Assembly (NCBI GenBank): GCA_947184155.2
Contig: CAMXCT020006756.1
Coordinates: 743,838-807,837 of the forward strand
Length of the DNA stretch: 64,000 bases
Reading direction: 5' to 3'
Origin: Cladocopium goreaui
Taxonomy: Eukaryota > Sar > Dinophyceae > Suessiales > Symbiodiniaceae
The notes under the pieces were generated by a model. The model did no database searches and was not told where the DNA came from. It was given only the letters and a program-made list of their open reading frames with translations. Below, piece after piece: positions 1 through 64,000 of this stretch; the stretch's first letter is position 1, and every line of letters begins with the position of its first letter. A program made the translations under genes and the position numbers.

Positions 1-2862
1 CAAGTCCGCGGGATTCATCCGACCGTGGCGCTCCTGGTGAGGCCATCAGGTGGGCCATCAGGTGGGAAAAGAACCTGAGAACCTGAGAACAATATATATA
101 CATATATATACACCAACAATATATATATATATTGAACATATATATATATTGAACAAATTTGAACAATGGCATTCTACTTGAGCTCATCTCCTACTTGATC
201 AGCCACATTCTTGAAACATTGCTGAGTGAACCTGCTGTCACTTGTCAATCCCTTTCAAGACATGTTGATATTTGAAGACCACCCAAAATCATCCAAAATC
301 AACACAATGTATCACCAAATGCCAAATTTCACAGGCCCCCATATCTTTCGACCCTTGAAATTCTCCGGTCCATGTCCTGCTCCACGTGAGAATGGTGCGC
401 CTTGAACTGCGCCTGCAGCTCCTGTGACGCCAATTCAACACATCCGGGATCCATTGGGTATCGAAGCCCACTCTTTTGGGGGATGTCGTGCGGAAGTTCC
501 CACTTTCTTTGGGTGTTGAACCTATTTGAACCTCATCACCGTATCACCCGGGTTTTTCTGACCCAATCAGTAGAACTTACCACAACATCCCATAGCGAGC
601 ACCGCGCGCCTTGTAGTTCTGGTACACCGAGGCGACCTGCTCTTCACGCAGAAACTCCTCTGGCACCTGAAGCTCTGGGCAGCAAAACGCTTGGCCAGTC
701 GATGAAACAAACATAAGTCTACTCAAAATTGCCCTACTAATTGTAGACTAAATGTTGCGTATCTATCAGTTTGCTTCTACTTTAGTCTACAGTATCTAAT
801 TCTGGCTGATTCTATCTGAGTCGACCAAACTACCTAGTGCTACCTGTCCATCTAGCTGAACGTCTAGAATCTAGAACATATAACATATCAAGCCACCCAT
901 CTTTTCTCATAACTTACCCATCCGAAGTGAAAACTCATTAGTTCAGCCGAGTTCATGGTTTTGGTCAAGTTTGATTCACCTCACTGACCCCCAGGAGTTG
1001 CACCTCCAAGTTCATGCAGAATTTGGCCAGGTACGCACGTTTTCCTTGGTCGGAAGGCCGTCGGAAAGTTAGGTCGCACTCGGAAATGTCCGGTTGATCT
1101 GGTGAGAGACTGAAGATATTCATGAGAAACAACCTCTGACTCAATTGGTCATGGAGGTCTACAGCCCTTTCAGCCACTGCCGTTCTTGACAGCACAAGAG
1201 GACCACAGCGATAAGCCAAGTCGCTTAGAGCTTCCAGATTGCTCAGCAACCAGTACAAAATGGGATGGATGGTGTTCTTGTCACCTGCCACCACACAGGT
1301 GCGGGTTGAAAATTGGAGAGACAAAGAGAATGCGTTGGTCATATTTGAAACTGGCATATGCCCACTGGACCGTCAGGACGTATCTTGTGACTGGTCAGCC
1401 CCATTGGAAATGTTCCATGCAAAACAGAAACGGCCAATACCACAGCAGTCCAAAATCCACAAAGACCTGCAGTGTCACTGTGGCTCAAACTTCCCTGACG
1501 TAAGTCTGTGACGAAAAACTGAACCCGAAACAACCCGAAACAAGTGCCCTGGATCCGGGCATCTCATCTCGGCACCAGTCGTTTGCCTGACATTAGACCA
1601 TTCTGGAACTCGATGTCAAAGGAACACCTCAGTGCCAGATGGGTCCCGACAAGGATGGACAGAATTCAGCGATTTCACTGCAAGAGCAAATTGAACAGGA
1701 AGAAATGCTGGAAAAACAAGGTACACATATATATATATATATACGTAGTGCTAGACAAAGCTATGGCCACCAAAACAGTGACATCGCCCGAATTGTACAG
1801 CTGGCTGCCAGACTGATACCCCAGGATGTGCAGAAACTCTGAGATGCGTTGGTACATGGCATCTGGCTTCTCCTGTGCGATTTTCCAAGCTCTGCAGGAT
1901 AGTGTGAATGTGTTTGGTGGCATCTGTGTGCAAACCATGGCTGGGGTGTTGTCTCTGTACACTAAGGTGGCTGTGCTATTGAGGCGTTCCAGAAATGCCT
2001 CTGCAACTACAACAGCCTAACTAGAAGATAGTGCAGGATTACCCATAACATGCTCTTGGGGATAGGGAATCACCCGCACCTGGGGAGCAATCAACTCTTA
2101 AATACTCTTAAACTTAATGGTTGGCAAGGGCGCCATCTAGTAACCCGCCGAACCCAAGGATTTGAATCCATTTCAAGCCATTTCATGCCGTTTACAAAGA
2201 GCATTGTGGCATTGCCTTAAAAAATGGTCCATAAAGAGCATTGCCGTTTTCAATCGCACATATTTTCCTCACACCTTTACTCCTGTCCACCCATGGGCCT
2301 CTCTCAGCTCGACATCATGCTTTGGGTCCAAGAAAGTCAGGACCTCTGGGGCAGGTGATGATTGCGGGGAAGCTCCTCTGAACAAACCTAATGCGCCACT
2401 TGTATCTACTTGTCATATGCTATTCTCATACACACATACATTGCCAATTTCTATTCGTTAGAGGTCCACATTGGTTGGCAGCTATACTTCCTCTTGGTGA
2501 TTTCTCCATCAACTGTGTTGCTTCAAACACGGATATTGATAGTGGAGACTGCCAGTTGGTTCGAAGCTGCCATGCTCGCCCGCTGCTTGGTCACCGTACC
2601 TTTTTGAGGATCTCCATCAGCTCTAATGGATCCTGCAGCGGAAAACACCTCCGCGTAACACCAGCTCCACGCTCTGCCATCATGCCATCAGAGCCTTTTT
2701 GCATCCCAATCAACCCAATCATCCCAATCATCCCAATCATCCGACATATTCCGTACTGCCCACACTTCCCTTCTCCTTCTCATCGAAGACCAAGAGGGAA
2801 AGGTCCAAGTTGAACGGCTCAGCATTGAGCCGATCTACGATCTCCTTCAGTTGAGCTGCCAT
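1..2862 (-). CDS. IFT81: IFT81, intraflagellar transport protein 81, 5' part (10 exons, truncated by window edge)
   Basis: IFT81 is a core IFT-B subunit; with IFT74 its N-terminal calponin-homology-like domain binds tubulin for transport into the flagellum. I joined ten minus-strand exons in phase: 2862-2776, 2632-2600, 2343-2299, 1872-1820, 1627-1587, 1284-1225, 1044-1004, 666-610, 421-377 and 33-1 (495 nt, 165 codons). The product starts MAAQLKEIVDRLNAEPF and includes FQNGLMSGDKNTIHPILYW, RKRAYLAKFCMNLEVPEEFL and HVEQERHGRMNPADL, which match the IFT81 N-terminal domain and the start of its coiled coil in order. Donors are GA, GT, GC, GT, GC, GC, GT, GC and GA; every acceptor is AG followed by G. 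The start is the first ATG of the conserved N-terminus. The coiled-coil remainder should lie left of the window. Identity is very secure; individual boundaries are inferred from phase and homology remembered from the family. Confidence 0.96.
2704..2745. repeat. Short tandem 10-mer in IFT81 intron 1
   Basis: About four copies of a unit close to caatcatccc lie inside the first IFT81 intron (2775-2633). Such short intronic tandem repeats are common in dinoflagellate DNA. No function is inferred. Confidence 0.7.
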
Positions 2863-5220
2863 GACCTGCTGGCTGCGGAAGAGGCGTGCGGCGTGCGGGG
2901 GATGGCTGAAACACATTTTTGGATGGCGTGGGCGAGAAATGATCACTTAGGACTCCTAGGACTCCAATATTAACATGTCATTGACTACAGTACTACTTGT
3001 CTCACAGAAATTGTTGGGAAGCACTTTCGGAAGCACCAAGAAGTTGTGTTCAATGACTCCTCTGTCGTCTTCAAACAAGAAGAATTGGCTGATAACCACT
3101 TGGTAAAGATTGTAGCTTCCCGGGCCCGGTTTTACTTGAAATTTTGGAGTGAATGCGACCTGCCCCACTGAAAATTCTGAAAATGGCCCTAGTGCCATTT
3201 GAGATCATGTTCTAACGTTTCTCGTTCAACCTTCATGCCATTCGCATCCATTTGCCAACTGTCCAAGGACACAACCTTAAGGCTCCGGTTCAAGACCTAG
3301 CGGAGCGCCGCACACCGCCACACAGGCTGCCAGCAGCCTACAGGGACAGTGAAGTTTGGATCTGGAACCCCATCGAACTTCTGCCAAAGAAAGTCTCACC
3401 AGGGGTGGTGAACTGTTCCCCGACCATCTGAATATTTAGAATCCTCCAGGCAAGACATTTACCAAATAAAAAATTGAATAGATTGAACAACTTGATATAA
3501 CAACAAAAATGCAGTCAGATCTTCGAACAGGAAATGGGATTTGTGATAGTTGATATCATTTCCTGGATTGGACGCGAGCACATGCATTAGGAGCTCGACA
3601 GTTCCAAATGGAGATCAAAATTTCGACCCCAAAAAGGATAGTTCCAGAGCCTGATTCCGACCCCTACGTAGAAGGAGGAATTCAGCATATTTTTCACCAG
3701 GGTTGGAACAATCCAAGGAGTTTTGTTGCAAGCAAACCTTACTTGTTTGTTGCTTGGTTGGAGTTTCATCACTGTTGCTTTACGTACGGTAGTTGACAGC
3801 TTGTGTTGTATTCGTGGATTCTCAAGGATTGTTAGTGAGACCTACAATGTTTTGTTTCCACATGCCATTTAAAACAACAAGCAGCGTCGCGGAAGTATCG
3901 CCATGAGAAATGCAATCGGCACAACACATACACTTACACCCTCACGTTGCATCACATTGCATCACGTTGCATGATTTTCTGTGCAACCAATTGGTGCCTC
4001 CAAAAAATATGCAAGCACGCGGATCCAAAAAACGTTGGTGCAACCCACAGAAACAACACCAACCAGTCAAACAAGTTCGTGTTTTCATGAGTGCGCATGC
4101 TTTTGCACGATTTTGCACTAGTGTTTGAATCATTCAATGATCAATCCAAATTCTTGCATCTCAAATTCAAATCAATTCGGGATGTTTGCCCTTCTGTTTG
4201 CCCTTCCCAACCATCATATGCATCACTTAATGTATGTCATGTATGGTGTGTCTATCTGGGTGCATTGATAGTCACCAGATGATCAACAACGACCCCTGGC
4301 CTCCGCGGAGCACAGCAATGGCGGCGCCGGAGCGCGAGGCGCTTAAACGCTGCAGTGCGATGGGTCGGGAAAGAGTTGGAATACCAAACATGTCAGCACA
4401 ATAAAGCACTACGACAACAACCAATGGTTCCGAAAATGGAGGTACGAATTTCAGCACGCACAATATGTGGTTTTCCAGGATTTCAGAATGGACGTTCGGC
4501 AGCCGCTCCAAATGGCCGCCATATGACACTTCACTGACACGAACAGCTTTGTGGCATCCAGCAGAGTCTAACATAATTCTAAGCACAAAGACGACTCCTT
4601 GCTTGAGATGAAATGTGCGTGATATGCCCCAGCCAACCCAGAATTCAAGTTGGGATTCCCACAAGATCTAGACTAGAAAAGCTCGGTGACAGACATTTTC
4701 TTCGCCCTTCTTCTCATTCTCAGATGGACATGGCGACAGTTCCTCAACTAGGTCTGAATCAAGTCCACGTATCCTGCGTGACTGAAATATCAAGGAAATA
4801 TCAAGTTTCTAAAACCAGATCCAACCCCTCCAGGGTTTCCAGGTGAAGCTGGCTTCAAAGAGAAGGTCGATTACGGTCAATCCGATAAAGTGAAGAAAAA
4901 GGTAACGTCATGTGATCACCACAAGCTCAGTGCATCGTAGTGCTGGCCACGGCCTTAGGCCGGGAATCTGAGCGATGATGGCTTACATTTGGAAAAAGAC
5001 CACCAGGAGGATCGCTGATGCGAAACTGGCGGCTGCTGCGTGGGAGTGTCCCTCCATATCTCCTGTTGTAGTTGTAGTGGTGACGCCCGATTCGCTTATG
5101 GCAAGGTCAACCGCCACAACATCCTGGAGAGAGTTGATGCCACGCAATTAGACTAGGTCGTGTCATGTGTAAAGAGGGAATGTGTATACTGTATACTGTA
5201 TATAAATGTGACTATATGTA
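2863..5220. other. Upstream/intergenic region of IFT81, no firm gene
   Basis: This is presumed promoter and intergenic DNA. Besides the PGPGSY candidate, a plus-strand ATG at 4318 opens MAAPEREALKRCSAMGRER and is followed by GTTGG, a possible first exon, but no in-phase continuation was found. A minus-strand frame (4664-4272) is open over the same DNA. Nothing else here reads as coding. Confidence 0.5.
3100..3159 (-). CDS. Candidate exon with a PGPGSY (SHIPPO/STPGR-like) motif
   Basis: After a GGGGCAG acceptor, 20 codons stay open on the minus strand and contain KPGPGSYNL, the core of the sperm-tail PG-rich repeat found in axonemal microtubule inner proteins. A GTGG donor follows. It lies about 240 bp upstream of the IFT81 start on the same strand, so it could belong to a separate upstream gene. 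No second PG repeat exon was found nearby, so this is a weak call that could be chance. Confidence 0.3.
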
Positions 5221-5224
5221 TACA

Positions 5225-5371
5225 CTTGTGTGCTCTTATATACATAATATATATATATATTATATTATATTATATTATAATAATATTATTATAATATTAT
5301 AATATTATTATTATTATAATATCATATGATGTTGTATTGCAAATACAACATATGTATATATATATATATAC
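5225..5371. repeat. AT-rich microsatellite at the left flank of the retrotransposon
   Basis: Runs of TA, TAT and ATT units end in (TA)n immediately before the LTR-like sequence at 5372. At 5331-5349 the arms gttgtatt and aatacaac form an 8-bp inverted repeat with a 3-nt loop. The right flank of the element also starts with (TA)n, so the insertion target was probably a TA tract. Confidence 0.85.
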
Positions 5372-5576
5372 TGTGAACAATTTGATCCTTGTCCTGGCTT
5401 ATCCCTTTTGATGGTAGTACCGGTTGTGCTGGTAGTGCAGGGCTATGTCACTGCATGGCGTTCGGAGAACGGTCTTTTTCCTCGCGCATGACTTGAGCCA
5501 AGTGATTGGCAGTCCATGCATAACTGTCTACATGCTCAGCATGTGCAATGGTTGTATTACCTAGTTCCCTTTCGCG
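5372..5576 (-). repeat. 3' LTR of the copia-like element (diverged)
   Basis: This block shares ordered patches with 24266-24460 at the other end of the element, in the same orientation: tgtgaacaa near the outer edge, atccttgtcctgg, tagtacc, cttgagccaa followed by ttggc, and gttccctt at the inner edge. On the element's strand the outer end is ...TTGTTCACA, giving a CA terminus. The middle aligns poorly, so the two LTRs have drifted or come from different subfamilies. The inner boundary is placed beside a run of six G (minus strand) at 5577-5582. Confidence 0.75.
5492..5510 (-). promoter_or_regulatory. Spliced-leader-like motif / hairpin in the 3' LTR
   Basis: The minus strand reads GCCAATCACTTGGCTCAAG. 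TTGGCTCAAG matches the last ten bases of the dinoflagellate spliced leader as I know it (ending TTTTGGCTCAAG), and GCCAA...TTGGC forms a 5-bp stem. The same arrangement sits in the 5' LTR. Confidence 0.5.
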
Positions 5577-6070
5577 CCCCCCATGCCTACGTCATCTTCG
5601 AAACGTAGGCACGAGAGTGGGAACTTTGAATTAAACCCTTCTGCTGCTCGAATTACGCCTATGTACATAAAACATGCCATTCGGCTCCCCCTTCCCCACA
5701 TACCCGTCGGGAATAATGGTTCAGGGTTCGCCTACTCTTTGGCTGTCGATGCATCGGCGCTTCATCAAGCTGTACAACGCGAATTATTGCTAGCTAACAT
5801 CTACTTTTCTACGTTGGCTAAGCATGCCACTCACCCGTCGGGAGAAATGGATCACCTCGCTACCAAAGATTTACAATGCTAACTAACGAATTCACGTGCA
5901 CAATGCAGGATTTCGTGCAGATTGGGAATATCAAAAGTCATGAACCTAAGTGAATTAGTCTAATGCCTCGCTCAGAGTCCACTCAGTTGGTCTTTTCCTG
6001 ATCATCTGTTCATAAAGACGATAAACATCTTATAGTCCAGTGACCATTTTGATGGACAGAGGTAATGGGT
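5577..6070 (-). other. 3' untranslated region of the retrotransposon with candidate polypurine tracts
   Basis: This is about 0.5 kb between the ORF3 stop and the 3' LTR. A run of six G at 5577-5582 abuts the LTR and is the best polypurine-tract candidate; a second purine-rich tract (GGGGAAGGGGGAG) is at 5685-5697. The plus strand has two copies of cccgtcggga, about 130 bp apart (near 5703 and 5837), each followed by a similar atgg-containing sequence. These resemble the cccggcggga hairpin in the 5' leader. Confidence 0.55.
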
Positions 6071-7006
6071 TTACTGCTCACAGCGGACTTTCTTCCATTG
6101 AGGTGTTGTTGGAGTTTTCTCCCATCCTGCCGCACGTTTCGGAGCAGCTTTCGGCGATGAGGGCTTCGCAGGCGGTGCCTTTGATGGTTCATGGGATTTC
6201 GGCATAGCCTTAGCCTTTGGTGCGCTAGCCGATGAGGATGATGCTGAACCAGTGCCTTCAGGTTTCTGTGAAGGTTGTGCGGATGACTTGGCAAACTTGG
6301 AAGCTGCAGTATGTCCAACCGCTTTGAATACTTCACTCACCACTTCGTCGCCAAGGGTTGGAGCCATCTTCGTTTTCATCTCGGTCTTTCCCCTCTGCGC
6401 CTCGGCCTCAGCCAGTTGAATAGCATAAGCCATCTTGCTGACAAAGTTTTGAGGTAAAGGAATGCCACATTGTTGGGCGGCAAAGAGCAGTTCCACTCTC
6501 TGTTCTTTCTCCCTCAGACTCAGGTATACCGAGAAAGCTGGGAGTTCGATGCAGTTGGGGAAGCCGTGGCTCCCGGAGCGAAAGAAGGTGTATGACTCGT
6601 GCTCTGGAAAGGTTCCTTTGAGCAGTCGTCGAAGAAAATTGCTGATGGTCACTCGCATCTCCTGCTTCCCTGGGGCATCAGCCTGCATTCGGTTCATTGG
6701 CATGAGGAAGCCTAATGACTCTGGAGTGTACCCGGCGCGTACCAGAAATTCCATCATCTTCTCATAGATCTCTAAAGTCTTGATGACAGGCATCATCATA
6801 TTTCTTGGTCGTCCTGAGTACAACTTCTCTCCTTCTGACCATGAGTTCCTCTTCCCTTTCTCCTGAAAGAGTTCGTCCAACTCCAGCTCCGTCGGTCGCT
6901 TGAGGTTGCCATCCTGGTCTTCTCCTGTGTAGGGGCAGAAGTCGTCCAGGTCCAGCCGGACTCGCTTGGTTTCCGTCATCATCTCATGGTACTCCTCTGG
7001 GGTCAT
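6071..7006 (-). CDS. Retrotransposon ORF3, ~311-aa protein of unknown function
   Basis: This is the third cistron of the element. I start it at ATG 7006 (MTPEEYHEMMTETKRVRL), 19 nt after the ORF2 stop codon; the same frame is open further upstream, but there it only shadows ORF2. The first ~200 residues look globular, with an acidic start, a central region around LRRLLKGTFPEHESYTFF and a helical stretch. The last ~80 residues are low complexity, rich in Ser, Ala, Pro and Lys, ending in a basic tail, as expected for a nucleic-acid-binding or disordered tail. I recognise no family. It is in the same frame as ORF1 and +1 relative to ORF2. How it is translated is unknown; reinitiation or a separate mRNA is possible. 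Confidence 0.7.
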   Translation of the reverse strand: MTPEEYHEMMTETKRVRLDLDDFCPYTGEDQDGNLKRPTELELDELFQEKGKRNSWSEGEKLYSGRPRNMMMPVIKTLEIYEKMMEFLVRAGYTPESLGFLMPMNRMQADAPGKQEMRVTISNFLRRLLKGTFPEHESYTFFRSGSHGFPNCIELPAFSVYLSLREKEQRVELLFAAQQCGIPLPQNFVSKMAYAIQLAEAEAQRGKTEMKTKMAPTLGDEVVSEVFKAVGHTAASKFAKSSAQPSQKPEGTGSASSSSASAPKAKAMPKSHEPSKAPPAKPSSPKAAPKRAAGWEKTPTTPQWKKVRCEQ

Positions 7007-7025
7007 AGTGACTCTCTGTTTATAG

Positions 7026-10000
7026 TTAAAACCTGAACATTGTGATGACCTTTGACATGACTGCATTGTCATACAAGTGAGCCGCGGCCTCGGAGACATC
7101 ATTGTTGATAAGTCCGTCTTCTGGCATACCCTTGCTGCCGCTCTCGAGATTCTTAGTCCATGCTGGAAGTTTGGAAGAAGGTTCATCTTCAGGTTCGACG
7201 TCCATTTCATCGTCGTCTTCTTCAACGATTTCGTCGTCTTCCTGTTGAGCTTCCTCCTCCTGATCCATTTCCTCATCATCGCCTTCATTGTAGTCAACCT
7301 CGTCAGGATTGAAACCATAGTCGTTGGATTCGGATACGTTTTCTTGAGCTTGATGGACCGTATCCTTGAACAATGATTCTTCCTGTCGACGAACTTCTTC
7401 ATCGATTTCTTTCTTCGTGGCCTCATCTTCATCGTCTTCAGGAGCTTGTAGCCGATATGGACGAATTCCACAACTTTCAAGTTCCGTCCAGCAAACTAGA
7501 CACACTGCTAGCTTTGTCGGCGTCTCGTTGAGACAGTGAGGGCAATGGCGGCAACCTGAAGTTTGCACCCTTTTGCGTTCGACTATGTAGTCAATCAGCT
7601 TGATGCGGGCCAGGTATTGCTCTTGTCCGCCAGGCTCGATGAGGTTGTTCTTGAATTGGTTGACGATGTTCATGGCATCCATGGCGGTTTCGTCAAACGG
7701 TTGGTCTTCGGCGTCGATGCACTGACTTGCAACTCTCAAGATGGACTCCTTGGTGGCTACCGTTCTTGATTTGATAGTTCCAGACCGGACTACTTGGTCG
7801 TCGCCCGACGGGACGAACAACCGGAGCCATGTCTTATTGTTTTGGTCCTTGGGGTCCTGAATCCATCCTCCTTTGATTGCCGAGAACGGGATGATCTTTG
7901 GTGAAACGATCTGTCCCGAGTCAGTCAGTCGACCGCCATATTCCACCATCAAGGTCTCGGTCGGGACGAACAAGCAAATGTAGTCCCCCCTTCGTGTATC
8001 AACGCTCTTCGTGATGGTCCATGATCTGTGATCCCATGGCACATACGGGTTGAAGAACGTGAACATCCGATGACCTTCCCCAAGACCTCCTGGAATTAAT
8101 CCCTGCCTCCAAATGCTTCGGAGGTTGGTCTTCTTGGTGATGTGGAAACAGACTGGTAATGACAAAATGGTGTTGGGCGCGATTGGATGTGAAAGTAATG
8201 AGGACAGCAATGAGACGTCGTCCCTTGAAGATCCTTCTTTGTGCCCCGTAGGAGCACGGACCGCCACAGGGTAGAGCAGTAGACCTTCATCAGGGATGTT
8301 CGTGTCCGCATCGACTTTGTTGTCAATGCACGTCAGGCTGGTGCGCTCAATGTCCTTGTTGATACCAAATGCCAAGACTTGTTCACGAACACGACGTCCG
8401 TACCGGGCACAGTGGAACATGATCTTGAAGAGCAATGTCATGCGGTAGTTTGCCTCATTGACATTCCAGGCATTCTGATCATTTGCTCTTCCTTTTGGGG
8501 CAAGGAATACATGTGGCCAGCGTGCGTACTCGTGCCTCCAGATGGACTCACATTTGAGCACCTCCTCGATGGGCACCCAGCCGGCGTCATCACATGACAG
8601 ACTCTGTTGTTCTGATACCTTCCCCACGTTGTGCCGCAGGATCCTGTTTAGTGAGGTACTCACCTTGTCCTCGTAGGGATTGAGCCGGTTGCCAGTCTCG
8701 AAGCGGTAGTTGGCCGCATATTCTACACCGCCAAAGTAAGAGCAGTTGAAGAAATGGGCCCCCGTCGTCGGGATGATTTTCAAGAAACCATCTTGCGGCG
8801 CCTCGACTCTCTTGTAGAAGGGCTTCCTGATGTTGTTATCAGAGTAGCTTGCCATGAAGTCTGGCACTGACCAAGAGTCACCTCCTCCTCTGACAATAGC
8901 GTCTCGGATCACTTCGTTGAGGTCAACAATGTTCTGTGGTCCTAGCTTTGTAACATCACGTCCTTCTATGCAGAACCTACCATACTCATCGAGGTCACCA
9001 ACTTCGGACATAGTCCTGATGCTGTCGTACCATTGGTGTTCACTAAACCTCGGTTTTGTAGGTTCATCCGTTTGCCCCGACCCTTCAGTAGCACCTGAAC
9101 CGTCCTTCTTGTGCTCGGGAGGCTCCATGTCGACGTCATCAGATGTTGGACTATCAGCCTCGAGCGACGCTCGGACGGCCTTTAGCACCTTTCTGACTTC
9201 ATCCTTCTTTTCATGTCCACATTCAAGATGGCCATGTTTGGTGCTACCACAATACAAGCACACATTGACATCCTCAGAGACGGTAAAGAGTTTTCCCAAC
9301 GCATCCAAAAGTTGTTTCCCGGAAATCTCTGAGTCCCTAACTACATCGGTTGGATCATTTGCTGGCTCATCAGCTTCCTCCTCCCCAGGGTGAGCCGACG
9401 ACTCGTCACCTGGTTTGGCATCGGCGTCAGCGCCCATGCTAGCATCATTCCCTGTGATGTTGTTCTTCTTTCGATAATGAGAGAAAACCTGATCCTTCTC
9501 CCACTCCGTGAGGCAGCAGAAGTTGGCCAGTGAATCATATCCGGGGATTGCGTGGATGATCTTCATGACCCTTTCAGCTTCTGCGGTTTGCAGTGTGCAG
9601 TCGAAGGATCCCCGTCTCTTGTCATTGATGGTGCTTGAGGTTCTGGAGGTCGACGTGAATTGAGCCAATGCCTTTTCCAATCCATTGAGATATTCTGCTG
9701 GATCGACACTTGCATTGAAAACATCCACGACTCCTTTGGCCATATTTGCCACGTCCAAGACACCAAGCCAGAACTCGATGATATCTCCAGTTTTCTCGGC
9801 TGATGCACGGGAGAATCCAAAAATCTCGTTCCTCTCCTTCACCTCGGGAACGGCAACCTTTTCGAAGAAGTCTTTGTATGCGACATTTCCGCAATCCTTC
9901 GTGACTCTGTAGATCAAGAGCCACTTCTTCGCGACATCATCGAAAACTCTTTCGCGATAGATGCTGAATTGCTTGCCGCGTCCGTTTCGGAAAATTTCCA

Positions 10001-13000
10001 AAGCTTGTCTCTTCGAAATTCTGACTCCTCCCATGTGAGATAGAGATTTCATCAAGTGCTCCCCATACGCCAACGATGCATTTGAAATCAACGAAGACGC
10101 AGTAAATGTGAGCCATGTTTGAAATCCTTGATTGATGTCAACAATGTCAACACCAAGATCCTCGAATGCAACCTTCAACCTGGCTGCAAGGAGTAGTACG
10201 GACTTCCTGGCCTCCAATGTGGGAGCTGAACGCTTGTAATGGTCCTGGGTATCGGCGGAGCAATTAATGCAATGGGTTGGTCTCGACTGGCACGTCTCGA
10301 TCTCATCCATTGTCACTGCGCCTCTGCAGCTTCCGCATAGGATGTCGTTATTCTCCTTGTCAATGGTGAACCACATGCATCGATCGGAAACCACTGGTTC
10401 CAGTTCATGGGTGCCGACCACCGGTTCGACCCAACTGGTCTTGAACCTTTTGTCCTTTGTGAATCTGTTCACGGCGGTTCCAGGGCCTCGCTGGAAGATG
10501 GTGGTGTCGTCATTTGCATAGTCACCTGGGGTCATTTCGCCTCCTGCGATCTTGAGCGCCTCAGTTGGTCCGGTCATATCCTCCAACACTTTGGCGATGA
10601 TGCCCGATTCATCAGGTTTGAACGCTCCCTCATTGAGAACTGATACATATTCCCTGTTCGTGGCACACATAAGGAAGACCCTTTGGCGAAATAGATTCTT
10701 CTCGATGACAGACCAAATTGCCGTCTTTCCCAAAGTCCCCTTCTTGGTTGTACTCAAAATTGGATATTGTTTTCCAAATTGTGAATACATTGACCGCCAC
10801 ATTCTCTGGTCCGATGTCACCAAGATCCCTTGGAGCCTCATCTTCTCAATCAGCTCATCCGCGATCCTGGACGTGACAGAGTCCATACCGTTGAACATGG
10901 AGTCATTGTTGATGGCGACCATCAGGGGTCGGGATGTAACTTGATCAAGATCGAGCACCCCTTTGACAAACTGATTCTTGAAGTCATTTTCAAGCATGAC
11001 ACAATGAGGTGGTTTCTGTTCATGAAGGAACTGCAATGACAACCAAAGGTGCACAGTTATCTGACCATCGTCGACGGTATCTGTGCTGAGATGTTGCTTG
11101 ACTTTGTCAAGTGTGTCGAGGAATTGCCGAAGGGGTCGTTCTGCTTCGGAATCATGGATCTTGAATACCTCGACACTTTCCCATCCCATGTCAGCTAATC
11201 CCATTTGGATGCCATGCGTCCCACTTTGGGTTCCCACGCGGAACATCAGGTCGGTGATAAGGATGGTCGTTCCAGCCCTGAAGTCACCTGCCAACATGTC
11301 ATGATCTCTTGGACCGCTTGGTGCTTCGATGATCCTGCAAGCAAGTGGGTTGGTGATCATCTTCTTGATGCGGCCCAGGTCGGACTGGTTGGCGACGTTC
11401 ACGTCGTGATGCCCTAGCATCATGAGCATTCCTGCTGTCGACAAATAGCATCCAGTCCGCGTCAGCATGTACTTGCGGACAATGTGGCTGTAGCACCTGA
11501 GCCAATCCTTCTCGGATATAGTGGATGCAGTGTCCTCGGTTACGACCCCCGGATTGCAAACTCCGAAGATCATGCAGGCATATGCGGTCACTCTCCTCAA
11601 ATATTGTGCCCAAGGTGCTGATCCCAATGTGCTGGCTGCTTGAGCTGCGGGTCCTTGGACGATTGATAGAAGAAAGTGATCCCGCTCGTCCATCCATGCT
11701 GAAGTGATGAACTCGGAGTTCCTTTGATCGGGCATTGATGAAGTCCTGAAAAGATATCCATTCGGTACCCGAGGAATCACCCAGTCCTTTCTTGCAGGAG
11801 GTGTAGATGGCCTTGCCTTCGATGGTGGAGCTTTTGGTGGTGGTGCACTCCCAGCTGCAGAGCTGTAACCATCGTGTCCACCGGCGGTGGAACTACTAGG
11901 CCCAGTCTGTTGTTGTTGCTGTTGTGCCCGCTGTGCATCGGCTTCCCTCTGTTGCTTGTCATTCATCATTCTGATAGGTGAAGGATCCCAACCTGGATGA
12001 TCCGGTTGACTTGGAGGGTTTCTGCCGTCTCTCGGCATCAGCGGAATGTCCCAGCCATCAATGTGGGAGACCTCTGTGGCCCCTTGGCCCATCTGTGTGG
12101 TGGCAGTGGTCGTCACATAGTCGCGAATACAGGAAAATGTCCTGTTCCGTTTCTCCACCTCCTCAAACATGCCCTGGTCGGCCCTCTCAATGTTGTAGCC
12201 CCCCAACTCCCATAGGTCGTCGCGGAGGTCGATGGCCTGTTTCATTCTGACCAGATCAGTCTTGATGATCCCGCTCAGGTATGACATTGATTTGAAGTTT
12301 TCCAATTTTGTCATCCATTCATGTAGCATCTTGGAGATCATGAGAATGGTTTGTAAATGGACAACAGCTGCCGTCCGCTCCAAGCTGAGATCATAACTCA
12401 TTGACATCCAGTCTTCCAGGACGTTCTGGACGATGATGGTTTTACCCTGGCTGCTGGTCGCTCTGGCATTGTGACGTCGGAGTGCATAGCCGAGGCTGTA
12501 GCTCTCCTCGTACATGATGTTGACCAGATATTTGATGCGGTCCTCAACTTCATATGGTTCAGGTTCCTCTCTCCGCATCACTTCAAACGACCACTTTTCC
12601 CACTTCCGACGGGCAATCTCCTCGAAGTTCGTCCTCTTTCGGATTTGGTAGCAAGAACTTCCATACGGAGGGTACGTCTGGTTCAAGGATCCTAGGTTTG
12701 TTGGGCTCGTGTTTGCGATCTTGTCGCGCAAGTCCTTGACCGTGATTTCCTTGTTGATCATACTGTTCTGCCCGGTGTAGTGGTCTTTGAGGGTGTCCCA
12801 TAGTTCATCTATTCTAATTGCGCACTCGAAGGTGCACAACATCTGCATGATGCTTTTCTCATCTGGATTTCTAGCAGCCCCTTCCACCAACTTTGATAAT
12901 CGGGCCCCTTTGTCGATGAAGCTGATGGCAGACATCTTCAACTCATTTTCGTTGGTCACTTTTGACAACATTTTCATGAGCAACCTGATTGCATGAGTTA

Positions 13001-15038
13001 CGAATGCCCTGCCACTTCTATCCATGACGAAAGCTAAGGCCACAACGACAGGAGGAGAAATCTTCACTCGATCCAACCATTCGTCGAGGTCCTTGTCCTT
13101 GTAACCCCTGAAGTTTGCCTCCTCATAGGTTGAGAATGGAGCAGGAAGGTTGTGCTCTTGTTTCTTCTCCTGGATGAGGGACAAAGTTGATTTCAGCAAG
13201 CTGATGCCTTTGGCCGCTGAAGGGATCACAAGGTCAGTTCCAGCCATTGCGAAGACCGAAGTGAGGTACGCGGAATCCGGATCCGTCAAGGCGCACCAAC
13301 GACGCAGGTAGCAGCCCGACTTCACCTTCAATCCACCTCTAACGGGATCCGGATCCGCCAATAGTGATCCACGACGTGGATACAACCTCAGCTTCACCTT
13401 CACACCGCCTCGTTGGGTGATGAAGTTAATGAATAGTTGTTCATTGATGGTCTTCTCATTAACTTTGGGTTCAAGGTCATTCACAATGATGCATGCACAT
13501 GACTTCGATTTATGGTCATTCATATCATCTGGTACTTTTGGTCGATATCTCCTTCCATAAGCGTTGTTGATCAACATTTGATTGGTGACACCTCGAAGGA
13601 TAGATCTGACAATCTTCTCGGTATATAATTGTGTTGCACGTGTTTCTCTACCCGCACATTGACCGTGGGTGTGTGAGCCATCACATTTCGCATGCAAGTC
13701 AAAGAACTTAACCCCCCACGATACGATCCTCCACGGTTTCTTGATTGCGGTCCCAACATCTTTGAATTGTGACTTCAAACCATACATGCATCCGTCAAAG
13801 TCATGCACAGTTGATTGGGTCCCATTGATCAAAAACTTCATTCTCTCATCATTCCAATAGTCGCATCCCCGAGGTAGTTCCAACAGTGCCATGGCATGCA
13901 AAACATGTACACGTTGCAGACACAATGTGAACTCTTCCCATAGCTCCCAATATAGAAGTGCTTTCATTCTGATGTTGTGTGCTGTGACCTCACTCACATT
14001 TTTGTTTAACCGATTCCACGGTGAACCACCGGTGCAGGGTCCCGCAAAGAACACGCAGTCACTAGGACCCCTGATGCAACGCCTCCATTTTGCCCTTCCG
14101 TAGTTGGACATGAGGTTGTCATCTTCGGTAATCGTGACCACATGCATCATCTTAAACCGACTCTGTTTGTGAATCTTGGTGATGATACTTTGCGTTTCGG
14201 CACACATAAGGAGCAAGCATGGGATATCATCCTTCATCTCATAGACGTTGAGTGATATGGTAACGTCATTGAGTATTTTCCCGAGAAAATCAGCATAGGA
14301 TTGCTTGAAGTGATACGTCAAAATCTTCCCATTCTTTCGATGTAGATTCATCTGAATATCCCAATCATTTTGTTTTCTGGTCTCATGCTTCAACTTGTAA
14401 TGATGGGCTATGAACATGTCATCCAACGGAATGATTTTCATGTTCCCATCAAGGATACAGGTGACCACAGTGTCCTGGCACGATGCCCTGTCCTCCACGT
14501 CAGACCCGCTGTCCATCACATCTTTGATGTCTGCATTGGATATGATCTTGAAGGTAGTGGTCCCTGTCCAAAATTCATTTCTTTTATTGGTCTTCTCGAT
14601 GTTATTCCCCACCAATCTCCATGGGTCGTGGATCAATCTCCCACTTGACTGAAACACTTGGTTGGTTTCCCGTTCATCTCTAAACCGTCTCAGCTTACAT
14701 GGCAGAAAGTCAGCCTCTTTGGGGGTAAACATCTTTCTTCTTGGCACTTTGTGTACTCTCGTCAATGTTGTTTCATCCTTCCATATCCATTCATCTTGAT
14801 CACATTCATTTTTGGACATTTTCTTTCCCTTTCTTGATGACGCTGAGGGGTTATAGGCTTTGTCTTTTGATACCCTACCAGCAATCACGTCACCACCGGC
14901 GAATACAATTCGTCGTCGATTGGGATCTTTATTTTCTGTGGGATATGGATCATCATCGGGGTCCCCCGACGGAGGAAATCCCATTGGAAGACTAGAACAA
15001 CTCGAAGGAGCGTGTTGATCACCCGAGCAGTACCACAC
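7026..15038 (-). CDS. Retrotransposon ORF2, 2670-aa protein with zinc clusters and a Tpt1/KptA-like domain
   Basis: An uninterrupted 2670-codon frame follows and overlaps ORF1 by 154 nt in the -1 frame. Starts are possible at 15038 or at 14984 (MGFPPSGDP). Residues 1-1000 are of unknown type. A Gln/Ser/Pro-rich linker lies near 1020-1090. A CxxC zinc-ribbon-like cluster starts at C1568 (LCGSC ... HCINC). A zinc knuckle, C-x2-C-x4-H-x4-C, starts at C1927. An acidic and helical stretch surrounds it. Residues ~2125-2395 resemble RNA 2'-phosphotransferase. A second ribbon (CRHCPHC ... CLVC) is at 2496-2516, and the C-terminus is strongly acidic. The length, the lack of stops over 8 kb and the spacing to ORF3 argue it is a real product. 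Its role is unknown; RNA binding or RNA-end processing for the element is an inference from the zinc clusters and the Tpt1-like fold. Confidence 0.85.
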   Translation of the reverse strand: MWYCSGDQHAPSSCSSLPMGFPPSGDPDDDPYPTENKDPNRRRIVFAGGDVIAGRVSKDKAYNPSASSRKGKKMSKNECDQDEWIWKDETTLTRVHKVPRRKMFTPKEADFLPCKLRRFRDERETNQVFQSSGRLIHDPWRLVGNNIEKTNKRNEFWTGTTTFKIISNADIKDVMDSGSDVEDRASCQDTVVTCILDGNMKIIPLDDMFIAHHYKLKHETRKQNDWDIQMNLHRKNGKILTYHFKQSYADFLGKILNDVTISLNVYEMKDDIPCLLLMCAETQSIITKIHKQSRFKMMHVVTITEDDNLMSNYGRAKWRRCIRGPSDCVFFAGPCTGGSPWNRLNKNVSEVTAHNIRMKALLYWELWEEFTLCLQRVHVLHAMALLELPRGCDYWNDERMKFLINGTQSTVHDFDGCMYGLKSQFKDVGTAIKKPWRIVSWGVKFFDLHAKCDGSHTHGQCAGRETRATQLYTEKIVRSILRGVTNQMLINNAYGRRYRPKVPDDMNDHKSKSCACIIVNDLEPKVNEKTINEQLFINFITQRGGVKVKLRLYPRRGSLLADPDPVRGGLKVKSGCYLRRWCALTDPDSAYLTSVFAMAGTDLVIPSAAKGISLLKSTLSLIQEKKQEHNLPAPFSTYEEANFRGYKDKDLDEWLDRVKISPPVVVALAFVMDRSGRAFVTHAIRLLMKMLSKVTNENELKMSAISFIDKGARLSKLVEGAARNPDEKSIMQMLCTFECAIRIDELWDTLKDHYTGQNSMINKEITVKDLRDKIANTSPTNLGSLNQTYPPYGSSCYQIRKRTNFEEIARRKWEKWSFEVMRREEPEPYEVEDRIKYLVNIMYEESYSLGYALRRHNARATSSQGKTIIVQNVLEDWMSMSYDLSLERTAAVVHLQTILMISKMLHEWMTKLENFKSMSYLSGIIKTDLVRMKQAIDLRDDLWELGGYNIERADQGMFEEVEKRNRTFSCIRDYVTTTATTQMGQGATEVSHIDGWDIPLMPRDGRNPPSQPDHPGWDPSPIRMMNDKQQREADAQRAQQQQQQTGPSSSTAGGHDGYSSAAGSAPPPKAPPSKARPSTPPARKDWVIPRVPNGYLFRTSSMPDQRNSEFITSAWMDERDHFLLSIVQGPAAQAASTLGSAPWAQYLRRVTAYACMIFGVCNPGVVTEDTASTISEKDWLRCYSHIVRKYMLTRTGCYLSTAGMLMMLGHHDVNVANQSDLGRIKKMITNPLACRIIEAPSGPRDHDMLAGDFRAGTTILITDLMFRVGTQSGTHGIQMGLADMGWESVEVFKIHDSEAERPLRQFLDTLDKVKQHLSTDTVDDGQITVHLWLSLQFLHEQKPPHCVMLENDFKNQFVKGVLDLDQVTSRPLMVAINNDSMFNGMDSVTSRIADELIEKMRLQGILVTSDQRMWRSMYSQFGKQYPILSTTKKGTLGKTAIWSVIEKNLFRQRVFLMCATNREYVSVLNEGAFKPDESGIIAKVLEDMTGPTEALKIAGGEMTPGDYANDDTTIFQRGPGTAVNRFTKDKRFKTSWVEPVVGTHELEPVVSDRCMWFTIDKENNDILCGSCRGAVTMDEIETCQSRPTHCINCSADTQDHYKRSAPTLEARKSVLLLAARLKVAFEDLGVDIVDINQGFQTWLTFTASSLISNASLAYGEHLMKSLSHMGGVRISKRQALEIFRNGRGKQFSIYRERVFDDVAKKWLLIYRVTKDCGNVAYKDFFEKVAVPEVKERNEIFGFSRASAEKTGDIIEFWLGVLDVANMAKGVVDVFNASVDPAEYLNGLEKALAQFTSTSRTSSTINDKRRGSFDCTLQTAEAERVMKIIHAIPGYDSLANFCCLTEWEKDQVFSHYRKKNNITGNDASMGADADAKPGDESSAHPGEEEADEPANDPTDVVRDSEISGKQLLDALGKLFTVSEDVNVCLYCGSTKHGHLECGHEKKDEVRKVLKAVRASLEADSPTSDDVDMEPPEHKKDGSGATEGSGQTDEPTKPRFSEHQWYDSIRTMSEVGDLDEYGRFCIEGRDVTKLGPQNIVDLNEVIRDAIVRGGGDSWSVPDFMASYSDNNIRKPFYKRVEAPQDGFLKIIPTTGAHFFNCSYFGGVEYAANYRFETGNRLNPYEDKVSTSLNRILRHNVGKVSEQQSLSCDDAGWVPIEEVLKCESIWRHEYARWPHVFLAPKGRANDQNAWNVNEANYRMTLLFKIMFHCARYGRRVREQVLAFGINKDIERTSLTCIDNKVDADTNIPDEGLLLYPVAVRAPTGHKEGSSRDDVSLLSSLLSHPIAPNTILSLPVCFHITKKTNLRSIWRQGLIPGGLGEGHRMFTFFNPYVPWDHRSWTITKSVDTRRGDYICLFVPTETLMVEYGGRLTDSGQIVSPKIIPFSAIKGGWIQDPKDQNNKTWLRLFVPSGDDQVVRSGTIKSRTVATKESILRVASQCIDAEDQPFDETAMDAMNIVNQFKNNLIEPGGQEQYLARIKLIDYIVERKRVQTSGCRHCPHCLNETPTKLAVCLVCWTELESCGIRPYRLQAPEDDEDEATKKEIDEEVRRQEESLFKDTVHQAQENVSESNDYGFNPDEVDYNEGDDEEMDQEEEAQQEDDEIVEEDDDEMDVEPEDEPSSKLPAWTKNLESGSKGMPEDGLINNDVSEAAAHLYDNAVMSKVITMFRF
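7867..8680 (-). other. Tpt1/KptA-like RNA 2'-phosphotransferase module inside ORF2
   Basis: Tpt1/KptA enzymes use NAD+ to remove an internal RNA 2'-phosphate through an ADP-ribosylated intermediate. They consist of a winged-helix lobe and an ADP-ribosyltransferase lobe. ORF2 shows both in order. Lobe 1 has LNRILRHNVG with R2135-H2136 at the place of the family's catalytic Arg-His pair, then CDDAGWVPIEEVL, the family's D-x-GWV-x2-x-LL signature. Lobe 2 has VCFHITKKTNLRSIWRQGL (H2299), then a G-rich strand, an Arg pair (R2349-R2350) before an ICLFVP strand, and a terminal IIPFSAIKGGW. The family's QGHS motif is not evident. Fold assignment is moderately strong; activity is not shown. Confidence 0.7.
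13262..13416 (-). repeat. Internal tandem duplication within ORF2
   Basis: Two ~75-bp units in frame encode GGVKVKLRLYPRRGSLLADPDP and a related segment with GGLKVKSGCYLRRWCALTDPD (around residues 542-592). Each starts beside a doubled ggatcc. The units differ by many substitutions, so the duplication is old but has kept the frame. Confidence 0.75.
14885..15038 (-). promoter_or_regulatory. ORF1/ORF2 overlap in -1 frame
   Basis: ORF1 stops at 14885 while ORF2 has its first ATG at 15038, one frame back. This geometry would suit -1 ribosomal frameshifting, or coupled termination and reinitiation. I did not find a clear X-XXY-YYZ slippery heptamer; the run CGGGGGACCCC near 14958-14968 is the nearest candidate. 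Mechanism undetermined. Confidence 0.45.
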
Positions 15039-18000
15039 GGAGCTGCATGAATGGTTGTGGGTTCATTTCCATGGGATTGATGACAAAATAGTTGACCTAC
15101 CCCCACAGTTAACTGAGGATACTTCAGGACGTGAGTCTGACGAGTCGGCACCGCAGCAGCATGGAGCCCTTGTCGTGCTGTTGACGCCAGGTGTCCCGGT
15201 GAGACAACACCAGCTGATTGCCTAGTAATCACCGACGGTGATATACTAAATTGACACGGATGGTATTGGAAACAAGCTCGTTCTACCCATTGATCAAAAC
15301 GGTCTTGTTGTTGAACGGGTGGAACTCGATCCTCAACCTTGATCCATTTGCCATGAGAAAGTATCCAGGTACTTCTCAAACAATCATGAGGCAATGATAC
15401 ACCAGGTGGTCGCTTTCTAAAGAAAGTTGGCGTCTTAACAACCAATATGGGATCCATACCAGGTAGTTGTTGTACTTGTTCTTTACCAGAAAGACCCTTC
15501 TGATACACCTCAGGTGGTAGAATAGGTATTTCGGTATACGGAAAATTTGGAACATCTTGAGTTTTGGTTTGAAACACTTGTCGGACAGTGGTATCAACAT
15601 CCGTGGTGGGTGAGACCATATCGAGCAGATCTTTCGTACCGATGTCACCAGGGTCCAACAGGTTGATGAGCATACATGCTCTTTTCCATGCCAACGGATT
15701 CTTGAAACCTTTGGTGTGAATGTCAGCGGCCATTTTCGAGGTCACCTCATACATGAGTACGTAGTTCTCCCGAGTGAAATGTTCATGGAGGGAAGTAATG
15801 GCTATGCCATGGGTCCTCTCAAGATGCCGCATAGTGGGGTTACGACCCGACCTGACTACACCGATCATGCCCTGATTGTCATCATGAAACAATAATTTGG
15901 GCGACTTTCCCGTCAGCGTTTCCCAGATGCTCATTGCGGGCAAACCCATAGTACGGAGGGTGACATCGGCTGCAACGATTTCGGCCTCAGGCGTCGAATG
16001 GCTTACGCATCCTTGCCGTTTGCTGCCCCCGGACAAAGGAAACCGAGTGTGGTTACCCTGGATATGCATATGAGACCCTGAAGTTGATCTCAAAGACTGG
16101 GCACACCCTGCAAAATCAGCATCAGCAAATAAGGACAATGTCAATTCATTGAAGTTGTCCCCAACCCATCCTGTCATTCTTTTAGGTAGGCTGGAATTCA
16201 CGTAGCACATGAAGTGATACAACTTTGCATCGTCATCAATGGTCCACTTTGTTACATTCCTGGCCAGGGAATTAATGGAACGAAGCAGATCAAAACGAGC
16301 AATCCTCGCCGCGTACAGCAGCTTCATCAACACGCTAGCAGCGTGTGGCGCTAGTGCACCTCTCTCAGACTCCCCAGGCGAGACGTCTTCCCCTTGGGTT
16401 CCTTGTTCATAAAACAATGGAGCGTCCGGATCAAACTCATGAGTGCACCATGGACAAACTTTCTTGTTCTTGGGGTTCCCGGGACATGGTGCTCTGGACT
16501 TATGCTTCTTTGTTTCTTCAGGTAGACTTGGAGTGGATACGTGTTTCAACTTCGTATCTTTTCCAACAATGTCCAAATACTTCTCAACTGACAGCTTCAA
16601 CAAACCTTCCATGTCATAGGTCATGGTTGACACCGGGGTTCCATCATGAAGTTTGGTAGATCCCTTTCTCAAAATACAACCAAGATAGAGTCCTAAGTCA
16701 GTCTCGGGCTCGATGTTGAGTTTTGATCGAAGCATCTCCCAACCCTTAGTCAGGTTCTCTTCCGGTCCTGCCAGCTTTAAGTCGTCTACATAGATGACAA
16801 GAAGTAACTTCAGTTTCTTGTGAAAATACATTGAGGGCCATTCTTCTCCAACAGGAACGAAGTCGAGTTCACGAACTTTCTGATCACAGTGTTGTTCCCA
16901 CATTGTTCCCGAATCGGGGTGACCATATAAAGCTTTAACCAATCTTACAACTGGTCTACGGAACTTTCGAATATCGACATCGTCTGGCCATGCATCTTCA
17001 GGTAGCTCAACCCAACATGGTGGTCCGGTTAGTTTTGCTTGAATGTATGCCTGAATGGCGTCGGCAAGTTTTACATTATGGCCTGGAAGACACCCATAGA
17101 AATCAGCCCATCTCGATGCCTCAAAAGTAGCTGGAGAATTGCCCAAGTCCTGGAAGAAGGCAGCCTCCCAGAATTGGTTCTTCACCTGGTTACCAAGCAA
17201 GACACCTCGGCCTTTGAATTTTCTACTGGGACTTCCTGCAGGCAACTGATAGTTTTTCTCAACACAGATACCATGTACTCTGGCCATGTGAACCTCTGTC
17301 TTGTTTGCCTTTGCTTCACGAACAACGTCATCATATTCTCTAACGACACTGAAATCGTAGACTCCAGCAGCATGTTGACCTAACCATTCCTTCCTCATAG
17401 CTTTACGTGCATCATCGTTTTCCATCATTTCCTTTCGACCAACAGGCCTTGCCACTGCAGTGTTGAACATCTTATTGATATTGATTCCGTCACCATTTGA
17501 AGTTAGCTTTTCTCGATGATCATCACAATGACTAATGCATGGCATACATGGAAATGGAAGGAAAACATCACTGAGGCCACGAGCGTCTTGGGGTGCTTCG
17601 TTGGTGCTGTGCAATGTCGCAGCAGCCACCACCTTCCCCTGGTTGAAGTCATACACTTTGTCGTTGTTCCATGTGGCTTTTGGTCCCTTGCCCTTCTCGA
17701 TCTCAGACCATTCGTCCCACTCCATCAAGAAGTCATCATCATCAGGTACATCAGTATCTGATAGATCTGAATAACATGGAGCAGAGGCAGAGATCCCTCT
17801 CCCGACGGGAGAAACGGACCCTTTCCCATACTGAAAAACCTTGCCTCTTCGGACGTAGTCTTGGGACATGGCCACTCCGGAAACGTGATCGTCTTTCTTG
17901 GATGATTTGGCTTTCTTTGCTTCTTTCTCTTTCTTCTTTTCTTCTTTCCTCTTTGCTCGCTCCTCACTTTCCTTGATTTTCGCGTCACTTTTCTTCTTTT

Positions 18001-21000
18001 CCTTTTCAGCTTCAATCTTCTTCTCTTCGGCCTTAGCGATCCCTTTTCTGACAGTTGGTGACATCTTCCTCCACTCGTCAGGGGTATACTTCGAAGGCCT
18101 TGGAGTAGTTGATATTCTGCGAAAACCACGTTCATCAATACGATATGGATGACCGCGAGCATTGAGCTTCACCCATTCACCATCGTCATTCAGGTATACG
18201 ACCCCATCCCCAGCCTTCCCAACGGAGTAGTGTTCTGGTCCTCCTTCTGGAACATGAAGGTCTGGATGTGCTGGCTTATCGATACCTGGTGGTCCCAATC
18301 TTTCGGATATTGCGTCAAAGTGCCTTTCAGCTTCCAACTCTCCCTCAGTTGGTTCACGTGGGACCTTCGACGAAGGTTCACCACCGCCACCATGGCCATC
18401 GTCATCGTCTCCACCTTCATCATCATCATCATCATCCGGTGGAGGTGGCGGTAGAATTTCTGGGTTTCCTTCAAGACGATCTTTCACTTTCAATCCTTCA
18501 ATGGAAACATTAATCCTTTCATACTCTAACTTGCATGGGAATTCAAGGGGTTCCTTTAGTTCAACCCTTTCAGTGTAGTGCGGAGTCCTCAGCTTGGCGA
18601 TGGGCTTCTCTGCATCATAGGCCAAGTTCTGCTTACTCCAGTCACATAGCGCCCATACCCTGTACTTTCTTGACCAATGGAGCCCGGGACCAATGGAGTA
18701 TCCGGCGAACACTCCGGGAATTCCCATAGGGTCAAACTTGTGTTGTTGTTCTCGTTCACGTGAACCACTGGGCTTGAAGTACACGAGGGCACCAAAGGGT
18801 ATCATCTTTCCTTTGAATTCTTCTCCATGAAGTTTGCACCAAGAACTCACCTCATCGTCGTTGGGCTCGATGTTGAGCAGATGGCTAACGCATCTGATGG
18901 CATACATCCAAAAGCATGGTGGAATTCCTGCCTCAAGTAGACACGTTGTTGTTGCCACGAGCACGAATTGGTTAGTTCTTTCTGCAAGTGAGTTGTGCTT
19001 GGTCTTTCCGGCCAAGGAAGTGTCCATTGGGATCTTTAGGATCTTCATTGCCTTGTCGAACTGTGGGGCATCATCGGAATATGCTTCTCGAATCTTACGA
19101 CGGCCCATGAACTGTTTGACCGCACGTATGACTGCATCAGTGTCCTTTCTGGCAGAAGGGTAAGACTGAAGCATCCCCGTATATCTATCCCTGATGACAA
19201 AGATGGTTTTGTCGTCGCCATAGTCCTGTTCAGCAATCCGACGATTGTCAACATAGTCGAATGTGATCAGGTCCCCAAACTTTGTGAGCTTGCACTGAAA
19301 TGCTCCTCTGAACGTTTTCCTGTGCTTCATCTTGGCACGCACGCACGACTCACAATATGGGTTCTTATAGCGATGAGTTAGAAGATGAACCTTCGATCTT
19401 GCTTCATTCTTCAAAGTTCCCCTCTTACTCAACCGAACTCCTCCATCTTCCTCATCAACATCAATGACATCATCGTCATCTTCACCTCCTCCATCTTCAG
19501 GAATTTCTTCAACTTCAATTTGATGATCTTCACGGATATCATCAGGTGCGATGCTGGGATCGTATCCGTCGTCCTCAAACTCGGCATATTCATCGGCATA
19601 GCACGACATTTCCTCAGCATCACCGGCATCACTTCCAACAGCCACTTCATGTTGATCACCTCTTAATTTTGCTTTCTTACGCTTCTTCATTGATCTTTTG
19701 GGAGATTTAACATCGGATCGTCCAACGGAGTCGGAAAGATCCTCAAGCTCATCCCCACTTTCTCCATCGATGACCAAAAGACCTTCGCCTTCTGACGTTG
19801 AGCATCCGTCATCAAGAACTGCCATAATCTTTTCCACACAGGATGATCTCAACTTTCTCTTCTCTTGATCGACGCTCACATAGGGAATGTAGTCTTTGAC
19901 GGTCATTTCGATGATGTTGCCATTGGGATCTAACATGAATGGAGTTCGTCCTGTCGGCCATACAAATGAATAGCCAAGGTCGACGCACCGCTTTCCCATC
20001 GAGAGCACGGAAGGTGTATCTTCCAGGATGTGTGCTTCTGCTGGTTCGCTGAATGCCTCGAACTTGATGTTTGAACGTTTGGTCGAACGTGTTACCCCAT
20101 TTGCTGTATGGAAGTTAACGACCTTGTCATCGTATGTTGGTAGATCCATCCTACTTATTCGTGTGGATGAAATGAGATCATGACCACTTCCAGAATCCAA
20201 TATGAATCTCTTATCTCTCTCCTCAACAGGAACAGTGATACACATTGTGTTGCCCCTTTTGCCATATCGACCTTCAATATGCTGAACATAGTTCTCCACA
20301 AAGACTTCCCTGGACACCTCATCGTCCTCGATGTCGAGTCTGATCAGAATGTCCATGCTAGGGCCGACAATGACCAGGACTTCATCAATGTCACTGTATT
20401 CACCCTTCTCATCGATCAGAATAGCCATTGCTTTCCCTCGGCTCGAAGCTAACCTGCATGAATAAGACCATTGCTCATCTTTCCTTATCTGATCAGTGGG
20501 CTTACCAACTTTACCATGACCTTTGGGGATGGTTTGGGATTTCCGGCTGCACTTCACGAAGTCCTTCTTCACGTAAGTTTGAACTTGGGTCTTAGACTCA
20601 TCGAATCTGACCTTCTTCTTGATCACGTTCGATGCAACCTTCTGGAACGTCCCCTCGTCATCACTCCAATCATGGATAAGTGCAGGAGTAGCCTTTGAGC
20701 TTGGTGCTTCGGTGTTTGGAGCAGTATTGAATAGATGAGGATCATGGCGTTTGTTGCATTTGTCTCCATACCGACACTTGCCCTTAGCCCAATGCCAGCA
20801 TGGTTCATCAATCTTCTTGGTCTTGTTTGCCGGAGATTGACTTCTTGGAGTTCCTGGCTTCCGACCATTGCCTTTTGCGTTTTTGTTCGCATCAAACACC
20901 TTTTGGTCGTGACTGTATTCGCAATCTTTGCCTTTTCTGCATGCTTTCTTGATGAAATGGAAATGGCATGGGATTTTCTTCTTGGATCTAGGGCTGGTAC

Positions 21001-24000
21001 TTCGGCTGTTTGCTCGATCCTTTCCTTTCCCTTGACCTTTTCCTTTTCCTTTCGCATGCTGTTTAGGCTGAGGTGATGGTAGAACTGGAGCTGCATCGGC
21101 CTTGGCCTTCGCCTTGGGTGCTGCCTTCTCCTTGGGAGTAGCTTTAGGCTTCGCTTTTGGATTTGCATCCGGTGCAGCAGCAGTTGGATTTGGGGCAGGA
21201 GCTGAAGGTTTGCCGCCACCTGCAAAGTCTCTTGCATACTTCTCTCTAGCGGCCACATGCTTGTCCTCTCTGATTCTGGAGATGTGCCTTTCGATGACGT
21301 CCAATAGATAGCGATAGTTTCGTCTTTGGTCTCCTTCAATCCATGACTCGTACTGCTTGATGTCAAACATCATAAGACTCGAATTTCGAATCTTCTTGTA
21401 TAGAGCATCACGAAGCCAATCATCAGGAGGTACATCATCCGGCATCATGTTTGATACCATCTCCATCCATTTTTCATAGAACACTTCCAGGTTTGAGTCA
21501 CCGAGATACTTCATTGATACGATGTGCTCCATAGTGAAGGCTGTCTCTCGTTGACCTGGGGTTCTGAAGTGCTCCAGGATCATAGCCAAGATTTCCCGTC
21601 CCATGACATAGGTTCCTCTTCGACTATGACTTTGTGTCCTCAATCTCAATTTGATCGCTACATGACGAGCAACATCACCGGCTTGGGCTATCACATTTGA
21701 CAATGCAATTGACAACTTGGCGTCGATTGACTGATACCGTTGCCCTCCACTGTCATTCAATAGCTCGATGTCAGGATTTGGTCGAATAGCCGGTTGTAAC
21801 CATGCTTCCCATGCGGCTTTGTCCCCATCATTTGCGGAAAGAACAACACTCTTGATGAGATCTGATTGCCAAACCCCAAGATTCTGTTGTTTCGGCCATG
21901 GGCTGACATAGACTTTGTCAGCCTCCCGTCTTGACATTCTCGGCACTTCTTCTGCAGTGTAAGCTGCTGTGGAGACATCATCTGCTGAATCGCGTTGTGA
22001 TCCTCGAACTGAAGGCAAACCTGGAGGTTCAGGAGGTGGTCCTGGACCGTTAGGTCCGAAAGGGTCAGGAGGTCCATCAGGGTCAGGCGGACCGCCCCAT
22101 CCACTCGGTGGCTTGTAGTAGTCCCTCTCAGTTCCATCAGCGATCTTGTTGTCCACCTCTTTCAGCAGATCAGTGATTCTTTTGCTTGATTGAGAAGGTT
22201 GTCGTTGAGGAGGTACAGCATGTTCACGATAGGAATGAGCCACATTTGTCTCATAGTTCAACTCCTTGTCGATCTGCGAAACCCAAGACTTCAGAATAGC
22301 GTTTTCACAGTTAGCCTCACTCACGTCATTCTCCAGTTTGTCGATGACTAGTCTTGATGCGAGATCGTAGTTGGGAATGCCTGCCGAATAGGGAAGTGTG
22401 TCAGGGCTGACCCTAGATATGGATGTTTCAGAATCCTTGAGACTCTTTCTCAGTTCATCTAAGTGACGTTTCATATCCATAATCTCAGAATTCTTGATAC
22501 CGATCTTTTCATCCCTATCCTGGATTTCCCCCATGAACATGCATGATCTCTCATATTGCTGAACACCACTAGCCAACTTCATTTTGCGCTCACTCTCTAG
22601 TTCAGATTTTAGAGTTCGGACCTCAGCATTGGTGAGGGACGACGTCCCTACATCCGCAACTTCAGCCAACCTTTCTTTTAGCAACAAGTTCTCTTGTAAA
22701 CATTCATGAACTTCATGATCTAGATCCTGAACCCTGATTTGAGCGATTTTAGCTTGATTACGTAGATCTTCAACAAGCATCTCATCGGGGCCACGACCGT
22801 CGGTCGTAATACCCTGAGTCAACGATCTTCGTAACTTCGTGTTCTGCAACTTGATCTCATCCTTTAATTCGCAGTTCATCTCCTGCTCGTTGGCATAGAG
22901 CTCCTCATAGTGCTCTGCCCTTGCGATCGAGTTTGCACTAGCCTGTGATTCAAGCCTCAGGTGTGATATTGCTTCGGCCTCTTGGTTCCTGTATGATGCA
23001 ATTCTTCTGACGGTATCATGTTCAGTGTTTCGATGCTTCAGATCACTTTCCAATTTGGCCTGATTTGCCTCGAAAACCTTCTTCCTAGATTCTCTAGTGA
23101 TCTCGTCGATACTGCTCTCATACAGCTCGGCCTGTTTACGAGACTGAACCAAAGCTTCACTCAATAGCTGATTCCGTTCAGATAATTCATGAACTGCAAT
23201 TGATTGTTGTTGGCTAATCACTTCAAGTTGATTGCTAGAGAAGGATGCCATTTCGGATCGATTACGATATTCCATGATTGAGTTCTGGAAATCTGTTTGC
23301 ATTTCTTGACCTTCGTTGTATAGTCGATTGGCAATATCGGTGGTTAAGACATTGGTTTGATGAAGTTGTTGCAGTCTTGCCTCCGTATTACCCAATAGTC
23401 CTTGAAGGTGATGTACTTCATCCTTGTACTCCTCCTGGATCTCCATACCACGTTGATGGATCCGTCGTGCACCATGTTCCATTAGGGCACCTCGGCGTTC
23501 AAGGTCTTGGATGCGTATTGTTGCACCTTCGTCTTCCTGAGATGCTACCATTAGTTCTGCTTGATATTCTGCAACCTCATTTGCGGAACATGACAATCTA
23601 TGATTGAGTGCATTGACCTCATCAAATACATTCTGGTTGTGTTCCCGAAGATACTCAGTGAATCTGATCTCGATGTCATGAATCAGTTGATCCCTAGATG
23701 CAGCATATGCTTCCATGTTGTTCAGCTGATTACGTAGGGATTGACATTGTGCCCGTAGTTCTTCTATCATGGCAATAGGTTCACTAGCCACAGAAGTATC
23801 CGTTGATCTCCTCTTAACACGACTATCCCCGGTCCTCTCACCAATTCGGTCGGTCACGGCCCTGGTGGATCTGTCCCTTGGAGTAGTACGTCCTCGAGAT
23901 GGTCGATGCCCTTGGCGGACAACATCACTCCGAGCACTGTTTCGAGAAGATCTAGGTGTACTTTGGGTGGATATTCTTCGTCTGTTTGATGTGACTTGCC

Positions 24001-24100
24001 ATCCGGACTGTGTAGTTCGGGTAGAGCGTATCCCGCCACTGTCTGCCGTGTCGCCAGGGGAAGATTGATTGACCTCCTCGACCGGCATAGCAGTTCTCAT
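14885..24100 (-). CDS. Retrotransposon ORF1: Gag-like plus copia-type protease-integrase-RT-RNase H, 3071 aa
   Basis: This is a single open frame with the Ty1/copia domain order. Residues ~85-650 are a long heptad-rich coiled coil. A Pro/Gly-rich linker follows (~660-700), then a Gag-like helical region (~720-960) and a Lys/Ala/Pro-rich linker. Two CCCH fingers come next: C1045-x8-C-x5-C-x3-H and C1101-x7-C-x5-C-x3-H. Protease: LDSGSG (D1302). Integrase: H-x3-H-x6-C-x2-C near 1573, catalytic candidates D1610/D1615, D1676 and E1707 (SLAERTNQ). Reverse transcriptase: D2347 (LADAIQAYIQ) and YVDD (D2439, D2440). RNase H: D2660, E2707 and D2740. A ~250-residue C-terminal extension of unknown role precedes the stop. 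All key catalytic residues seem present, so the enzyme set could be active. The start is the first ATG of the long frame; a 77-aa upstream frame (24185-23952) overlaps it. Confidence 0.95.
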   Translation of the reverse strand: MRTAMPVEEVNQSSPGDTADSGGIRSTRTTQSGWQVTSNRRRISTQSTPRSSRNSARSDVVRQGHRPSRGRTTPRDRSTRAVTDRIGERTGDSRVKRRSTDTSVASEPIAMIEELRAQCQSLRNQLNNMEAYAASRDQLIHDIEIRFTEYLREHNQNVFDEVNALNHRLSCSANEVAEYQAELMVASQEDEGATIRIQDLERRGALMEHGARRIHQRGMEIQEEYKDEVHHLQGLLGNTEARLQQLHQTNVLTTDIANRLYNEGQEMQTDFQNSIMEYRNRSEMASFSSNQLEVISQQQSIAVHELSERNQLLSEALVQSRKQAELYESSIDEITRESRKKVFEANQAKLESDLKHRNTEHDTVRRIASYRNQEAEAISHLRLESQASANSIARAEHYEELYANEQEMNCELKDEIKLQNTKLRRSLTQGITTDGRGPDEMLVEDLRNQAKIAQIRVQDLDHEVHECLQENLLLKERLAEVADVGTSSLTNAEVRTLKSELESERKMKLASGVQQYERSCMFMGEIQDRDEKIGIKNSEIMDMKRHLDELRKSLKDSETSISRVSPDTLPYSAGIPNYDLASRLVIDKLENDVSEANCENAILKSWVSQIDKELNYETNVAHSYREHAVPPQRQPSQSSKRITDLLKEVDNKIADGTERDYYKPPSGWGGPPDPDGPPDPFGPNGPGPPPEPPGLPSVRGSQRDSADDVSTAAYTAEEVPRMSRREADKVYVSPWPKQQNLGVWQSDLIKSVVLSANDGDKAAWEAWLQPAIRPNPDIELLNDSGGQRYQSIDAKLSIALSNVIAQAGDVARHVAIKLRLRTQSHSRRGTYVMGREILAMILEHFRTPGQRETAFTMEHIVSMKYLGDSNLEVFYEKWMEMVSNMMPDDVPPDDWLRDALYKKIRNSSLMMFDIKQYESWIEGDQRRNYRYLLDVIERHISRIREDKHVAAREKYARDFAGGGKPSAPAPNPTAAAPDANPKAKPKATPKEKAAPKAKAKADAAPVLPSPQPKQHAKGKGKGQGKGKDRANSRSTSPRSKKKIPCHFHFIKKACRKGKDCEYSHDQKVFDANKNAKGNGRKPGTPRSQSPANKTKKIDEPCWHWAKGKCRYGDKCNKRHDPHLFNTAPNTEAPSSKATPALIHDWSDDEGTFQKVASNVIKKKVRFDESKTQVQTYVKKDFVKCSRKSQTIPKGHGKVGKPTDQIRKDEQWSYSCRLASSRGKAMAILIDEKGEYSDIDEVLVIVGPSMDILIRLDIEDDEVSREVFVENYVQHIEGRYGKRGNTMCITVPVEERDKRFILDSGSGHDLISSTRISRMDLPTYDDKVVNFHTANGVTRSTKRSNIKFEAFSEPAEAHILEDTPSVLSMGKRCVDLGYSFVWPTGRTPFMLDPNGNIIEMTVKDYIPYVSVDQEKRKLRSSCVEKIMAVLDDGCSTSEGEGLLVIDGESGDELEDLSDSVGRSDVKSPKRSMKKRKKAKLRGDQHEVAVGSDAGDAEEMSCYADEYAEFEDDGYDPSIAPDDIREDHQIEVEEIPEDGGGEDDDDVIDVDEEDGGVRLSKRGTLKNEARSKVHLLTHRYKNPYCESCVRAKMKHRKTFRGAFQCKLTKFGDLITFDYVDNRRIAEQDYGDDKTIFVIRDRYTGMLQSYPSARKDTDAVIRAVKQFMGRRKIREAYSDDAPQFDKAMKILKIPMDTSLAGKTKHNSLAERTNQFVLVATTTCLLEAGIPPCFWMYAIRCVSHLLNIEPNDDEVSSWCKLHGEEFKGKMIPFGALVYFKPSGSREREQQHKFDPMGIPGVFAGYSIGPGLHWSRKYRVWALCDWSKQNLAYDAEKPIAKLRTPHYTERVELKEPLEFPCKLEYERINVSIEGLKVKDRLEGNPEILPPPPPDDDDDDEGGDDDDGHGGGGEPSSKVPREPTEGELEAERHFDAISERLGPPGIDKPAHPDLHVPEGGPEHYSVGKAGDGVVYLNDDGEWVKLNARGHPYRIDERGFRRISTTPRPSKYTPDEWRKMSPTVRKGIAKAEEKKIEAEKEKKKSDAKIKESEERAKRKEEKKKEKEAKKAKSSKKDDHVSGVAMSQDYVRRGKVFQYGKGSVSPVGRGISASAPCYSDLSDTDVPDDDDFLMEWDEWSEIEKGKGPKATWNNDKVYDFNQGKVVAAATLHSTNEAPQDARGLSDVFLPFPCMPCISHCDDHREKLTSNGDGININKMFNTAVARPVGRKEMMENDDARKAMRKEWLGQHAAGVYDFSVVREYDDVVREAKANKTEVHMARVHGICVEKNYQLPAGSPSRKFKGRGVLLGNQVKNQFWEAAFFQDLGNSPATFEASRWADFYGCLPGHNVKLADAIQAYIQAKLTGPPCWVELPEDAWPDDVDIRKFRRPVVRLVKALYGHPDSGTMWEQHCDQKVRELDFVPVGEEWPSMYFHKKLKLLLVIYVDDLKLAGPEENLTKGWEMLRSKLNIEPETDLGLYLGCILRKGSTKLHDGTPVSTMTYDMEGLLKLSVEKYLDIVGKDTKLKHVSTPSLPEETKKHKSRAPCPGNPKNKKVCPWCTHEFDPDAPLFYEQGTQGEDVSPGESERGALAPHAASVLMKLLYAARIARFDLLRSINSLARNVTKWTIDDDAKLYHFMCYVNSSLPKRMTGWVGDNFNELTLSLFADADFAGCAQSLRSTSGSHMHIQGNHTRFPLSGGSKRQGCVSHSTPEAEIVAADVTLRTMGLPAMSIWETLTGKSPKLLFHDDNQGMIGVVRSGRNPTMRHLERTHGIAITSLHEHFTRENYVLMYEVTSKMAADIHTKGFKNPLAWKRACMLINLLDPGDIGTKDLLDMVSPTTDVDTTVRQVFQTKTQDVPNFPYTEIPILPPEVYQKGLSGKEQVQQLPGMDPILVVKTPTFFRKRPPGVSLPHDCLRSTWILSHGKWIKVEDRVPPVQQQDRFDQWVERACFQYHPCQFSISPSVITRQSAGVVSPGHLASTARQGLHAAAVPTRQTHVLKYPQLTVGVGQLFCHQSHGNEPTTIHAAPCGTARVINTLLRVVLVFQWDFLRRGTPMMIHIPQKIKIPIDDELYSPVVT

Positions 24101-24265
24101 TGAAGGTAAACTGCGTGGTGCGCGAATCTCCGCTGCCGCCTTGCATCTTTGCGATGATGAGCTGATTGGTCCTTTGCGTCCTCAATCAATTGCTCAAAAG
24201 GCCCGGCTACCAGCACGCAGGTACCACTCTCCCGGCGGGAGAAGTGAGCCCTACGGCTGATAACC
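24101..24265 (-). promoter_or_regulatory. 5' leader of the retrotransposon with candidate primer-binding site and hairpin
   Basis: This lies between the 5' LTR and the ORF1 ATG. Directly after the LTR the minus strand reads GGTTATCAGCCGTAGGGC. Its start resembles the initiator-Met tRNA primer-binding site common in copia elements (TGGTATCAG), but not exactly. At 24228-24242 tctccc-ggc-gggaga makes a 6-bp stem with a 3-nt loop. A short upstream frame begins at 24185. Confidence 0.5.
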
Positions 24266-24460
24266 TGTGAACAAATGAATCCTTGTCCTGGATGTTATTT
24301 CAGACCTGTAGTACCCTTGCTACTGGTAACCGACAAATGCCATGCGGAGTCACACGACGCATTCCTTTTCTCCATACGCTTGAGCCAATGTTTGGCGGTC
24401 ACAGCATGTTGTTTTAACACTGCATGCTGTACATGTTGTTTCACCTCGTTCCCTTTAACA
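24266..24460 (-). repeat. 5' LTR of the copia-like element
   Basis: On the element's strand this 195-bp block begins TGTTAAAGGGAAC and ends TTTGTTCACA, i.e. TG...CA. It matches the 3' block at 5372-5576 in ordered patches. The outer side runs directly into a TA microsatellite. The motif GCCAAACATTGGCTCAAG (24379-24396) keeps both the spliced-leader-like tail and a GCCAA/TTGGC stem despite the divergence around it. Confidence 0.78.
24379..24396 (-). promoter_or_regulatory. Spliced-leader-like motif / hairpin in the 5' LTR
   Basis: The minus strand reads GCCAAACATTGGCTCAAG, whose last ten bases equal the end of the dinoflagellate spliced leader; the preceding bases (ACC-GCCA) also loosely follow it. 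It could be a spliced-leader relic captured from a trans-spliced transcript, or simply a conserved stem-loop. Confidence 0.5.
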
Positions 24461-24476
24461 TATATATATATATATG
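24461..24476. repeat. TA microsatellite at the right flank of the element
   Basis: A (TA)n run starts directly at the end of the 5' LTR and mirrors the (TA)n at the left flank. It is the likely insertion target. Confidence 0.8.
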
Positions 24477-24740
24477 TGTACTGTACGTATATACAATTCA
24501 ATTACAAGTTTACAAGTGTAGTATGAGTACAGGCCTGAGTTCACCGCAATACTCACAGCGCTAGACTCTAAACTTACAGATAAAGTTGTCAACGCCATGA
24601 AATAACTCAAAGCGCACTCTGCCTTAAAAAGAGCCAACACTGTTTCAATTTGTTGAGTTCTCACCAAGTCTGGCTGTGAATGTATCATCGGGTTCTCGCA
24701 GCAAAACCCTCACGGTCAGTACATGTCAGTACTATCCAGG

Positions 24741-24914
24741 TCATTCTATTCTATCTCTGCCTTGATCACCCTCTTCGCCATTGGCATTTGCTGGAGCGAC
24801 ATTGGCTGCTTCCGCCATTGCGTTTGCTTCTGGCAGGCAGTAGACTTGACGTATGAAGTCTTTCAGGCTGTAAGCCAAGACATTTGCGGAGCAGATTGGC
24901 ACATTGCCACTGCT
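24741..24914 (-). CDS. Candidate 3'-terminal exon of an unidentified host gene
   Basis: The minus strand is open for about 57 codons to a TGA at 24743-24741 and reads SLKDFIRQVYCLPEANAMAE followed by an Ala/Asn-rich and acidic tail. Composition looks coding. A second short exon candidate lies upstream at 25016-24982 (ELMEYEEGLRL, AG acceptor and GC donor), but the two do not join in phase directly, so another exon would be needed. Function unknown. Confidence 0.35.
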   Translation of the reverse strand, partial: SSGNVPICSANVLAYSLKDFIRQVYCLPEANAMAEAANVAPANANGEEGDQGRDRIE

Positions 24915-25056
24915 TCACGTTTTGCTGCCTCAATGTAAGACATGGTGACAAGCAGCTGTCAAAGGTGGAAACAAAAGCTGCCTAGCCTCAGTCCTTCTTC
25001 ATACTCCATCAGTTCGCTCAGAACCAAATGTATGGTTTTATGCTTTGACTTCTTCA

Positions 25057-25076
25057 GCTCAAGCCAAAAGGGCTGT
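25057..25076 (-). other. Weak spliced-leader-like sequence
   Basis: The minus strand reads AGCCCTTTTGGCTTGAG, about 14 of 17 positions like the spliced-leader 3' half. It lies about 40 bp upstream of the exon candidate at 24982-25016 and could be a relic from a retroposed mRNA. Similarity by chance is possible. Confidence 0.2.
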
Positions 25077-25079
25077 GAT

Positions 25080-28000
25080 CATGCCAGACCATGGTTGTAT
25101 TTTTTTTTCGCCAAAGTCCAGGGAAGAAACATCAAATCACACAAAATCTGGAAAATGGGTGAACATGGCTTACATGGTCTCTCTGTTAGAAGGATCTGGA
25201 AACTCACCGCAAAGATTTTAGTTGTATTTATACGACATGTTATACTTACTTCCATCGATCTTCGGTTGTCAACGGGTGACTGCCTGGACTTGACAACACG
25301 GGCACTGGACATGGTCCTTGCATTCGTGCATGTGAATCCCATTGCATACATAAAGGTTCCAAAACTTACAACAAACTCCCAGACTGAGAATTATCCAGAC
25401 TCTAGACGTTAGACACTACCAGTACTATTGAAAACGGCAAATTCATCGCATGTCCAATAAATGTCACATTGGACCGACAGAAAAAGTAACAATGGGTATG
25501 GCTATGGACAGTACACTGAATTGGATGTACTCCAGGCCAAAAAGAGTTGTGAAAAGCGCAGCATAAGGTCTAACTATTGAACCTCCATGCAGTGGGAAAG
25601 AGGAATCCTCATTGTACACATCTTGATTCCTTTGCAGTGGGTAAAACCGGGTCGAATAAAAACTGTCACTGCAAGCCGTGCTGCAACACAGCATGACAGA
25701 TTAATTTCATTGCATGTTAAATTTGACTCTGCACACTAAAGGCTCTGTAAGTTTGAATTCAGGCTTCTTTCGCTGATAGAAAGCATAATATTACCATGAT
25801 CGATATTGAGATCAACTTGATATGGAAACATTATGAAAACATGACCTGCAAAGGAACAATAGTCGTGCTCGAAACCCAGCCTGTGCAAAATACGTTTTGA
25901 TGCCACCAATGGCAGCCCCTTGCGATCCTTGCGATCTGAATAGAGCGATATAGAGCGATCAACATGCCGGTTCAACCGGTGTTGCTCTACCAAAATCGAA
26001 ATATCCGAACCTTGCTCTAGAGGTAGAGCGAGGTAGAGAGGCAAGATCTGTCGACTCAAAAACCAAATGAAAACAGTGCTTCTTAAGTATTCTTAAGTAT
26101 TCTTAAGTATTCTTAAGCTTCTTGTTTCAGCATGTTTCAGCCGTCTTTGGAGTTTGCTGAGATCCAATTTCTTCTGCGTTCAATTCGTTTCAGGCATGGC
26201 CTTCTCTACCTCCGGAGCCTCCGGACTCGACAAAAAACTAAGATCAAATGCGCAAGCGGGTTCCACCATGTTCCACCTAAGCCTTCTGATCGAACCAAAA
26301 TTGAAGAATCTGCAGCAGCATCATTTATCCACTAAATTGACACACCCACACCAACACAATTGCCACAATTGGTAGGAACATGTAGTTGGTGTGGCTATGG
26401 GCTATGGAGTTCATCTAGTTTTCGGCCGCAAATTATATCAAAGTATGGTAATTGCCTGGTAATCTTAAGATGATATGATGATTTTGGGAACCCTGGCCAT
26501 CGACTGTTCCTCTTCAACGAAGAGTCGTTCGACAACACGCCGAGCACAGCTTCGCCAGGCACAGTTGGCTGGAGTCGTGCATGGATGTGCAGAATATCTA
26601 TATGGGGAATATCGGAATAACCTGACCTATGATATGATTTATTTATTAATATATTTGTATAATATAGAATTATTGTTATTATATGGTGCATTCAATTCAG
26701 GTACACATGCAGCTGACTGGACGCGCAATGCAATAGTCACACATGATTATATTCCATTGATTTGATCATTCAATATGGTTCTGACCACCAAAAGTGCTGG
26801 TGATCTAGGTTGCTCGTAATTGTGTTTACCCCTGCTTCTTGTAGCTACTGAACATCCCCATATAAAGTCCATATAATATGTACTGTAATATGTACATCAC
26901 ATTTATATACATTTATACTACCATTTGTCCACAGGTAACCTGACAGTCAGCACTGCCGGAGCTGGGCTGTGCATCGCCGTTCAACTTCAGCCCTCTTGGA
27001 GGGAAGTCACAAAATCTACCAGGTCACTGCGCGGCTCACCTTGAGCACTACACCACCAAGACCCCACAGGCTAAATGCATGGACTCGCAAAGTTGATCTG
27101 CAGATCTAGAATGATCTAGAGAGAGGTCAAAGTGTGATGATCAGTCCTGAGTAAACGGCAATTTGGTCAGGCCTGCCTGCAAGCATGTTTTGCACCAAAA
27201 CAGCGACTCTCTATACTCTTAACATTTCGTAACTTTCACCTGCTGGGCTGTCATATCCCGTGTCTGAGCTGCAACACTTGTCAATCCCTCGGCAAACAAC
27301 TCCATCTGCCACCTGCAAGGAAATGCAGCATCCAACACTGACTCTTGCCATGGACTTTGAGTCAAACTGGTGGGCTGGATTGAGTTATTTATGTTATTTG
27401 AGCCTATGAGAACTCGGAGGCTTCTAGTAAGATACCACTGATACCACTGATCTGGGATGTTGCTCCTGCAGGATCCTGCAGGTTGTCACTTCCTGTCCCA
27501 TGGCAAAACCATCCCATCTTCTCATATCAGGGCTCGGTCCAGAATTCTCCGTTCTGGCAAAAATGAATGGTAGATGCTCGTAGCGGTCAGTCCATCTTGA
27601 ATTCTTGATTCCAAGGCATTAACTACAGCAATTACGTTTCAATACGTTTGATCGTGCTATCTCGTGTGAAGGATCCTGCCCTGTGGGGTTTGAAAACCTG
27701 CTGAATAGGCAGCACGTGTCATGTGTTTTGTCTCGCTGATGTCTCGCTGATTGCAAAGTCGGCTGGAGGTTTAACTGATTTCATCAGTTCCCGAGAATCA
27801 GCCGTCTGGCTATGGTCGCAGGATGCAAGCTAATCACTGAAAAACGTTTGATTATCTTTTAAACATGATGTTTTCCGATTCATGCCGATTCGAACGTACT
27901 TGTGCTACTTTCTAAACAACTGTGTGTGGAAAACCGAAACTTGTGTAGTTTGGAAGATCAAAGGGCGATTTGGCAACATGCAACAACCATCAATACTTGC

Positions 28001-28145
28001 ATCCCGACAATGAACACAACGTAAATCCATGGGACCTACAACATGGGCAACACAGGGGCAGCATCAGTCCCGAGAACTGCCTTGCCACCGCGGGAGAACT
28101 CATAAATGATTTTGAATTGCTGATGATAATAAGCTCTTGATCCTG
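25080..28145. other. Intergenic DNA, no supported gene
   Basis: I see short open frames with no exon-like structure. A 10-bp tandem (ttaagtattc, about 3.5 copies) is at 26083-26119, and repeated agagcgat/aggtagag words lie at 25933-26041. Confidence 0.5.
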
Positions 28146-28402
28146 CTCAAGATGTATCATATTATTATATGATATGATATGATATGATATGATATGATAT
28201 TATTATATTATTATATTATATATATTATATATATTATATATATTATATTATATGATATGATATTATATTATATTATATTATCTTACATTATATAATATAA
28301 TATAATATTATATTATATTATATTATATTATATATATTATTATACTGTATATATATATAACATACTGTATATTATATATATATTGTGATATATATATACG
28401 TA
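28146..28402. repeat. AT-rich satellite (TAT/ATATG units)
   Basis: Runs of gatat/atatg pentamers and tatta/tatat units cover about 250 bp, ending in (TA)n. The block is non-coding. Confidence 0.9.
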
Positions 28403-31400
28403 TCTCAATCCTACCGAAATGTTCTTCAATGAAATCATTGTTCAATTGAGCAGGCTTCAAATGTCATAAAACATCGTTGCAGCAAGCACCAAACAAAAAG
28501 TTGTTCTTTCGATACCCCTCGAACGCAACAAATGCTGCTGTGCCTGTCAAATGACGAAGAAACCAGTGGCCGAAAAGCATGTCTGCTCGCCAGCACTGTG
28601 GAAACCGTTTGTAGCAAAACAATATTTGAAGAACCTGCAAGGATATGTAACATCAAATGTTCGTACAATTGGGCCCAATATGTCAGTGAATGTCAATCTC
28701 AATGCCATAAACCAGCGGAAATGATTGACACATAGAGTATAGTGTTGTCTTTTAGAAGGTATATAAATCATGTTCTCACCTGGCATATTGAATTGAATCT
28801 GCACCAAAGAGCTATGCTACTGCGAATGAAATGTTTGGATTGTGGCGCTCAAACTCGGCCACAGCTGCCCATTCGAGTTTCTTCAAGAAGAAGAAATTCT
28901 CGTAAAGTGTGATGCCAAACTGCTTCTATCGCCCGAAAAAACAAACGTTTTTTTTGAGAGAACTTGAAAGTGCGGAACCGCCGGGCATTCCACCTCCTTC
29001 AAGGTGTGCATCTGATGCATCTAAAAACTCTTGAGATTTGTTGTTTCATCCGGAAGGTTCTGCCACTTTCAACTCTGTAGTCATACTGCCATAGAAGCCA
29101 GGTTGTCCTTCAACATTTTGAAGCAGTATCATGACGGAAACGAATGAAAATGAATGGACATGAATGTGACATGAATGGAACGTAATTGTAAAATAGAAAT
29201 TCATGACAATGAATCAAAGGAAGTTGATGAAAATCACTTTATGGACGGCCAACGGCACTTGCGCAAGGGCACATCCTGTCCAACCTGACTCATCAACTCA
29301 TAGCTTCGCTACACATGTGTGAAACGACCTGTGGTAAGTCACTAAGCCTGCAAGAAGCATTGCGGTGAAATAACATGCATCATTTTAGTTCTGACACCAA
29401 AAAAAGTAAGGTCAGGGCAATCATGAATTATGAACTGAACAAGGAAATTCTGTGTAGCAACAAAAAGAAATAACTAAGATGTGTTGCGGATGTGTCCAGC
29501 AAGATTTCGGAGAAAAGTGGCATGGTTCTCCATCCGACATATCACATATCCTTCAGTTATCCAATCTTAGCAGACTCAAGGAATTTGAGACAGTTGAAGA
29601 TCAGAGGCACATTGCATGAATAACAATCGCCCAGGCGTTCCCCCCTCCCAATACCAAATCCCAATATCGCAAGACTCTCAAGGAACCCCTACGCACCTTA
29701 TCACATAATGGTGCAGCCACAATCACCTGTTGGACTCTGTTGGACCAGCAGTCGCTAAGCAAAAACCCATCAAAAACCATAAAGGCAAGCGTGAAGACAA
29801 GTCAATTGCAATGTTTCTGGATTGACTTCCCAAACAGCTCTGGATTGTCTTTCTGTCACTATGCAGTCCTGCTATCACATATTCAGCCACAAACAAACAA
29901 AACAGCAGACTTGTGCCCAGCTTTGGGCAAACATAATGATTCTTCCAATTTATCAAAACGTCGGAAAAACCTTTCACTTTCCCCTCCAGTTCCAAGCTGA
30001 GTTTTCCGCTAGATTTGTTCTTTACAGATGCCACCTGTTGCAATGGTTGGTTTACATCAAGAGAGTCGTGGAGGTGGACTGCCAATGAGTCGTTCAACAA
30101 AGGGGCTCTCCAACATCTTCATGCCTTTCCATCATATAATTATTTCATATACGTTCATATTAATTCTGTGACATTCTGTGATTTTAGGTCAGGTGACTCA
30201 TTGAACGGTATGCTCATGTCTGTTCGAGCCTCCTTTACCTCTTCAATCGGAGCGTCTTGATGCACGTCGTCCACAAACAAGACTTTATGTTTTCTGGACC
30301 TCGGAACAAACTACGAAGAAAGAACGGAATCAAACAACCGGCAAGCAAATCCCATGCTTGTCCTCGGCAGGGTCGGTTGACCTAGTCTTTTTATCACCGC
30401 CAGTTAGCCAGTTGCCCGTTGGACTCAACTTTAAAAGAAACTTTTCAGCACTGCTGGAAACGGAGCCGGAAAACAGCACTTGTGTGTGTGTGTGTGCGTG
30501 TGCACGTGTTGACCTATATAGTTCATCACATGCAAATTTTGGTGCAGCATCGTGCAGCTGAACTTGACCCTCTAGTTTCGTCCCATCTGAGCCCTTCAAC
30601 CTGACCCCACACATGCAAATGTCCGAGAAAACCCAAATCATTGTACTCTGGTGTCAAGCATACAAACATGTGGGAAGAGCTACTGGTAATTACTGGACAT
30701 GATGGCATGATGGTCTGATGGTTTTTTGATCAAAATTAATAGTCGTTACATCACGATAAATAAATCAAATAATAAGATTCAATAAGTTATATAATCAAAA
30801 CGGATGAGATGCTCAGCTTCCGACTCGCTGTCTATGACAACGCCACGTGAATCTAGTCGAGACTTTCTCGACGCGCTCCTGACGACTACTACTAAGAGGA
30901 TCTGTAAGTCCCCTGTTGAGTTCGTAGTTGGGAGAACCTCCACGAGTCCGCTAGAAAGAGAAAGGGATTCTATCCGTCCACAAAGTCCACAACCTTAATA
31001 CTAATAATAATCACACTGGGCTTGATTGCTATCAATTCTAGATATTCACCCCACGTATCCTCTATCTAACATTATCTAACCTCAGGCTTTCAATGAGTCT
31101 GACTCTAATTACGCCATTTGTCAAACACACAGCCCCAGTGACTTTCCTGCATGGTATGTCCCGCTGTGTGATAATAACTGACTAATACTGACTACCTAAC
31201 ACTAGCGACAGTCGACGACAAACCATCAGAAATAATTCATGAATGGTAGCTACAGCAGCGACAATCAATGCTTCTAAAGCAACAAATTGTGTTAATTAAC
31301 CAACTACATTTGAAAACTTGTGCAAGAGTCTTGGACAGCTACGTCTCAAAACCACTCAAATTGGGTCTCTAAACTAATAGACCTCTCCCTTCTGATGAGC

Positions 31401-32137
31401 TCTTCCCTCTTTGAGGGCGTAATCCAACGACAAATATGTCATGCACAGTGTTGATGCAATGGCAACTGACTGCCCAGCCTGAAGCTGTGAGTCTGTGAGT
31501 CTATTAATTCTTGGCATAGCTCTCAAGCAACATGCACAGCTCGACAAATGTGCCTGTTTTCGGGATCAAAATCTGACTTCAAACAGCTTTTGGAGCGCCT
31601 TGGCATAGAAGGGAGCATATGGATGACAAACCCCCTTAAACTTTGGATCAAATGTGGTCAGGCAAATCAAAAGCTTTTGTGGGACAAGAGCGGACAAGCT
31701 TAACATTGTCAAACAACAAAACCGTTTTGCAATGGTTTGCTTCTTTCTTAAAGAACCATTGAACTACAGTTTTTTCCTGCAAAACAGCCATGGTTAATGC
31801 AACAGGAATCCAGCAGGTTTGGCCCCCGTTTCAGGCACATCTACCACCACAAGCTACAAGTATCACAACGAAAGGTTTGACAGAACTGTCAAAGTGGGAC
31901 CAACTAGTCAAACACCATGAATGATCATGGATGGATAGAGCAACAAACCAGTATACACATGCCGCATGCCTGTTATATCAGATTCTTTAGTTTGTTCCAG
32001 CTTGGGTTCGGCTTCTGTAGTCTGCAAAGTCCCCTTCAACTCGACTCAAAACATGGCCACTCTGTTGTAAATGGAAAGCACCATAATACGCATAGGTGAA
32101 ATCAGCAACCAAAAAGTGCATGTGTTTGCCCGCTGAT
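28403..32137. other. Intergenic DNA, no supported gene
   Basis: Open frames here are short and lack splice context. A (GT)n tract is at 30482-30498. I see nothing convincing on either strand. Confidence 0.5.
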
Positions 32138-32430
32138 ATATCCATCCATCTATCTATCTATCTATCCATCTATCTATCTATCTATCCATCCATCTATCCA
32201 TCTATCTACCTAGCTATCTATCCATCTATCCATCTATCCATCTATGCATCCAACCATCTATCCATCTATCTATCTGTCTATCCATATATCCATCTATCTA
32301 TCTATCCATCCATCCATCTATCTATCTATCCATCTATCTATCTATCCACATATCTATCCATCCATCTATCTATACATCTATCTATCTATCTATCCATCTA
32401 TCTATCTATCTATCCATCTATTTATGTATC

Positions 32431-32461
<31 letters not shown>

Positions 32462-32506
32462 CTGTCCATCCATCTATCTATCTATCTACCTATCTATATA
32501 TCTATC

Positions 32507-32537
<31 letters not shown>

Positions 32538-32606
32538 CTGTCCATCCATCTATCTATCTATCTATCTACCTATCTATATATCTATCTATCTATCTATCTA
32601 TCTATA
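32138..32606. repeat. Tetranucleotide array (ATCT/ATCC)
   Basis: About 470 bp of ATCT with scattered ATCC, ATAC and ATTT variants, some in a higher-order 8-bp pattern (catctatc). It leaves long plus-strand frames rich in Ile-Tyr-Leu-Ser that are artefacts of the repeat. Confidence 0.98.
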
Positions 32607-34506
32607 TGTCTGCTACACTCTTTCAACCCTTCTGAGGTTGGTCGTTGGGTCTCCCAACTGTGATCTCTGCAACATCACCTGCTCATCCTGGGCATGCCAG
32701 CTGCTGAGACTCTGTGGAACACGATGTGTGCTTGTTCCATACTTGGAAGGATGCAAAACTAAAATTTGGATGACAGTATATACAGTAATTATATCGCGTG
32801 TTCAAAACAAACAACAACCCTATATGTGCAGAATTGTATAGGTTTATGTAATGTCGTGAAAAGAGTTTGCTGATACAATCTGATTCCCGGGTCGACATTA
32901 TGACTATTAAATTAATGTCAAACCTCTTGCAAACAAGGACACGAAAATGCCATTGTTGATCGGGCGTTATTTGTCTCCTGATTTTTTGAGCAAGCTATGT
33001 GGGGGCCGCAGAAACAATGTCATATCAGGACTAGCTTGTGAGGCAACAAGTCAACTGAACGACATGAACCTTCAGCCCTGGACCTGCGTATTCTACATGA
33101 TTGCAAAACCACTGCTTTCTTGCATAGTACTAAAACAATGAATACAGAGTATCGCGTCTTTTCAGTGACCTAAACAACGCGAATGCAGCATGGCGCACCT
33201 TCACTCATCTCAAAATACACAATATATATAATATAATATATATATAATATATATATATTATTTACATTACGGGTTACAGTATATCGATCACATCTGTGGC
33301 TCGCAAAGGCTGCCTAGCTGTCTGCCAAGAGTCCGCTTCCGACATGACTTCTCCAGGCATCGGCATTGTCTGGCATGAGGAACCAATGGTATGCTCTCAA
33401 CATGGGCAATTTTTCATGTTTCTAACTTTTCATATGCTTTCAATCAAAGATTATCTCGGGTGGTGACTTTAAGAACTGATATCCCAGGCAATCTGTCAGT
33501 TTGTCACACTTCCTTAAATGTCCCGAGCCTACAGCACCAACAAGAGGGCCAACAACATCGACGACAACTACACATATATCAGAATATCGTGTTTCCTGGC
33601 ACTGAAGAAATGCACCATTGTCTGGGTGCACCCAAGACTGTATGTCTTTAGGTCCAAAGGCTGATTGATGAGTTGGTGTAGCATAGGAACAACTGAGAGG
33701 AAGCAAGGACCATTTCGCATTACACTCTGTTGGATTGGGCAACAGCAGTCTCCAGTTCAGATCCATTCCACACTTCAACAAGAAACACTGCGATTTGCGG
33801 GCTGCGCGTCAATGACGCGGTGGACTGTAATTCTTGAATTTGATTCCAAGGCAGAAACAATGATAAACCCCAAAAGTTTGAAACTCAAAGCCAAAAAATC
33901 CAAAATCACTGTTACAGCATCTTACAGCGCATCCCAGTCAATTCAGCTGGTGAGACATGAGCGCCATCATGAACCGGAGACTGGGCAGAGACATGGCCAT
34001 GTTGGGTGGCTTGCATCAAGACTTCAGGCTCATCTCACGTGGTGAACATCACAATCATCAACACTTGTGCACTTGTGGATTGGGATATGTCCCAAACTTA
34101 GCAGTTCAAAACTATGTTAGCATAGATCATCACAGCAGGGATGTGGTAGTTTGGTGGATAAAAATGGATTTGTCCCCCAAAATAAACCTATGATGTGCGT
34201 ACGATAATCACCGAGAGTCTAGAGTTACCCAGGAAAGCATGCAACGTTGACATGAAATTAAGATGGTATTCCCGGATCCCCTTATTTTGGGAGAACACCC
34301 ATCCCATCCCCTAATTATTACGGTGTGAGTCAGAACTGGGTACCCTGAAAAATATCAAGAAAACGTGATGGTTGCTAAGTATGTGTTTTTAATATTTTCT
34401 AGAATATATATGAATATATAAAGTAATAGCCAACATTTGCGGTTTCAGTTACTCAAAAAACATACAATGGCCACAATCTGTGGTTTCAATTGGTTTCATC
34501 GGTGAC
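32607..34506. other. Intergenic DNA, no supported gene
   Basis: A short TA-rich tract is at 33218-33262. Several 60-120 codon frames exist but none has exon borders or recognisable motifs. Confidence 0.45.
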
Positions 34507-34623
34507 CCAAGTTGCCCCATAGCCATACCATCGGTTGCCGAGGTCGCCTCCGCCCCTGATCTGTTCAGCTCTTCAGGATCTTCCAACTCTCCTGGAGCCT
34601 GCCGGCCATGACTCCAGGGGATC
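34507..34623 (-). CDS. Candidate internal exon, unknown gene
   Basis: After a GTCAG acceptor, 117 nt are open with coding-like composition (APGELEDPEELNRSGAEATS) up to a GG|GTCACC donor. The acidic, Ala/Gly-rich peptide is not recognised. No neighbouring exons were joined. Confidence 0.3.
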
Positions 34624-37600
34624 CTGACTGGTCAATGATGGTGGCTTTGTTCAAATGTGTTATATCTTAAGAATTCTTGAGATATCTTAAGCATCTTTAA
34701 GAAGTGAGGGATGAAACAAATATATGGTTTAAGTTGCATACAGGGTTGTATGTTTTAATATGTTTTACTGTACTGGTATGTATTGTCTCGACTGTATATC
34801 AAACCTGCTGCTGAGGAAATGCGTAGAGCACCCAGCGCACTCCTGAACAACTTCACTCATGTACTTTCTCGGCAAACCTTTGTTCATTGATGTTGAATTG
34901 TGTATATGTATTATATTTTCTTATGTATTTATTATGCATTTATTATTATGTTATATTAGTATATATATTAGTTATATTGCACATTATTGCACAATGTGAT
35001 CCTAGCCTGATATGACTTGGGCTTCAGGGAACAGCGGAAGGTCAGCCCTAGGTGCTGCTGAGCCACGGTTTGGAATCGAACCGAAGCTGCGCCGCGGGCC
35101 TTGCTGTTCACTGGGGGTCCACCAGCATGTCACAACAGAAAGATCCGTCCGTTTCGATAGAGATAGATTTCAAAGAGCCTACCAACAAGTAATGACACGT
35201 GTATAATAACAAGTAATTACATATCCATATTAGAAACTGCTTGGCAAAAGAGTCCCAAGTTAAAGAGCTGCGGAATGAGGTATATTGCCCATGTAGCGAT
35301 TCAACACTGATTTCACCGGGAGCCAGTGGATTTCAGCAGATTCTATCTACACTTAGAACCAACCAACATCCATCAACATTTGCAACAAATGCCCTGTGTA
35401 CTTCTCAGTGATCTTCCCTCAGGTTGCGACTTTGCTCGCCACTGGCCTTGACGTTAGCCAAACTGTCACTGCCAGTTGTAGGAAACGATGGGGAGACATC
35501 TCATACAATAGCCCCAACCAATCTGTGGGATGCCAAAGTCTGAGTTTGCATGAGTCGCGAGTGTAATTAAACATCTAAAATCATGTTCGGACAGAACTTG
35601 GAAAGAAACCACCGTAATTCATCGCCACAAATGCCTGTCTGGGTTCCCGGACTCCGACTGTGAGTTTAAGGAGAGAATCTTGCCAAGCTCCTGTGATCGA
35701 AGGGTCAGTGCAGTGGGCATTCCGTGTTTCCAAGACATCCATACCGGTCCATACCCTCCACAATTCTGCACCAGCTATAATGAGTTTGTCTATGGAAGCT
35801 AAACCCATGTAGGCTATGTGGGAACAAGGGAGACATGCAAGACTGTGAATCTGGAAGTTCAAGGCTAACTCAATTCAGAGATATTCAGAGTATGTCTGAA
35901 ATGAATATGTAAATCTGGGTTTTCCATGGTTTTCTCATGTTCACAAACTGAGCGATTTTGGAGGTCAAAATGGTCAAAGCGGTCGGAAGCTCCTGAAGGC
36001 CGGGCAGCGCCCAAAGGCGCCGGCGACCTTGATGTAGGAATGACCTAGGTGTCAACAATTGTCAACATGTGTCAACAACAAAACTGTTGGGGGCCTCGCG
36101 GCGCAACTTTGATATGTGTCTCTTAGTTAACTTAGGCCCTGACGCGTGTTTGAACTACACCCCTATGCCAAGGGTGTATGAGACAAAGCAAACAGCAGAC
36201 CCTGCTTGGCAGGCCCTGCTGCAGCTCTTGGCTGCACAGTTGGTTGGTAGTTTCAACCTCCTTGAGCCTTGAAGGTTTCGGAGGATTTGGAAGGAGAGCA
36301 TAGTCATTTTGTTCCAAAACCACCTCTACACAGCATTGGAAGCACATCACACTGCCCAAACTTTCACGAGGGACCACGCAAGCATGACAATGGCTCTAAG
36401 GCTCAAAATCAGTGTGACGGAATCAACATGTGAACCATCGGTTGCAAGTTGTTTTACTCGTATACTGGTTACCAAGTCGAAGTTATCCAAAGTGATGCCG
36501 TATGATACATACATAACTATAATATATATATAATACACATCATATATAATTCATCATATACACATATTTGTACATATTGTATATTTGTAATATATGTGTA
36601 AAACTGCCAGCATGACTGAAAGTTTGAGTTGGCCCCCTGTGCCAGGCCTCGTTTTTGAGCTCATCGAACACGGCCTTCAAACGAAAGGGAAACCAAACTG
36701 TCAATACAGGGAGTCAATGCCTGCAGCTGAAATCTGGATACTGGACAGTCTTTTGGAAACGTGCCAAATCTATTTTGAAAAAAGAAAACAGAATGCTGTT
36801 GCGTTGTCATTGTTGGTTAACCAATGTTTACATGAATTGCAAACAAAAACGATCCATGCATTTTGAACATGCTTTCTTGAGTCTGTGAAACCCCGTAGTT
36901 GTTGAACCGTAGTTAGTGAACCGGACTGCGTCCAGTGTGAGGCTGTGCCTGTCCCTCCTGCAAGGATCTTCTCCACCCTGAGCAAGGCGTTGCAAGACCA
37001 TATGCATAACAGCACATGCAAAACTGTGGGCTTATTACTATTACTGATTATTATTTCTATTGCTATCTATTGCTATTTCTATTACATACTATTAACTATT
37101 GCATGCTAATTATTACATATTATTAAAATTGCACTTCTATCAAGATGAACACCTGTAAATCATCTATCAACTTGCAATCCGTTCTGTGCTTCCCGGACGC
37201 GGTCATCATATCGTCATCATCACTCTCCTGTAATGTGCGGATTGACGAGTGGAAACACTCGTGAATTTGAATACTCCGAATGATCCCCGAACTGTGAGAG
37301 GGCCTGACCATCCTGTAGATGCACATAGGCACCCAAAGATGGTGAGAAAGGGAAACATATACAACATTATCATATTTTGAGCAAATTTGAGTGTCTTTAC
37401 TCATAAGTTATGAGTAAACACACTCAAAATTACTCAACATATTAAATTAATTAAACACAATGTACTATAACAGTGAAATCAATTTCTGTTGCTTAACCAA
37501 GTTTTCTACAGAAGGACAGCACCATCAAAAACATTTTGCAATGCGCCAATTAGAATCAAATGGAACATGTGTGGCCTGTCTTTAGCGGGTCATTTTCTCA

Positions 37601-37979
37601 TTACAGTCTATATATATATAATTATATATATATTATGTAATTGTTTGCTGCGCTCATGTGTCTATGTCTAGTGAGATGTGTGAAAAATTGTGAACGAGAA
37701 TCAACACGAGGAAAAACCAACTACCCTGTAAGTGACAAAGAAAGTCAACATGCTCTGTTTCTACCCACAAGTCCAAGCGAAAATGTCAGACCGTCGGACA
37801 TGTATTAATATGTTTGTGGAATAAGAAACATTAAGAGTCACTAACACAAACAGCCTGATGGCATTCTATAACGACGCCCACTGGCATCTGTTAATGGCCT
37901 CTTCGGTGCCGCTTTCACTGAAGTCCTACAGGCCATGGCATCTCAAGGAGGCCAACATGAATCTCGATGCCACTTGTTG
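34624..37979. other. Mostly non-coding DNA with weak exon candidates
   Basis: Minus-strand stretches that could be small exons include LKEVETTNQLCSQELQQGLP near 36200-36264 and AVFDELKNE near 36655-36681 (AG acceptor, GC donor). A 93-codon minus-strand frame (35862-35581) contains WRVWTGMDVLETRNAHC. None could be linked in phase, so they are only noted. Confidence 0.25.
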
Positions 37980-37982
37980 ATT

Positions 37983-38290
37983 GATATATATATATACATA
38001 TTATATTATATTATATTATCATATTATATTATGTTATAATTATATCATATTACATTCTGTTATATTCTATAAAACTATATAATATAATATTATGCATATA
38101 TATATATACATATATATATATATGACTTGTTATATATATACATATTATTATACAATATTATAAAATATAATATAATATAATATCAATATACATATATATA
38201 TATGATTATATAATATCATATTATATCATATTATATTATATATACAAAATATGAATATATATAATCATATGAGTCATATGTTATCACATG
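37983..38290. repeat. AT-rich satellite
   Basis: About 300 bp of TATAT/ATTAT/TAATA units without coding content. Confidence 0.9.
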
Positions 38291-38338
38291 TTTTCATTCA
38301 CTAGATTTCACCACATGTCTCACAGTTGCGTCGTGGTG

Positions 38339-38710
38339 TCATAAGTCCTCTTCATCGGAGGACTCCATGATGGTGTGCATTTCTTTAAACCTGGCCAGTG
38401 TGGTGGAAAACAACGGGAAATCACCTCTAGCCATGGACAAGAAAATGCAAGCATAAATGATCATAAATGTGGATTCATGGCTTAAACCTGGTTCTTGATA
38501 ATTCCGATAGCTGACCGTTTCATTCCAGCAATCAAGTGCAATGGTCCTGACCTCCACTTGTTTTCCACAAACAGGACAACTCCCAATAGATCTCAAGGTC
38601 AGTTGTCAGATGTGATCAAAACCCTTAGCAGCCCAACATGACAATATAAGGGGCTGAAGCTGCCTCTGCTGTCTCTCCTTGTCTTGCTGTTTCCGCTCTT
38701 TTTCCTCGGC
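38339..38710 (-). CDS. 3' end of an unidentified host gene (candidate exons)
   Basis: The likely last exon is 38424-38339, entered by AGAG|GT and reading DFPLFSTTLARFKEMHTIME followed by an acidic SSDEEDL end and TGA. Upstream on the same strand, 38710-38670 after a TTGTAG acceptor reads AEEKERKQQDKERQQRQ, a charged coiled-coil stretch. Between them, around 38590-38525, a frame has CPVCGKQVEVRTIALDCWNE. The order and composition suggest one gene, but phases were not all resolved. Function unknown. Confidence 0.4.
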
Positions 38711-38719
38711 CTACAAGTA

Positions 38720-40960
38720 CAAAATCAATTCAACATCAGATCTGAAGCATAGCAACCAGCGAATTCTTCAACTTTTTGAAAACAGCTGGCATTTATGCAT
38801 GCATTTTCTCTGCAAAGTTTTGGCTCCATGTGTCGTTGTCTTTACAAATGGCTCAGCCTGTATGGAAACAAACAGCAGCAACTATTTCATTGAGAAGACA
38901 GTGAAGAGACAGTTCAGCGTCCCTTTGCTACAGTGACAAAGGGAATAAGGACTGAATTTGGACATTTGTTTATGATGGGAAATCAAGTTCAGATGGCCGA
39001 AACATCACCGCACATGGGTCAAACACAGAATACACTGAGGACACACTAGCAAAGGGAACCATACAGAGATACTGTCACTTTTTGCAATCTCTCAGAAATA
39101 TGAACAATGGTGCACCTGCTGTCGCCGGATCTCGATACCACTCCTCCCCTGTTACGTGGATCTCATGCAGAAATGCACATTTTGCATCGAATGGAAAAAA
39201 CAGTTGCTGAGGCTTTGGTTTTCCTGCTAGCCTACAAATTTGGCATTTTGGGGTCCCTTAGAATTCAGGAGGCTGGTTTGACCATCAAATTGCATCGGTT
39301 GCATGCACCAATGACGATCTAACTGCATAGCTCAGAAGCCTGAAATATGGAGGGGTATTGTGTTTGAAGGTCAACAAATGATGCGGATTGCCAACATGAG
39401 GCCAATTTGAAAGGTTCTAGATATGCTGTGGTCTATTTGTGGCACAAATCTCACCGCGCAAGGGAAGTGATTGACAGTTCTGTTGAGAGGCTTACTCTGA
39501 GAATGTGTGTTGATCAATCAATCTCAACAAGCAAACAACTTTGCAAAGCTGCCGAGCCTTTGGTTTGGAGCTAACCTGACTGGACCTGAAGCGGTGAAAC
39601 CAGTCTGGCAAAATGTGTGAACCTTTTTTGTAATTAACAGTGATAAACAGCTCACAATGTGAATTCAGAATCATCGAGAAGATAAAACAAAAGTAAATAA
39701 TGCTGAATCAAAAGATTTAAAGCTTTTAGACCATTGAGTATGAATGTGTGTTTGATGGCAATGCGTTCTGATGGACATGTCTAACATGTCCGCTCTGTCA
39801 TTCTGAGGTGCAAACTGTTTTGACGCTTTACCTTGGTGCATTGGAAGCTCTGCTCGACTGGCAGCTTGGAATTTGATGTGATATTTCACTTTGTGTTCAA
39901 CACCAAATCTGAGTTTTATAGATAACCGGACTTCGCCAACACAAAGAGTGAACCCATAGCAAGGAATCGCCCTGCAAGTAGGAGTCTTGAGTCTTGAATC
40001 CTTTATATATACATCATCCAACCAATAAAATGTCACGCTACTTCGATGCAATAAAATAGGAGAATGGATGAGCGGCGCCCAAACACTACTCTCTAGCTAT
40101 ACGGTCATACGGCAATACTACCCTCTGTCTGCTGGCCACACCCCTGGTGTAAAGTCAAGTAACTCACCCTGGCGAGACACAATGCGGACAGTGCATCTAG
40201 TATCATCTTTAATGGGGTTGTCAGTGTTGACATGCGACACCAGGGAAGGTTTTTTCACTATGAGAGCTGTCCCTGAGCTGCATGGGACAACATCATGAAT
40301 CGGGCAAGATTAGTAGCTAACTATCAACGATTGATGAAGAGTGAACTCGATTGTGATGAGGGTATTGTGCAGGTAGCTCTGATAGAAGCCGACCATTTGG
40401 TTTGCTATCTTAAAAAAAAGTTCCTGCCGCGGTACTTCCTTGGTGAACACTCTGTATTTGGTTCCTAAGGTTTGCAATCAAACATATTTAGACCTGTGAA
40501 AACTACAGTACCTAGAAAAACCTCTGATTGCAGTAAACTACAAGGTTTAAAGGTTCAAACAGAATCTCGCACTTCTCTGGCTCTCGGTTCACTTCACCTC
40601 ATCCATTATCTTTCACGTGGTATGCACCTCCTTTGTTCCCATTTCATCTCGCCTGCTACTTTCACTTGCATCACTCTGCTTGCTGGTGGTGCTGCGGTTG
40701 TCATCGGACTCGTCACCTCAGCAAAATATCCCTTTTCTGTGCACATGACAAAATACGGGGTTCACATGCTATGGTCACGTCGCCAATGTATACACTTGTG
40801 TACGGGACATACATGAAATACCAACAATCCGCCGGCCTGCCAGAGTGTCTGATTGGAAGGTGTTGTTCCTGTTTCTGTTCTTGGCTCGTACTTGTTCCTT
40901 TGTTCTCTTCCTGCGCATTTTTGCTTCGTCTGAATCATATGTCCAGCCCCCCTTCTTCTT
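38720..40960. other. Region without a firm gene
   Basis: A 126-codon minus-strand frame (40051-39671) includes YGFTLCVGEVRLSIKLRFG and looks mildly coding, possibly an old mobile-element fragment. Nothing recognisable otherwise. Confidence 0.3.
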
Positions 40961-40961
40961 A

Positions 40962-41176
40962 CTACTACTACTACTACTACCACCACAACAACAACACCAC
41001 TACCACTACCACTACCACTACCACTTCCACTACCACTACCACTACCACTACCACTACCACCACCACCACCACCACCACCACCACCACGACCACTACCACT
41101 ACCACGACCACGACCACTACCACTACCACTACCACTACCACTACCACTACCACTACCACTACCACTACCACTACCA

Positions 41177-41246
<70 letters not shown>

Positions 41247-41252
41247 GTACTA
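40962..41252. repeat. Trinucleotide array (ACT/ACC, CAC/TAC)
   Basis: Nearly 290 bp of ACT, ACC and ACTACC hexamers with a pure ACC block in the middle and ACT blocks at both ends. The open frames (poly-Thr, Tyr-His, poly-Val) are by-products. Confidence 0.98.
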
Positions 41253-41470
41253 CTAGTTAGTACTAGCACAAGAAGAAGTACAGCAATTGCTAGTACTACT
41301 CCTACCCCTACTCCTCCCACTCCTTGATTCTTTCCCAAGTACTTAACCGGTAGTGCCGGTAGCCAGTGAAATGGTCTACGCAGCATTACAGTTGTCTAGA
41401 TGTGCTAGTCACAGGACGTACGCGGTACTAATCTGATCGGCCGGTACTCATCTGCTATGCGGCCAATGAG

Positions 41471-41830
41471 GTTGCTAAAGTCAGCACTCGCTACGCAAGC
41501 TGCTTCTGGTCTACCGCTTTGTCTTCGTCTCCGGCTTCCACCTAGCGTGCGCATCAACCTCCCTTGGGCAACCTCTCTCCGCTTCCACCTTGTCCAATTC
41601 CATGCAGCGATCTGCTGTCAAGCCGAAGTGCATACATAGTATAAGTATCTGGCGGTACTTTACTGGGGGCGGCACTAATTTGGTATCGGTCAACAGGTTG
41701 CTACGGCAAGCACATCCTACACAAGCTGCTTCCATTTTACGGCTCTGTTCTTCTTCTTCTCTTCTCTTCTGCTTCTCTCTCCGGCTTCCCCCTAGGGTGC
41801 ACAGCACACTCCCTTGGGGCCACCTCCCTA
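41471..41830. repeat. Diverged tandem duplication of a ~110-135 bp segment
   Basis: Copies at 41471-41580 and 41697-41830 share gttgctaa/gttgctac, acaagctgcttc, tctccggcttcc, ccctag.gtgc and ctcccttggg in the same order. Copy two has an extra pyrimidine expansion (cttcttcttc tcttctcttc). Flanking cggtact words suggest the unit is ~225 bp in total. Origin unknown; it may be a short interspersed element. Confidence 0.7.
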
Positions 41831-41859
41831 TGGCCAGCGGGCTTGCCGTAGGCAATTAA

Positions 41860-44857
41860 AATATCACAATTACTCCCAGTTTCTTTCATTCTTGACTTCA
41901 TTCTGACACCAGTATCAGCATTACCAGGCTTTGCCCCAACGGGTCGCCATTGGGTCGCCCTGCCAAGTTCAGACTCCGATGCTTGGCCTTGGGCGCCAAG
42001 GGAATCTAAGGACGGTGCAACAAGTAGCAGGTAGAGCTAAAGACTCAAAAAATCCAAGCACCCCACTGCTCGTTTCACCACCTCAGTACCAAAGGTGGCC
42101 AAGCTTGGTGGGCACACGATCTATAGTTAAGGGTTGGCTGCTTGCATACTGCACCTTTTGAATGAATTCTCACAAAGATGGACACACTGCAAGCCAATGA
42201 ACAGGGAGTCAAGGGGTTTCAGCCAATACTAGGTAAATACGTCCACAGAAATTCAGCAGGAAAATCATTCTCAACTCAAGAGTTCAACCCATTTCCCGGC
42301 ATCCCGGCGGGACGCCATTGAATTGCTTTGCTGGCTGTTCTTCCGCTTCTTCGGCTTCGGTTTGCCTGAAGTTCAAAATTCAAAAGCTGTCGACATGTCG
42401 ACATTGACTTTCTCCTTAGGCTCTGAGAGTCTTTGCCAATCATAAAAAGCTGGACGAGCTGCATAGTGTATGTGCTATGTATGTGCTGTCTATCGATATC
42501 CCTGAAGATTTTGGGATGGTCAAATGGATGCGAATTCCACAAGTGAAAGGGTCAAATCTTGGAAGCATTGATTCATGTACAGTATACCTTGAGTAAACCA
42601 TAGTATACCAATATACCAAAATATATACGTTGTCAAAGGATGTCAAAGGTGATCAAGACAGGCCATCTGAATCTACTCGCTTGGGACCACCAATGAAATT
42701 CTTTTGTCACTTGTCAATCCATAAAACAAATCATCCATTGTGTTTCCAAGGACCAAAATCAAAATTAAATACTCTCTTGACTTTTAACTTTTAACTTTTA
42801 ACGATGTCCTGGAGCAAAAACACGGGAAAAATATGCACCTTGCCATGACCCCGAAAAAGGGTTTCTGATGGTTTACCTTAATGATAGTTGCAAAAACTCA
42901 GGAACATCTATAACAATCCATCATGCTGATTCACAGCCACTTAGCTAAGTCGGTCCTACACTGAGGGCTCTACCAGGCTTCTTTCCACCTTGGTTTCAGG
43001 CTACGAGTAGGATTCCCTTTGTGCTCAAGTTGCTTTCCGCAATGTCACAGGAATCACAGGACAGGAAACAGGGTGATGTCTGCCAATTATGTTTGACAAT
43101 GGTGTGTTTCATCTTACAAATGGAGCAACCATTGCCACCTATCATCCATTCTCGTCCATTGATGGTTAATGGTTAATTATTAATTGTGGTTACACAGGTG
43201 GGGCTAATATTGACCAAGGCCCTGGCCCTTGGCATGCTTAGGCTGCTTGCCTCAAACCCAACATGTTTTGTCCAAGATGCACTGAGAGATGGATCGCAGG
43301 TCTGTCGACGTGCTGCTGAGACATGTGCTTTGTCAGTGTTCAAAGGGCATTAAATAGATTGAGTCAAAGATATATGATGATATATGTTGTTATTAAAACA
43401 TATTCTGAAAACAATGTATAAGAGCCTGCAATATCATGTATACATTTAATGCGTGGTTCCGCGGGTCTTTATGTTCAGAGTACGGATACATACGGATACA
43501 ATCGTTCGATGCAACTTGTTCCAAACGTGTCTTTACAAATCCTGCAATCAGTCAACGATAATCGGATCGGCTTCTTTTCTCTTCCGCATCAATTTGGAAC
43601 TATGGTGCTAGGGTGACTTGGCCGCTGCGCTGGAAAATGCATACGTGCCATGTTGGTTTCAGATTTGTCAACTCCAATTCAGGTCCTTTGAGGTCCAAAG
43701 CATTGTCTCAGAGCCTCAGGAAGCAGCCAAGCAGTAGCAATGCTTCAACTGCACAGTGAAATGGGTCCCATATGGTCCCATGGTAAACGTATCGAGTTGT
43801 TTTTCTCACAGAGACCTTGTATAGAGACATCCTTAGTAGTGTACATCAGTGGGACTGAATGGGGCAGATTGGGGCACACCAACCTGCGCCACCAAGCCGC
43901 TGGCTTCTCATCAAAGATCCTTGGCAGGTCGCCAGGTGGCGATTGGTACTATGTCGTATGTTTTCAAATCATAGCAACTATACAATGAAATCTCTGACTG
44001 CAGAATGGTTTCCTCTCTGACTTGTTGGGTTTTGTGAAATGGTAAAGTGTTTGTGCATTGAAGGAAGTCAAGCTTACGATACAAATGTCCAAGAGAGACA
44101 CACTCTCACACACACACAGCTGATAAAGTACTATTATAATATGTATTATATAATTAAATATACGAACACAATCGAACACATCTGTATATATGCTAATTAC
44201 ATCTAATTACACTGTTCGTATGGTTCGTATGATTCGTACGATTCGTACAGAGGCCCTTCTGATCAAAACATCACAACCACCCCAAAGGCGAAAGCTCAGT
44301 CTGTTCAGTCGTGCTATGATTTGCCATTTGGAACCAAGCTTCGATAGCTGCCATGTGCTGGCTCATGCGGGGGAATGGGATCCTGGCACTGGAGTTTTGT
44401 TGAAGTCAATACTTTTGGGAATCCATTCATGGGCCCTTGAGGATCTTGAGGCCCCTTGTATCATCTTGTATCCCCTTGTCCTCATCGCCAATACCAGATC
44501 GGTCAATATATCGACCACAGCGAACCTTGTTTAAACGATCCGCTACATGGAAGACCCTTCGAGTCTCCATCCCCCATGACTGGAACACGCCCCACGTTTT
44601 CTATGTCCTGTTCAGGGCAATTACACTAGACGACGGTTGGCCCGAGAGCGAAAAAACCGTTTTTCAAGCAGCTCTGAGTATGGTAGTCGTAAAAAATAGT
44701 CGGTGATAGGTTGGTGAATTTTATATGAGCTATGGAGGGGTAAGTTGTGAAAAGTAAGATTGATTAAGAAGAGGATACATGTGACAACCCATGCATATGC
44801 ACTGTGCTGCTTGGTAAAGGGCATCATATGACACGTGTCTTGCAACCACAGAGAGAC
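41860..44857. other. Intergenic DNA, no supported gene
   Basis: No exon-like structure was found. A short triplicated cttttaa word is at 42779-42802, and a tttcgta/attcgta repeat is at 44215-44250. Confidence 0.45.
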
Positions 44858-44911
44858 ATAGATAGAGAGAAAGGGAGAGAGAGAGAGAGAGAGATAGAGA
44901 GAGAGAGAGGG

Positions 44912-44942
<31 letters not shown>

Positions 44943-44973
44943 GAAAGAAAGAGGGAGAGAGAGAGAGAGAGCA
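44858..44973. repeat. GA dinucleotide microsatellite
   Basis: About 115 bp of (GA)n with GGGA and AAAG interruptions; a purine-only plus strand that could form triplex DNA. Confidence 0.97.
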
Positions 44974-45117
44974 GGGTCTTCTGTTGTTAGTATTGAGACA
45001 CTATATTGCAAGACAATATATTAAAGATGTATTTTAGGCAGGCGAGACAAGTAGTATCAAGACAATATATTACAAGTACAAAACACTAGTTTGCATCCTA
45101 TCCTTCGTATTGTTTTT

Positions 45118-47872
45118 CACACGCAGACGCTTTTGCACAGAAGCTATTACACACAGACGCATTTACACACAGACGCTTTTACACACAGACGCTTTTACAC
45201 ACAGACGCTTTTACACACAGACGCTTTTACACACAGACGCTTTTTACACACAGGCTCTTTTACACACAGACGCTTTTACACACAGAGACTTTTACACACA
45301 GACGCTTTTACACACAAGCGCTTTTACACACAGACGCTTTTACACACAGACGCTTTTACACACAGACGCTTTTACACACAGACGCTTTTACACACAGACG
45401 CTTTTACACACAACACTTTCACACACAGAGGCTTTTACACACAGAAGCTTTTACACACAGAGGCTTTTATACACAGAAGCTTTTACACACAGACGCTTTT
45501 ACACACAGAAGCTTTTACACACAGACGCTTTTACACACAGACGCTTTTACACACAGACGCTTTTACACACAGACACTTTTACACGCAGACGCTTTTATAC
45601 ACAGGCGCTTTTACAGGCAGATGCTTTTACACGCAAAGACTTTCACAGACGCGTTTACACACAGACCCTTTTACACACAGACCCTTTTACACACAGACGC
45701 TTTTACACAACACTTTCACACACAGAGGCTTTTACACACAGAAGCTTTTACACACACAGGCTTTTATACACAGAAGCTTTTACACACAGACACTTTTACA
45801 CACAGAAGCTTTTACACACAGGCGCTTTTACACACAGACGCTTTTACACACAGACACTTTTACACACAGACGATTTTACACACAGGCGCTTTTACACGCA
45901 GGTGCTTTTACACACAGGAGCTTTTACACACAGACACTTTTACACACAAACGCTTTTACACACAGACCCTTTTACACACAGACACTTTTACACACAGACG
46001 CTTTTACACACAGAAGCTTTTACACACAGACACTTTTACACACAACACTTTCACACACAGAGGCTTTTACACACAGAAGCTTTTACACACAGGCGCTTTT
46101 ACACACAGACGCTTTTACACACAGACACTTTTACACACAACACTTTCACACACACAGAGGCTTTTACACACAGAAGCTTTTACACACAGGCGCTTTTACA
46201 CACAGACGCTTTTACACACAGACGCTTTTACACACAGACGATTTTACACACAGACGCTTTTACACACAGACGCTTTTACACACAGACGCCTTTACACACA
46301 GACACTTTTACACACAGACGCCTTTACACACAGACACTTTTACACACAGACGCTTTTTACACACAGACACTTTTTACACACAGACGCTTTGACACACAAA
46401 CACATTTACACACAGACGCTTTTACACACAGACGCTTTTTACACACAGACGCTTTTTACACACAGACGCTTTGACACACAGACGCTTTTACACACAGACG
46501 CTTTTACACACAGACGCTTTTACACACAGACGCTTTTACACACACGCTTTTACACACAGACGCTTTTACACACAGACGCACTTTTACACGCACCACACAG
46601 GCTCTTTTACACACAGACGCTTTTACACACAACACTTTCACACACAGAGGCTTTTACACACAGAAGCTTTTACACACAGAGGCTTTTACACACAGAAGCT
46701 TTTACACACAGAGGCTTTTACACACATAAGCTTTTACACACAGGCGCTTTTACACACAGACGCTTTTACACACAGACTTTTACACACAGCTTTTACACAC
46801 AGACGATTTTACACACAGACGCTTTTACACACAGACGCTTTTACACACAGACCCTTTTACACACAGACGCTTTTACACACAATTACACACGACGCTTTTA
46901 CACACAGACACTTTTACACACAGACGCTTTTACACACAGACACTTTTACACACAGACACTTTTACACACAGAGGCTTTTACACACAGACGCTTTTACACA
47001 CAGACACTTTTACACACACGCTTTTACACAGACGCTTTTACACACAGACGCTTTTACACACAGACGATTTTACACACAGAAACTTTTACACACAGAAGTT
47101 ACCAAACAGAGGCTTTTACACACAGAAGCTTGTTACCCACAGCGCTTTTTACACACAGACGCTTGTACACACACCAAAATACAAACACAGCGACAAAAGC
47201 CGTAGCAAACAAAGCCGGAAGAACCGTAGTCCCGCTTGGGGTGCGATGGCACCCAGGACCGAGTGCGCTGGTTTTCCCCTCCCCTAAGCTTTTACACACA
47301 GACGCTTTTACACACACAGACGCTTTTACACACAGACACTTTTACACCGAGACCCTTTTACGCACAGACGCTTTTGCACCCAGAAGCTTTTACACGCAGA
47401 AGCTTTTACACATAGACGCTTTTACACACAGGCGCTTTTACACACAGACGCTTTTACACACAGACACTTTTACACCCAGACGCTTTTACACACAGACGCT
47501 TTTACACACAGACGATTTTACACACAGACGCTTTTACACACAGACGCTTTTACACACAGACGCTTTTACACACAGACGCTTTTTACACGCAGGCGCTTTT
47601 ACACACAGAAGCTTTTACACACAGACGCTTTTGCACACAGACCCTTTTACACACAGACGCTTTTACACACAGACGCTTTTTTACACACAGGCTCTTTTAC
47701 ACACAGAGACTTTTACACACAGAGGCTTTTACCCGCAGAGACTTTTTACACACAGACACTTTTTACACACAGACGCTTTGACACACACAGACGCTTTTAC
47801 ACACAGACGCTTTTACATTACACACAAAGCTTTTACACACAGGCGCTGGTTACACACAGACGCTTTTTACAC
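45118..47872. repeat. 16-bp minisatellite, ~170 copies
   Basis: The unit is ttttacacacagacgc with common variants at positions 12-16 (agaagc, agaggc, agacac, aggcgc) and an occasional ctttcacacacagagg. Sixteen is not a multiple of three, so each plus-strand frame cycles through the same 16-residue peptide and contains no stop codon; this creates frames of 433, 454 and 760 codons. These are not genes. Variants recur in blocks (for example around 45411, 45711 and 46044), suggesting higher-order duplication. Confidence 0.97.
47164..47287. other. Unique insert interrupting the minisatellite
   Basis: About 120 bp of non-repeat, GC-richer sequence (containing gcttggggtgcgatggcacc) splits the 16-bp array. 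It may be an inserted or captured fragment; no coding feature recognised. Confidence 0.6.
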
Positions 47873-47873
47873 C

Positions 47874-48268
47874 GTCCATGTCGTGCTAAAGGGTTGGGCT
47901 TGACCACGTAAAAATCGCAATTTTTTTTCCTCAGTTTTTGACGTCCAACGTCCATTTCGTGCGAAAGGGTTGCGCGGGACACCTCAAAGTCGCAATTTTT
48001 CCTCAGTTTTTGACGTCCAACGTCCATTTCGTGCGAAAGGGTTGCGATGGACAAAGTAAAATCGCAATTTTACCTCAGTTTTTGGCGTCCAACGTCCATT
48101 TCGTGCGAAAGGGTTGCGCGGGACACTTCAAAATTGCAATTTTTCCCCAGTTTTTAACGTCCAACGTCCATTTCGTGCGAAAGGGTTGCCGGCGACGCTT
48201 CAAAATCGCAATTTTACCTAGGTTTTGGACGTCCAACGTCCATTTCGTGCGAAAGGGTTGCGTTTCGT
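47874..48268. repeat. 72-bp tandem array, six copies
   Basis: Copies start at 47874, 47950, 48022, 48094, 48166 and 48238 (spacings 76, 72, 72, 72, 72). A ~31-bp core (gtccatttcgtgcgaaaggg within it) is nearly invariant and the other ~41 bp vary. Because 72 is 24 codons, frames stay open on both strands: TSNVHFVRKGC on plus and QPFRTKWTLDV on minus. Spacers are related to each other, so this is a satellite rather than a CRISPR. Confidence 0.95.
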
Positions 48269-48335
48269 GGCGCTCCGGCGGCACCGCCCCCACCGCCCCC
48301 GCCTTAAGAGAGAATAGAAGAAGAGCGAGAGGAGA

Positions 48336-48722
48336 TCTGCAGATGTGAAGGTCTGAAGATCTAGATCTGCAGGTGTGAGGGTGTGAAGATCTAGATCTGC
48401 AGATGTGAGGGTGTGAAGATCTAGATCTGCAGGTGTGAGGGTGTGAAGATCTAGATCTGCAGGTGTGAAGGTGTGAAGATCTAGATCTGCAGATGTGAGG
48501 GTGTGAAGATCTAGATCTGCAGGTGTGAAGGTGTGAAGATCTAGATCTGCAGGTGTGAGGGTGTGAAGATGTAGATCTGCAGATGTGAGGGTGTGAAGAT
48601 CTAGATCTGCAGATGTGAGGGTGTGAAGATCTAGATCTGCAGGTGTGAAGGTGCGAAGATCTAGATCTGCAGATGTGAGGGTGTGAAGATCTAGATCTGC
48701 AGATGTGAGGGTGTGAAGATCT
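48336..48722. repeat. 30-bp tandem array, ~13 copies
   Basis: The unit contains agatctagatctgcag followed by gtgtgagggtgtga, with a/g and a/g alternation at two main sites. The agatctagatct part is palindromic. Thirty is ten codons, so the minus strand reads a decapeptide repeat, LDLHTLTSAD with SA/PA and TL/TF variants, inside a 214-codon frame (48862-48218). No evidence of a real protein beyond frame maintenance. Confidence 0.95.
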
Positions 48723-49239
48723 AGTATAACGGCTGCTTTTTTACGAAGAACCCTTCGCAGGCGCTCTCGGGAATAAAAATGACGCTGCTTCTGGGAACAG
48801 TTGCGGCCATCGACCAGAACAAGGCATGCAACATGTTCAACACTTATAGTGTCATTTAACAAAGCAACTTACTTGTAGCATCCACAAGGATAGCTGGAAA
48901 TCAGCTTGCAATCAAGATGCGTAGCGCATAAGCGACCTGGGCTGAATTCGACTTCTAAACCTAATGCACATGTGTTGATTGGGTCAAAGATATTCAAGCC
49001 TGACTGCAGTCTTCATGCATCAACAAAAGGTGTTCGTCCCACCGTTCAAAAGGCTTCCTTAAAGCCAGGTAAGTTGCAGTCTCAAGGCATCTTCAGCAGA
49101 AGATCTAGTCCTGATGAAAGCAGGCAAGTGTTGCGCAGCAGAACTCCAATCCACAGATCCAAGCATTTTCTAGACTCCCTAGACTCTTTGACTAGCAAGA
49201 CTAGCGGCAAGTATGTCTGCTTACATTGAAATCCTCTTG

Positions 49240-49400
49240 CTATTCATGGCTTAAGTGAACCAGTTCGATCTCGGCAAAACCGCTGAAGCAAGTAGAACTG
49301 AAGGTTGACTGCCTAGGCCCCGACTGTGGCTCGTCATCCTCAATGCGACAACGCTTGGCAAAGTCCTGGCTGTATGGAGACATTGCAGGTTGTAATCCTG
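49240..49400 (-). CDS. Candidate 3'-terminal exon, unidentified host gene
   Basis: The minus strand reads SPYSQDFAKRCRIEDDEPQ and continues to a TAG at 49242-49240. Composition looks coding and the local arrangement fits the last exon of the gene whose other exon candidates lie between 50.4 and 56.6 kb. Acceptor not fixed. Confidence 0.35.
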
Positions 49401-50393
49401 GCCGAAAATGAAGGAATTTGATCAAACCTTCTCAGTCAGCAATAAATAAAGTTACATATGTAGGAACAGATAGAACGATTAGAGTAGACTAGAGTAGACT
49501 AGGCTACACTAGATTAGCTTTGGATTGAATTGGATTCGATTAGTGATAGATCAATAGATAGACAGATAATAATAGGAAGATAGATAGATCGGATAGATAG
49601 TATGTGTCATACGGAAAAGCAAACAAAATATCAGTCTGAAAAGTGACATAAAGATACATAAAGTGACTATGATGCCACTTCAATTATTCACAACACCCAA
49701 ATCCAATCAGCACAGGATTTCACTGAGGCTCCTGGGGATCCAACTCACAGTTGTTCAGTTGAGGCAGCTGCTCGGTTCCGCTTGCCCGTTTCATGGCGGG
49801 ATGTGTTTTGCCCAGGTTGGATCTGTAGGGATATCTTGCAAGGGGAATGTACATGAATGTACGATACAGTATGTGTTATAGTGGCCATACATTTTGGATA
49901 AGTGCAAAATGTGAGAGGAAGCAACAATCTTCTGTTGAGAGTTGAGATGAGAAGCTACTATTTGTGGACGAATACGAGCTGCCCAACTACTGTTGAACCA
50001 CAGGAGTGGTCACAACACCACATCACAAACGTCAAAAATCTATTATGTTTGTGTCTTTGCATCGGCCAGGCACTTCTATTCAAGACTGTCAGTCGTGAAT
50101 CTTTGGAGATGTTCAGTAAAAAAATGTAAAAACTGTGCTGGTGTCTGCTCAATATGTGCCAGCGTGCACTCGAACACACTGCTCAGGAATGCACAGCAGG
50201 TTTCTGAATCCGTGCAAAACGCCAGACAGTTTACCATCTATGTCTATAACTGGTCTGAAACTCTGAAATGGAGATTCCAACATCCGAAATGGTCCGAATG
50301 TCTGGACAAGACATGTTTGGCATGGCATGGCATGGCTACTTCCGGTTTCCCCCAGCTACGCCCCAGCTTCGTTTTAAGCGCTGGACTCACAGG

Positions 50394-50438
50394 AGGTCCA
50401 AAAACCTCCAACCACTCCTGATCCTTGGAAGGGTCCTG
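50394..50438 (-). CDS. Candidate 45-bp exon, unidentified host gene
   Basis: An ATTTCAG acceptor, 15 codons (DPSKDQEWLEVFGPP) and a consensus GTGAGT donor. The good splice signals support it. Function unknown. Confidence 0.45.
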
Positions 50439-50651
50439 AAATGCCGAACTGGAATGGACGTGTTTGCATACCACACATGATGCCACACATGTATCACGGG
50501 TGGGTGCTTTCAGTAGTGAAAACCGCGTTCAAATTGCAAGCCTGCATTTGGCAATTTCCAAACAAACAACAATAATTTCAACAAATCCACTCTGATTGAT
50601 GAAGGCAATCTCCCTGTGAGTTGCAATAGTTCAGTATCCCATCAAACAAAC

Positions 50652-50755
50652 CTGGTGGGTAGCACATAAAGATCGGACTCTTCACCGTTGTGGAAAGGAT
50701 TGTCCTCTCCACGAGCTGCGTAGTTCGCCAACCGCTCTTCTTGACCTTGAGCCAT
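50652..50755 (-). CDS. Exon reading (MA)QGQEERLANYAARGEDN, possible first exon
   Basis: A frame of 34 codons plus two bases runs from ATG 50755 to an AG|GTTTGT donor, rich in Glu/Asn/Asp (HNGEESDLYVLPT). It may be a first exon (ATGGCTCAAG) or an internal exon entered at CTCAAG|GT. The sequence ATGGCTCAAG also resembles the spliced-leader tail. Protein not recognised. Confidence 0.5.
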
Positions 50756-51109
50756 GCAAACCATACATGGATTCCGCATGGTATGGTTGAGGTATGCCCA
50801 ACCTGTCAGTGTTGTCATACTGTCCATTTCGGATATGCCCCTATCATCCCCTATCACTTTCCAAGATTTCGTATTGACTAGCTGGCCACTGGAGTTCATA
50901 TTGTAGACATGAAATATGATATGATACAACAGCACACATACATCGGTGAAATGTCTGTAGGATCATCAAACAGGAAATATGGAAATATATGGACATGCTG
51001 TGAGTCAAGACCTTGAATTCCCGTGGTGTCGTGGCAAACAGACCACTTACATCTACTTACAGACCACTTACTGCAAACCTTCACATAGCCACCTTGGGAT
51101 ACCTTGGGC

Positions 51110-51215
51110 ATCATTGATCCCTTGGATCCCTTGGATCCCTTGGATCATTTGATTGTGAGTGTTGCAGCCAAGGGATCCCCGGGATCGGAAGGATCCGCAA
51201 GGGGGATCCTGGGGA
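51110..51215. repeat. GGATCC-rich decamer repeat
   Basis: Three copies of ggatcccttg are followed by further ggatcc and gggatc words. It is local low-complexity sequence in the intron after the exon at 51221. Confidence 0.7.
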
Positions 51216-51220
51216 TCGAC

Positions 51221-51297
51221 TTGGAGGCCCGGCTCAGCATGTTCCCTCGCAAGCCTTTGAAACGGTTCATCCTCCACCTGCGTTGTGCAGCCGAACC
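51221..51297 (-). CDS. Candidate exon FGCTTQVEDEPFQRLAR..., unidentified host gene
   Basis: The exon is entered at CTAAG|GG and ends at CAA|GTCGAT, two bases plus 25 codons (VEDEPFQRLAREHAEPGLQ). It joins in phase (1+2) with the exon at 51701-51600, giving ...CHRDAGFGCTTQ. Function unknown. Confidence 0.45.
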
Positions 51298-51599
51298 CTT
51301 AGGCGACTACGAAATGGAGAGGTGAAAACATGATTGATTCATATTGATTCATGCTATCAGTAAGCAACATGTGCACCAAGCAAAGAATCTCAGATCTATT
51401 CACAGAAAGTGTTTCAACAGAGATGTCCAAAGCCAGCTGCCCTCACTGCCCCACATCATTTTTCTGCGGGAAGCAAGTCATGAGCCTGCTATGACCATAG
51501 AAATACATGAAGTTTGTTGCAATCTGCATCAACATGTTGCCCCGTTTATGGATAGAGAGGCCAGCAAGTAACAAATGCATTGCCACGATTTGTTCTCAC

Positions 51600-51701
51600 C
51601 TGCATCTCTATGGCACTCTGAGACAACTTCGAAGACACGCTTAAATTTAAACAATTCACCGGTCTGGTCACGTGGCTGCGGCACATCCAAATCATCAAAT
51701 T
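51600..51701 (-). CDS. Exon FDDLDVPQPRDQTGELFKF..., unidentified host gene
   Basis: An ATTTCAG acceptor, two bases, 33 codons and one base, then a strong GTGAGA donor. The peptide FDDLDVPQPRDQTGELFKFK is followed by RVFEVVSECHRDA. Splice signals and composition are both convincing, but I do not recognise the protein. Confidence 0.6.
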
Positions 51702-52059
51702 CTGAAATATCAAGGTCAAACTAGGGAAGACACTACAATACTCAGTTACTCAAATATGCCCACAGGATCCACATGGATCCAATATGGATCCAACATAATC
51801 ACCACAGGAACTGATATTTGCTTCAGCACACAAATACAGTACTAGTCTCCATGTCTCAATATGTCTCAATTCCGCGGTTGTTCAAAAACTGTTCATCTCA
51901 TATGCAAACGTATCCTCACTAGGGATTTTCAATGATTTCAGTTCAGAAACGGCACCAAACACACCAACCGAATCTGGATGTGACAGAACCACAGAACCAC
52001 TACATCAACATTGCATTCAAACACTGCACATGCGCTTTCACTGCTTGAAGAGTCTGCCT

Positions 52060-52185
52060 GACCACAATGGAATCGATTGCTGTCGAAGAGAACTCGGGAA
52101 TCCGCCTTTTCTGCAAATTGAAGTGGCCGTAAAAATTGTTGTTGCAAGGCAAGGTGCCACTACGGATCACCACGGCATATGTAAG
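52060..52185 (-). CDS. Candidate exon LTYAVVIRSGTLPCNN..., unidentified host gene
   Basis: After a TTTGTAG acceptor the frame is open in phase 0 (LTYAVVIRSGTLPCNNNFYG) and could end at a GTCAG|GCAGAC GC donor near 52055. It would continue in phase from the exon at 52870-52796. Moderate evidence only. Confidence 0.35.
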
Positions 52186-52795
52186 CTACAAATATTGTCC
52201 AGAGTGTTGAAAGTTTTCCTGGGCAATACACTTGCTCAAAACCCAAACAGCATTCACAAAATCAGCACCTTGATTTTGCAGAGATAGCAGGTTTGATTCA
52301 TCGTGCACACACACAGAACACAAAACCAAGAAAAAGTGACGTAACCCATCCAGGCAACTTTTCTGGTACAAACCGCCTCATGAAACGCAGCACCATCACA
52401 TACAGTCTTTAAAACATGTCTCTGCACCTTGAAGCTGAGTGTCAATAAAAACATGTTTCAAACAACCAGTCCTGCTGCAGAATCGCATCCTACTGTAACA
52501 TTTTCCAATTCACAGCATCAACATCTTCTCGCCACTGAGATGTTGATGCTATTGCAAGTTCTCTCGTGTCACACGAGTAACCCAGGAGGATAAACAAAAA
52601 TGAGCATGTCAAGCTCCAAGACATGATAATGATCTCATATATGATCTCATATGTGGGTTATGCTTCCAACTCCCAAGATTTCTCAAATCCATTGAAATCC
52701 AGTAAAATCCAAGGAATCCAATATCTTCCAATATCAGTCAATATCCAAACTGCTTTCCCAGGCAACCATCGGGGGCCTGGCCTCACGTGCAGCAC

Positions 52796-52870
52796 CTGTC
52801 GCGCCTCTTGGGTGGTGGCCTCCACACGTTTCGCGGCAAGGCCCTGCAGTTCATCCAGTAACGGCAAGGC
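52796..52870 (-). CDS. Coiled-coil exon ALPLLDELQGLAAKRVEATT..., unidentified host gene
   Basis: A CTCCCAG acceptor, 25 codons in phase 0 ending ...QEARQ, and a CAG|GTGCTG donor. Heptad-like hydrophobic spacing suggests a coiled coil. It resembles in style the exon at 56628-56512 (also ending in Ala/Glu-rich helices), so both may belong to one gene. Confidence 0.55.
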
Positions 52871-52899
52871 CTGGGAGTGACTCGGAGTGATCAGGGCCT

Positions 52900-55800
52900 G
52901 GGAAGTGGTGATGCTGATCTTACTGGGTCTATGATATGGTGATATATGGTGTATTTGTATGTATTTGTGTCTATGTTTTGTGATGTTTTTTTTTCCACCT
53001 GCCAGGTGCTGGTCTCTAGATTTGTACCAAAACATCTCGGACACTCCCCACACATATACACGCCCACCATCGCGAGCTCGCCTGCTCTCTCGGGCTCGCC
53101 GGACAGCAAGACTAATTATGCCAGATAAAATGTGAAAACATATATGTCAGATACCATGTCGTGAGAATAAAACACAAAACGTCAAATGGTATGAATACTG
53201 TATATATCAAACGTTACGAGTAAATAAGATGTCAGAAAGAATCTCAAAATATATGTCAGGGTATCTGTCAGAACACTTGCCACAGTGGGGCAATCACTCC
53301 TAGAAGTCATTTTTCTGTAAGAATGTGAGTACATGGTGTTCTGTATTTAGAAACAACACATCTCTCGAGCTCTATATTCTCTATGGCTACAGTACCTATA
53401 TCTCTACCTTATCCACCTTCATATAGTCCAAAGAACGTTCATACAAATCTCTCTCGGGATTAATTAATTAGGATAAAACTGGACAACGCAATGATAATAA
53501 AAGGCTGCTGTTTTGCGTTGCTGATCCATAGCATCCGCCATTGTCGAAACATGACGAAACATGGTCAACCGAAGCCCTCTCAGTCACTCCGCCATCGCTT
53601 GCGAGAGCTTGGCGCTTCCAGCCTCTCTGACGTTGGTGTGTTTCGCAGCTTTGCCCAACACACGCAGATTTCTGGCAGTCTCAGATTCCTTCGAGGTGAT
53701 TTGAAGTGACCCCATCAAATGGAAAAAAAATCAAGAGTTCGCGAAAAATGCCAAACCCAATGCTCTGGCGCCAATTACCTAGAGGTTTGGTCCTGTGGCA
53801 TACACACATCCTCGCCATCCAAAATGTAGAATTGCCGAAAGGCCTGGGAGGAGGTGACAGAAGGACCTTGCCAGTATCTGTTTCACAGTTTAAAAAAAAA
53901 CAAAACCAAAATGTGATTTGCGTAGACCTCACGAGGTACGCTCCGCAGAAGAAGAACACACTTTTAATTCCATATGTTCACTGTGCGAAACCTGGTTCAT
54001 GTACGTCGCCTTGGAAAAAAATTAGTGGGCAAGAAAATACCTCGCTTCTGTCAAAATGCAAACGTTTCTTTGAAAGCCTGATCGCCCTTCATAGATTCTG
54101 TCCACACAGACAATGTGATCTACTTGGCAAGCACAGAGCACTGCCAGTAACACGCGGCTACAAAAATCGTCAAAACTGCAAGCTCTTTCCAGCTGCAGAG
54201 GCTGAGGATCCTGCGCGACCCAGAAGCTCTCCCAGAAGGCCACTGTCAGGCGGCACCAAAGCGGCAGTAGCCTATGATGAAAGCTGGGTGCTTGGGGCTG
54301 GGGGCGGGGATGGCTGCAGTAGCCGCTGTTGTGGGTCTATTTCAATCAAAATTAATGAAATTCATACTATTCATCACAAAGAAACCGTTTATAGTTCATC
54401 AGTGCCCAATCCAACATGTAATGTCACCATCAGTCTTTTGGTTCTGACCTATTTTGACCATCAATCTGAACCTATGTGCAATTACCTTTGGAATATGTCG
54501 GGACCATATTCAACCAGCATTGTATATAAACGAGTGCAACATGTTGTATCATGTTGTAACATCATATTTCGCAAGCGACCCACCCTCTAAGAAACTCACC
54601 CATCGAGACAAATGCTCTGAAAGCACATGCCGCAGACCAGACTCCTGCAGGCCATGAGCTCGCAGCTCACTTTCAACAATTTTGAACAACGCCACATGTT
54701 TGTCCTGTGAATATCAAACATGCATCATGTTGGTTTGCCGTCTGCACTGGGCAGGATCTGTTGCCGTGAGTGTATCATTAAAATCCACATCTTGGTAATG
54801 GGTGTTGTTTAAAACATGATGATGCAATGATGCTGTAAAAATACTCGAAACACACCTGGCATCTAGATGCAACAGGTGCAATCATTTCCATGATCAATAG
54901 ACCTTTCGGAATATGGACACAAAGGATGCATTTTTTGCCGTTTACAGCATGGATCCGCTCCGTGGGCACTGGCTGTGCAAGGAGGTCAACCTGAATGGAG
55001 CCATATGGAGCCCAGGGATCCCAACGACAAGAGTCTGGTGTTGGAACCTATCAACGTGTGGAAATCATTGTCTTCTAATATTTGCTTTGTGAGAACAAGC
55101 TGCCACTGGCTGGATACTGGATACCAGTGACTATATATGACTATATTATATATCAAACAAATTCATTCATCATTCTTCTAGTGAGACAATCAGTTTTCAA
55201 TTTTTCATGCCTGCCAGGGCTCCCCGCGGGCAACGATTTGAGAAGCCCCGAAACAAAGCTGTCCCCTGCCTGGTATAAAAAATTTGTTAATGGGTCGCTG
55301 GCCAAAAAAGGGGGACTAAGTACTAAAAAAATATCATGACGCTGCCGGAGTATGTACAGCCATGACAATGGGAACCCGTGACTCGCAACAGGAAAACATA
55401 CAGGTTGAAGCCAAATCAATACAATAATCCACCTAAAGAGTCCATTGAAACTGACTGTAAACAGCACGGATGCCGGGGCTCCTCAATTTGGATAACAGCA
55501 GCAATGCGTTAAATGAAGGCGTGGGAGAAGGAATGTTCTTTGCGTACACAGTGTACATGAATAGGGTGAAATAGAACTACGTATGGTTATACAACCAACA
55601 AAAAAACGGCAAATGATCACTAAACATGGGCAAAAGTACGTATACTTGAACCGACTGAAACAATGACACCAAGAGCACATGAAAAACACTCAGTACAAAT
55701 GGTTTGACAATAATATTATTCTCTTTTCTATGGAGGGGGGGCATTCCTTATAGGGACACTCCTAGAACATTCCTGTTCATTCATTTTAATTCCATATAAT

Positions 55801-56372
55801 TCAATGTCATTCCAAATATTATTTCATTCCAAATAAATATGGTTCATTCAAAAGAAATCATTATTTTTTTTAGATTATTTTAAAGAATTATCTAAATATG
55901 TTACGGTACCATTATTTTTATTGTGGTGTTTTTTTCTACTTGTTTATTTGGAACTTTTGGTTGTTGTTGTTTTTTCAAAATAAGCTTTCGGTGTTTTTAT
56001 TTCTTTTGGAACTTTCTGGATTTGTTGTCTGATTTTGATTTTTGAGATTGCTTTTTTGAGTTTGTTTTGGAAGTGATGGATTGTGTTTTTTTTTGGATTT
56101 TGAATTGTTTAAGATGTGTTTTTTAAAGGATAGCAACTTTCACGAGTAGCCCAGTCCTCTTCACGGTGTTCTTCCTATTAGGATTGTTATTGTTCTTATG
56201 TGTTGATGTAAATGATGATAATGTTGTTGATGATTTTGAGTGGCAGTAACTGTAGAGCTTCCGGATCAAAACGGTTGGTATCATGTTTCCGCCATCTTTC
56301 GACAGTCCAATCACGGACGTCTGCGGTGAGCATAGCATGCAGATTCTGAGGCACACTCATCGGGCAGAGTAC
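52900..56372. other. Probable intronic and intergenic DNA
   Basis: It contains a T-rich stretch at 55865-56115 and a plus-strand 294-codon frame (53706-54590) without coding character. A minus-strand fragment near 54243-54180 (AFWESFWVAQDPQPLQLERA) could be another small exon of the gene around it, but its borders are unclear. Confidence 0.35.
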
Positions 56373-56396
56373 CTGACTAGAAATACGGACCTGCAC
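56373..56396 (-). CDS. Candidate exon VQVRISSQ (possibly longer)
   Basis: A GATTCCAG acceptor follows the upstream exon in phase 0. The frame may stop at CAG|GTACTC after eight codons, or continue through MSVPQNLHAMLTADVRDW and WTVERWRKHDTNRFDPEAL to about 56250. The longer reading looks coding too, so the donor is undecided. Confidence 0.4.
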
Positions 56397-56511
56397 CTGG
56401 AATCTGGAATACTGGTATCATCGACTTTGAACACAAGATATGCTGTGGACAGTTCTCCATGATTTAAATGATTTATATAAATATTGAATAATTTGAAGAA
56501 ACGTTCTTTGC

Positions 56512-56628
56512 CTTGTCTCCAACGCATTTCCCAAGGTCCGGTGTCGTTTCCAGCAAATGCCTAGCCTCTGCAGCAGCCTGTTGCACTGCCTCCAACTCCT
56601 TTGTCGCATTGCCACGCAGCAAAGCCTC
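56512..56628 (-). CDS. Coiled-coil exon EALLRGNATKELEAVQQAAA..., unidentified host gene
   Basis: A CCTGCCAG acceptor, exactly 39 codons, and an AAG|GCAAAG GC donor. The peptide is Ala/Glu/Gln-rich with heptads, ending LLETTPDLGKCVGDK. It is phase 0 on both sides and joins VQVRISSQ downstream. Function unknown. Confidence 0.6.
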
Positions 56629-57875
56629 CTGGCAGGTGGGTCATTGCACACAGGGTTGAAAGATGTTAAAAGGGCTTGTGAGAACAGTCCATTGCTGATC
56701 ATCTGCATGCTGATTTGATATCAATATGGCTATGAGTCAAAACCCTGGTACCCCTAGTGAACCACAAAATAGCTGGTAAATGGATGTTCATCCCATTAAA
56801 AATGTATCTATGGGTATTGATCCATAGCCATATGTGTGTGTGTGTGATACGATTCATGATGAATGATTCAAGAATCAATGCTATTCAGGCATGTTGAGTA
56901 GTTGTGTGATTCCTGATATGTCATGCTACTATGTAGACAATTTTGGAACATCACTTGAACAAACATTTGCTACACAATTTCAACACAGCCACTGATCAAT
57001 GAGCTTGATCAATTCTTTTTGAGGCACATCATCCTCGCTTTGGCAAATTCAGTTCATCAGGGCCGCACCTTTTGCTAAAGCTGCTAAAGTAGTCTACGTG
57101 TATAAGAAGGTGTGCTAGGATGTTCTGCAGTGTTCCCATTGGACGTTCCCAGCATCAGTCGGACATTCCTTGGGGTGACCAAAATCGACCCTCGGATGAT
57201 CCCCACAGGCACCTCAAGGTTCAGCACTGCAGCTGATAGACCTGCATTTAAGTGGGGAATGAATCCCCCACAGCTGGAACATTGGCTTTTAAGATTGTGT
57301 ATGTTTGTGTCAGACTTTAACATGTTGCAAAATAAGCAAAAATCATGTGTTGCAAGCTGGCGATGAGTTTAGAAATAAGAATTTCTTAGATCATCTAGCC
57401 GCTCTGGCCTCCAGTGGATGTTCTAGTGTTAAAACTAGCTCTTTATCAATCACCTGATCCAATCTTTCACGAAGCCATGAGCAATTCTCTTAGGACTGTG
57501 CATGAATCATTGGAAACCCTGTATTCAATGCCTCTATTGCCAAAAAAAACACCAAAAGCGATTGAATGGGTCCGAGAAACGGCTGTAGCTGTGAGCTCGC
57601 TTCATGATGGCTTCGTCCTGCGCAGCTGGGACCTGATTGGTCAATGGGGGAGTTCAGCATCAGAGACATGGAGAGACTGAGAGGACCTACAGGCGGAGAC
57701 TCTCATCTCCCTCTGGTATCTCTACTCCTGTAGAGGGGGAGGGCGGGGGGACAAAACCAACCTGTCGAATTCCACTTTTTTTGCTTGGAGACCTTGGGAT
57801 AGTGATCCAACCCCTCAAACGGAATTTCAAAGTAACATGTCTTAACAAGCCTTGGGTACTGGTTAGAAAATACTT

Positions 57876-58014
57876 GGAGCTAAGCGCAAATATGAGGAGC
57901 TAAGCGCAAGTATGATGACGGCAGCGCAATTTTTGGAGGGATGCCACCCCTACACATGTGCTGCTTCAGTCTGACATGTGCTTAGCTCCTCCCTCCGGAG
58001 CTAAGCGCAAGTAT
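57876..58014. repeat. Dispersed 18-bp motif with a 10-bp hairpin
   Basis: ggagctaagcgcaagtat (one base different in the first copy) occurs at 57876, 57896 and 57997. The last copy is preceded by its inverse: gcttagctcc (57980-57989), a 7-nt loop, and ggagctaagc (57997-58006), a perfect 10-bp stem. It lies just downstream of the stop of the 58144-59998 gene, so it could shape the 3' end of its RNA. Confidence 0.75.
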
Positions 58015-58143
58015 TTAATTTTCATCTGGCTGCCAGTCACATGGAATAACGAGGAATATATATTGATCATTGAGAAAACATGATTGCGAAAATGGAATTT
58101 TAAAATGAAATTTCAATACGACTGTCCCCCCTCAAATTACATT

Positions 58144-59998
58144 TTAAGAGGGTATAGGGATCCTCTGGTCCTTCTTCAACACCGCCTCCAAATCATCAAA
58201 GCCTTTTCTCATGGCCCTCAGCGGCAAGAGTTCTGCGTTGAAGGCATCTGAGCGCTTCAAACTCAGAGATTGCTGAAGAATGCTGATGACATTGTCACAT
58301 CCAAAACCTTAAAGTCTTGGAATCTGAGCTTCCCAGCACAACTTCCTCAACTCGATCGGCCTGAGCCTCCCAAGCAAGGGTATGCATGAAGTGTTGCTGT
58401 CTCCCACAGGTTTCAGTGGGACAGTGGGACCAGTAGAAAACATCCTGCAAAGTCGCAGAACCTCCAGCAGGAACAAAATAATGTACTCATAACATCTCAG
58501 AACTTTTAACTCATAATACTTCTCTGGCAAGTCCTTCTCGAACTTTCATCATGTTGCTTCAAGCTTCCCATGGCCAGTGCTGTGCAATTTCCACCAATTT
58601 CCGCTAGCCTGGCCTCAAGTTTGGCCTCCTCTGCTTGTTGCATCAACTGCTCGCGCTCCAACTGTGCCAGAAACAGCGACTTCTTGTACACATAACATAA
58701 ATTATAAATTGTTATAAAACGTGAGTTGAACTGGATCTGAGAAGGCCTTTGTCGGAAATCTGGTGGCAGTATCGTGATTTTTTGGGACGCTGCAGCGAAG
58801 GGATCTATGCAATCTGTGGAATCTTCATGAATCTTCTAGGTATGCCTTTCAAAATCATTAGATCCTGCCAAAGATTAGTCTGGATCAATCAGTATCCAAC
58901 TTTGAACTCTAACTTCAAACTTGCAAATGCTGTCAACACAAGAAAAGGATAGAAAAGGTGGGGATCAATCAAATTAGATCATTGATTATCATTGAGTATG
59001 TGAGAAACCTCCTACATTTATGTTGGCAAAGATGCAACGAGATGCAACTCATCCACCGCGACTTCCACAGCACCTCCCATTGTTCTTGAGCTTCTTGTTC
59101 AGCTTGTGCTACTGCCTCAGGGTCAAAGTCTTGGCATGTGGCTGAATCATTCCAGGGGAGGTCATAGAGATCACTGTCTTGGAGCCAGCAACCGCCCTTT
59201 GTATCTTGGCTCACAAAATGGCAGCAAAAAAAAAGAGAGCTAAGTTCAAACAGTCTTAACCCATACATATATATATATATAATACTAATATTATATAATA
59301 GTTCGGAACACTTTTGTGATTCTTGCAAGCATTGTGTGAGGTCACTGCGGGATGTACCAAAGCAGGATCGAGTTTGGAATTCTTATAGCAACCAGTACAA
59401 TACAGTCTGCAAAGCAAACGGGTTGATTCCAAAACCGCACACTGCAAACAGCATGACAAAATATGACAAAGTGCTAAACGTATTGACAAAAAAGACTTTT
59501 GGAACCAAATGTCCAGCAATATTTTTGCCAACATCTTTCAGGGATTTTCAGGGGAGGTATAGCAAGACATTGCAATTTCTCAGGGAATCTGGTGGCGATT
59601 CTGAACCCTGGGTGCAGTTGAGAGCTGCGGCTTTTCGTTGGTTTTTGGGATCTGCGAGTTGGCGACGCTCAGACCAACGGTGGAGGTCCAAAAAGTTCAC
59701 CGTTGAGGGCAAACATGTTCTCTATTTGGGAAAAATGATACAGTACTAAATAATCATGATCGGAAATAACATGAAGAGACCGTAAGAACTGGTTTATCAT
59801 GTTTCATCTTGTATGTTGATATGTTTTGAGCATGCTGTTAAGGGATGTTAAGGGCAACAAGGATGTCAAGCATCATGTTCATTTCTAAACTAAAATCACT
59901 TTTTGTGTGCCCAGCAGTCCACAGCTCTGGTTGAACTTCCGGTACTGATCCATTTGGCGAAAGGAACTTCTCAAACCTCCCTCCATGATCTCTGCCAT
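58144..59998 (-). CDS. Four-exon gene for a 156-aa coiled-coil protein, unidentified
   Basis: Exons 59998-59911, 59204-59074, 58682-58595 and 58307-58144 join in phase from ATG to TAA (471 nt). The product begins MAEIMEGGLRSSFRQMDQYR, contains SDLYDLPWNDSATC, then a Glu/Gln/Ala-rich coiled coil (AVAQAEQEAQEQWEKSLFLA, LEREQLMQQAEEAKLEARLA), then GFGCDNVISILQQSLSLKR and LRAMRKGFDDLEAVLKKDQ. Donors are GC, GT and GT. The second exon's acceptor follows a long T-rich tract. The first ATG lies two bases after a CAG-TAG sequence that could accept the spliced leader. The family is not recognised; a small helical structural or complex-subunit protein is likely from composition only. Confidence 0.65.
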
Positions 59999-59999
59999 T

Positions 60000-62422
60000 C
60001 TACTGGGACCTAATGGAGCCAGATGCACGTGCATGTAACATCATGTAACGTAGGCAAATGATTGGTATTGGTCTCTGACTCTTAATGTAGCTTGTCTCTT
60101 GCAAGCCCTGCTCAGTCACAGGGGCACGACAAGTGCTGCTTGCAAGTGTGGCTGCCGAATCAAACTAATAAATACTAATAATTACAATAATAATATATAC
60201 TGCATATTCGCTCAATTCAATATCTGTCACTGGGTTGGTCATGATTCTATTCTTGGTGAATCAGAACTGGATTCAAGCCATCTCAAGTGAATTCAATCAC
60301 AGCATTGCAAATACTGGAATCCATTCATGCTCACTGTGCAAATGGCGGCCAGCAACAGGCCAGTTTGGTTGGAACTGTCCAAGGATGCCATTCAAATGAG
60401 ATATTGTGAAGATGGGCGGAACATTGAGGAAACAAACTTGTGACATGCACGAGTATGCTGCAAAAGAATGCGCATTCAGTAATTGTACGTTTGCAAGTCG
60501 GATGTATTACTCGCTTTGAAATTTGACCACTACGTTGAACATGATCAGATCATTCAAAAGATCTGGCCACACAAAGATCAATGAAACCTCAGCATCATCA
60601 TTACCATGACAACCCAAGCCCAAACAATAATTATTGCAACCATTACCACCACTCTTATATACAGTAACATACAGTAACGTGTTTTCATCATCAGTAGCAT
60701 CAGAGCAGCTGGTCAGCGTCATCACCATCTGATCTCAATGGTCACAAAATTCACAAAGACATTAACCAATGGATACCAATGGTATCATCGCCATCACATG
60801 CAGTGACAGCAACAATGATCACAATATATCATAATGGTATAATTTATTATTTATAAGTTTATAAAGAAATTAATAACAGGCGGCATTTTCATGTTGATAG
60901 GTGATTGATAACCAGCAGAAACCCCATACAATTGCCGTCGACGATTCTGATCTTGGGTACAAAGTCGAGCGTTTGAAATGCATCCCTGGACTAGATTCAC
61001 TTCTACAATTTGGCCTCTACTCCAATTTTCAGGTCATGCCATAAAAGCAGCCTGTCTTGAAGCTTCAAAAGGCAACAAACTATCTGAAGAGAAATGATAT
61101 TTCTGAAGCTCGTGGGATTCACAGACGACACCGAGTGTGTCTGAGGTCAAAACCAACGAGCTCCACTTACTCACGAAAAAAACGCGTCGGTCTGGCTAAC
61201 GCACGTGTGCAGACTGGCCAGCCGCGGTTTGCTGGGCACCGGGGGATTGTCTAACAATCAAATCCATAGTCTTGTTGAATCCCAACTAGTCAAAGTAGCA
61301 CAAGGCTGTACAAAGATCATGAATATTGGTTAACAAATGTTCACACATGTTCACACAGCTTCAACTTTGGTTTGCAGTCTCATCACGGCAATCAGTGAGA
61401 TGACACCTCGAGTAGCCAAGTCCAACGCGTATGTACCATTACGTATCCACGATTGCAATGTTTGGCCAACAGATAATTGCAGTAACTTTGCACAACTCCT
61501 GTCATACGAACTCTCTGCATACTGTATCTGTTTGAGAGAAAAACAGGATCCACACATCTTGAAAGGGGTTGACTTGGATGACATGATCACTGCAATGATC
61601 TGTAATGTGTGACTATCACTTTGAGGCATATCAAGCAGGACAACAAAAAAATGTTCCTGTTGTTTGTTAATGATAAAGTACATTAAAGTACTATAATGTC
61701 AATATTGAATGAAATTGTATCCAGTTTGCATTGCTCATACCGCAGTATGATGCATATCTGCGTACTTCGTTCAAACTTTCTGCCGAATCACAGATAAAGT
61801 GCCACTTGTACCATGAACACAAGGACTTTCCTTGTGTTTGGCCAACAATCCCGGCCCAGAATCGATTCCGTGGCTCGACCATCACAAGCTGCTCGGCTCT
61901 CATGGGTCCGAGTTTTGGGAGCCGTCACCCATGAGCCTCGGCTCGGATCGGCTCGGGACGAGTCCGATGTGTCTCTCTGCGTCCAAGGCACCTCATGAGC
62001 ACGTCCAGCTTGACGCTCAAGTTTCCTTAGGTGTCTAGTGACATGGCTGGAGCAACTGTCAGGACCTATCCGGTTCCGACAGATGTTACTCCCAAAGCTT
62101 GCAACTGGATGTAACCAACACTTATCAACTCTTGTCACGTACTGTCCTTTTTACTATTGAACTCGTGTCGATCCAAGATATCCATATTGTCCATTTTGTC
62201 CTCTTCAAAGCAATCACCTCCAGGAGGTCAGTTTGGACCACTTCTCGTGATTTCCCTGTTGTTCAATCGCACTGTAGCCGTTTGTCAATCAACCAACCGG
62301 TTGAAAAAAAACATCTATATGGGTATCCTTTGATAAAACATGTTGATCAAACTTCCATGTTTGCTCATGTTTGTTGGTTAAACATGGTTAAACAACAAGT
62401 TTTGCTCATTTTTGTTGCTTAC
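60000..62422. other. Mostly intergenic/intronic DNA
   Basis: One more minus-strand exon candidate, KSREVVQTDLLE with a GAG|GTGATT donor (about 62267-62229), does not fit the phase of the exon at 62423. Near 61899-61933 an inverted pair catgggt...acccatg flanks 21 bp. Nothing else is supported. Confidence 0.3.
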
Positions 62423-62513
62423 TATCCGGGATATCTCCCCCATGTTCGAGGCAAAGTTTCTCTCCAGGTCTTCGAGTTTCTGCTTGGTTTCATCCAACTG
62501 ATGGGAAACGTGC
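62423..62513 (-). CDS. Coiled-coil exon HVSHQLDETKQKLEDLERNF..., unidentified host gene
   Basis: A CTCAG acceptor, one base plus 30 codons, and a GTAAGC donor. The peptide continues ASNMGEISRI and has clear heptads. Its partner exons were not found, so it may belong to a gene that starts right of this point. Confidence 0.55.
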
Positions 62514-64000
62514 CTGAGTGTCCAGGTGCGCTATGGTGCACTTTCATCTGAAACGGGAAGAACAGAAAAATACCACCAAGAGAAGTATAAAACTATATAA
62601 AACTGATGATATCTGATGATTAAAATAGACAGTATAAAGCAATAGGACATGGATTGCATCCAAGGTGCTCCAGATCGCGGCGGGAGACCTCTTCAGTCCT
62701 GCCCACGGTGATACCGGGTGTATGGTGACAAGGGCCCGAAACATCCGAAGCCGCAACAATTGGCTGGAAAGATCTGGAAAGGATTGGCCTCTTTAAATTC
62801 TTTAATAATTACACTGCACAAGCTTCACGTAGTTTGAAAACAGTTTGCTAGCCTCTGAAAAAATGCCTCGTCGTAGTCCTGAGCTCAGCTAGGGCATGAC
62901 TATGTGCAAAGATGCAGTTAGAGCATCATATTGTCTGAAGGAAACTGCTCCGGGTGTTGGATCAAACGGAAAGAAGACAACTGTGATACAAGACTCAGGA
63001 CAGCACAGGACAAGGCTAACTTGGGCATTCGGCCACAGTATCAAGTGGAAAAGGGTCGTCTGGTTCGTTGGTACTGAAATGAGGTTTTTCAGTTTGATCC
63101 TGCGTCAAGCCAAGAAGCCGATCGATGGCAAATCCACCTTGACATTCGGGATATCTCAAGATCAAACCACGGGCTGTTTGGTGCAACATGACTGAAAGGC
63201 AGCTCTCATGTGCTTGGGCTTTGCTGCATTGCTTGGACACAGTTCAACTGCTTCAGAAAACCCGCGTCAACTCTGCCAAGGGTCAAAAAGCTCGCATTTT
63301 TGATTTGAAGCTGGCTTTCACTCGCCTCGAAGGACCTCAAAACACTACTACTGTATCGCGATCAATGGAACAGGATCAAACCTCTATCCATTACTGCATT
63401 GCATGTAATGTAAATTGCAGTGCTCCAATCATGCAATTCAAGGCCATCATGAGAAGATGGTTTCCCTTTTTACGAAGGGATCCCAAGATTCCCCAAACCT
63501 GTTGTTTTCCAGAAGAACTGCAGAAGCTCAACTCAATCCTGCTGTTCCTGAGACACAACATGGTGATTTGGCCAAGAAACCCATCTCGACTTTTCACCTT
63601 GGTGCCATGACCCCATGACCGAGCATCAACGTTTGATGTCTTTGGAGAGGACAGTTTTGTGGTTCCAAAAGGGCATTTTGGTGGCAAAAGGACTCCAGGC
63701 TGTCCAGACTTTGCAGCCCTCCGAGGTTCAAATTTCTTCAATGATTTCAATGGTTAACATGCCAAACGCCAAGTCACCGTCCATTTGCCACCTTCAGCAG
63801 GTCCTTCGACGATACCCTCCAAGTCACCGTTGGTCTGACAAGAGCAGCTGCATTCGAATAGACTTTGCTGTCGAAAAGGGTATGGTTTGGTATCATCAGT
63901 GATTAGGCTATGGGTTTCCGCATCTGAGCAGAACTTATATCAATACCTGATATATAACGTGAATATGAGATAATCCCGACTTTCAATCTATTAATCTATC
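62514..64000. other. Right edge, no firm gene
   Basis: A minus-strand stretch near 62740-62655 reads GRTEEVSRRDLEHLGC. On the plus strand, frames near 63240-63340 (QLLQKTRVNSAKGQKARIF) and 63627-63750 (DVFGEDSFVVPKGHFGGK) look mildly coding. None has enough context for a call. Confidence 0.25.

Follow-up and report, generated by a model that had tools for sequence, protein, structure and literature searches.

Tpt1/KptA enzymes have been described from cells and from viruses. The enzyme CthTpt1 has a tetrad of R18, H19, R68, and R121, of which R18, H19, and R121 contact the 2'-phosphate and the junction phosphate, and the presence of Tpt1 in bacteria has been called puzzling (PMC6333775). KptA domains are reported from phages, Bodo saltans virus, sawfly nucleopolyhedroviruses, and a few RNA-virus polyproteins, inside which they have been proposed to process RNA ends (PMC9503650). 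Beihai picorna-like virus and Botrylloides leachii nidovirus resemble the locus described here in that KptA lies in the polyprotein of an RNA-replicating element (PMC9503650). Those viruses are positive-strand RNA viruses, whereas our carrier is a nuclear LTR retrotransposon with more than 100 near-identical copies.

Multicopy dinoflagellate retroelements with a captured enzyme are likewise known, namely SymbioLINE-Dnmt and SymbioDIRS-Dnmt3 of Symbiodinium; the LTR/copia elements there are described, in the accessible part of that paper, as being without any DNMT domain (PMC5890265). The enzyme at our locus is a different one that would act on RNA. Copia elements of Symbiodinium have reportedly been the subject of one study on heat activation. 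Drosophila copia and yeast Ty5 are roughly 5 kb long, compared with about 19 kb for our element. Their primer-binding sites match the anticodon arm and not the 3' end of a tRNA, and both elements prime from an internally cut tRNA, the cut in Ty5 being ascribed to RNase P (PMC5371799). The primer-binding site of our element shows a resemblance only, no matching tRNA gene was found for it, and an RNA-repair domain goes unmentioned in the accessible part of the copia and Ty5 source (PMC5371799). Among the papers listed by searches of the open-access literature, judged by their titles and the openings of their abstracts, none reports Tpt1/KptA in a retrotransposon. As a kind, LTR retrotransposons that have captured an enzyme are known; Tpt1 in that setting is new, as far as we searched.

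The carrier is an LTR retrotransposon of probable copia type

We analyzed a stretch of 64,000 nucleotides from the dinoflagellate Cladocopium goreaui, here called the window. A sequence-only reading of it had proposed that a retrotransposon carries an RNA 2'-phosphotransferase module. The carrier is indeed an LTR retrotransposon, with a reverse transcriptase, LTRs, a primer-binding site, and a polypurine tract: it is a probable Ty1/copia-type element of about 19 kb, spanning approximately 24460..5372 on the minus strand. Its features, in the order in which the element is read, are the following.

24266..24460, minus strand: 5' LTR (TG...CA), its limits fixed with the help of four other copies
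24248..24265, minus strand: primer-binding site GGTTATCAGCCGTAGGGC, abutting the 5' LTR, identical in four other copies
14885..24100, minus strand: ORF1, 3071 aa, with a coiled-coil-like N-terminus (by eye), CCCH fingers, protease (weak), integrase (by eye), and copia-type reverse transcriptase
7026..15062, minus strand: ORF2, 2678 aa stop to stop, with the Tpt1 domain near its C-terminus
7869..8663, minus strand: domain resembling Tpt1/KptA, at roughly residues 2134-2398 of ORF2 (PF01885, hhalign; ends estimated from alignments)
6071..7495, minus strand: ORF3, 474 aa stop to stop, without a Pfam family
5577..5587, minus strand: polypurine tract GGCATGGGGGG, abutting the 3' LTR, identical in four other copies
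5372..5576, minus strand: 3' LTR, its initial bases not TG in the window copy

In ORF1, Pfam profiles matched zf-CCCH_4 (E 3.8e-6), Asp_protease_2 (weakly, E 0.0035), and the copia-type reverse transcriptase RVT_2 (E 4.8e-7; 30.1 bits, just short of the cut-off of 31.6). The integrase was recognized by eye, and SH3_retrovirus gave a weak match (E 0.093) upstream of the reverse transcriptase. Outside the Tpt1 domain, ORF2 has about 2,000 residues without a Pfam family, the one weak match being to PA2794-like_C (E 0.072). By eye, a CCHC-like knuckle (CLYCGSTKHGHLEC) precedes the Tpt1 domain, and a zinc-ribbon-like cluster (CRHCPHC...CLVC...C) follows it.

The terminal repeats of the window copy, aligned over 24260-24456 and 5366-5572, are identical at 150 of 183 positions with an alignment score of 121; 300 shuffles of one side gave a mean score of 45 (sd 7.4, maximum 78). 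Four other copies, in all of which the primer-binding site and polypurine tract are present, have LTRs of 185-199 bp of the form TG...CA that are nearly or fully identical within each copy (199/199, 185/185, 195/198, and 197/197). Three of these four show a readable 5-bp target duplication, which in one case lies within a simple repeat; none can be read in the fourth, and it is not clear in the window copy. Given the LTRs, the reverse transcriptase, and the many copies, we rejected the idea that the locus is a host gene instead of an element.

Searching the genome with a 342-aa piece around the domain gave 1,011 candidates; the 118 matches that were scored are full length and 96-100% identical to the window piece, and none of the 118 has a stop codon within it. 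In 13 of the 118, the piece lies in an open frame of 6045-6068 aa; 6048 aa corresponds to 18,144 bases, which is near the whole interior between the LTRs. From this length, ORF1, ORF2, and ORF3 presumably form one polyprotein in those copies, with ORF3 probably as its end, and the frame of the window copy is presumably broken twice relative to them. Within the window family, we inspected the Tpt1 pieces of ten copies besides the window's own and the LTR ends of four.

The two LTRs of the window copy agree at 146 of 180 positions and thus differ by about 19%. We rejected the explanation that this copy is an old, dead insertion, since in the Tpt1 piece it matches the other scored copies at 96-100% identity. 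LTRs this far apart around a coding region nearly identical to that of other copies make sequence exchange with such copies, or a join introduced by the assembly, the likelier explanation.

Separately, a G+C-rich, palindrome-like stretch (CCCGNCGGGAGAA) occurs a short way in from each end of the element, at 5827-5849 and 24224-24246 (23 bases, 87% identical, E 0.12), and a similar stretch lies near 5700. It is possibly an RNA signal.

Detection of the Tpt1/KptA-like domain

The motifs on which the sequence-only reading had based its assignment are real and lie on the minus strand within the 2678-aa stop-to-stop frame 15062..7026. In that frame, LRHN is at residue 2142, DDAGWVP at 2158, AVRAPTGH at 2267, CFHIT at 2305, WRQGL at 2318, GGLGEGHR at 2325, and DYICLFVP at 2360. 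The predicted layout is that of an RNA lobe with LRH followed by an ADP-ribosyltransferase lobe with HIT.

The profile search that the same reading had suggested came out in its favor when the 342-aa piece (8795..7770) was searched in isolation: it matched PF01885 (PTS_2-RNA, Tpt1/KptA) with 30.6 bits and E 4.2e-7, above the curated cut-off of 26 bits. The whole ORF2 frame scored 24.2 bits (E 3.9e-5), under that cut-off. All 11 copies of the piece matched, the best with E 6.4e-8. When the 11 copies were compared with seven Tpt1/KptA proteins in hhalign, the alignment covered 146 columns with a probability of 76.9 and E 2.1e-5; a control built from the two 342-aa pieces that follow in ORF2 gave a probability of 0.5 and E 0.13. 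A search of NCBIfam with ORF2 gave no match, sequence searches of the PDB returned no chain of a Tpt1 protein at E values up to 1, and viral contigs searched with ORF2, E. coli KptA, and the domain yielded no relative. We regard the kinship of the ORF2 domain with Tpt1/KptA, judged from these comparisons, as real but remote. Chance resemblance was rejected because the hhalign control is negative and the piece is under purifying selection.

Selection and residue conservation

The Tpt1 domain is under purifying selection. Over the 55 pairs of the 11 copies, nine of whose ten fetched members were taken from the low end of the 118-match list and therefore represent its divergent part rather than a random sample, the pooled pN/pS comes to 0.10 and the median dN/dS to 0.087, with 31 of 342 residues variable. 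A sister family (C125) was found via its primer-binding site, and its domain was read at the distance expected from that site. It has 216 of 338 residues (64%) in common with the window piece, matches PF01885 with 29.6 bits (E 8.9e-7), and differs from the window family by a dS of approximately 1.9 and a dN of 0.29. In another member of the sister family, C6051, the Tpt1 domain is split over two frames. Among nine pairs from other Tpt1 families, dN/dS is 0.03-0.14 in five, dN is 0 in one, and dS is saturated in three.

These data bear on the reading that the domain is a passenger, a host Tpt1 exon that was captured and is copied without a function in the element. Dinoflagellate elements do take up host-type domains, such as the DNMTs carried by LINE and DIRS elements of Symbiodinium (PMC5890265). 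The absence of stops from all 118 scored copies, a dN/dS of about 0.09, and the occurrence of the domain in unlike element types argue strongly against a passenger, and we assign that reading a negligible probability.

Eight residues (R54, H55, R180, H185, H218, T220, R243, and R268 in piece numbering) are invariant in all 11 copies: the Arg and His of LRH, the Arg of VRA, the His of GH, the His and Thr of HIT, the Arg of GHR, and the first Arg of TRRG. The second Arg of TRRG is Lys in three of the 11. The sister family retains all residues that are invariant in the window copies, the second Arg of TRRG excepted, and the neighbors of two conserved Arg residues, R243 among them, have changed between the families (EGHRMFT versus TSWRIFT and DIERTSL versus DIDRNSP).

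The window domain has the block order of CthTpt1 and other PF01885 enzymes (PMC6333775): LRH, GW, (I/V)RA..GH, H.T, GL, an Arg after GL, and an Arg before a strand. Its identity to host and bacterial Tpt1 is about 23-28%. It differs from those enzymes in its place within a retrotransposon polyprotein, in long insertions between the conserved blocks of the RNA lobe, and in the NAD+-binding motif, where HGT is replaced by HIT (His and Thr kept, Gly to Ile) in all 11 copies and in the sister family. For the Arg-His-Arg-Arg set that the sequence-only reading had proposed to check across copies, counterparts of R18 and H19 are secure, and R121 is aligned in three alignments and not clearly in hhalign. 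The counterpart of Arg68 depends on the alignment: it is R2240 in two and R2223 in another. Both candidates are unchanged throughout the copies and in the sister family, and neither is invariant over all rows of a 13-row alignment.

The domain probably has catalytic activity. A Tpt1-like fold that is no longer an enzyme, and that instead binds NAD-like ligands or, for packaging or to choose a template, RNA, would fit the remote similarity, the Gly-to-Ile change, the long insertions, and the loss of the tetrad His in a second copia-type family. It would fit poorly with Arg, His, and Thr positions that stay invariant where their neighbors change, and we consider it improbable. The same departures from standard Tpt1, HIT for HGT and the long insertions, could also go with another substrate, in which case the domain would ADP-ribosylate the 5'- or 3'-phosphates of RNA or cDNA ends as a protective cap or mark and would not erase internal 2'-phosphates. 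Counterparts of R18, H19, and R121, which in CthTpt1 make the contacts to these two phosphates (2' and junction), are kept, and we hold such end-marking to be rather unlikely.

Tpt1 domains in other elements of the genome

We searched one host genome, of 1,165,616,438 bases in 6,202 contigs. PF01885 gave 1,496 candidates, of which 150 were scored, and all 150 were above the cut-off; among these, we read eight loci and nine fetched places, some of them overlapping (C2112 and C2623 are in both sets). Frames were listed for all nine fetched elements, and Pfam was run on five of them. The three best PF01885 loci look cellular, one of them host-like and two bacterial-like.

The second copia-type family is represented by C241, in which a single 4025-aa frame has CCCH fingers and a Tpt1 domain (45.3 bits), with weak matches to a protease (E 0.0098) and RVT_2 (E 0.0086). 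C1597 has a frame of 4028 aa, and in C5927 an ORF with RVT_2 (45.4 bits) adjoins one with Tpt1 (57.5 bits). Tpt1 is also present in C2112, C2623, and C945. Phage_integrase matched weakly in C2623 (E 0.022) and C2112 (E 0.094) and not in C945, the C-terminus of C2623 has by eye a recombinase-like H.LR...Y stretch, and the long ORFs of these three yielded no YxDD motif. Judged from such matches, copia-type LTR elements and tyrosine-recombinase elements probably both hold a Tpt1 domain. A single origin for all the Tpt1 domains is not supported, as a tree of 17 rows, with support values of 48-60 at the relevant nodes, settles nothing.

The presence of Tpt1 in several kinds of elements in one genome suggests that RNA mending helps such elements copy themselves. 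It is also in keeping with a need beyond reverse transcription, namely counter-defense or host-RNA repair, in which the domain would mend tRNAs of the host or RNA of the element after host nucleases have cut them, a role that has been proposed for KptA of phages and RNA viruses (PMC9503650). The ORFs scanned in the window and in five of the nine fetched elements include no ligase, 2H phosphoesterase, or polynucleotide kinase, which counts against this explanation, and we give it a low probability.

As a side observation, loci L016-L019 and L026-L027 are large Tpt1 elements with a recombinase-like C-terminus and without a recognized reverse transcriptase, an unclassified element type.

The primer-binding site

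Nine elements share a 14-base core of the primer-binding site, GGTTATCAGCCGTA. They come from three families: the window family with four copies, the sister family with one, and the second copia-type family with four. The complement of this core, TACGGCTGATAACC, can be drawn as a 5' stem, a seven-base loop (CTGATAA), and the start of a 3' stem, and drawn in this way it resembles a tRNA anticodon arm.

Pattern searches of the genome did not find a tRNA gene with the arm that the primer-binding site implies, two of them giving no match. In a search that returned nine sites, eight run on into an LTR end and the ninth begins like one. Ten sites were inspected from a search that returned 90, and none is a tRNA gene by ARAGORN. 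A search that returned 11 sites had one on the bacterial-looking contig C1, the others being, where inspected, as in the nine-site set. Five tRNA-bearing stretches had no match to the core, and in the window itself Rfam gave no match and ARAGORN no tRNA.

A 2'-phosphate eraser as the favored explanation

We lean toward the explanation that the domain is an NAD+-dependent eraser of 2'-phosphates that keeps the RNA or the primer of the element copyable by reverse transcriptase. The case for this reading, drawn from sequence comparison, is the PF01885 match in 11 of 11 copies, the sister family, the stop-free copies, the selection on the domain, the invariance of catalytic-type residues, and the recurrence of Tpt1 in other elements. 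Against it stand HIT in place of HGT, the ambiguous counterpart of Arg68, and the missing tetrad His of the second copia-type family.

Under the eraser explanation, the domain, which is built into the polyprotein downstream of the reverse transcriptase, would keep Tpt1 chemistry, that is, NAD+-dependent removal (or ADP-ribosylation) of the phosphate left by cleavage and healing-type ligation. By a template route, element RNA that has been cut and then rejoined by a healing-type ligase would carry a 2'-phosphate that could stop reverse transcriptase, and Tpt1 would clear it. By a primer route, a tRNA would be cut in its anticodon arm, and Tpt1 would clean the resulting end or splice junction. 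The primer route is favored by the arm-like complement of the primer-binding core, by the presence of this core in all nine elements above, and by the priming of copia and Ty5 from internally cut tRNA (PMC5371799). With 2'-phosphates cleared from element RNA or tRNA primer, reverse transcriptase could start and pass. Taking template and primer together, a part for the domain in reverse transcription is a tentative proposal about which we are somewhat doubtful.

In a narrower form of the proposal, Tpt1 belongs to the reverse-transcription machinery and clears the phosphate at the cut or the splice junction of a tRNA primer cut in the anticodon arm so that the primer can be extended. A need for a cleaned cut-tRNA primer would explain Tpt1 in different dinoflagellate elements, and we consider this form unlikely. 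Against the primer route, the pattern searches found no tRNA gene with the implied arm, and cleavage by RNase P, to which the Ty5 cut is ascribed, leaves no 2'-phosphate. Because the Tpt1 elements of tyrosine-recombinase type have no reverse transcriptase motif in the ORFs that we read, a role tied to reverse transcription may not explain all families.

If the eraser explanation is true, an RNA-repair enzyme joins the retrotransposon toolkit, spread by hundreds through a nuclear genome. The Tpt1 elements would offer a way to study how reverse transcriptases deal with 2'-phosphates and which primer the elements use, and elements that keep Tpt1 under purifying selection are a testable case for a Tpt1 role beyond tRNA splicing.

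Host genome, spliced leader, and tandem arrays

The dinoflagellate spliced leader has 172 exact matches in the genome, compared with 0 for the reversed control, which marks the host as a dinoflagellate. The host's own Tpt1 is probably L008, an open frame of 335 aa. Two bacterial-looking contigs are present within the eukaryotic assembly: C1 (7.4 Mb), with KptA locus L010, and C5523, with L009. We took C1 as bacterial because most of 40 tRNA matches and a bacterial-looking KptA lie on it.

The 8-mer GGCTCAAG, with which the dinoflagellate spliced leader ends, was found in all six LTRs inspected (window 5372-5576 and 24266-24460; L036, L038, L040, and L042), which otherwise differ greatly between copies. 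The stretch after the core of the primer-binding site (GCCGTAGGGCTCA) also resembles the spliced leader. The LTR of the element may have captured a trans-spliced leader.

Elsewhere in the window, long tandem arrays lie at 45039-48283, 32044-32531, and 40948-41253, with spacings of 16, 8-12, 12, 30, and 72 bases; they overlap several of the window's other ORFs.
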